From Carboxylicivirga caseinilyticus (lineage in GTDB: Bacteria; Bacteroidota; Bacteroidia; Bacteroidales; Marinilabiliaceae), in assembly GCA_025499705.1 (NCBI GenBank), contig JAFMVE010000056.1, forward strand, positions 1-35,010: a stretch of 35,010 nucleotides of DNA, read 5' to 3'. Shown in pieces: positions 1-35,010 of the stretch (within the stretch, counting starts at the first letter, position 1; the number at the start of each line of letters is the position of its first letter). The notes below the pieces were generated by a model, which saw only the letters and a list, made by a program, of their open reading frames with translations, was not told where the DNA came from and searched no databases. A program made the position numbers and the translations under genes.

Positions 1-28
1 AAGTCCCCTTCAGGGGATTTAGGGGTGA
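1..28. repeat. short GC-rich palindrome, possibly a dispersed intergenic repeat
   Basis: An 8-bp stem with a TTCA loop forms at 1-20 (arms AAGTCCCC and GGGGATTT, one G-T pair), followed by AGGGGTGA. It is much richer in GC than its surroundings. I recall similar palindromes scattered between genes in Bacteroidota, but only one copy is in this window, so the dispersed nature is an inference. It could also be the terminator of a gene lying to the left of the window. Confidence 0.35.
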
Positions 29-113
29 CATAAAATGATATTTTATTACAAATTGAAACTAACGTTGTTTTGATGTTTAATTTTTGGACACCCTCAATAA
101 GTTGTGAATATTT

Positions 114-3100
114 TTACTCTACAAATATTTTTTGAGTATGTATTTGATTAATACCTACAACCTTTATGATATATACACCTTGTTTATTCCATTCCATTCT
201 ATGTTCAGTGCCTGTAAATAAGGTGGAATTAATTAATTGACCATTCAAATTATATAACGAGACTCCTTTGCTTTGTTCTTCCCAATTACACTTAATGTAA
301 ATATCACCTTTAATACAACTTACACTAACATCATTGTTCTTATTACTTATTGAAGTAGGAACCTCATCTTCAGCATCCAATGAACCAGTTAATAAATGTA
401 ATATAAATCTATCATCACAAATCCCTTTATTGGTAGTAAAAGTATAATTATTTGTCAATCGGAGATCAACGAATTGACCTTTAACCTTATCTTCCAGAAT
501 GATCTCTTTTTCAGCATCAAATGTACTAATACCACCAACACTTAAAACATGCTCTCCATCACAAAAAGCCTTAAATCCAATTTGAATAGCACAAGAATCG
601 AACTCTGTTGGAAGAACATTAATTACAGCCTTATTATCTGACTTTAAAGAATAAAGATATGATAGTTTATTATCTGATTCCATCCTTATTTTTGAATCCA
701 ACTTACTAAAATCAAATGTACCATTATCCCTTAATGCCACAACCGATTCACTTGAAGTGAATTCATTTTGCAAATTAATTCGTAATGTATTTTGGTTTCT
801 ATTAGAGGACTTAAGTGCTGCAGAACCATGTATTCGCTTATCAGCATTCATAAAGACATCACCATTTGTTGCCTTTTCAACCCAAAAACTTTGCCCCGGT
901 GCCAATATTCCATCAAATGTTTCCGGAGTAGTAATGCCTGTTAACACATTGTAGGTTGCCAAATAACGACTATTCCAATCGTCTCCTGTGCGGACATAAA
1001 CCGATCCTTTAGTATTTCTAAAATCACCTGTTATATCATCCTCTACAGTTAACTGATAATATGAAGGATAAGGATTAGCAATTAATTGCCATCCATTAGA
1101 TAGTGTTTTTGAATATGAGGTGTTGTTATTCAGTTCTCCCGTATGAACAAACTCTGTTCCTTCATTCTTAACGATTAAAGAATAGCCTTCCATTGGATCT
1201 GAAAAAGAATAAGGATCTGATAATACATTCCATGAACCTATGTAATTATACAAGAAATAAGCATTATCACCAGAAATTGCATCATCATAGTCACTAATAT
1301 CAATTCCTGTAACGGAATGACCTATATACCAATAACGTCTGCTTGTATAAGTCCATTCTACGTTTACATTTCCTGTAACAGTCCCATGAGTAATCAATGA
1401 TGAAGGATTAGTATTACTATTTTTAACAATTAAATTATCATTAGTAACTAAATCACCGTTAACAGTCATCTGCGCACCCGGTTGTAAAGTCAGACCTGAA
1501 ATATGATTGATAGTCAGATCATTTACCTGCGCCACTGCTGTGGTATTTATTACCGGTGCTGAACCAGTATTATCAATGGTAATATCAGTACCCGCACTTG
1601 GAATATTCCCACCCTGCCAATTTGAAGAATCAAACCAGTCGCTGTTATTGCCCAGCCAGGAGAATGAAGGTATTGAAATCGACCCAAAAGTAATATAATT
1701 ACCTCCAGCATTAGTATTAAACGACATTACAGATACCAATGGAGCAGAGCCGCCTGAGGCATTTCCTGTTTTTGTTCCTAGAGCTACCTCATACCACTTA
1801 TCTGTATTCCATTGAACAGCACGCATATCTGCTTCAGCCGGATTCACCCCACTACTGGCATCCCATCGCAAAGTTAATTGTGCATTACCTGCAGCCGGTG
1901 CCAATACATTCCAATATTCGTTATGACTCACAAAAGCCACAGGCGACTGCAGAGCTGTCGGATCCAATCCATCATTATCCGGATTATTATTGTGATAGGA
2001 CGCCTGCCAGTAACCCCCTGATGAAGCATCAGGAGAAACAATTAACTCACCGTATCGCGAAGCATTTCCGATAGGAAAAGTAAATGTACTTGAATTCAGA
2101 ATATTCTTTCTCATTTTGGCAGCAACAAAACTATTACTACCTCCTCCAACTACAGCTGATGTTGATGTATTAGTTAGTGTTATCGTTTTTGATGCTTTAG
2201 TTTGAAGAATACCATTTGTTAAATACAAATCATTACTCACTTCAATATTTAAATTCATATCAACACCAACACTATTATCAATTTCTAAATTATAAAATGC
2301 GCCTCCTAATGCAGATGTAAAATCAACAGATCCATCAATGGCCTGCACTGAAGAACCGTTAAATGTAACTGTTGAACCATTGATACCTGCATCAAAAGTT
2401 CCGGCATTAAATAGCAAATCACCATGAATAGAAATATTACTGTCATGTGTATTTACCAACTCAGGTCCATCAAAGGTTAAATCACCATATAACTGAACAT
2501 CTATATTTGGCAATCTTCTGGCTCCTGTTCCACTAAACAGAACGCTATTCACGTTTGGAATCTCACTCAGCACATCATAATCTGAAGAACCTGAATACTC
2601 CAAAATACCTCCGCTGGCAGAGAAAAACGTATCATACGATCCGGCAGGTAAATCCCCATTCTCAAGTTTTAAAGTACCTGTACCAAATACATCTCCCAGT
2701 CGATGTCCTATAGATGTACCGATATTTACAATTCCGGATGCATTAATATAGGTTCTATAGGCAGCTTCAAAATTATCAGGGAATGATAATGTATGATCTA
2801 CATAAATAATACTTCCGCGCGGCCCACCGGCTGTAACATTAACACCTGGAGTACCTGTTGCCTGCGTATCCGGATCATAGGTGGCCCAGGTACTCTGGTC
2901 GGAATAATTTCCATCTGTAACGGTTATAAAAGCAGGTACCTGATCAGGTATGGCTGTTGATACTCCTGCTGTGTAATCCCCATCAATTCCTGAATCATCA
3001 GTATCGGAAAAAGTAAACAATGAAATATCATTAACCCCTGATCTGCCGTGAAAATCATCTGTAGTAAACTTATTCCAATCCGTACTTCCCAATAATATAC

Positions 3101-6100
3101 GGGCAGTAATATACTGAGCTGTATCCCCTGGCGCATCACCATCGTTAGAATACATACTGGCATCAGCCGTAAAGCCTGATATTCCATCAGCATCCAGAGT
3201 CCAGCTGTATTGTAGCACACTACCCTGATCGGCAGGTAAAATTGAAATATGGGGTTCATCAGCTGCTTTCACACGTATTGAACCTGTATTATTTCCATTA
3301 GCCGTAATATCGAATTCTATAGGAGTATATTTACCCAATGAACCAATTGGATAAGTAAATAAGGTAGAAGCAGATATAACAGGGAAGGTTTTTTTAATTC
3401 CATTATCGGTAAACGATAAATTGGTTTGAATCATATTTGAAGAAGAGAATGGATTTACCTCTTCAATAGCTGCAGACTCACCAAAAACCAATAGATTTCG
3501 TCCTATATCAAAAACACCATCCTCCATTCTTAATTTATCGGCAAAGGTAATAGCACCTGATTGCGTTGGTAGAACAACGCCGTTTGAGTTATTGATGGTT
3601 AACACTGAAAACGTTCCGCTTCCACCCAATTGTTGCACATCAGAACCAGCCATTACAATTCCATTACCGGTTGAACTGGTTGTAATATTATTGGTAAGAT
3701 CACCTTCAACTGTTAAATCATGAGCGGCAGTATTTAATGTTCCGCTTGATAAAATCAAATCATCTGATACAGTGATGGCTCTATCCAAAATCAAAGCTCC
3801 TGTACCGGTTTGCTTAATAACATCAGCAAAGGTGGTCGTTCCTATTCCTGATATAGTTTGATCGGCATCACTCACAAAATAGGTGGTATTATTATTGGCT
3901 GTGAAAGTTCCATCATTAACTAAATCTCCGCCTAAAGTCAAATCCAGGCCATTGGCATCGAAAACAGCATTTGTTCCTATGGTTAAAGCACCATTAATGG
4001 TATGTGCCACGGTTAGTAATTGAATAGCATCTGAATCATCTCCTGTAATTTCAATATTATTAAGGGCCTGATCGGCATACATCACAAAAGTAGCTGCGAC
4101 TTCGTTGGTACCATCAAAGGCAAAACCTGAACCAGTGCCATAACTAACTGTTTCCGGAGTAAAATAGAGTGAAGGTATGCTCGAACTGGTATTTGATCGA
4201 ACGATATTAATTACATCACCATCTGCCTGAGTAAAAGAACTACCTGTACCCAATATCTCAAACATACCACGTGTAGCCTTAATATCTGATCCAACGGTAC
4301 CAATATTAACTGTTCCACCATTTTGCGCAAAAGTTAAGATTCCTTCTTCTGTATTGGTTGTTCTTCTAATTTGATCACCAACATGTAACTCTCCACCGCC
4401 AGTAACATCAATACTTGAACTACCCGAAGCCGTAAACTCAATAAAACTGGTACCATCAGAACTCTCAACTCCTACATCATTAACCTTGGTTCCATCAATA
4501 TTGGCAATTCCACCATCTACAACTAAAGCTCCACTTAAACGAAGGCCGTAGTTAGCACATGTATTTACAGTAGCTCCATTAGTGACCTGTAAAGTTGCAC
4601 TTGATGGGATCTGAAAATTAGCTCCTCCGGTTGTTAAATTAAGCTTGATATCGGAATGATTTAAATGACAAATACCTGATTCTAAAATCAACGACTTAGT
4701 TGTTCCATTAGTCCAGGCTGTTAAATCAAAATCGGAATTAAAAGCCACTGTCTGATCTTCGGGCTTATCAATTCTAACCCTGTAAAATGAGGCCGGCGTA
4801 CCCGTACTGCTATAGGTAACACTTTCGGTTCCTTCGAATACGACATTTGCAGACGAAAAGGATATGGTTCCCCCTGTTTGGGCAATATTCCCCCTTAAGT
4901 ATATTTTACTTTCTTGGTTGTTGGCATCACTAAATGTACCTCCTGACATAATGATATCTCCTTCAATATCGAAATAACGGTTACTGTTATTGGTTGTAAA
5001 GAAAGACAGTGTACCTCCTGAAATATTCACATCTCCTCCTACAGTGACAGTTTCTCCCTGATATGTAAGGAAATTCATTGTGACTGACTCAACTACTATT
5101 AAATCTTCATTAACCAATACATCCTCATCATCCTGGCACCTTACTTCTCCCGATCCGGTAATTTTTAAATTTGGATAATAGGCTATTTCGGAATCAGAAG
5201 GCATTGTTCTTGGATTACCTGTCCCATCAAAAACTATGGTAGCCGTTGTATTATTCAAAAACTCTGAATGATCAGCATCTAAAATCCTATATGTCCCTTG
5301 ATTCCAACTATTATCTTCTTCATAAACAAGAGTACCACCTCCTTTTATTACTCCAATATCATGTCTGAAAATCTGATTTACTCCCCTATCCTCAACAATT
5401 AAGGTACCCCCTTCTTCTATTAATATTTGCGATGCATCATTGTTATTGGAGTTAATATAAACCGTATGGCCTGAGCCAATAATACAATAATCGATATTTG
5501 TAGGCTCTGAACCTGCACTTTCACCTCCATGTCCGGTTTCAGACCATGTATTTCCATTATTAAAGGAGCCATTAGTGACGGCATCCCTACTATATAAAGT
5601 TCGGGGAGCATCCCATTCTCCATACCAAAATCCCCCTTCTAAAACACCATAAGAGAAATCACTCTCCAACAATGAAGAATAAGGAAAAGTAAGAGTAGTA
5701 CCTCCATTAGAGTCTCCATTACCATCATCATAATCACTCCAAACTCCATCATTAAAAACATTCAATGTTGGATAATAATATACCCATATAATAAACCTTT
5801 GACGAAAAACATCTACATCTAGAATCTCATGGTGAGTAAACTCATAACGGATATTAGCCTCATCACTATCTAATCCTTCTTGCTCTACTTTCCAATAATA
5901 ATCAAGTGCATAGGTTTGGTCAGTTACTGTTGGATGATAATCATTAACAGGACTTACTGTTATTGTTCCGTTTGATGATACCGCAGAATTGGCATCTACT
6001 TGCATAGGAGTATACCTAGTGGTAGTACTACCCACAGGAAAAAACTGTATATTAGTTCCATTACTACCTGATGCTATTGGCAAAGTTAATCCTCCATCGC

Positions 6101-8438
6101 TGGCTAAACCATTTGTATAAAAGAACCTGTTACTTCCATCGTTATTATTTATACTACCTGTAACCGTTAAGTTATATGCCCCTAAGCTAACTTTACCAGT
6201 ACCAGAATTAAGAAACGTAAAATCTTCTACATTGACATCTGTGACCAAAGCAGCTCCATTATTTCCATTATTTAAACGGATATTACCAAAGTTAAATTCT
6301 TTACCAAACTTGCCCTGTAATACAGGTGACGACCCGGTCAATTCAATACCTCCGGTGCCCGATGATGTTAAATCTCCATCTGATATTTTAACACTATCGG
6401 TTACTGTTGGCCAGTAATCAATTACATCTAAAGCACCTCGTGTTAAACGTAAAGAACCATCTATATTAATGTTGTGATTACCAGTTAAACTAACTGTATA
6501 GTAACTACCAGCTGTTGAATGTCGGTCTTTATTAATAGTTAATCCGCTTCCAAAGGTTAAAACTCCTCCGGTTTGATTGTTAATTGCTCCATCCTGCGAA
6601 CCATCAAACACCAAATTACCTACTTGCGTATAGGTTCCTGCAATAGATAGTTCGCCACCTATAGATACATCAAATCCATTATCATTAAAAGTAGCATTAG
6701 CAGCAATGGTCAAATCGTTCAAAACAGTTAATTCAGAACTTCCTCCGGAATTACCATCTTGATTAACCACCTGAACTTGCTGACCTGTTGCTGAAGCCTG
6801 AATATCTAAATTATATAAAGGTACAGTGGCGTATATTTTTGCCTGATTACCAGAGGGAGAATCCGTTGGCGTATTAAACTGAATAGTTCCTCCAGTAACA
6901 TTATAGTTACCTTCCCCTGAGATGATTCTAAGAGCAGTTATATTATGCCTGTTTACAGCCGAGAATTCAATAACACCTCCTGTCATCTCAAATATTTGCT
7001 CTTCATTTGCAATATCAAAGGAAGGCGATCCCCAAACATTAGTTGGCAGTGCATGAATATGAAATGTACCACCTGATTGAAAATAATTCAAACGTCCATT
7101 TGAATTATATTGCCATAATTGGGTAGTGTTAATAGTTCCTCCTTCAATTTTTATAGTGGCAGAAGTTGATGTATTGTCATAATATCTAATACCATTTGCA
7201 TCCTCTGGAATAGTAAATGTTCCTGCAGCCATTTTAAGCTCACCAAATATTGTTAATCCTTGCCAGTCTGATGGTACTTCCCATGCATTAACATAGGCCG
7301 AGGCATCAAATGTTGTAATATCTGCACCATTAACATAAAGTCTTCCTGTTGAAGGTATGGTAAATTCATTGGGAGCATTACCATCAATATTTTCTCCTAA
7401 ACGATCAATAACAATATTAGAACCTAACTCTAAGGTTCCATTCTCGATAACAACAGGCAAACGTTCTGCTCCTGAAGCTCCATCAGTTCCGTCTAAACCA
7501 TTATAAGCAAGATAATCAACCGGTCCATATAACGAGAAATTAGCACTATTATCAGCCGTAACCGCTACCTTAAAAGTTTTATTTACACCTTTATCAACAA
7601 ACAAACGGTACAAATCGGTAGTTCCGTTACATTGAAATTCGGTATCGGTGGTTCCTGAGAATTTTAGTTTTACGGCTCCGTTAGTAGCTTCAGCATACTG
7701 TGTCGAATTTGAAAAATCTACTGATCCTTCATTGGTAAAATCACCGTATACATTTAACCAGTGAAAAGCTGCTCCTATACCAACCGTTATGGCTCCGGCA
7801 CTTTCAACATAAACATTTCCGTTAACCGTAGTAGTTAAAGTTGTAGTTCCTGCATTGTTAATTTGTATGGTACCGGCTGTTACAATTAAGTTACCATCAA
7901 GCGTAAGGTCATCTTCAATGGTAACCACCTGACCAGCATTCATGTCTATCTCCAGGTTACTAAAACTGAAGGCAGTGGTAATATTAAAACTGTTTCCATA
8001 AAACACTACTGTTCCATCGTCTTCATCCTGGCTGGTAAAATCGGCATCACCACCTACTCCAATGGTAGGATAATTATCAGCAGCCATTAATAAGCGTCCG
8101 TTACCTTTTAATGATGCAAAGTTATGACCTGTTGATTGACGCAGATCGAGACTACCATTTATGGTTACACTTCCGCAATTTAAAGTAACATTTCTCACCG
8201 ATGGACTATCATACGGTGAGAAACCATCAGGCACCTTTACTGTTTTACCACTTAAGATAACCACATTATCCCCTCCTGATGGAATGGCACTCCCCACAGG
8301 TACGGCACCAGCCGGATCAAGTGTCCATATATCCGGATTATCCCAATCTCCGCTGGCTAAGGTATACCAGGTATTCTGCGAAAAGGCGGTTCCACCCATC
8401 ACAAGCAATACAAATAATAAAGAGTATATTTTTTTCAT
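114..8438 (-). CDS. giant modular type IX-secreted surface protein with type A sorting tail
   Basis: The likely start is the ATG at 8438, which opens a normal signal peptide (MKKIYSLLFVLLVMGG, then TAFSQ). An in-frame ATG 27 nt upstream would add a non-signal stretch. The product has about 2770 residues and is rich in Gly, Thr, Asn, Ser and Asp. It consists of four large modules, each opening with a W-rich segment of the type GxW...xxTW followed by a PxxxDxVxI-like strand (near residues 30, 940, 1845 and 2267). Long runs of short beta-solenoid-like repeats follow (xVxGDLxxxGTxxx). The last 80 or so residues (SLYNLNGQLI...GVYIIKV...QKIFVE) match the type A C-terminal signal of the type IX secretion system, so the protein should be exported and anchored or released at the cell surface. 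An adhesin or matrix role is plausible, and no catalytic domain is recognised. The gene is monocistronic, with no convincing terminator just downstream. Confidence 0.85.
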   Translation of the reverse strand: MKKIYSLLFVLLVMGGTAFSQNTWYTLASGDWDNPDIWTLDPAGAVPVGSAIPSGGDNVVILSGKTVKVPDGFSPYDSPSVRNVTLNCGSVTINGSLDLRQSTGHNFASLKGNGRLLMAADNYPTIGVGGDADFTSQDEDDGTVVFYGNSFNITTAFSFSNLEIDMNAGQVVTIEDDLTLDGNLIVTAGTIQINNAGTTTLTTTVNGNVYVESAGAITVGIGAAFHWLNVYGDFTNEGSVDFSNSTQYAEATNGAVKLKFSGTTDTEFQCNGTTDLYRLFVDKGVNKTFKVAVTADNSANFSLYGPVDYLAYNGLDGTDGASGAERLPVVIENGTLELGSNIVIDRLGENIDGNAPNEFTIPSTGRLYVNGADITTFDASAYVNAWEVPSDWQGLTIFGELKMAAGTFTIPEDANGIRYYDNTSTSATIKIEGGTINTTQLWQYNSNGRLNYFQSGGTFHIHALPTNVWGSPSFDIANEEQIFEMTGGVIEFSAVNRHNITALRIISGEGNYNVTGGTIQFNTPTDSPSGNQAKIYATVPLYNLDIQASATGQQVQVVNQDGNSGGSSELTVLNDLTIAANATFNDNGFDVSIGGELSIAGTYTQVGNLVFDGSQDGAINNQTGGVLTFGSGLTINKDRHSTAGSYYTVSLTGNHNINIDGSLRLTRGALDVIDYWPTVTDSVKISDGDLTSSGTGGIELTGSSPVLQGKFGKEFNFGNIRLNNGNNGAALVTDVNVEDFTFLNSGTGKVSLGAYNLTVTGSINNNDGSNRFFYTNGLASDGGLTLPIASGSNGTNIQFFPVGSTTTRYTPMQVDANSAVSSNGTITVSPVNDYHPTVTDQTYALDYYWKVEQEGLDSDEANIRYEFTHHEILDVDVFRQRFIIWVYYYPTLNVFNDGVWSDYDDGNGDSNGGTTLTFPYSSLLESDFSYGVLEGGFWYGEWDAPRTLYSRDAVTNGSFNNGNTWSETGHGGESAGSEPTNIDYCIIGSGHTVYINSNNNDASQILIEEGGTLIVEDRGVNQIFRHDIGVIKGGGTLVYEEDNSWNQGTYRILDADHSEFLNNTTATIVFDGTGNPRTMPSDSEIAYYPNLKITGSGEVRCQDDEDVLVNEDLIVVESVTMNFLTYQGETVTVGGDVNISGGTLSFFTTNNSNRYFDIEGDIIMSGGTFSDANNQESKIYLRGNIAQTGGTISFSSANVVFEGTESVTYSSTGTPASFYRVRIDKPEDQTVAFNSDFDLTAWTNGTTKSLILESGICHLNHSDIKLNLTTGGANFQIPSSATLQVTNGATVNTCANYGLRLSGALVVDGGIANIDGTKVNDVGVESSDGTSFIEFTASGSSSIDVTGGGELHVGDQIRRTTNTEEGILTFAQNGGTVNIGTVGSDIKATRGMFEILGTGSSFTQADGDVINIVRSNTSSSIPSLYFTPETVSYGTGSGFAFDGTNEVAATFVMYADQALNNIEITGDDSDAIQLLTVAHTINGALTIGTNAVFDANGLDLTLGGDLVNDGTFTANNNTTYFVSDADQTISGIGTTTFADVIKQTGTGALILDRAITVSDDLILSSGTLNTAAHDLTVEGDLTNNITTSSTGNGIVMAGSDVQQLGGSGTFSVLTINNSNGVVLPTQSGAITFADKLRMEDGVFDIGRNLLVFGESAAIEEVNPFSSSNMIQTNLSFTDNGIKKTFPVISASTLFTYPIGSLGKYTPIEFDITANGNNTGSIRVKAADEPHISILPADQGSVLQYSWTLDADGISGFTADASMYSNDGDAPGDTAQYITARILLGSTDWNKFTTDDFHGRSGVNDISLFTFSDTDDSGIDGDYTAGVSTAIPDQVPAFITVTDGNYSDQSTWATYDPDTQATGTPGVNVTAGGPRGSIIYVDHTLSFPDNFEAAYRTYINASGIVNIGTSIGHRLGDVFGTGTLKLENGDLPAGSYDTFFSASGGILEYSGSSDYDVLSEIPNVNSVLFSGTGARRLPNIDVQLYGDLTFDGPELVNTHDSNISIHGDLLFNAGTFDAGINGSTVTFNGSSVQAIDGSVDFTSALGGAFYNLEIDNSVGVDMNLNIEVSNDLYLTNGILQTKASKTITLTNTSTSAVVGGGSNSFVAAKMRKNILNSSTFTFPIGNASRYGELIVSPDASSGGYWQASYHNNNPDNDGLDPTALQSPVAFVSHNEYWNVLAPAAGNAQLTLRWDASSGVNPAEADMRAVQWNTDKWYEVALGTKTGNASGGSAPLVSVMSFNTNAGGNYITFGSISIPSFSWLGNNSDWFDSSNWQGGNIPSAGTDITIDNTGSAPVINTTAVAQVNDLTINHISGLTLQPGAQMTVNGDLVTNDNLIVKNSNTNPSSLITHGTVTGNVNVEWTYTSRRYWYIGHSVTGIDISDYDDAISGDNAYFLYNYIGSWNVLSDPYSFSDPMEGYSLIVKNEGTEFVHTGELNNNTSYSKTLSNGWQLIANPYPSYYQLTVEDDITGDFRNTKGSVYVRTGDDWNSRYLATYNVLTGITTPETFDGILAPGQSFWVEKATNGDVFMNADKRIHGSAALKSSNRNQNTLRINLQNEFTSSESVVALRDNGTFDFSKLDSKIRMESDNKLSYLYSLKSDNKAVINVLPTEFDSCAIQIGFKAFCDGEHVLSVGGISTFDAEKEIILEDKVKGQFVDLRLTNNYTFTTNKGICDDRFILHLLTGSLDAEDEVPTSISNKNNDVSVSCIKGDIYIKCNWEEQSKGVSLYNLNGQLINSTLFTGTEHRMEWNKQGVYIIKVVGINQIHTQKIFVE

Positions 8439-8893
8439 AATCAACATTTTTATAACACAAAACAAATATCAAAATTTGATCTCTGTGCATTTCTACGTAA
8501 AAAGACTATAAGGTTACATTTATTTAGACAAAAGATCATTTAACAATGACCTATCTTAAAAAAATGGTTATAAAATAATAATAGATTTTTAAAGATCTAA
8601 TTTACATCCAAGTCTTTACCCTTACAATACAAAATTTACTAACTTCCTAGAATAGATGCACAAAGCTTGTGTAACAAAACTGAAATACTATTGTTCATGA
8701 TCATATATTTCGTGCATAGAAAGGGAAAAGAAACAAACCTTAAAACACATTATTAACTACATCTAGATAAGTAGAGTAGATTTTATTTTAACTATTTAAA
8801 ATGAATTGATAATTTGGTAAGTTATGATACAATATCGAAGCAACCTTTTCTAAAAATCTTATTTAGAGTCTATAAATACTCATACATAAAAAA
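8439..8893. other. intergenic region, nothing recognised
   Basis: About 455 bp of AT-rich sequence lies between two minus-strand genes. It must hold the promoter of the giant gene, but I found no clean TAnnTTTG box on the minus strand. There is no strong hairpin, RNA gene or plausible short gene. Confidence 0.5.
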
Positions 8894-9988
8894 TCAGTCC
8901 ACCTTCCTTAAGATCTTCCATTCGGCAACGCAACAAATAATTCCGGTAAGGGAAGGACATTTATCTTCTAAAACTCTTTCGACATCCGAAGGACGTTTGA
9001 GATCACTAAATAACTCGACAGGGAAAGCGATATCACCCAGATCCATCTCCGTATCCACATTTCTAACACCAAAAGTCAATAAGGTTATCTCTTCAAATCC
9101 CGGCATAATCTGAGCTACTTCTTTTACAAAACTAAAGGCCCCGATACGATCTTCAGCTACAACAGGCACTACATGGAAAGCTCTTACAATCTCGGGAGAT
9201 AATAACTGTCGAAACTCGCGACTGGCAATGCTTAGAACCATCGAGACAACAATACCACCCGAAACAACGATCTCACCCGGTTTATACCTTTGGTAGTTAT
9301 AATGTATGGGATGTGTATTTTTAAAGTAAGTCGCCCAATAAAGGTTTTCGCTTTTACCTACAGGACGAACAAAAGGATGCAACATCAGGTCGCCAGGCTC
9401 AAAATCCTTAATCTTATTTTCAAGTTCTATCCCTCTTACTCTGGCTAAAATTTTTTCTTTAAAATGATGATTCTTTAAATTACTGTTTCCTTTAGCATTC
9501 TCATCACCACAACCATCGATAAAAGGAAAGAGGGTAACTCTTTCAAGCGAAAAGATAGGTTCACCTTTTTGGTTCGAAAGCACGTGCTCAGAAATAATAA
9601 TCGAATATCTGTTGTTTGATGTAGGTTCAACCGACTTTATAGTAATTTCACAGGTTAATGTATCCCCTGCGAAGGCAGGGTTGAGATATAATGCATTTCG
9701 TATTTCAAGATGCAGTAAACTTGAATGAGCAAAATTTTCAACGCCCAGACTCAATGTCAGATTTAATAAAAAGCCATAAGGAAGGTATAACTCATGAAAA
9801 CCAAGAATTCCGGCAAATTCACGACTATTTTCAGTATATGATGAAGTTGGCATAAAACCACTCCATAAACTATGAATAGATTCATCAGCCGTAATACTAA
9901 AATGACTAACTATCTCCTGACCAACAACAACTTTGTTAAGATCCAGCCCGTAATTGACTTTTTTATTAGGTTTGATATAATCCTGCAT
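8894..9988 (-). CDS. double-hotdog MaoC-type hydratase, possibly acting on a mesaconyl-CoA-like substrate
   Basis: This 364-residue protein has two hotdog folds in tandem. The first is about residues 15-165 and contains the MaoC-like AGDTLTCEITI strand. The second is about 185-335 and contains GDLMLHPFVRP and the active-site-like segment NTHPIHYN near residue 222. The family hydrates or dehydrates enoyl-CoA thioesters in the cytoplasm. In classical R-hydratase 2 the motif is D-x-N-P-[LIV]-H. Here the positions read N-T-H-P-I-H, which I recall as the form in 2-methylfumaryl-CoA (mesaconyl-CoA) hydratases, so that activity is an inference. It stands alone, with no CoA-transferase or CoA-lyase gene beside it that would name a pathway. 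The first ATG gives a full-length family member. Confidence 0.7.
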   Translation of the reverse strand: MQDYIKPNKKVNYGLDLNKVVVGQEIVSHFSITADESIHSLWSGFMPTSSYTENSREFAGILGFHELYLPYGFLLNLTLSLGVENFAHSSLLHLEIRNALYLNPAFAGDTLTCEITIKSVEPTSNNRYSIIISEHVLSNQKGEPIFSLERVTLFPFIDGCGDENAKGNSNLKNHHFKEKILARVRGIELENKIKDFEPGDLMLHPFVRPVGKSENLYWATYFKNTHPIHYNYQRYKPGEIVVSGGIVVSMVLSIASREFRQLLSPEIVRAFHVVPVVAEDRIGAFSFVKEVAQIMPGFEEITLLTFGVRNVDTEMDLGDIAFPVELFSDLKRPSDVERVLEDKCPSLTGIICCVAEWKILRKVD

Positions 9989-10008
9989 CTACATCTAATT
10001 TGATAGAA

Positions 10009-10038
10009 CAAAAATAGGCTAATTATAGATAAAACAAG
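10009..10038 (-). promoter_or_regulatory. possible promoter of the hotdog hydratase gene
   Basis: Read on the minus strand, 10016-10009 is TATTTTTG, a perfect match to the Bacteroidota -7 box TAnnTTTG, 20 nt before the start codon. A weak CTTG lies 18 nt upstream (10038-10035) where a -33 TTTG is expected. Confidence 0.3.
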
Positions 10039-10104
10039 CACTACTTGACACCCAGAGTATCTTAAAAATTCCTAATCCTTTCAATTTTTCATGTTCTATT
10101 CGAG

Positions 10105-10136
10105 TTTTACTTTCGAATTCATAGGCGAAAGCAAAA
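10105..10136. terminator. 11-bp hairpin between two minus-strand genes, possible weak terminator
   Basis: Arms 10105-10115 and 10126-10136 pair over 11 bp with one G-T pair and a 10-nt loop. It lies 56 nt beyond the stop of the radical SAM gene. There is no good U-run on either strand, so termination is uncertain. Confidence 0.3.
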
Positions 10137-10191
10137 TAAAATGCATATTTTTCAAATTACCCCCTATGTTTTTATTCTTAACTCATGTAAT

Positions 10192-11205
10192 TTAATATTT
10201 ACACTGCCAAACTCCATCAATTCTCTCTCCACAAATAAGGCAATACCCATCACTTCTTAACTTGCTCATCCTTATGACTCCATCACGATTTATTATTTCT
10301 GTTTTGCAATTTGGACAAAAGGTTGTTGTGACATTCTGCTTATGTACATTTCCTAAATAAACATATTTCATACCGACTTCCTCTGCTATTTGCCTGGCCT
10401 TCAAAAGAACCTCCAATGGCGTCCAATTTATATCAGGAAGTCGATATGTTGGAACAAAACGGCTAAAATGAAGGGGTACTTTTCCAAAACCTTCTTTCAC
10501 CAGCCACGAGCTCATCTTTTCAATCATCTTAATATCATCTGTCCATCCCGGTATAATTAAATTGGTTATTTCGAGCCAGGCTTCAGAATCATTAATTAAC
10601 TGCAATGTTTTTAACACAGGCTTAAGTGATCCTCCGTTTAATTTATGATATGTTTTATCATCAAAACTCTTTAAATCAATATTCGCTCCATCTAAATATG
10701 GCAACATTTTTTTCAAAGGTTTAGGATTAATATAACCAGATGAAACCAAGACATTTCTTATTCCGTGATACTTTGCATTTTTTGCTACATCCAACATAAA
10801 TTCATAATACACCACCGGATCAGTATAAGTATATGAAATACTCTCACAATTCGTATCCAATGCAATCTTGACAATTGATTCAGGTGCTAACTTCTGTGCA
10901 CTATATTCATCAACAGCATTTTGAGAAATTTGCCAGTTCTGACAATTCAAACAGGATAATACACAACCATTGGTACTAATCGAAAACGATTTACTCCCGG
11001 GTAAAAAATGATAAAGTGGTTTTTTCTCAATCGGATCAACATGCATTGCTGAAACCATGCCATAGGATAAAGAAAAAAGTTTACCTTCTAAATTTTGCCT
11101 TACCCGGCATAATCCAATTTGACCTTCTTCCAAAACACACGTATGCGGACACAAAACACATTTAACCTTATTCTGCATTGATATATAAAAGCCAGCTTCT
11201 TTCAT
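10192..11205 (-). CDS. amrS: AmmeMemoRadiSam system radical SAM enzyme
   Basis: The 337-residue protein carries the radical SAM [4Fe-4S] motif C-x3-C-x2-C at Cys81, Cys85 and Cys88 (GCVLSCLNC). It also has an N-terminal Cys cluster (Cys16, Cys19, Cys23, Cys33) and a C-terminal zinc-ribbon-like region (CPNC...CLICG...C). This layout is that of AmrS proteins, which occur with Memo and AMMECR1 proteins. The system's reaction has not been established to my knowledge. Its start codon overlaps the end of the upstream Memo-AMMECR1 gene by 4 bp, so the two are almost certainly translated together. It resembles pyruvate formate-lyase activating enzymes, but the neighbour identifies it. Confidence 0.88.
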   Translation of the reverse strand: MKEAGFYISMQNKVKCVLCPHTCVLEEGQIGLCRVRQNLEGKLFSLSYGMVSAMHVDPIEKKPLYHFLPGSKSFSISTNGCVLSCLNCQNWQISQNAVDEYSAQKLAPESIVKIALDTNCESISYTYTDPVVYYEFMLDVAKNAKYHGIRNVLVSSGYINPKPLKKMLPYLDGANIDLKSFDDKTYHKLNGGSLKPVLKTLQLINDSEAWLEITNLIIPGWTDDIKMIEKMSSWLVKEGFGKVPLHFSRFVPTYRLPDINWTPLEVLLKARQIAEEVGMKYVYLGNVHKQNVTTTFCPNCKTEIINRDGVIRMSKLRSDGYCLICGERIDGVWQCKY

Positions 11206-12629
11206 ATCTCCAACAAATCATCTTCAACCTCAGAAACAACAGTACACTCATAAACAAACAGCTCTGCGTTTTTTAATTCTTCATTTGTTAATCCAGCCTT
11301 ATTTTTGGCACAGTGAGAAACAAATTCATCCTTAGTCCATTCATTGCGAACAGCCACTGCAGGCAGGAAAGTTCCTGATTTAAATTCATGACGTACATAA
11401 ATACCGTGCTTTCCAATTTCTATTTCTTCAATTGAAGAAATTGGCTTTAATGGTCCCAGTACTGATATCTCAAGAGTAAGATCATTTAACTCTTCTCTAC
11501 GAAGCTCTTCAAATCTCGCATCCCTAATACCAGCATCAACAGCTAATCTTTGAACCAAATCTTTTAAAGGTTGATTTGGGCTAAATGTGCCGATACAACC
11601 TCGTAATTTGCCCAAAACATATACCGATACAAAGGCTCCTAGATATTCGTTTAATGGATAATCCGCAAGCTTCATTTCTTCTGCCACTAAATGAAAGTAT
11701 TTATACAATCCTTGCCGGGCATACAAGAACAACTGTTTACGCGCTTGCTTTGATAAATTAAACCCACTTTTTTCGATAATGACTATCGACTGATAACCTA
11801 CTACCCGCGAATGGTCTCTCATTAATTTATCTCCTGAATTTTGGTATAAAACAGGACGATAATTCAAACCTTTTTCAAACTTACTTAATGATTGAAATAA
11901 CAAAACTGCTGTCCAACCGCATAAATTAGTAACAAGACCCGGAACCGGTTCATGCTTTTGATCCAAGATAAATTTTCTTAAACAATTCGGAGAATTCTTC
12001 AAGATAGCCTCTGTTGTTTCCGAATCAACCCGACTTGCATCCTCGTAACCGGGATAATGCGAAAAATCTGTACTGATTACAAAAAGGTTATCATCACTAA
12101 ACAGGTATTGTAATTCATTTGCCACTTCTTCAATCACCCCTTTATCATCAGCTCCTACTATCATTGGAAGTATTTTAAATTTCTTATTTAACCTCCTTTG
12201 CAAAAAGGGCAATTGAACTTCCAAACAATGTTCCTTTTCATGTGCTTCAGGATGATAACTTAGATACTTACAATTTTTTATTAGTTGATTAGCCAATTCA
12301 AAATCAACATCGACCAATCCCAGTGGTGTTTCATAAGCCTTCTTTAAACAAACTGAAACACCTTTGAACCGATGATGATGACTTGATCCGATAAGAATTA
12401 TTCGCTTATACTTTGCATCCTGTCTAATTTGCACAAAAGCACTGGCAGCAACTTCTCCAGAATATACATAACCGGCATGAGGAACAATCACAGCTCTTAA
12501 TACTTCATCATGAATCAATACATTTTCTGCCTCCTGTAACAAAGAATCAACCGAATTACGCAATTCCACTGCATTATCACTATAAAACATTCCACTAACA
12601 GAAGCCCTTCTAATATGAATCTTTTCCAT
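11202..12629 (-). CDS. Memo-AMMECR1 fusion (AmmeMemoRadiSam proteins B and A in one chain)
   Basis: Residues 1 to about 285 form a Memo domain related to class III extradiol dioxygenases. The candidate metal-site residues are His51 (PHAGYVYSG), His84-His86 (GSSHHHRF), Asp188/His191 (STDFSHY) and Cys237 (NLCGW). Residues from about 293 to 475 form an AMMECR1 domain with its hallmark LRGCIG at 342-347. Human MEMO1 and AMMECR1 are separate proteins, while here both are one polypeptide that overlaps the radical SAM partner by 4 bp. The three activities are therefore likely made in fixed ratio and work on one substrate, which is unknown. The chain length equals the sum of the two domains, with no truncation. 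Confidence 0.88.
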   Translation of the reverse strand: MEKIHIRRASVSGMFYSDNAVELRNSVDSLLQEAENVLIHDEVLRAVIVPHAGYVYSGEVAASAFVQIRQDAKYKRIILIGSSHHHRFKGVSVCLKKAYETPLGLVDVDFELANQLIKNCKYLSYHPEAHEKEHCLEVQLPFLQRRLNKKFKILPMIVGADDKGVIEEVANELQYLFSDDNLFVISTDFSHYPGYEDASRVDSETTEAILKNSPNCLRKFILDQKHEPVPGLVTNLCGWTAVLLFQSLSKFEKGLNYRPVLYQNSGDKLMRDHSRVVGYQSIVIIEKSGFNLSKQARKQLFLYARQGLYKYFHLVAEEMKLADYPLNEYLGAFVSVYVLGKLRGCIGTFSPNQPLKDLVQRLAVDAGIRDARFEELRREELNDLTLEISVLGPLKPISSIEEIEIGKHGIYVRHEFKSGTFLPAVAVRNEWTKDEFVSHCAKNKAGLTNEELKNAELFVYECTVVSEVEDDLLEI

Positions 12630-12789
12630 AATAATGCTGACCTATCTTTATAAAGTTACGAAGAAAATTCACCAAATAAGATTTTTTAACATCCCACAAA
12701 GTTATCCTGAATTCCAACCTGATAAGAGCAGATCAAATGACACAACAGAATCTCAACAATAAAATCAAGTTCTTTTTTTTGCAACAGAA

Positions 12790-12820
12790 TTTGGAATAAA
12801 AAGAAAAGGATGTATCTTTG
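12790..12820 (+). promoter_or_regulatory. promoter of the tRNA-Lys cluster
   Basis: TTTG at 12790-12793, a 19-nt spacer and TATCTTTG at 12813-12820 match the Bacteroidota primary-sigma consensus TTTG-N19-TAnnTTTG exactly. The first tRNA begins 23 nt downstream. Confidence 0.75.
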
Positions 12821-12843
12821 CACCGCAATTGAGAAAAACGGAT

Positions 12844-12916
12844 GATTCAGTAGCTCAGCTGGTAGAGCACATCCCTTTTAAGGATGGGGTCCTGGGTTCG
12901 AACCCCAGCTGAATCA
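12844..12916 (+). tRNA. tRNA-Lys (anticodon UUU), copy 1
   Basis: A 73-nt cloverleaf. The acceptor stem GATTCAG pairs with CTGAATC, discriminator base A follows, and CCA is not encoded. The D arm is AGCTCAGCTGGTAGAGC and the anticodon arm is CATCC-CTTTTAA-GGATG with TTT in the centre. The T arm contains GGTTCGAACC. It is the first of three tandem copies. Confidence 0.95.
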
Positions 12917-12929
12917 CTAAACAAACAAG

Positions 12930-12963
12930 AGGCGATTAAGATAACTTTTTTAGTCGCTTTTTT
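12930..12963 (+). terminator. terminator after tRNA-Lys copy 1
   Basis: GCGATTA (12932-12938) pairs with TAGTCGC (12951-12957) with one G-T pair, followed by a run of six T. Confidence 0.6.
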
Positions 12964-12972
12964 ATCAGCGTT

Positions 12973-13045
12973 GATTCAGTAGCTCAGCTGGTAGAGCACA
13001 TCCCTTTTAAGGATGGGGTCCTGGGTTCGAACCCCAGCTGAATCA
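12973..13045 (+). tRNA. tRNA-Lys (anticodon UUU), copy 2
   Basis: Identical over 73 nt to copy 1, 129 bp downstream of it. The flanking spacer is also similar, so the whole unit of tRNA plus terminator has been duplicated. Confidence 0.95.
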
Positions 13046-13058
13046 CAAAAAACAAGAG

Positions 13059-13089
13059 GCGATTAAACACAGTTTTAGTCGCTTTTTTT
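13059..13089 (+). terminator. terminator after tRNA-Lys copy 2
   Basis: A 9-bp stem (13059-13067 with 13074-13082) is followed by seven T. It is homologous to the hairpin after copy 1. Confidence 0.6.
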
Positions 13090-13098
13090 ATCAGTGTT

Positions 13099-13171
13099 GA
13101 CTCAGTAGCTCAGCCGGTAGAGCACATCCCTTTTAAGGATGGGGTCCTGGGTTCGAACCCCAGCTGAGTCA
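13099..13171 (+). tRNA. tRNA-Lys (anticodon UUU), copy 3, diverged
   Basis: The same cloverleaf as copies 1 and 2 except for a compensatory acceptor pair (GACTCAG with CTGAGTC instead of GATTCAG with CTGAATC) and one D-loop change (CAGCCGG). The anticodon TTT is unchanged and all stems still pair, so it should be functional. Confidence 0.94.
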
Positions 13172-13173
13172 CA

Positions 13174-13214
13174 AAAAGAAGAGATTATTCAATTTGAATA
13201 ATCTCTTCTTTTGT
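13174..13214. terminator. strong bidirectional terminator between the tRNAs and the cytochrome operon
   Basis: Perfect 19-nt arms (13174-13192 and 13194-13212) read as an A-rich stem with T-runs on both strands. It can end the tRNA transcript on the plus strand and the multiheme cytochrome transcript on the minus strand. Confidence 0.8.
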
Positions 13215-13233
13215 TTCTATGATAACTTAAACT

Positions 13234-15552
13234 CTACCTTCCCTCCAATTGCTGAATCACCTGATTCAGATCCTGCGAAGCTTCAGGATAACTATTCAGC
13301 ATACCTCTAGCAAAGGCTAGTGCTTTTTGTTGCATACCATTATTCAAATAAAACTGTAATAAACCAGCATTACTGTTATAATCTTTCATCAGATTAATTT
13401 CCTTTTTCAGATAAACTTCAGCCTTCTCCTTATCGCCCATAAAATCATACATCATTGCAATATTATGCGCCACTCTTGGACGACTTTCATCCAGCTTATA
13501 TGATTTCTCCAACATTTGCAGCGACTCATTATATTTCTTTATCTCAGAAAGTAACAAACCATACGAATAAATTGCATTTGCATCATCAGGCTCATTCTTA
13601 AGATAATCATCAAAAAGCTTTACTGCTTTATCATTTTCCCCCTGGCGATTATAGGCATGCGCAAGATTAAGTTTCACAAAATGCAACTCTTGGTCTTGTT
13701 TTAAAGTTTTCAAATACCACTCAACAGCCAGTTCCGTTTTACCCAGATTATAATAAAAGTTACCTAAATTGAATTTTCCGGTTGGAAAATCAGCATTATA
13801 AATCAATACTTGCTCGTATTCATCCAATGCTTTTTGATAACTCTTCTTATAGCTATCCGGTATATTACTCTCTCCTGCAGCTAAAAGAATACGGGCCGCT
13901 TCAGTTCGAACCGCCTTTGTTTCATCATTCAGCATGGGTAACATCATTTTAATATCTTCCTCAGACTGCACTGTTATTGCCCTAAGAGCAGCCAATCTTA
14001 TTGTAGGATCTAAATGATGAATGTAATTATTTACCTGTGGCTTTAGTGAATCCTGAAAATATGTTCCCAAATGTTGAATTGCAAGTGCACGTATACTCAT
14101 CGGATACAATTCATCTGCAGCTATAATATTCAAGTGGCTGATAGCTGAAGTATCTTCATTACGTGCTTCACTAAAAGCTTCCGCAAAATGATATCGCCGA
14201 CTTTCCCCAAACCATTTCTTAATATTGTTTTCCGACCATTGAGCACTTTTATCTGTATGACATTGATTACAGGCATTTGGCACACCATATTTCATGGTCA
14301 GATCAGGCCGGGGAATCCGAAAACTATGATCGCGACGATAATCCACTCCCATATAATGACGCCCATGCATATGACAATTAATACACAATGCTCCAGAACC
14401 AACTTCCATTTTAATTCCTGATTCAGAAATCAGCGACTCACCTTTCATTCCTTCCGATTTATGAAAATGATGTTCTGGCGTATCATAAATATCAGGAACA
14501 TGGCATTGAGCACATAGCTTATTATATTGCTTCCCCTGATTACCAAACAACAATTTACCACTGTGTACATTATGACAATCATTACATTGCACTTCTTTCA
14601 TATGCATTTTACTTTGCATAAACGAAGCATAAACATAATCTTCATCCAGAATTTGCCCATCGATATACCACGTTGGATCTTCCGGCAAATTTGGTACCAC
14701 ATGGTCATATATATTTTTCGAATGATGATCAAAATCCTGCAACGAAGCCCGTCGACTGTGACAACGAACACAATTATTTACATACTCAGTATGATCTATC
14801 CCACTTGTTTTTACAACCAGACCATAATTATCGATATCTTCCTGAGCATATTCAGGCAAAGAGGCCCATTCAAGATGTTTTGAAGCCGGACCATGACATG
14901 CCTCACAACTCACATTAATCTCCGACCATGTCGTATTGTACGTATCCGTTTTATGATCGTATCCTTTCTGTAAATTAGTTGAATGACAATCTGCACACAT
15001 ACTATTCCAGTTCTGCGCCTGATTCGTCCAATGTAACCAGTCATCATTCTTTATTTGCTGACCGGTATAGATATAATCTGCCATATGATACCAGCGACTA
15101 CTGTCGCAATCCCAGGTAAGAGCGAGTGTCTGCAATCGCCGACCAGGAAATTCAACCAAATATTGTTGCAATGGATAATTCCCAAATACATACTTAACTT
15201 CAAAATCCTGCATTGTGCCATCTGCACCATCTGTATTAACCATAAATCGGCCATCCCTTTTAAAGAATCGATGATTCATGCCCTGAGCCTCAATAACAAC
15301 ATCATTAAAGTCACCTAAAACTGACGAATCAGTAGCATCATCCATAGCCTTGTTATGATGTGATTGCAACCAATCATTATATTCAGCCTGATGGCATTCA
15401 ACACAAGTTTCAACACCGGTATATTCAGCCTGAGCTGTTTTAATCACCTCTTTTCCAGCATAGGTTTTTATCAACAAATAAACCGGCAACAGCAATAAAA
15501 CTACAATGCCCAATATTCGAATAATCTTACTATATTTTAAAATATCAGTCAT
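13234..15552 (-). CDS. membrane-anchored octaheme cytochrome c with HEAT and TPR repeats
   Basis: The 772-residue protein has one N-terminal membrane helix (about residues 9-29), then eight CxxCH haem c sites at residues 50, 186, 216, 261, 323, 347, 390 and 428. HEAT-like helices follow (about 470-560, for example DPTIRLAALRAI), then five or so TPRs (about 575-765, for example FNLGNFYYNLGKTELAVEWY). The haem part resembles the multihaem C554-type cytochromes often annotated as TPR cytochromes. It sits in the periplasm on a membrane anchor. Its ATG lies immediately after the stop of the Rieske gene, and it is last in the cytochrome b-Rieske operon, the place where cytochrome c1 is expected. 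I infer that it takes electrons from the Rieske centre. The partner held by the TPRs, and the terminal acceptor, cannot be seen here. Confidence 0.85.
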   Translation of the reverse strand: MTDILKYSKIIRILGIVVLLLLPVYLLIKTYAGKEVIKTAQAEYTGVETCVECHQAEYNDWLQSHHNKAMDDATDSSVLGDFNDVVIEAQGMNHRFFKRDGRFMVNTDGADGTMQDFEVKYVFGNYPLQQYLVEFPGRRLQTLALTWDCDSSRWYHMADYIYTGQQIKNDDWLHWTNQAQNWNSMCADCHSTNLQKGYDHKTDTYNTTWSEINVSCEACHGPASKHLEWASLPEYAQEDIDNYGLVVKTSGIDHTEYVNNCVRCHSRRASLQDFDHHSKNIYDHVVPNLPEDPTWYIDGQILDEDYVYASFMQSKMHMKEVQCNDCHNVHSGKLLFGNQGKQYNKLCAQCHVPDIYDTPEHHFHKSEGMKGESLISESGIKMEVGSGALCINCHMHGRHYMGVDYRRDHSFRIPRPDLTMKYGVPNACNQCHTDKSAQWSENNIKKWFGESRRYHFAEAFSEARNEDTSAISHLNIIAADELYPMSIRALAIQHLGTYFQDSLKPQVNNYIHHLDPTIRLAALRAITVQSEEDIKMMLPMLNDETKAVRTEAARILLAAGESNIPDSYKKSYQKALDEYEQVLIYNADFPTGKFNLGNFYYNLGKTELAVEWYLKTLKQDQELHFVKLNLAHAYNRQGENDKAVKLFDDYLKNEPDDANAIYSYGLLLSEIKKYNESLQMLEKSYKLDESRPRVAHNIAMMYDFMGDKEKAEVYLKKEINLMKDYNSNAGLLQFYLNNGMQQKALAFARGMLNSYPEASQDLNQVIQQLEGR

Positions 15553-16020
15553 CTATACATAGGTTACTTGTGAATTTTCATATTTATTTCTCCTTAAAGG
15601 ACTATTAACATCAACCATTACCTTGTCGTCCTGAATTGTAATGGGATAGATATCCAACGCCCTGGTTGCCGGAGGAGATAATACCTCGCCATATTTATTA
15701 AAAGAAGACGCATGGCACGGACAAACAAATCGATCTTTATTTTGATTAAACTGAATAGCGCATCCCAGATGAGTACAATGAATCGAGATAGCTAAGAGGC
15801 CACCATCTTCCAAACGCGACAAATAAAAATGAGCAGCCCCAAATGGATATACTTTACCTTTTTCGAAAAAATTGATATTCCCGGCATCAAACCAACCATC
15901 CGAAACTTTTTTGGCTTTTTTCTTACGCAAAAGTCCCGTAAAAACATAAATTATTTCAAGTGATAAAAGCGCATAAACAGCTCTTTTAATAAATGTTCGT
16001 CGGTTTAATTTAAACTTCAT
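15553..16020 (-). CDS. Rieske [2Fe-2S] protein of a cytochrome bc-type complex
   Basis: A 155-residue protein with a twin-arginine-like start (NRRTFIKRA, residues 6-14) and one membrane anchor (about 14-31). The Rieske fold has both cluster boxes: CTHLGC at 82-87 and CPCHASSF at 100-107. Cluster ligands are Cys82, His84, Cys100 and His103, with Cys87 and Cys102 placed for the stabilising disulfide. It is the middle gene of the operon, 18 nt after cytochrome b and directly abutting the octaheme cytochrome. Quinol oxidation on the outer face of the inner membrane is the expected role. Confidence 0.92.
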   Translation of the reverse strand: MKFKLNRRTFIKRAVYALLSLEIIYVFTGLLRKKKAKKVSDGWFDAGNINFFEKGKVYPFGAAHFYLSRLEDGGLLAISIHCTHLGCAIQFNQNKDRFVCPCHASSFNKYGEVLSPPATRALDIYPITIQDDKVMVDVNSPLRRNKYENSQVTYV

Positions 16021-16038
16021 TAATTGTATTCTTAAAAA

Positions 16039-17313
16039 TTAAGCAAACAAATGCATTCCTTCTCCCCTAAATAAGCTTCCTACAATGGTCATTACAACAT
16101 AAGCGACAATAATGATTGTAAACATTGCCATCATCAGATCAATTTTGGAAGCATTGTATTTCGATTTTAAAAAATACAGAAATGCTGCAGCAGGAACCAA
16201 ATATAAAAGCAATAGCAATAAGCCTGTACTAATCAGCAAGGGAACCTGTGGCATCCAGTTGCGTAAATCCAGAAAGAATTCGCTTGAAAGGATCACAAGT
16301 AAAGTAAGCACCAATGCATAAACAACTGAGATAATAGTCAGCTTCTTACCTTTATTAGAATTAAACCAAACCCCAACATTTAAATCTGTATATTTTACAA
16401 AAGGAATATAAACCAGAAAAACAGTTACTAACAAGGGAATTATAAATATTCCAAAACCGGGATGAATATGCAGTAGCAATTCCTGAAACCCCATAAAATA
16501 CCAGGGCGCCTTACTCGGATTAGGACTAATTAACGGATCAGCTTTTCCTTGAAGTGGAGCATTTATAATCATGGACAGTATAAACAAAACAATTATAACA
16601 ATCAGAGCTACCAAAATCTCCTTAAATACCAAATTTGGATAAGTGGGCACCAGGACTTTTTCATCACTATTCTGAACAGTAACTCCTTTAGATTTGCGCA
16701 CCAGCCAAAAGTGAACAGACATAAGAAAAACCATCAGTAATGGTAACAACCCAGTGTGAAAATGATAGAATCGAAGCAATGTTATTTCAGTAACTTCATC
16801 ACCCCCTCTAACCATGTCGGCTATTGCATCTCCCACAAAAGGAATATAGCTTAACATGTTGGTCATAATGGTAACTGCCCAAAATGATAACTGATCCCAT
16901 GGCAACAAGTAACCCGTGAAATTTGAAAATACAACCAGAAACATTATTAACAGACCGTAAATCCAATTTTTCCGGCGTTCGTGATAAATGGATTGAGTAT
17001 AAAACACTCTTAATACATGTAGAAACGAAACCAGCACTAGAGCCATACCACTCCAATAATGAAGATTCCTTAACAATTGGCCAAACAAAACCTGATTCTC
17101 CAACTCGATAATGGAATCATATGCACCCTTAACAGAAGGGACATATGCAAAACGCAGTAACATTCCTGAAATAAATAGCATAACAAATAACAAAGCAGCT
17201 ATACCTCCCAAACCAAATGTTCGTGTAAACTTAATTGATTGCGCATCTACCTTATTAGGATGTAAATGCAAAAGTAATTTTGTTATGGCCTTTGAATGTC
17301 CGGCTGTATTCAT
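16039..17313 (-). CDS. cytochrome b of a Rieske/cytochrome b complex (b6 and subunit IV parts fused)
   Basis: A 424-residue membrane protein with about eight to nine helices. Bis-histidine haem ligands are His85 and His99 in one helix (13 residues between) and His186 and His201 in the other (14 between, the b6 spacing). The C-terminal half corresponds to subunit IV of b6f complexes and carries the quinol-site segment APWYFMGFQELL (about 269-280), where the PEWY glutamate is replaced by Pro. That form resembles menaquinol-oxidising complexes of Gram-positive bacteria. It is the first gene of the operon, followed by Rieske and octaheme cytochrome c. Menaquinol is the likely electron donor, by inference from the phylum. 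Confidence 0.9.
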   Translation of the reverse strand: MNTAGHSKAITKLLLHLHPNKVDAQSIKFTRTFGLGGIAALLFVMLFISGMLLRFAYVPSVKGAYDSIIELENQVLFGQLLRNLHYWSGMALVLVSFLHVLRVFYTQSIYHERRKNWIYGLLIMFLVVFSNFTGYLLPWDQLSFWAVTIMTNMLSYIPFVGDAIADMVRGGDEVTEITLLRFYHFHTGLLPLLMVFLMSVHFWLVRKSKGVTVQNSDEKVLVPTYPNLVFKEILVALIVIIVLFILSMIINAPLQGKADPLISPNPSKAPWYFMGFQELLLHIHPGFGIFIIPLLVTVFLVYIPFVKYTDLNVGVWFNSNKGKKLTIISVVYALVLTLLVILSSEFFLDLRNWMPQVPLLISTGLLLLLLYLVPAAAFLYFLKSKYNASKIDLMMAMFTIIIVAYVVMTIVGSLFRGEGMHLFA

Positions 17314-17369
17314 TATAAAACTTGTGTTAGGTTGCAGCTTAAAGTAAGATACTATTAATCATTTCCACT

Positions 17370-17400
17370 CAAAAGTAACCATTTTCATCATATTTGAAAT
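17370..17400 (-). promoter_or_regulatory. possible promoter of the cytochrome b operon
   Basis: On the minus strand 17377-17370 reads TACTTTTG, a perfect -7 box, about 57 nt before the cytochrome b start. Only a TTTC is found at the -33 position, so confidence is limited. Confidence 0.35.
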
Positions 17401-17799
17401 TGATTTAATTATTGACTGCCTATTTTATAGAATCACCTAAAATCTTACAATAAATGCTTCCTTCTTTTTATTTTTTTGCTTCTCTCCTTTATCATTTTGC
17501 TTTATTCTATCTCTCAATATCATTTTATCAAAAAGAATCCGATTCAGGAATTCAAATTATAACTAATCATTTCACATTTATATCAAATATCAATCAATAC
17601 CGCCATAATTAACTAAAAACCTTGATATTTTAATTAAACAGGAGAACAAGACCCCGTTTAAATTAAAAATTCAAAACAAAAAACACTTTAATATTTATCA
17701 CCCCCCCCTATTTTTATACTTGCTCTTTGATATTTATTGGTATTTTTTCTTACCACCCCCTTTAATTTTAATGTTTTTATATTTTTTAACATATTTTTG
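17401..17799. other. non-coding region before the tandem small RNAs, nothing firm recognised
   Basis: About 400 bp of very AT-rich DNA with no open frame of note. It contains a run of eight C at 17701-17708 and another C-run near 17755. No hairpin terminator or RNA gene was found in it. Confidence 0.5.
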
Positions 17800-17830
17800 T
17801 TTGTACAATTCAAAATAACCCCCATCTTTG
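17800..17830 (+). promoter_or_regulatory. promoter of small RNA copy 1
   Basis: TTTG at 17800-17803, a 19-nt spacer, then CATCTTTG at 17823-17830 (TAnnTTTG with one mismatch). Spacing equals that of the tRNA-Lys promoter in this window. Confidence 0.55.
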
Positions 17831-17833
17831 TAA

Positions 17834-17914
17834 TGGATTTTTTCATAAAACTTGGATTTAGTTAGCTGATTTAAGGGTAGGGACAGGTAAACGTATCTGT
17901 CCTACTTTTTTTTT
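17834..17914 (+). ncRNA. candidate small RNA, tandem copy 1
   Basis: About 80 nt beginning just after the -7 box and ending at a T-run. A weak 5' hairpin pairs CTTGGATT with GATTTAAG (17851-17874, 8 bp with three G-T pairs, loop TAGTTAGCT). A strong 3' hairpin pairs GGACAGGTA with TATCTGTCC around an AACG loop (17881-17902), followed by nine T. There is no start codon with an open frame. Copy 2 lies 173 bp downstream with only about four substitutions between positions 17827 and 17904. I do not recognise the family. It could be a trans-acting regulator, or less likely a leader left without a gene. Confidence 0.6.
17881..17914 (+). terminator. intrinsic terminator of small RNA copy 1
   Basis: A 9-bp stem with one G-T pair, AACG loop and a run of nine T. 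Confidence 0.75.
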
Positions 17915-18007
17915 AAAATCAAAACTCAATTCTGGTTTAACAAATAATTAGTCTGTTGTTAACTTACACATAACACGACAATTAAAAAATCCCACCAAAT
18001 TTGCATT

Positions 18008-18084
18008 GGATTTTTTCATATAACTTGGATTTAGTTAGCTGATTTAAGGGTAAGGACAGGTAAACGTATCTGTCCTCTTTTTTT
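18008..18084 (+). ncRNA. candidate small RNA, tandem copy 2
   Basis: This is the second copy of the unit at 17834-17914, with the same 5' hairpin segment (18024-18047) and the same terminator stem and loop. The few differences fall in the 5' end and beside the terminator stem. Similarity also extends about 20 nt upstream of the -7 box, which here reads CAAATTTG (17996-18003). The TTTG -33 element of copy 1 is not kept, so the two copies may be expressed differently. Confidence 0.55.
18054..18084 (+). terminator. intrinsic terminator of small RNA copy 2
   Basis: GGACAGGTA and TATCTGTCC pair around AACG (18054-18075), followed by seven T from 18078. Confidence 0.75.
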
Positions 18085-18102
18085 GTCCAATTTTTAGTGA
18101 AT

Positions 18103-18126
18103 AAAAAAAGGCAGCAAAGCTACCTT
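18103..18126 (-). terminator. terminator of the HAD phosphatase gene
   Basis: On the minus strand AAGGTAGC and GCTGCCTT pair (8 bp, one G-T) around TTT, followed by a T-run (18109-18103). It lies 26 nt after the stop codon. Confidence 0.7.
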
Positions 18127-18151
18127 CTCTAAAACATTATATCGATTTCAA

Positions 18152-18937
18152 TCAAGCTCCCAATAACTCTTCCAGCACAAGCATAACACCATCTTCATCA
18201 TTTGTCTTCGTTTGAAACCTAGCTACTTTTTTTATATCATCATGAGCATTTCCCATGGCATAACTATACGCAGCAGCCTCAAGCATCTCATAATCATTCA
18301 GATAATCCCCGAAAACCATCGTCTCTTCATCCGAAATACCTAACTTATTTTGAAGAAACTTAATTGCTTCACCCTTATTAACTCCTATCGGCATAACATC
18401 TAACCAAATAGAACTTGAAGTACTAATCTGAAACTGATCTGAAAATACCTGCACCGATTTCAGCGTGGTAGATTCAAGATTATGAAAATCATTAACAGCA
18501 ATCTTCAAAACATCATCCTCAACCGTTAAAAGGTCCTCAACAAAAGTACAACGATGATAATATAAACGAGCTTCTGCAAGAAAACGCTCATTACGAGACT
18601 CTACATAAGCACCTTCTTTACCACATAAAACGATATCAGCCCCCTCAATACTTCTAATATGCTTAATTAATTTTTCAACATTATTGGTTTTCATCGGCTT
18701 CAGCAACTGCACATCCTTTCCCCATTTGATATACCCTCCATTCTCAGCAATAAAAAACATATCATGATCAATATGCGCAAACTCTTTCTCCAAAGTATAA
18801 AACTGTCTTCCACTTGCCACAACAAAATAAATTCCAGCATCACGCAATCTCCTGTACATTGACTCAAACCCAACGGGCAACTTCTTCTGAGAATTCAAAA
18901 GAGTACCATCCATATCACTCGCTATCAACTTTACCAT
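18152..18937 (-). CDS. Cof-type HAD-IIB family phosphatase
   Basis: A 261-residue cytoplasmic hydrolase with all four HAD motifs. These are DMDGT (nucleophile Asp8, acid/base Asp10), the Ser of ASGR (Ser42), Lys188 (VNKGEA) and GDYLND (Asp211, Asn214, Asp215). The large C2B cap lies between motifs 2 and 3, as in Cof/YidA proteins, which dephosphorylate sugar phosphates and cofactors such as FMN or PLP with broad specificity. The substrate cannot be told from sequence. It is a single gene bounded by terminators on both sides, and its 3' end faces the tandem small RNAs. Confidence 0.88.
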   Translation of the reverse strand: MVKLIASDMDGTLLNSQKKLPVGFESMYRRLRDAGIYFVVASGRQFYTLEKEFAHIDHDMFFIAENGGYIKWGKDVQLLKPMKTNNVEKLIKHIRSIEGADIVLCGKEGAYVESRNERFLAEARLYYHRCTFVEDLLTVEDDVLKIAVNDFHNLESTTLKSVQVFSDQFQISTSSSIWLDVMPIGVNKGEAIKFLQNKLGISDEETMVFGDYLNDYEMLEAAAYSYAMGNAHDDIKKVARFQTKTNDEDGVMLVLEELLGA

Positions 18938-18980
18938 ACCCGGTTCCTAATTCAGATTAAAACTTCTTAACTAATAATTA

Positions 18981-19017
18981 AAAACCCCGTAACAAATGTA
19001 TGACGGGGTTTTGATTT
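18981..19017 (-). terminator. terminator of the DsbD-alpha-like gene
   Basis: Perfect 10-bp arms (18981-18990 and 19003-19012, AAAACCCCGT with its complement) lie 16 nt past the stop. On the minus strand the stem ends in TTTT and continues into T-rich sequence. Confidence 0.7.
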
Positions 19018-19027
19018 TAATTTTTTT

Positions 19028-19483
19028 CTATTTGACTTCAAACTCAAATTCCACATCCGTTGGCGGCAAACATGTTTCATTATCACAACACATGAACGTA
19101 ACATAGCCTTTTATTTTTGCTGGCTTTTTTGTCACTCTCACATTTTGAGTAAAAACAGCCTTTTCCTTAAAGAAGGGTACATCCAAATCAAAAACCTCAT
19201 CATGCTTAACAGTTGCTTTCTGAACTTCAACAGCATTTTTTAAAGGTCGATAACCTTCACCTTCTTCAAAGGTGATTGTTGTTGCCACCGGACCTCCTTC
19301 TGGAACATTTAAACCATATATTTTCCAACCCTCATCTACAGTTGCTGTAGCAACCACCTGCACTTCATATTGATTTACCTGCTTTAATTCAATCTTCCAT
19401 TTTACAGGCTCTTTCATCTGGGCAGTTACCGACAATAAACCCATGACCAAAAGAGAAAACAGCATAAACAAACCCTTTTTCAT
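19028..19483 (-). CDS. exported DsbD N-terminal (alpha) domain-like protein
   Basis: The start is set at the ATG at 19483, which begins a clear signal peptide (MKKGLFMLFSLLVMGLLSVTAQ). An upstream ATG would put nine charged residues before it. The mature part (about 130 residues) is a single beta-sandwich like the periplasmic alpha domain of the thiol:disulfide interchange protein DsbD, including the C-terminal segment MCCDNETCLPP with three Cys. In DsbD this domain passes reducing equivalents to periplasmic partners. Here the transmembrane and thioredoxin domains are missing from the chain and no such gene is next door. The same fold also precedes TlpA-type proteins in Bacteroidota. Confidence 0.75.
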   Translation of the reverse strand: MKKGLFMLFSLLVMGLLSVTAQMKEPVKWKIELKQVNQYEVQVVATATVDEGWKIYGLNVPEGGPVATTITFEEGEGYRPLKNAVEVQKATVKHDEVFDLDVPFFKEKAVFTQNVRVTKKPAKIKGYVTFMCCDNETCLPPTDVEFEFEVK

Positions 19484-19522
19484 AAAATATCTATTTTTTT
19501 TAATCCTCAAATTATATCATTC

Positions 19523-19530
19523 CAAAGATA
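19523..19530 (-). promoter_or_regulatory. -7 promoter box of the DsbD-alpha-like gene
   Basis: Minus strand 19530-19523 reads TATCTTTG, identical to the tRNA-Lys -7 box, 40 nt before the start codon. No clear -33 TTTG at the right spacing. Confidence 0.4.
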
Positions 19531-19703
19531 CACCATTTTACCTTTCAGAATCATTTTTAGAAAAACAATCCCAGATAATAAAAAGTTAAGCCGTTGTTAA
19601 AAAAACACACCTCACATTAAATAGTGAGCAAAAAATGACTGCTTAGGTACAACATTTACTATTTTTATTTTTCCAGATAAAATTATCAACTAAACAAATA
19701 CAA

Positions 19704-20216
19704 ATGAAAAATTTATCCATCCTTACATTGATTTGCATTGTTTCATTATCCGCATGCAATTCAACTTCTCAAAAAAACTCATCCGAAAAAGCTGATGATA
19801 TAATATTGGTAGACAATTTACTTGACAAAGCAGACCAATTGGTTGAAAAACAAATAAAACTAAAAGGTCACGTTACCCACACTTGCAAGCACTCAGGCAA
19901 AAGAGCCTTTTTAGTGGGCAATGATGAAAGTTTTACGGTTAGAATTGAAGCAGGAGGAGAGATTAACGGCTTCGACCAGAATCTGATTGGCAACACCTTG
20001 GTAGTGAGCGGAACCTTAAAAGAAAGAAGACTAACCAAGGAATACATTGATCAATGGGAAAACGAATTAAAAGACAAAGCTGAAGATGGATCAGCCGAAT
20101 CGTGCTCCACAGAACTAAGCAACATCAACGACATGCGCGACTGGATGAAAAAACACAATAAAGACCACTACTCTATTTACTTTGTTGAAGGAACAAACTA
20201 TGAAGTTGTCGAGTAA
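19704..20216 (+). CDS. lipoprotein with an OB-fold-like domain
   Basis: A 170-residue protein with a type II signal peptide and lipobox LSAC (lipidated Cys18). The rest resembles the small OB-fold lipoproteins of Bacteroidota: an IKLKGHVTHTC strand, then KHSGKRAFLVG, and a LVVSGTLKERR strand before a charged, mostly helical tail. The conserved HTC-x-H-x-GKR segment suggests metal or small-ligand binding, but no function is known to me. It overlaps the next gene by 17 bp, so the two are co-translated. The PepSY-type partner hints at an envelope process, perhaps metal or thiol related. Confidence 0.65.
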   Translation: MKNLSILTLICIVSLSACNSTSQKNSSEKADDIILVDNLLDKADQLVEKQIKLKGHVTHTCKHSGKRAFLVGNDESFTVRIEAGGEINGFDQNLIGNTLVVSGTLKERRLTKEYIDQWENELKDKAEDGSAESCSTELSNINDMRDWMKKHNKDHYSIYFVEGTNYEVVE

Positions 20217-20748
20217 GAAGATTCGTAAATGGCTTCGCATCCTACATCGCGATCTTGGCTATCTCATGGTAGGCATTTCCCTTATTTATGGCGTTTCAGG
20301 ATACATTATGAATCATATCAATGGTTCAGATCCCGCATTTAAACAAGAGGAAGGAAGTATTCAAATCGATAAAAACCTGAATACAAATGAAATTATTCAA
20401 GCCTGGAAAAACATAGATGATATTCCCGAGATTAAAAGAGTATTAATACTTGACGATAGTCATTACAGGGTTATGCTTGATGGAGGCCTTGGTATTTACG
20501 AAGTAAATTCAGGTATTATTGATTATAAGTGCAATACAAAAAAGCCAATTGTATATTTTATAAATAAATTACATTATAACAAAGTAAAATACTGGATTTG
20601 GATTGGAGATATTTTTGCTTTCTCACTGATCTTCTTTGCTCTATCTGGTATTTTTTTAGTTAAAGGTTCCAAAGGCCTAAGTGGCAGTGGGAAATGGTAT
20701 CTGATTGCAGGAATCATTATCCCATTATTGTTTTTATTCTGGATTTAA
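20200..20748 (+). CDS. PepSY-associated membrane protein
   Basis: The start is placed at the ATG at 20200 (MKLSSKKIRKWLRILHRDLGY), typical of the family. An ATG 18 nt upstream is also in frame. The 182-residue product has an N-terminal membrane helix (LMVGISLIYGVSGYIMNH), a periplasmic PepSY-like part of about 80 residues, and two C-terminal helices (about 130-180). PepSY-TM proteins occur with siderophore or haem uptake and ferric reductase genes, but no such gene is adjacent here. It overlaps the upstream lipoprotein gene by 17 bp. Confidence 0.72.
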   Translation: MKLSSKKIRKWLRILHRDLGYLMVGISLIYGVSGYIMNHINGSDPAFKQEEGSIQIDKNLNTNEIIQAWKNIDDIPEIKRVLILDDSHYRVMLDGGLGIYEVNSGIIDYKCNTKKPIVYFINKLHYNKVKYWIWIGDIFAFSLIFFALSGIFLVKGSKGLSGSGKWYLIAGIIIPLLFLFWI

Positions 20749-20825
20749 CCCAAGTGAAATCAGACTTCTACCAGTTAGATTAGAAAAGTTCAAAACAAAT
20801 CTTTAACCTGAAAACTTATAAAATC

Positions 20826-20855
20826 AAACGGAGTCATTCTTTGCTCCGTTTTTTT
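20826..20855 (+). terminator. terminator of the lipoprotein/PepSY operon
   Basis: AAACGGAG and CTCCGTTT pair over 8 bp with a 10-nt loop, followed by a run of seven T (20849-20855). Confidence 0.8.
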
Positions 20856-20868
20856 GTTCCTCATTAAA

Positions 20869-20905
20869 TAAAAAAAGAGGTAGCTAACCGAAGGTAAGCC
20901 ACCTC
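20869..20905 (-). terminator. minus-strand terminator of the candidate structured RNA
   Basis: A 13-bp stem with one mismatch, a TTCG loop closed by C-G, and a T-run read on the minus strand (plus-strand A-run 20870-20876). No minus-strand gene lies upstream, so it must end a non-coding transcript. Confidence 0.6.
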
Positions 20906-20990
20906 TACACACAGGAATTGTTGGGAGGAAAAATCTCTCGTAACAATGCCAAAGGTCTCCTTTTTAAGTAGTATACCCGTTACGGGTTTG
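20869..20990 (-). ncRNA. candidate structured small RNA ending in a UUCG-type terminator
   Basis: Read on the minus strand from about 20990, the stretch holds four hairpins: CCCGT/ACGGG (20986-20976), AAAGG/CCTTT (20963-20951), and ATTGTT/AACAAT flanked by GG/CC (20949-20914). The fourth is a 13-bp stem with one mismatch and one G-T pair around CTTCGG (20905-20877), followed by seven T. Such density is out of keeping with the flanking AT-rich DNA and there is no open frame. No TAnnTTTG box was found upstream, so the start is unknown. It does not match the SRP RNA, RNase P or tmRNA core motifs that I know; a 6S-type RNA is possible but unproven. Confidence 0.42.
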
Positions 20991-21235
20991 TTATTTCTAT
21001 CTTAAGTTAAGATTACCCTTGACCAGCTTTTAAATTAAAAATATCCTCAATTTAAAACTCAATATAATCTCCTATAAAGAATAAAGCAGCCATTTTGACA
21101 TCAACACAACCTTAAATAAGTCATTTTGACATGATTATTTTAATACAACAAAGACGAATTGTCTTAAAATACATGATGGCATTAATGTTGAAATATCTTT
21201 TCCAAACAATGAAAAAAATTAAAAACTTAAAAAAT
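20991..21235. other. upstream region of the small heat-shock gene
   Basis: AT-rich non-coding DNA. Two exact copies of CATTTTGACAT occur at 21091-21101 and 21122-21132, and TATCTTTT at 21194-21201 could be a -7 box for the heat-shock gene. Confidence 0.35.
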
Positions 21236-21240
21236 AGGAG
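21236..21240 (+). promoter_or_regulatory. Shine-Dalgarno-like site of the small heat-shock gene
   Basis: AGGAG, 8 nt before the ATG at 21249. Most genes in this window lack such a site, as is common in Bacteroidota, so it suggests strong translation. Confidence 0.5.
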
Positions 21241-21248
21241 ATATAGTT

Positions 21249-21695
21249 ATGAAACTTGTAAGAAAATTCAACGGACAATTACCAGAGACAAACGATTGGT
21301 TTAATAATTTTTTAGGAAGAGATTTTTTTGTAGAACCAGATCAATATTTTGGCACTAGAAATAATCAACCTAAAGTTAACATTAGAGAAAGTGAAGAAAC
21401 TTATCAGATTGAGGTAGCTGCACCAGGATATCAAAAAGATGAATTCAAGGTTGAGATAGACAACAACATCCTGACTATTTCAGTTGAAAGAAATAACGAA
21501 CCAACAGATGAAAATATTAAGTATTCTCATTATGAGTACAAATACGGTTCGTTTAGCAGATCTTTTACATTACCTAAAGGGAAAGTGCAGGAATCGAAAA
21601 TTGAAGCTCAATACAACAATGGAATCTTAACCATTTCAATTCCTAAAACAGAGGAGGCCAAACCAAAACCTAAAAGAATACTGGAAATTCAATAA
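21249..21695 (+). CDS. Hsp20/alpha-crystallin small heat-shock protein
   Basis: A 148-residue chaperone with a short N-terminal arm. The alpha-crystallin domain (about 42-140) includes the APGYQKDEFKVEI strand, the FSRSFTLPKG segment and the NNGILTISIPK signature. The short tail RILEIQ resembles the C-terminal IxI-type anchor. Proteins of this family form oligomers that hold unfolding proteins without ATP. It is a single gene with a good ribosome-binding site and a strong terminator. Upstream repeats may be regulatory. Length and motifs are normal. Confidence 0.95.
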   Translation: MKLVRKFNGQLPETNDWFNNFLGRDFFVEPDQYFGTRNNQPKVNIRESEETYQIEVAAPGYQKDEFKVEIDNNILTISVERNNEPTDENIKYSHYEYKYGSFSRSFTLPKGKVQESKIEAQYNNGILTISIPKTEEAKPKPKRILEIQ

Positions 21696-21713
21696 TATAG
21701 TCTGATTTAAATG

Positions 21714-21746
21714 AAAATGCCGCGGTACAATTATGCGGCATTTTTT
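21714..21746. terminator. bidirectional terminator between hsp20 and the PorP/SprF gene
   Basis: Perfect 10-bp arms AAAATGCCGC (21714-21723) and complement (21735-21744), with T-runs on the plus strand and a weaker one on the minus strand. The stop of the PorP/SprF gene is 3 nt away. Confidence 0.85.
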
Positions 21747-21748
21747 AT

Positions 21749-22810
21749 TTAAAATATTCTTCTTCTCTTTTTGCGATATTTACCCCCACTACTATTCGGG
21801 TTGGCCGTTTCACTACAAGGAACTGCAGGACGTTTACCGCCCATTCGAAGATTCCCTTTCTGGTTAAATTCAAAAATCATTGAAAGTTCATGAGCTCCCT
21901 GAGTTGCCCAGCCTAAATTTGATATTGTAATATCGTAACTGTATCCAACGCGCACCATACCAAAATCATATGCCAGTAATGCCACAATTGCATCCTGGTT
22001 AACTGCCGAGCTTTTTGCTTCATTAAAGATTGGTAATCCCCGATACCAAAAACCCAGCTCAAGAGGACCATTATACCAATAAAGTCCAACATCTAACTGA
22101 TTTTGATTTGCTTGATTCTGATATCTGAATGATGTTGAAAAGGCTCTGTTCATACCCTTATTTCTACGTCTTTCAGTCCATATATTATATCCACCAAATA
22201 CAACATATTTTAAATCAACCTCAGCTTTTTCATTCATAAATGAATAGTTTGGCTTAGCCAGATGATCAACCGTTAATCCCATCCAATATTTTGAACTGTA
22301 AAAAAATACAGAAGCAGCCAAATCTATATATTGAACCTGATCATTAGTTAGCCGGCCCCAACTACCAGATCCTCCACCAGACCCAGGCGGTTGATCAGGA
22401 AAAATGATTTTACTAAAATCAACTGCTTTATTTCCATACGAAAACTGAATAGCAGGAATCACCTGCCAATCGCTCGACAACAAAAGATTATAAGAATACT
22501 GAAAAGCTGCCTGTGTAGTAGTCAACCCGGCACTACCTGCTTTATCCTGTATTAGATAAAAACCTATTCCACTATTAAAACTGGAAAAGAAATTATCAAA
22601 TGAAACAGAGGCGGTAGAAAAAGCTTCATTAATGGCAGGCCATTGATTTCGGTAATTCATAATAAGCCTGCCTCCATCTGTTGCTCCTGCTAACGAAGGA
22701 CTTAAATACAATGGATTAGCATAGAACTGCGAAAAATGCATATCCTGCCCTTTTGCACCAACAAAATAAAAGAGACTTAATATTATATATATACCAACTC
22801 TATTCTTCAT
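21749..22810 (-). CDS. PorP/SprF family type IX secretion system outer-membrane protein
   Basis: A 353-residue protein with a signal peptide (MKNRVGIYIILSLFYFVGAKGQ). The family's opening DMHFSQFYANPLYLSPSLAGA is followed by beta strands of an outer-membrane barrel and a basic tail (KYRKKRRRIF). PorP/SprF proteins are paired with large proteins carrying type B tails and are needed for their secretion or attachment. That pairing holds here: its ATG overlaps the stop of the 1639-residue PKD protein by 1 bp (TAATG). It should therefore serve that protein specifically rather than general secretion. Confidence 0.93.
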   Translation of the reverse strand: MKNRVGIYIILSLFYFVGAKGQDMHFSQFYANPLYLSPSLAGATDGGRLIMNYRNQWPAINEAFSTASVSFDNFFSSFNSGIGFYLIQDKAGSAGLTTTQAAFQYSYNLLLSSDWQVIPAIQFSYGNKAVDFSKIIFPDQPPGSGGGSGSWGRLTNDQVQYIDLAASVFFYSSKYWMGLTVDHLAKPNYSFMNEKAEVDLKYVVFGGYNIWTERRRNKGMNRAFSTSFRYQNQANQNQLDVGLYWYNGPLELGFWYRGLPIFNEAKSSAVNQDAIVALLAYDFGMVRVGYSYDITISNLGWATQGAHELSMIFEFNQKGNLRMGGKRPAVPCSETANPNSSGGKYRKKRRRIF

Positions 22811-25800
22811 TATCTAAACAAGGTTACATCACCCGTGCGGGTTTCAATGGTTCCATTAGAATATTTACAAACAACTTTCCAGATATATACACCAGCGGCA
22901 CATAACTTACCCCTGTAATAACCATCCCAACCTATCTTAACATCTTCACTTTCGTAAATCAATTCCCCCCAACGGGTAAATATCTTCAAATTATATTCAA
23001 CAACACCATCCTGGACAAACGGATAAAATACAAAATTATCCGGATCACCTGCCGTATACTGACCACCATTGGGCCCATTCGGATTTGGTGTAAACGCATT
23101 TGGAAAATCTATCTCTCCTGCGGCTTCTGCCACTACTGCGCTCCTTATAATACGTTCATTTGTACAACCTTTATCATTCTCAACCAGCAGAGTAACATCG
23201 TAAGTACCGGGTTCCTGATACAAATATTGAATGGAGTGTTCTGTTGATGTATTACCATCTCCAAAGTCCCATAAATAGGCAACAGCACCTTCTGACTTAT
23301 TGATAAAAGAAACAGTTTGTGGTAGTTTAACTTTTATTGGTCTTACCTCAAAATCAGCTACCGGCACTTCAAAAACAGTAACCGTAACATCATCCGCTTC
23401 AATTACTCCTCCTGATCCTTCAGCCGTTAAAGTCACCTTATAATCACCCGTTGTATAATAGGTATGGGTCGGCTCTTTCTCTGTTGAAATATTTCCATCA
23501 CCAAAATCCCAAAGAAAAGTATGCGCATCCACACTATTATTATAAAATTTAACAGTTAAAGGAGGACAACCCAATGTATCAGGCCCATAATCAATAGATG
23601 GCAACATTGGCAGAATTTCAATAGCTTCATAGGTTGAATCAGAACAATGCTCGCTCTTAACAACTAATTTAATATCAAAATCACCAGATTCTCCATAAGT
23701 ATAAGAAACAGGATTTTGCCCTTCATAACTATCACCATTGCCCCACCACCATGTATAATTCCATCCTGAATGAGCTGTTGTATTTTCAATACTCACTGTT
23801 GAATTTGGCATTTGCTGACTTTTGGGATTAGCATTAAAAGAAGCATCCGGAGTTTTATAAACCGTAACATTGGTATAGGCTGTATCTTTACATCCAAACG
23901 AAGATTCTGCTATCATCGACACATCAAAGACCTGATCATTTAAGGTCGAATTAAGAAAGATATTTTTCCCCGTATATGAAGTAGATGAATTTCCATCTCC
24001 AAAATCCCAATAAAACTTATTAGCACCTTCTGAATTATTGATGAAACTTTCTTCATATGGAGAACACCCTTGTTCGCCATCACTAATGGATGCTAAAACT
24101 TTAGGAAATACCTGAACAATCGTTTCTGAAGAATCTTTGCATGCATAGCTATTACCGACCACCAAACGTGTAGTATAATTTGCCATGGCATATTCATCAT
24201 TGTCATAAACATGAACTATATCAGAACTTCCTGTAACCTCCTGTAAAGTTCCATCACCAAAATACCACTTACTATATTCAGCACCGATGGATGAATTAGT
24301 AAGCTGCACATTCAAAGGTGCACATCCTGAAGATGGTGTGGTTTGAAAACTACTAACCGGACTAGGATTTACCGTTACAGTTGTGTAAGCAGTATCTTTA
24401 CATCCATACGAAGAGGTAGCTTCCATAGCCACATTAAATACTGAAGGCTCAGTACCCGTATTTATAAATTCATTTATACCGTTATAACTATTAATTGTAT
24501 TGCCATCACCAAAATCCCATGAAAAACTTACAGCCCCAGCTGACTCGTTTAGGATTGTTTCCACAAATGGAGAACATCCAACTCCTCCATCAGAAATAGC
24601 CGCCTGGACAGCGGGAAAAGCTTTCACAATTGAAGTTGATGAATCTTTACAACCAAAACTATTTTCAACTAATAACTTTGCAGTAAATGATTTTAAATCC
24701 AGCTCTTCATTTAAATAAGTATGGGAAACAGAACCTGCAGCAGCTAAATCAGTTGACTGACCGTCACCAAAAAACCAATGACTAGTGCCGGCTCCCTGCG
24801 ATTCATTGGTGAAATCAACCAATAATGGTGCACAACCTTCTGTTGGTGTGTATGAAAACATACTGACAGGGCTAGGATTAACAGTAATAACAGCCTGAGC
24901 GGTATCAAGACAGCCAAAAACCGATGACGTGTATAAATTCACATTAAAACTTTTACTAGCTGATGTGGTATTTTCAAAAATATGCGATATGGCATTAATA
25001 CCAGACACAATGGTTCCATCACCAAAATCCCAATTATAAGAATAGGCTCCCGGATCACCCAAAAAATCAACCTTCAACGGATGACATCCTTCAACAGGTT
25101 CAGCAGCAAAATCATATCCAACCAATGGATAAACAGTTATATAGGCACTTGATGTATCCGGACAATCATAGGTATTATTTACTGCCAACTTAACTTCATA
25201 AGACTTTACAAACGTTTCTGAGTTTATAAATGAATGCGATACATCTTCCTCTATCGAAGCAGGAGAACCATCACCAAATGTCCATTCATATTCGGTGGCA
25301 CCTACCGATTCATTTGTAAAATCAACGAGTAACGGACTACATCCCGGTGCCGGATCATTAGTGAATTTTGAAATTGTATTAGGATTAACCGTTATGGTAT
25401 ATTCAACCGAATCGCGACAGCCATAATTGCTATAAGCCAACAGCTTCAATGTATAATCAGCTGGCACCTGTAATGGATTTGAAAAAGTATGTGATGGATT
25501 AACCTGATTAGAACCAAAACCATCTCCAAAATCCCAAAGGTAAGAATCTGCATTTAGCGATTGGTTCACAAATTGGTTTGAATAAGGACTACATCCTGCA
25601 TCATCAAAAGGACCAACTGCAGCTGTTACTACCGGATAAAAATCAATTGTTACAGTATCTCCAGCTTCACAAACATCATTGATTTCGACCCACGCAAACT
25701 TATATTTACCTGCAAGATCAACTGATACATCTGTGTTTGCATTCAGATTATTATTAAAAGTTGAAGACCCGGGCCCACTAACCTGTTTCCATGAGCCAGC

Positions 25801-27729
25801 TCCAATATCAGGAATCGCCACTAACAACATATCCAATCCGCAGGTATCTGCATCATTCATAACCTGAGGATTTGGAATTTGAACAAACGACACAAGAACT
25901 TCGTCTACATCTGTACAACCATTGTTATCTTCTGTCCATTGAAACGTATAATCACCATAGTTATCAACTATAACCAACGAATTCGGATCTCCTAAATCAG
26001 AAACTGAAGCATTTCCTGGTCCGGTTACAAGAGACCATGTGCCGGAACCTTTTGTTGGCACTGCTTCAAAGTAGTATCTCAATCCACAAGACTTAGAATC
26101 AGGTCCTGCATTTGCAATGGGTGTTTCATAAACAACAACCGTTATACTATCAGAATCCTCACATCCATGACTATCCAAAACATAGTATTCGAACTTAAAC
26201 GTCCCGGCTTCAGTTGCATTAAATACAGGGTTTTCAACATCTGTTGCAGAAAGCAGATCAGTGCGATCTCCACTCCATGTATGTTGAACATACACTCCTG
26301 ATCCTCCAACAGGATTAGGCTCAATAGCTTTTGATGAACCTGTACACAATTCAATATAATCGTTAGCAAAGATGATAGCAACTGAATCTACCACAACTAA
26401 TATTGTATCTTCATCATAGCATGAATTATCATCTGTTACCCGATAAATCAATTCATAATTACCTTCATCAGAAGTAATAAACTGAGGAGTTTGTACATTT
26501 ATATTATTCAACGGTGTTATATCTCCCTTCCAGAGATGAGTATAAGGCAATGCTCCACCCGATGGATTTCCATCTAAATCAAGCTGAGTGCCTGGACATA
26601 AATAAACGGGAGATCCTGTTGTAATACTTGCTGATGGTGCAGCGATTACTTCAATAACAGTCTGACCTGTTGCACTACACCCATTTCCGTCTTCGACATA
26701 GTAATCAATTGTGTGGGTTCCCGAACCAGCAATCGAAGGATCAAATATACCTGTATTGGAATCCACAATACCAGGTCCTGACCACACACCTCCCGATGTA
26801 ACAGCAGTTAGAGTAACTGGATCTTCATTCTCACAGAAGGGACCGGCCGAATTTACTGTTCCATCCGGAATATCAACAATTAAAGCAATTGCAGTTGTTA
26901 TAACAGGAGGATGATCTCCATTTATTGGATCGGCGGGAGTTCCCGGAATATTCGGATCATCATACGGATTACATTGATTCCAGTTCCGAAGTGTTATTTC
27001 AAAATAATCTCCTACGTTATAATTGTTTGGAATATAAATGGGTAATGCAGTGTTTAAAGGCGGTACCGGACCATAAATAGGTTCGGTGGTGACATCAACG
27101 GTACCTGTCATTGGATAAGTTTCTAAAACCCCATTTACCAATGCCGTATTGATATTAGTTCCTCCGGTTCCGTATATCCATTGAATCCATCTTTTACGCT
27201 CGTTAATAAAGTCGTTTTCGTCTGGTGGAGTACAATTCCACTGACTGTTATCCACGAATGTCACAGTACCATCATTACCAACACAAATAGGAAAAACCAA
27301 TGGATCGATGGCCATTTCGCCGCCATTGTATTCATCCGTATCCCACACGGTTACATTCTGTGTTTGGATACTACTCGTACACTCTACTCCATTAACAACT
27401 AACGAAACATTGGGCTCGTAATTACATTTATCGCCCGCGATAGGATATACATGAGAATATGTTAAGGTCCACTCATTACCACTTGTATTGATGGCAGGAA
27501 TTATTTCAGCAGGATTACCATCATCCCACCGAAAAATAAATTCAACACTGGTTCCTGCATTATTTACACCTCTATAGGTTACAGTCCAGTCAACAGTTAC
27601 CGGTGCACATAATTTATCCGGTATTATATCGTTTGCTTTTGATATAATATTACAATCCTGCCCCTTTCCAGTAACAAACAGAAAAAGCAGGTAGAATAAT
27701 ATTAAAAGAGCTCTTTTTTTACCGTCCAT
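22810..27729 (-). CDS. SprB-like PKD-repeat surface protein with type IX type B sorting tail
   Basis: A 1639-residue secreted protein with a signal peptide (MDGKKRALLILFYLLFLFVTGKGQ). The N-terminal region (about 25-290) has a PKD-like DDG segment. Ig-like domains separated by GxGxWSLVTGPG/GAGSWKQVSGPG-type segments span about 290-690. Ten PKD domains follow with [WDTFY]FGDG or WGNG cores near residues 734, 819, 902, 988, 1074, 1158, 1244, 1329, 1411 and 1491. The last 100 or so residues begin at FPNAFTPNPNGPN and hold TRWGELIYESED and GVYIWKVVCKY, the type B (gliding-motility C-terminal) signal. Proteins of this kind are cell-surface adhesins related to SprB. It is co-transcribed with the downstream PorP/SprF gene. 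Six of the PKD domains form three two-domain repeats. Confidence 0.9.
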   Translation of the reverse strand: MDGKKRALLILFYLLFLFVTGKGQDCNIISKANDIIPDKLCAPVTVDWTVTYRGVNNAGTSVEFIFRWDDGNPAEIIPAINTSGNEWTLTYSHVYPIAGDKCNYEPNVSLVVNGVECTSSIQTQNVTVWDTDEYNGGEMAIDPLVFPICVGNDGTVTFVDNSQWNCTPPDENDFINERKRWIQWIYGTGGTNINTALVNGVLETYPMTGTVDVTTEPIYGPVPPLNTALPIYIPNNYNVGDYFEITLRNWNQCNPYDDPNIPGTPADPINGDHPPVITTAIALIVDIPDGTVNSAGPFCENEDPVTLTAVTSGGVWSGPGIVDSNTGIFDPSIAGSGTHTIDYYVEDGNGCSATGQTVIEVIAAPSASITTGSPVYLCPGTQLDLDGNPSGGALPYTHLWKGDITPLNNINVQTPQFITSDEGNYELIYRVTDDNSCYDEDTILVVVDSVAIIFANDYIELCTGSSKAIEPNPVGGSGVYVQHTWSGDRTDLLSATDVENPVFNATEAGTFKFEYYVLDSHGCEDSDSITVVVYETPIANAGPDSKSCGLRYYFEAVPTKGSGTWSLVTGPGNASVSDLGDPNSLVIVDNYGDYTFQWTEDNNGCTDVDEVLVSFVQIPNPQVMNDADTCGLDMLLVAIPDIGAGSWKQVSGPGSSTFNNNLNANTDVSVDLAGKYKFAWVEINDVCEAGDTVTIDFYPVVTAAVGPFDDAGCSPYSNQFVNQSLNADSYLWDFGDGFGSNQVNPSHTFSNPLQVPADYTLKLLAYSNYGCRDSVEYTITVNPNTISKFTNDPAPGCSPLLVDFTNESVGATEYEWTFGDGSPASIEEDVSHSFINSETFVKSYEVKLAVNNTYDCPDTSSAYITVYPLVGYDFAAEPVEGCHPLKVDFLGDPGAYSYNWDFGDGTIVSGINAISHIFENTTSASKSFNVNLYTSSVFGCLDTAQAVITVNPSPVSMFSYTPTEGCAPLLVDFTNESQGAGTSHWFFGDGQSTDLAAAGSVSHTYLNEELDLKSFTAKLLVENSFGCKDSSTSIVKAFPAVQAAISDGGVGCSPFVETILNESAGAVSFSWDFGDGNTINSYNGINEFINTGTEPSVFNVAMEATSSYGCKDTAYTTVTVNPSPVSSFQTTPSSGCAPLNVQLTNSSIGAEYSKWYFGDGTLQEVTGSSDIVHVYDNDEYAMANYTTRLVVGNSYACKDSSETIVQVFPKVLASISDGEQGCSPYEESFINNSEGANKFYWDFGDGNSSTSYTGKNIFLNSTLNDQVFDVSMIAESSFGCKDTAYTNVTVYKTPDASFNANPKSQQMPNSTVSIENTTAHSGWNYTWWWGNGDSYEGQNPVSYTYGESGDFDIKLVVKSEHCSDSTYEAIEILPMLPSIDYGPDTLGCPPLTVKFYNNSVDAHTFLWDFGDGNISTEKEPTHTYYTTGDYKVTLTAEGSGGVIEADDVTVTVFEVPVADFEVRPIKVKLPQTVSFINKSEGAVAYLWDFGDGNTSTEHSIQYLYQEPGTYDVTLLVENDKGCTNERIIRSAVVAEAAGEIDFPNAFTPNPNGPNGGQYTAGDPDNFVFYPFVQDGVVEYNLKIFTRWGELIYESEDVKIGWDGYYRGKLCAAGVYIWKVVCKYSNGTIETRTGDVTLFR

Positions 27730-28029
27730 AAAGCCTTTCTAATATTAGTATCGTACTTACAATGGCAAACGATAAAGAAACTATTGTATTGTTCAATGTT
27801 TAAGTTATCGTTAAACCGTGATTTTTGTCAGGTTTGATGTTTTTCTGCAAAACGCTGAGTTTAATCATTTTTTAAACCCCGTTTCCTTGCAAATTTTACA
27901 CAACCCAATTAACATACCCAACCGAAAAAATTTCTTTGTCGAAGAGCATTGACTGTAGTACGGCATATAATGTATTATAGTTCCGTTTAACAGGTTATTT
28001 TTTCGTTGTGTTTACAAATATATCAAGCT
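27730..28029. other. divergent intergenic region with a small inverted repeat
   Basis: About 300 bp between divergent genes, so it should contain two promoters, but no perfect TAnnTTTG box was found. An inverted repeat AACGATAA (27768-27775) and TTATCGTT (27805-27812) lies 39 to 83 bp upstream of the PKD gene and could be an operator. Confidence 0.35.
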
Positions 28030-28941
28030 ATGATCAATAAATTAATTGCACAAACGATACCATTCTTCCCCAAAAAATTCGTGTGGATTTTTTCAAAAAA
28101 ATATATTGCAGGGGAAACAATCGAAGAAGCAATATTAGCATCCAAACAGCTTAATGATAAAAACATAGCTGTCACAATTGACCTTTTAGGCGAATTTATT
28201 AAAAACATTGAAGAAGCAAAAGAAAATAAAGATAATTACCTGAATATTATTGAGCAATTTGAGGCCAATAAAGTTCGAGGAAATTATTCGTTAAAACCTA
28301 CAAGCTTTGGCCTTTTAATTGATAAAGAAGTATGTTTTAACTATATCAGGGAGATTGTGGCGAAGGCTGCTGAATATAATAATTTCATTCGAATAGACAT
28401 GGAAGATTCGGCATGTGTTGATTTAGAAATTGAATTATACCGAAGGTTAAAAGCCGAATTTCCCAAAAACGTTGGTTTGGTAGTTCAGGCCTATCTTAGA
28501 CGCACACAATCAGATCTGGAGAAGTTAATGGATATTCACACTGAAGAAACGCCATTAAACTATCGTTTATGCAAAGGAATCTATGTTGAACCCAAAGAAA
28601 TTGCATTTAAAGATCCTAAAAAAGTAAACGAAGCATACCTGAAAAATCTGGAATTTTTACTTACCAATAAGGTATTTGTTGGTATTGCCACACATGACAG
28701 AAAACTTGTAGAAGGAGCCTATCAGATTATTAAAAAGAATAACATTCCTAAGAATCAATTTGAATTCCAAATGTTATATGGGGTTACTCCTGAGTTGAGA
28801 AAAGAAATTCTTGACAATGGTTACAGTATGAGAGTATATGTTCCTTATGGTAAAGATTGGTTTGGCTATAGTACAAGAAGACTAAAAGAGAATCCAAAAA
28901 TGGCAAGCCACATTATTAAATCTTTGTTTGTTCGAGGTTAG
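28030..28941 (+). CDS. proline dehydrogenase family protein
   Basis: The start at 28030 (MINKLIAQTIPFFPKKFVWIFSKKYIAG) matches family N-termini. An ATG 24 nt upstream adds residues of no known role. The 303-residue protein is a monofunctional PRODH barrel with the VTIDLLGEF strand, the IRIDMEDSA segment, and a C-terminal YGKDWFGYSTRRLKENP stretch that contributes proline-binding Arg residues. It oxidises L-proline to pyrroline-5-carboxylate with FAD and passes electrons to the quinone pool. No P5C dehydrogenase gene is adjacent. It ends in a terminator shared with a convergent gene. Confidence 0.9.
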   Translation: MINKLIAQTIPFFPKKFVWIFSKKYIAGETIEEAILASKQLNDKNIAVTIDLLGEFIKNIEEAKENKDNYLNIIEQFEANKVRGNYSLKPTSFGLLIDKEVCFNYIREIVAKAAEYNNFIRIDMEDSACVDLEIELYRRLKAEFPKNVGLVVQAYLRRTQSDLEKLMDIHTEETPLNYRLCKGIYVEPKEIAFKDPKKVNEAYLKNLEFLLTNKVFVGIATHDRKLVEGAYQIIKKNNIPKNQFEFQMLYGVTPELRKEILDNGYSMRVYVPYGKDWFGYSTRRLKENPKMASHIIKSLFVRG

Positions 28942-28963
28942 CACCTAAATATTTAAACCAAGT

Positions 28964-28998
28964 AAAAAGGCTATTCAAAAATTTGAATAGCCTTTTTT
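28964..28998. terminator. bidirectional terminator after proline dehydrogenase
   Basis: Perfect 16-nt arms (28964-28979 and 28982-28997) with A-runs and T-runs outside, suiting both strands, lying 4 nt from the end of the convergent small gene. Confidence 0.85.
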
Positions 28999-29002
28999 AT
29001 AA

Positions 29003-29251
29003 TTAGCATCTTCCTCTTGAACATGGACTATTAGTAACAAATAAACCAAATAACCCTCCCACTATAACATGATTTAATACTTCACCCATCTCAATAGCCG
29101 AAACGGTTTTAGCATCTGTTAGATAATAAACAACAAAACCAATTACTGCTCCACCAATCATGTAAATGGCAGTTTTTTGAATATGTTTAGATTGTAAAGT
29201 TCTTTTTAACCAAGAACCTTCCGGTTTTAAATCTAATTTTTTAAATTCCAT
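29003..29251 (-). CDS. small two-helix membrane protein of unknown function
   Basis: 82 residues: a basic N-terminus (about 1-25), two hydrophobic helices (about 27-45 and 60-75) with Gly-rich faces (GGAVIGFVVYY, IVGGLFGLF), and the tail NSPCSRGRC with two Cys. I do not recognise the family. The Cys tail might bind metal or form a disulfide. It has its own -7 box and convergent and divergent neighbours, so it is a single-gene unit. Codon use and position support a real gene. Confidence 0.65.
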   Translation of the reverse strand: MEFKKLDLKPEGSWLKRTLQSKHIQKTAIYMIGGAVIGFVVYYLTDAKTVSAIEMGEVLNHVIVGGLFGLFVTNSPCSRGRC

Positions 29252-29276
29252 ATCTACATATTTAGATTTTTCAATA

Positions 29277-29305
29277 CAAACATAAACATTCCATTTGAAT
29301 TCAAA
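29277..29305 (-). promoter_or_regulatory. possible promoter of the small membrane protein gene
   Basis: Minus strand 29284-29277 reads TATGTTTG, a perfect -7 box, with TTTG 17 nt upstream (29305-29302); the spacing is slightly short. Confidence 0.4.
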
Positions 29306-29394
29306 AAATCTAATTATGATTCATCTGTAAACCAATGAAATGCTAAAACAAGTTAAATTTTCACATCTAGATATTTACATTTTTATATTTATCA

Positions 29395-29402
29395 TACATT
29401 TG
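29395..29402 (+). promoter_or_regulatory. -7 promoter box of the tyrosine-phosphatase-like gene
   Basis: TACATTTG matches TAnnTTTG, 23 nt before the ATG. The -33 element is not clear. Confidence 0.35.
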
Positions 29403-29425
29403 CTCAAAATATTAAACAATACTCT

Positions 29426-29869
29426 ATGAAAATTTTCAATTATTTCGAGTACAACAATACATTATCAGCGGGAGGACAACCAACAGAAGATCAAATTCAA
29501 GAATTAAAAAACAAAGGTTTCGAAGCCATTGTGAGTTTATCTCCTGTAAGCACAAAAAACTATCTGCCCAACGAAGCTGAACTAACTGAAAAATTAGGAA
29601 TAGATTTTATACATTTCCCTGTTGACTGCAGTCAGCTTCAACCAATCCATTACACCACCTTCAAAGGAATAATGCATGGCTTGAATGGGAAGAAAATATT
29701 TGTCCACTGCGGAGGAAATATTAAGACTTCAAACCTGATTCATATGTATAAAGAATTGGAGTTAGGTGTTAATGAATCTGATTCATTAAACGAACTGAAA
29801 CGAATTCAGAATCCTGAAGAAAAATGGTTCAGCTATTTTAAATCATTCGGAATGCAGGGATTAAACTAA
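29426..29869 (+). CDS. protein tyrosine phosphatase-like protein with an altered P-loop
   Basis: A 147-residue single-domain protein of the dual-specificity/BLH-type phosphatase fold. It opens with a SAGGQPTEDQI segment typical of the family, has the strand-helix order expected, and the P-loop VHCGGNIKTS with Cys95. In active members the motif is C-x5-R. Here the Arg position is Lys100, which would weaken phosphate binding, so it may be inactive or act on another substrate. An Asp67-Cys68 pair lies in the region where the general acid is normally found. It is a single gene with a terminator just after it. No neighbouring kinase. Confidence 0.72.
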   Translation: MKIFNYFEYNNTLSAGGQPTEDQIQELKNKGFEAIVSLSPVSTKNYLPNEAELTEKLGIDFIHFPVDCSQLQPIHYTTFKGIMHGLNGKKIFVHCGGNIKTSNLIHMYKELELGVNESDSLNELKRIQNPEEKWFSYFKSFGMQGLN

Positions 29870-29875
29870 TTTCAG

Positions 29876-29897
29876 GGCTGTCACATGACAGCCTTTT
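29876..29897 (+). terminator. terminator after the phosphatase-like gene
   Basis: GGCTGTCA and TGACAGCC form a perfect 8-bp stem (29876-29893), followed by TTTT. Confidence 0.7.
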
Positions 29898-29900
29898 AAA

Positions 29901-31193
29901 TTACTTAAGAATGGGTAACCTCCGGAATAACAATGTTTGGAAAAGACCTCTTCCTAACATAAAACTATTCATGGCCAACCACAATGCATGATTACCAAGG
30001 TTAGACCTTAACAACAAAAATATCGCAAAAAACACCAAAGTTGCCATCAGCATAGTGTTCCTCATTAGTCTTGAAGCTGTAGCACCAATATAAATTCCAT
30101 CCCATATAAAAGATGAAAACCCGGTTAATGGCAAAACAATAAGCCAGGGCAAATAACGTACAGCTACTTCTATCACTTCATTCTGGTTGGTAAATAACAA
30201 CAATATTGATTTACCTCCAAAGGCAAATAATAATAAAAACAGAATCGCAAAACTTCCTCCCCACAAGAAAAGTAACCTGATTACCCTTTTTACCTGCATC
30301 TGATTACGGCTACCTGTAAACTTTCCAACAAGTGCTTCTGCAGCATAAGCAAAGCCATCCAGAAAGTAAGAAAACAAGAATAAAAATTGCAATAATGCAC
30401 TATTGGCGGCCAGAACCAGATCACCTGTACCGGCCGATTTAGATGTAAAAAAAGTAAATACAATGATCACACACAATGTTCGAAGAAAAATATCTCCGCT
30501 AACATTTAAAAAGGATAGCAAACCAGATTGCTGCAGAATATTTCTGACATTGAAATAAGAGAGAATGTATCTATATTTTTTCAGAAACAATATGCCTGAA
30601 AGAATAATACCAACATATTGAGAAACAACGGATCCCAATGCCACTCCTTCCACCTTCATATCGAACCCTTTAACTAAAATAAAAGAGGTAATAATGTTAA
30701 CTACATTAATAGTTACTGAAATAATCATTGGATACATGGCATTTTGCATTCCCAAAAACCACCCATTAATAACCATTAATGCTATAGCTGCAGGAGCTGC
30801 CCAAATACGAACATAGAAATAATCGCTTGCTAATGCCTTTACTTCTTCACTACCTTCCAGCACCAAAAAACTTAAGCTAATGACCCCCTTTTGAAGAATA
30901 AGCAAAATAAATCCGGCTGATAATGCCAGGAATAATCCTCTGAAAAGTAGCATTGACATTTCTGAATTACTCTCCTTTCCATATGCCTGAGCAGCCATTC
31001 CACTCAAACTCATCCGCAAAAAAGCAAACCCCCAATACACAAAATTAAAAATCACTCCTCCCAAAGCTACTGCACCCATAAAAGAAGCACTATCCTGATA
31101 TCCCATTAAATGCATATCAACCATCCCCAGTAATGGCACTGTGAGATTGGTTAAAATGTTAGGAATTGCCAGGCGTAATATTTCACGATTCAT
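29901..31193 (-). CDS. MATE family efflux transporter (DinF-like)
   Basis: A 430-residue inner-membrane protein with about twelve hydrophobic helices in two similar halves. The N-terminal signature is NREILRLAIPNILTNLTVPLLGMVDMHLMG, with AAQAYGKES after the second helix, as in DinF-subfamily MATE proteins. These exchange Na+ or H+ for cationic drugs or metabolites. The substrate is not predictable. Length is normal for the family, the first ATG fits, and it is a single gene between a terminator and the SOD promoter region. Confidence 0.9.
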   Translation of the reverse strand: MNREILRLAIPNILTNLTVPLLGMVDMHLMGYQDSASFMGAVALGGVIFNFVYWGFAFLRMSLSGMAAQAYGKESNSEMSMLLFRGLFLALSAGFILLILQKGVISLSFLVLEGSEEVKALASDYFYVRIWAAPAAIALMVINGWFLGMQNAMYPMIISVTINVVNIITSFILVKGFDMKVEGVALGSVVSQYVGIILSGILFLKKYRYILSYFNVRNILQQSGLLSFLNVSGDIFLRTLCVIIVFTFFTSKSAGTGDLVLAANSALLQFLFLFSYFLDGFAYAAEALVGKFTGSRNQMQVKRVIRLLFLWGGSFAILFLLLFAFGGKSILLLFTNQNEVIEVAVRYLPWLIVLPLTGFSSFIWDGIYIGATASRLMRNTMLMATLVFFAIFLLLRSNLGNHALWLAMNSFMLGRGLFQTLLFRRLPILK

Positions 31194-31330
31194 TCTTATT
31201 TTTTATTTGAGCCACGAAGATAACCATACAATTATGAATAAAAAAAGCTCATGTATATTGCTGAATTACTGAAAGAATTAAAAAAAGTTGTTTTTTTATT
31301 GAACATTTTAGGATGTTTTTATCTTTATAA

Positions 31331-31362
31331 TTTGGACTGAATCTAATTAAATAATATTTTTG
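31331..31362 (+). promoter_or_regulatory. promoter of the Mn-type superoxide dismutase gene
   Basis: TTTG at 31331-31334, a 20-nt spacer and TATTTTTG at 31355-31362 fit the Bacteroidota consensus; the start codon is 49 nt further on. Confidence 0.55.
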
Positions 31363-31411
31363 GATTCGTAAGTCTTTTAATTTGATAACCTAATAAAAAA
31401 AATAAAAAGAC

Positions 31412-32014
31412 ATGGCATTTGAATTACCAAAATTAGATTATGCATATGACGCTTTAGCACCGCACATCGATGCGAGAACTATGGAAATTCACCATACAAA
31501 ACATCATGCTGCTTATACATCAAACCTTAATGGTGCAGTTGAAGGCACCGATTTAGCAGGTAAAAGCATTGAAGATATTTTAGCAAACATTTCTGACCTA
31601 TCGGCAGCAGTGCGAAACAATGGTGGCGGATTTTACAACCACAACCTGTTCTGGAAAGTTATGTCACCTAATGGCGGCGGCCAGCCATCGGGTGATTTAG
31701 CAGCAGCAATTGATAAAGCATTTGGATCATTTGATCAGTTTAAAGATGCTTTTTCTAAAGCAGCAGCAACTCGTTTCGGTTCAGGTTGGGCATGGTTGGT
31801 TAAACAATCTAGCGGTGAGTTGGTTGTATCATCAACTCCAAACCAGGATAACCCTTTAATGGATATTGCTGAAGTTAAAGGAACACCTATTTTAGGATTG
31901 GATGTTTGGGAACATGCGTATTACTTAAATTATCAAAATAGACGTCCTGATTATATTGGAGCATTCTGGAATGTGATTAATTGGGACGAAGTAGCAACAC
32001 GTTTTAAAGTTTAG
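31412..32014 (+). CDS. superoxide dismutase, Mn-type second sphere
   Basis: A 200-residue Fe/Mn superoxide dismutase that converts superoxide to oxygen and hydrogen peroxide. Metal ligands are His27, His77, Asp164 and His168 (DVWEHAYY). The residues that tune the metal are of the Mn type: GGGFYNH has Gly at the position where Fe enzymes carry Gln, and the C-terminal domain supplies Gln145 (NQDNPLM). There is no signal peptide, so it is cytoplasmic. It has its own promoter and terminator, and a second, Fe-type gene begins 137 bp later. Confidence 0.96.
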
Positions 32015-32035
32015 TTTGTTCATTTTGTCTGGGAA

Positions 32036-32078
32036 AAAGGGAAGCTCAAACGAGAGTTTCCCTTTTTATTTTTATTTT
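32036..32078 (+). terminator. terminator between the two superoxide dismutase genes
   Basis: A 12-bp stem with one G-T pair (32036-32047 with 32054-32065) and a long T-rich tail. It implies that the two genes are separate transcription units or that read-through is limited. Confidence 0.8.
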
Positions 32079-32151
32079 TTTTGAGCAATTCAAAACACTA
32101 ATGTGAAAAGTTTGTTTAACCTTTAGACAAAAATTAAAAACAAACTTTATT

Positions 32152-32727
32152 ATGATTTTTGAATTACCTACATTACCGTATGCACTTGATGCATTAGAGC
32201 CTGTAATATCTAAAACTACATTGGAATATCACTATGGCAAGCATCATCAGGCCTATGTAAACAACCTGAACAACCTTATTAAAGGAACCGAATTTGAAAA
32301 TGCTGATTTAGAAACGATTGTTAAGAAATCAGAAGGAGGCATTTTTAACAATGGAGCTCAGGTTTGGAATCACACATTTTATTTTACTTCTTTTTCTCCT
32401 ACCGGAGGTGGCACACCAAAAGGTAAATTAGCTGAAGCTATTGATGCAACATTTGGATCATTTGATAAATTTAAAGAAGAGTTTTCTCAGGCTGCAGCTA
32501 CTTTATTCGGATCAGGATGGGCGTGGCTGGTTAAAAAGGCCGATGGCACGCTGGCAATTACCAAAGAAAGTAATGCTGGTAATCCTATGACCAGTGGATA
32601 CACACCAATCTTAACATGCGATGTATGGGAGCATGCTTACTATTTAGACAAACAAAATGCTCGTCCTAAATACATTGAAGATTTCTGGAAGATCATTGAT
32701 TGGGATGTTGTTTCGGAAAGATTCTAA
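32152..32727 (+). CDS. sodB: superoxide dismutase, Fe-type second sphere
   Basis: A 191-residue Fe/Mn superoxide dismutase. Metal ligands are His27, His74, Asp157 and His161. Here Gln70 in NGAQVWNH and Ala142 in NAGNP reproduce the Fe-type pattern, the mirror image of the upstream enzyme. It is cytoplasmic and of normal length. It lies between two terminators, so it must have its own promoter, although no clear -33/-7 pair was found. It may be a cambialistic enzyme, as in Bacteroides, which sequence alone cannot decide. Confidence 0.95.
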
Positions 32728-32751
32728 GCCCTTTAAAAAATAAAGAATTTT

Positions 32752-32795
32752 AAAAGAGACTTGATTGCATTTTTTGTATATTAAGTCTCTTTTTT
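32752..32795 (+). terminator. terminator after the Fe-type superoxide dismutase
   Basis: AAAAGAGACTT and AAGTCTCTTTT form a perfect 11-bp stem with a 20-nt loop, followed by T. Confidence 0.65.
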
Positions 32796-32829
32796 AATAT
32801 CCGTATATCAACTAATTAAATTCCATTTT

Positions 32830-33396
32830 ATGCTAAAAGACTTAATTAAGAAAAACCGCAGTTACCGGCGCTTTCATCAGGACAAAACCATAGACAAAGA
32901 AACCCTGATTGAATTAATTGATTTAGCCCGTTTATCCCCATCTGCAAGAAATGCTCAGCCTTTAAAATACTATATCTCCAATGATGATACAACCAATGAC
33001 AAAATCTTCCATCATCTTGCATGGGCAGGTTATTTAAAAGATTGGAACGGACCAGCAAAAGGAGAGCAACCATCTGCATATATAGTTCTTTTAAATGACA
33101 CAACTATCTCGGCCAATTACTTTTGTGATGATGGCATAGCCTCCCAAAGTATTTTACTGGGTGCTGTAGAGAAAGAATTAGGAGGTTGTATCATCGGCTC
33201 GGTAAACAGATTGCAGTTGCAACGTGAATTGGGCATCAACGATCAATATAAGATTGTTCATGTTATTGCACTGGGTTACCCCAAAGAAGAAATTGATCTG
33301 GAGGAAATGAAAGATAACAATCACATTTATTGGAGGGATGTAAATGATAAGCATCACGTTCCCAAAAGAAGTATTGATGAAATTATTATAGATTAA
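32830..33396 (+). CDS. nitroreductase family FMN-dependent oxidoreductase
   Basis: A 188-residue protein with the FMN-binding motifs of the nitroreductase family: KNRSYRRF near residues 8-15, the SPSARNAQPLKYY segment (about 36-48), and GGCIIGSV in the C-terminal half. Such enzymes reduce nitro compounds, quinones or flavins with NAD(P)H. The shortened sequence and CDDGIASQSILLGAVEKELGG helix fit a Bacteroidota subgroup with unknown natural substrate. It is a single gene with its own terminator, next to superoxide defence genes, though no operon is evident. Confidence 0.88.
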   Translation: MLKDLIKKNRSYRRFHQDKTIDKETLIELIDLARLSPSARNAQPLKYYISNDDTTNDKIFHHLAWAGYLKDWNGPAKGEQPSAYIVLLNDTTISANYFCDDGIASQSILLGAVEKELGGCIIGSVNRLQLQRELGINDQYKIVHVIALGYPKEEIDLEEMKDNNHIYWRDVNDKHHVPKRSIDEIIID

Positions 33397-33402
33397 CCGG
33401 AT

Positions 33403-33432
33403 TCCGGCTTACATAGCCGGATTTCTTTTTTT
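33403..33432 (+). terminator. terminator after the nitroreductase gene
   Basis: TCCGGCT and AGCCGGA (33403-33409, 33415-33421) with a 5-nt loop, then a run of seven T from 33426. Confidence 0.8.
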
Positions 33433-33494
33433 GTGCCCAGCCAACCAAAACAAATGAATATTGTTATAAAATAAAAGACCAAACAAAAATGATC

Positions 33495-34211
33495 ATGAGA
33501 ACATTTTTATTATTCATATGTGTAATATTTGCTACAAATATTAGTCGAGCACAGATAACAAACATTGATTCATTACGAATATCCGGGGTTGTTTTTGAGC
33601 AAGACAGCTTACACATACTCCCCTACTCTCAGTTTAACATTCACTCTCAAAGATTTACATCCAATGAGCAGGGACAGTTCTCTTTCTGGGCTAAGAAAGG
33701 AGAAATTATTAAGTTCTCATATCTGGGTTTTAAAGATACTTACATTCAGATTGAGGATTCTCTGGACTTGAATAATTATATTATGGGTGTTTTTTTAACC
33801 AGAGATACTATTCAAATTGGTGAAGTAATAGTCGTTCCTCGTTACGAAAACCTCACAGCTCAGGCACGTAACATGCCGTTATTAATTACTCCGGATCAGG
33901 CCTATGCTCAAAATAATATCAAGTCATCGACGAATCAGGCTTTAACACAACCTCCATTGAAAATGGACCGCGAGATGAATCAGGATATGGTATTACGCGA
34001 ACAGCGCTGGGGAACGGTTTACAAAACACAAATACCACCCGACCGTACAATTGGAATAACTTCCGAGAATCTGGGTACAATGAGTTTATTTGTAACACCA
34101 AGAAAAGAAAAAATAAGAGCCACGATAGACCAACCGTTAAACCGACATGAACTTGATCTGATTCTTCGTATTTATGAAGAGAAAGTAAAAGCAATGTTGG
34201 GGAATCAATAA
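33495..34211 (+). CDS. exported protein with carboxypeptidase regulatory-like domain
   Basis: The start at 33495 gives the signal peptide MRTFLLFICVIFATNISRAQ; the ATG at 33489 adds only two residues and cannot be excluded. The mature protein (about 218 residues) starts with a beta-sandwich of the carboxypeptidase regulatory-like type (ISGVVFEQDS...FSFWAKKGEIIKFSYLGFKD), as at the N-terminus of TonB-dependent receptors. Here it ends after a polar C-terminal part of about 120 residues (PLLITPDQAYAQNN...RWGTVYKT) with no barrel. It is a free-standing periplasmic protein common in Bacteroidota with no known role. The folE gene follows after 81 bp. Confidence 0.78.
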   Translation: MRTFLLFICVIFATNISRAQITNIDSLRISGVVFEQDSLHILPYSQFNIHSQRFTSNEQGQFSFWAKKGEIIKFSYLGFKDTYIQIEDSLDLNNYIMGVFLTRDTIQIGEVIVVPRYENLTAQARNMPLLITPDQAYAQNNIKSSTNQALTQPPLKMDREMNQDMVLREQRWGTVYKTQIPPDRTIGITSENLGTMSLFVTPRKEKIRATIDQPLNRHELDLILRIYEEKVKAMLGNQ

Positions 34212-34292
34212 AAACAAAATAAAAATATGCTTGGTTCTCTGATTAAAAATGCAAATTTGCAGGTTAGTAGAGAAAAGCTCAAAGAATAAAAT

Positions 34293-34910
34293 ATGGAATT
34301 TACTTTAAATGGGAACAAAGGTTATTCAAAAGTGGAAACCTACGATGATGAAACAACTGACAAATTATCTTCCAATTACAAAGATATATTAGAGTTACTG
34401 GGTGAAGATTCAAAACGCGAAGGACTGGAAAAAACACCACTACGTGTAGCTAAAGCAATGCAGTTTTTAACGCAGGGCTATAACATGGATCCTGAAGAAA
34501 TTATTCGCTCAGCCATGTTCCGCGAGGATTATCAGCAAATGGTAGTGGTAAAAGATATTGAAATATATTCGATGTGCGAACACCATATGTTGCCATTCTT
34601 TGGCAAGGCTCATGTTGCATATATACCTCGTCATCATATCACCGGATTAAGTAAATTGGCTCGTGTTGCTGAAGCATTTGCCCGTCGTTTACAGGTTCAG
34701 GAAAGACTTACAACCCAAATTAAAGATTGTATCCAGAACACACTTAACCCGCTAGGTGTAGCAGTTGTAATTGAAGCTCAACATATGTGTATGCAAATGC
34801 GTGGAGTTCAAAAGCAACACTCCATTACAACAACTTCTGATTTTACCGGAGCATTCCAGAAAAACCAGGCAACGAGGGAAGAATTTTTTAATATTATTAA
34901 TAGTAAATAA
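34293..34910 (+). CDS. folE: GTP cyclohydrolase I
   Basis: A 205-residue type I enzyme that turns GTP into dihydroneopterin triphosphate, the first step of folate and pterin synthesis. Zinc ligands are Cys95 and His98 (MCEHHMLPF) and Cys166 (HMCMQMRG). The [20 protein letters not shown] segment and the C-terminal [14 protein letters not shown] are family signatures. About 35 non-conserved residues precede the usual domain. Upstream, CTTG at 34230-34233 and CAAATTTG at 34252-34259 may be its promoter. A terminator follows 6 nt after the stop. Confidence 0.96.
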
Positions 34911-34916
34911 TATATA

Positions 34917-34950
34917 AGAGGGTGTCCAAAAACGGATGCCCTCTTTTTTT
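34917..34950 (+). terminator. terminator after folE
   Basis: An 11-bp stem with two G-T pairs (34917-34927 with 34934-34944), AAAAAC loop and a run of T to 34950. The remaining 60 bases of the window are AT-rich and hold nothing recognised. Confidence 0.8.
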
Positions 34951-35010
34951 GTTCATAATCAGTATTTTATCTTCTTAATTATTTGTTTATATGCTTGATA
35001 TTTAGTATTT

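Follow-up and report, generated by a model that had tools for sequence, protein, structure and literature searches.

A pair of near-identical units of about 80 nt, placed in tandem on the forward strand of a Carboxylicivirga caseinilyticus contig, raises the question of whether they are genes for small RNAs (sRNAs) and, if so, which mRNAs these RNAs would act on. The window analysed here is a stretch of 35,010 nt, contig C97 of a 5.65-Mb Carboxylicivirga genome; NCBI places the genus in the Marinilabiliaceae, Marinilabiliales, and the kinship labels of our genome samples (‘same order’ and the like) are those of GTDB. We consider it probable that the pair represents two tandem genes for trans-acting sRNAs of a FopS-like clan, which would pair across the starts of SusC mRNAs and block ribosome entry.

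Anatomy and setting of the two units

A repeat search returned a direct repeat of 107 nt (17805–17911 and 17978–18084; spacing 173, identity 88%). This agrees with a first-pass annotation, made from the sequence alone, that had described two units of ~80 nt at an offset of 173 bp: they measure 77–80 nt and are identical at 72 of 76 positions from the TTTG of the –7 box to the end of the terminator stem, with mismatches at 17831, 17833, 17848 and 17880. Its weakly conserved promoter block (17805–17830; 19 of 26 positions identical between the copies) and the lack of such similarity in the surroundings (22/60 and 18/57 identical positions in the flanks) were likewise borne out. The features assigned, in window coordinates, are:

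16039–17313, – strand: divergent neighbour, cytochrome b/b6-like protein
17800–17803, + strand: –33 TTTG of copy 1 (from the sequence); missing from copy 2 at 17973–17976
17823–17830, + strand: –7-like box CATCTTTG of copy 1 (from the sequence)
17835–17914, + strand: sRNA-like unit, copy 1 (type A), predicted 5′ end 17835; model R1 match at 17835–17911, 89.0 bits, the copy being itself a row of R1
17835–17869, + strand: near-invariant 5′ domain and proposed seed of copy 1 (34/35 identical in copy 2; conserved in the alignment; in silico SusC pairing)
17838–17846, + strand: TTTTTTCAT of copy 1, complementary to ATGAAAAAA, candidate anti-start-codon motif (alignment, predicted duplexes)
17880–17903, + strand: terminator stem-loop of copy 1, loop AACG (terminator scan; compensatory changes in relatives)
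17996–18003, + strand: –7-like box CAAATTTG of copy 2 (from the sequence)
18008–18084, + strand: sRNA-like unit, copy 2 (type A), predicted 5′ end 18008; model R1 match, 90.9 bits, this copy also being a row of R1
18053–18076, + strand: terminator stem-loop of copy 2 (terminator scan)
18152–18937, – strand: convergent neighbour, HAD-type hydrolase (Hydrolase_3)

The Bacteroidota –7 box follows the consensus TAnnTTTG. Among the 96 units of types A and B (defined below), the second place of this box is an A in 92, and a further TTTG lies 21–30 nt upstream of the –7 TTTG in 29. The 5′ end of copy 1 was predicted from the TTTG spacing seen in the FopS family. As the annotation had stated, copy 1 possesses the –33 TTTG and copy 2 has lost it (0/4 matching positions); the two copies may be controlled separately.

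Both copies end in the strong, AACG-looped terminators that had been proposed, each with a 10-pair stem, a 4-nt loop and a T-run, and these two are the only terminator-like sites in 17320–18150 (shuffle mean, 0.3). The predicted fold beat 200 of 200 shuffles for copy 1 (z –3.18) and 193 of 200 for copy 2 (z –1.91). The 5′ hairpin of the annotation fared less well: 92.8% of cells are paired, and a two-sided change occurs in one of its nine pairs, which lends it weak support. A coding role was considered and rejected, as reading frames of at least 20 aa cross the copies and none lies wholly inside a unit on the + strand; an ATG at 17833, which would open 10 codons, precedes the predicted 5′ end and has no counterpart in copy 2.

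The units stand alone, since both neighbouring genes lie on the – strand, and a leader or other cis-element is rejected for the same reason (the next gene occupies 18152–18937). More broadly, a cis-acting leader, a mobile repeat or a relic devoid of a transcript would suit the multi-copy, tandem occurrence of the element, yet the orientation of the neighbours, the recurrence of the HAD neighbour in relatives and the compensatory changes in the terminator (see below) all speak against it, making this the least credible of the explanations considered. The HAD gene was found near the element in 4 of 13 three-kb loci of the genus (L006–L018), in the longer Carboxylicivirga loci L115, L121, L124, L150, L151 and L160, and in another genus too (G024); the cytochrome b gene was found near it in none of the other fetched loci searched.

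The remainder of the window contains three tandem tRNA-Lys (TTT) genes (12844–13172) and, at 13234–17313, adjoining genes for a multihaem-type cytochrome with TPR repeats, a Rieske protein and cytochrome b/b6 that probably make up an electron-transfer cluster of the bc type. A 2783-aa reading frame occupies the – strand at 114–8465, and a gene for a PorP/SprF-type protein of type IX secretion adjoins a 1639-aa reading frame at 21749–27729.

Conservation in relatives and the proposed seed

Homologues of the two proposed sRNA genes were detected by DNA search in 32 of 60 genomes, the own genome included, namely in all 14 genomes of the genus, in 17 of 22 others of the family and in 1 of 24 from other families; two matches no more than 1 kb apart occurred in 11 of the 14 genus genomes (counted from the DNA search table). 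A pattern scan of named genomes yielded 75 stretches, for the most part in genera of the Marinilabiliaceae and in unassigned Bacteroidales MAGs, some of the latter from ruminant and horse gut; at one locus of Dyadobacter (L157) the pattern was present and no terminator or –7 box was seen. Within the fetched loci, 190 places (some of them fetched twice) were gathered, comprising 120 distinct sequences: 42 of type A (CATAAAACTTGGATTTAGTTAGCTGA, the type of the window), 54 of type B (CATAGATTTGGATTTGGTTAAC), 11 FopS, seven of a form termed A2 and six others, one of them empty. The A2 unit was seen in L061, L064, L065, L066, L123, L164, L170 and L174 (Marinilabilia, Anaerophaga, Thermophagus), mostly beside type B units, and keeps only the first ~25 bases of type A.

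Model R1, built from types A and B, matched 38 of 295 genomes of an order-wide sample (own included) at E ≤ 0.01, some of them by chance; the matches L300, L312, L320 and L325 were unconvincing by eye and not counted. In a phylum-wide sample, 8 of 296 genomes, again including the own, had matches at E ≤ 0.001, and two of the seven from other genomes (L372, L376) were convincing by eye. The L376 type was matched in 6 of 19 genomes searched, counting its own. These units (L376, L380–L385), from another family of the class, consist of TTTTTCATAGGATATGGTTAA and a terminator, with a TTTG box in most copies, and perhaps constitute a further branch.

The own genome encodes nine related units convincing by eye, five of them in two tandem clusters: two of type A in the window, and one of type A with two B-type units on contig C134. 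The other four, on C64, C68, C44 and C69, are of a third type, C. A tenth R1 match at E ≤ 0.01 (G000:C79:215685) was unconvincing by eye and left out of the count.

The annotation's picture of tandem, paralogous, stand-alone units of sRNA anatomy is sustained by their being kept in relatives, often in tandem, and by compensatory changes in the terminator. In a 34-row alignment these were two-sided in seven of eight terminator pairs, a count that could have been lower had all 39 candidate rows been used, as one of the five left out comes from a genome with a different terminator.

Which part of the unit would do the work? The annotation had placed a regulatory seed in the segment between hairpin and terminator. 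Conservation points elsewhere: across relatives it peaks at the 5′ end, where the 5′ domain is near-invariant. In G016 (L058, L059) the same 5′ domain is joined to a terminator of unrelated sequence, as though one had been exchanged for another, and in A2 units the domain is kept only up to GGATTTA, after which the sequences diverge. The distance from the –7 TTTG to TCAT is 12–13 nt in 38 of 42 A units and 14–16 nt in 49 of 54 B units. The near-invariance of the 5′ domain, the behaviour of the G016 and A2 units and this fixed distance therefore make the 5′ domain probably the working part. This domain, GGAUUUUUUCAUAAAACUUGGAUUUA, is the most likely seed, and the segment next to the terminator probably is not one. 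Within this domain, TTTTTTCAT is antisense to ATGAAAAAA.

Relation to FopS and other sRNAs

FopS comprises 14 sRNAs of B. thetaiotaomicron, which base-pair close to the start codons of SusC mRNAs and repress these glycan transporters; FopS-10 was found experimentally to block ribosome entry, and the RRM protein RbpB, which FopS binds, counters the family (PMC11697453). In the available portion of that report, its authors describe high conservation within Bacteroidaceae, mention a phage copy and note no strong indication of sub-diversification (PMC11697453). The family is also cited in PMC12119571.

The annotation had assigned the units to an unknown family. They fall below the Rfam gathering score for FopS but are not without kin, and FopS is the nearest described family. 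The FopS model RF04319 scored 19.0 and 17.2 bits on the window copies, against a gathering score of 56, so that by this test they are not members; FopS was nevertheless the only family among the Rfam matches listed on both copies, and the matches listed for any other family all scored under that family's gathering threshold. Among the matches listed, RF04319 reached its cut-off in 5 of the 60 relatives, all of them outside the family. In at least 11 same-family genomes (G015, G016, G019, G021, G025, G026, G027, G030, G032, G033, G035), weak RF04319 matches of 25.8–34.4 bits overlap the DNA homologues of the window element. Higher scores than on the window copies also arose elsewhere in the own genome, e.g. 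at C65:39893 (32.5 bits), which was unconvincing by eye as a FopS-like member; further matches lie on C78 and C55. Conversely, model R1 located 11 of 15 FopS loci correctly at E ≤ 1 (13–32 bits), ten of the 11 at E ≤ 0.03, and missed four.

Both groups comprise short, multi-copy units with a TTTG box at similar spacing, an intrinsic terminator, a 5′ UUUUUCAU antisense to the start codon plus AAA, and an AU-rich seed extension, and both are directed at SusC starts, as experiments show for FopS and as in silico predictions suggest here. As with the many paralogues per genome of FopS, nine units are present in the own genome. The R1/R1′ seed of FopS shares UUUUUCAU with the window units, and its extension differs in type A, which has CAUAAAACUUGGAUUUAGUUAGCUGA in place of the CAUGGUAUUAGAUUUAAGGUUAA of FopS; the GGUUA(A) of the FopS seed is retained in the type C units of C44, C68 and C69. 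FopS has a single-stranded 5′ region followed by a terminator; here the terminator is present, and type A carries a weak predicted 5′ hairpin. As for the canonical sigma-ABfr promoter of FopS, copy 1 has the –33 and –7 TTTG and copy 2 lacks the former. Tandem clusters and distinct seed types within one genome further set the present units apart from FopS.

When tails beyond the CAT were compared, 23 of 25 units (A, B, C, intermediates and FopS), hand-picked from earlier matches, joined in one cluster at z ≥ 4, and none of 300 shuffled pairs reached z ≥ 3. Type A is linked to FopS mainly via B, C and intermediates, one intermediate form occurring in G314, from another family of the order. On sequence grounds, the window units are members of a divergent clan of FopS-like candidate sRNAs, and a common origin with FopS is likely; it stays unproved because both are pressed towards the same target. 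This leaves some room for a separate origin with the same function, in which Marinilabiliaceae anti-start-codon sRNAs would have converged with FopS on SusC starts. Such convergence would fit the RF04319 scores far below cut-off, a shared motif that is the very part dictated by the target, and the indirect link of type A to FopS; the likeness beyond the CAT along the chain of hand-picked units at z ≥ 4, the same kind of TTTG spacing and the intermediate in G314 argue against it, and we hold it to be unlikely.

Other sRNAs offer parallels as well. GibS of B. thetaiotaomicron likewise uses a 5′ seed to pair with translation initiation regions, and its R1 seed is common to FopS. As described in the accessible text on it, GibS has 145 nt, a second seed, R2, and a non-canonical PM2 promoter (PMC7366714, PMC11697453). 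The window units differ from it in length (77–80 nt) and in their TTTG-type –7 box, the two traits compared.

Qrr and PrrF, paralogous sRNA genes of which some are in tandem, belong to another phylum and have other targets, and are likened to the present pair by description only.

FopS at the Rfam cut-off was also seen on viral contigs of IMG/VR, at 5 of 11 loci tested (L179, L189, L181, L186, L178) from 34 pattern stretches; the A/B pattern was absent from this viral collection. In the open-access literature, we found nothing on sRNAs of Carboxylicivirga or Marinilabiliales, nor on RF04319, and no title or abstract opening suggesting such sRNAs outside Bacteroidaceae.

Predicted pairing with SusC starts

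Duplexes were predicted for 39 SusC start regions, obtained from 54 matches to the SusC family (TIGR04056) in the own genome, and for 548 comparison genes from an 835-kb sample from which SusC genes were not purged. For SusC, the start codon was picked by a K/R rule; for other genes, the most upstream ATG was taken. With the full 5′ domain of A, mean duplex energies were –15.24 for SusC (n = 39), –11.72 for signal-peptide-like genes (n = 256) and –10.65 for the others (n = 292); the corresponding values for B over the same gene sets were –18.38, –14.02 and –12.69. For both A and B, the AUG lay inside the predicted duplex span at 38 of 39 SusC starts, and at G000:C60 the pairing extends to 17 perfect pairs (CAAGTTTTATGAAAAAA). 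Shuffling the tail with the anti-AUG part kept, which preserves base composition and not dinucleotides, gave the SusC mean in none of 200 trials for either type (z –5.3 for A, –5.0 for B). Some SusC starts are doubtful (L217, L239); an ATGAAA-matched SusC comparison, which lessens the bias from start choice, gave p = 1.0e-3 (A) and 5.5e-5 (B). Eight of the nine own-genome seeds were set against shuffles, and all did better (0/100 each); with short seeds, shuffles reached the observed value in 1 of 100 cases for window copy 2 and in 6 of 100 for the A unit of C134.

Might SusC be only part of the target range of a trans-acting sRNA directed mainly at other mRNAs, e.g. those of exported proteins generally? 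Signal-peptide-like genes do outpair the others with both A and B, the best-scoring genes of the 835-kb sample include, by eye, non-SusC exported proteins, and, when only ATGAAA starts are compared, the short B seed shows a significant signal-peptide effect (p 0.0032). The short A seed does not (p 0.064), however, and pairing is stronger at SusC starts than at signal-peptide-like genes (p 1.6e-5 for A, 2.0e-5 for B); we therefore give this possibility a low probability and retain SusC mRNAs as the main predicted targets.

On the own-genome SusC starts, the FopS seed was equalled by 2 of 200 shuffles (z –2.4). In two FopS-bearing genomes, from which 30 of at least 30 SusC loci were used, the FopS seed served as positive control (z –3.9; 0/200), and A and B gave z –1.0 (36/200) and –1.9 (8/200), respectively. 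These first two SusC sets suggested lineage-exclusive pairing, but the signal of A and B in G347, which belongs to the class and had no R1 match at E ≤ 0.001, went against it: over its SusC starts (29 of 30 loci, one having no ATG), z was –3.4 for A (0/200), –3.1 for B (1/200) and –1.0 for FopS (33/200). SusC starts thus share features across the class, part of the signal being general to them, and the A/B fit is not lineage-exclusive because G347 fits A and B, if more weakly than the own genome does.

A further explanation would turn the units into decoys that titrate an RbpB-like RRM protein and pair with no mRNA. FopS, after all, binds RbpB (PMC11697453), the own genome has a gene for a single RRM protein (100 aa), and the 5′ domain is conserved by sequence. 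Yet the seeds differ between types and each of the eight tested retains its complementarity to SusC starts, and the element occurs in G015 and G034, in which no RRM match was found; we regard a decoy as improbable. RRM matches were present in 46 of the 60 genomes and absent, besides these two carriers, from G043, which has a weak DNA match to the element, and from G056, a FopS carrier.

In the favoured model of start-codon pairing, each unit would be transcribed from its own Bacteroidota-type promoter and end at its intrinsic terminator, as inferred from sequence. The 5′ domain would pair over the start codon, through its anti-AUG and anti-AAA parts, and over the 15–25 nt upstream of it in mRNAs for SusC-type outer-membrane glycan transporters, perhaps also for other exported proteins, and the duplex would block ribosome entry as does that of FopS-10 in B. 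thetaiotaomicron; the RbpB-like RRM protein, encoded once in the own genome, may modulate the sRNA. Transcription of the units, pairing in the cell and repression are what we infer from these predictions.

More tentatively, and with somewhat less than even confidence, we envisage a Bacteroidia-wide clan of anti-start-codon sRNAs whose 5′ domain would be an antisense copy of the consensus of SusC start regions and would drift along with it in each lineage, the Marinilabiliaceae having split it within one genome into types A, B and C that favour different SusC mRNAs and thus rank polysaccharide uptake post-transcriptionally. Such sub-specialisation, if true, would contrast with FopS of B. thetaiotaomicron as portrayed in the available part of its report (PMC11697453). 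If the favoured model of start-codon pairing holds, RNA-level control of SusC would extend beyond gut Bacteroidaceae to the Marinilabiliaceae (Carboxylicivirga, Marinilabilia, Anaerophaga and others) at the least, and perhaps to a large share of the class, and whether the paralogous seeds of one genome divide its SusC repertoire would become directly testable. Under that model, the nine units of types A, B and C may together restrain polysaccharide uptake in a graded and partly specialised way, a possibility raised by the differing predicted SusC preferences of the seed types: over the SusC starts, rank correlations were 0.89–0.96 among A seeds and 0.30–0.60 between A and B or C seeds.
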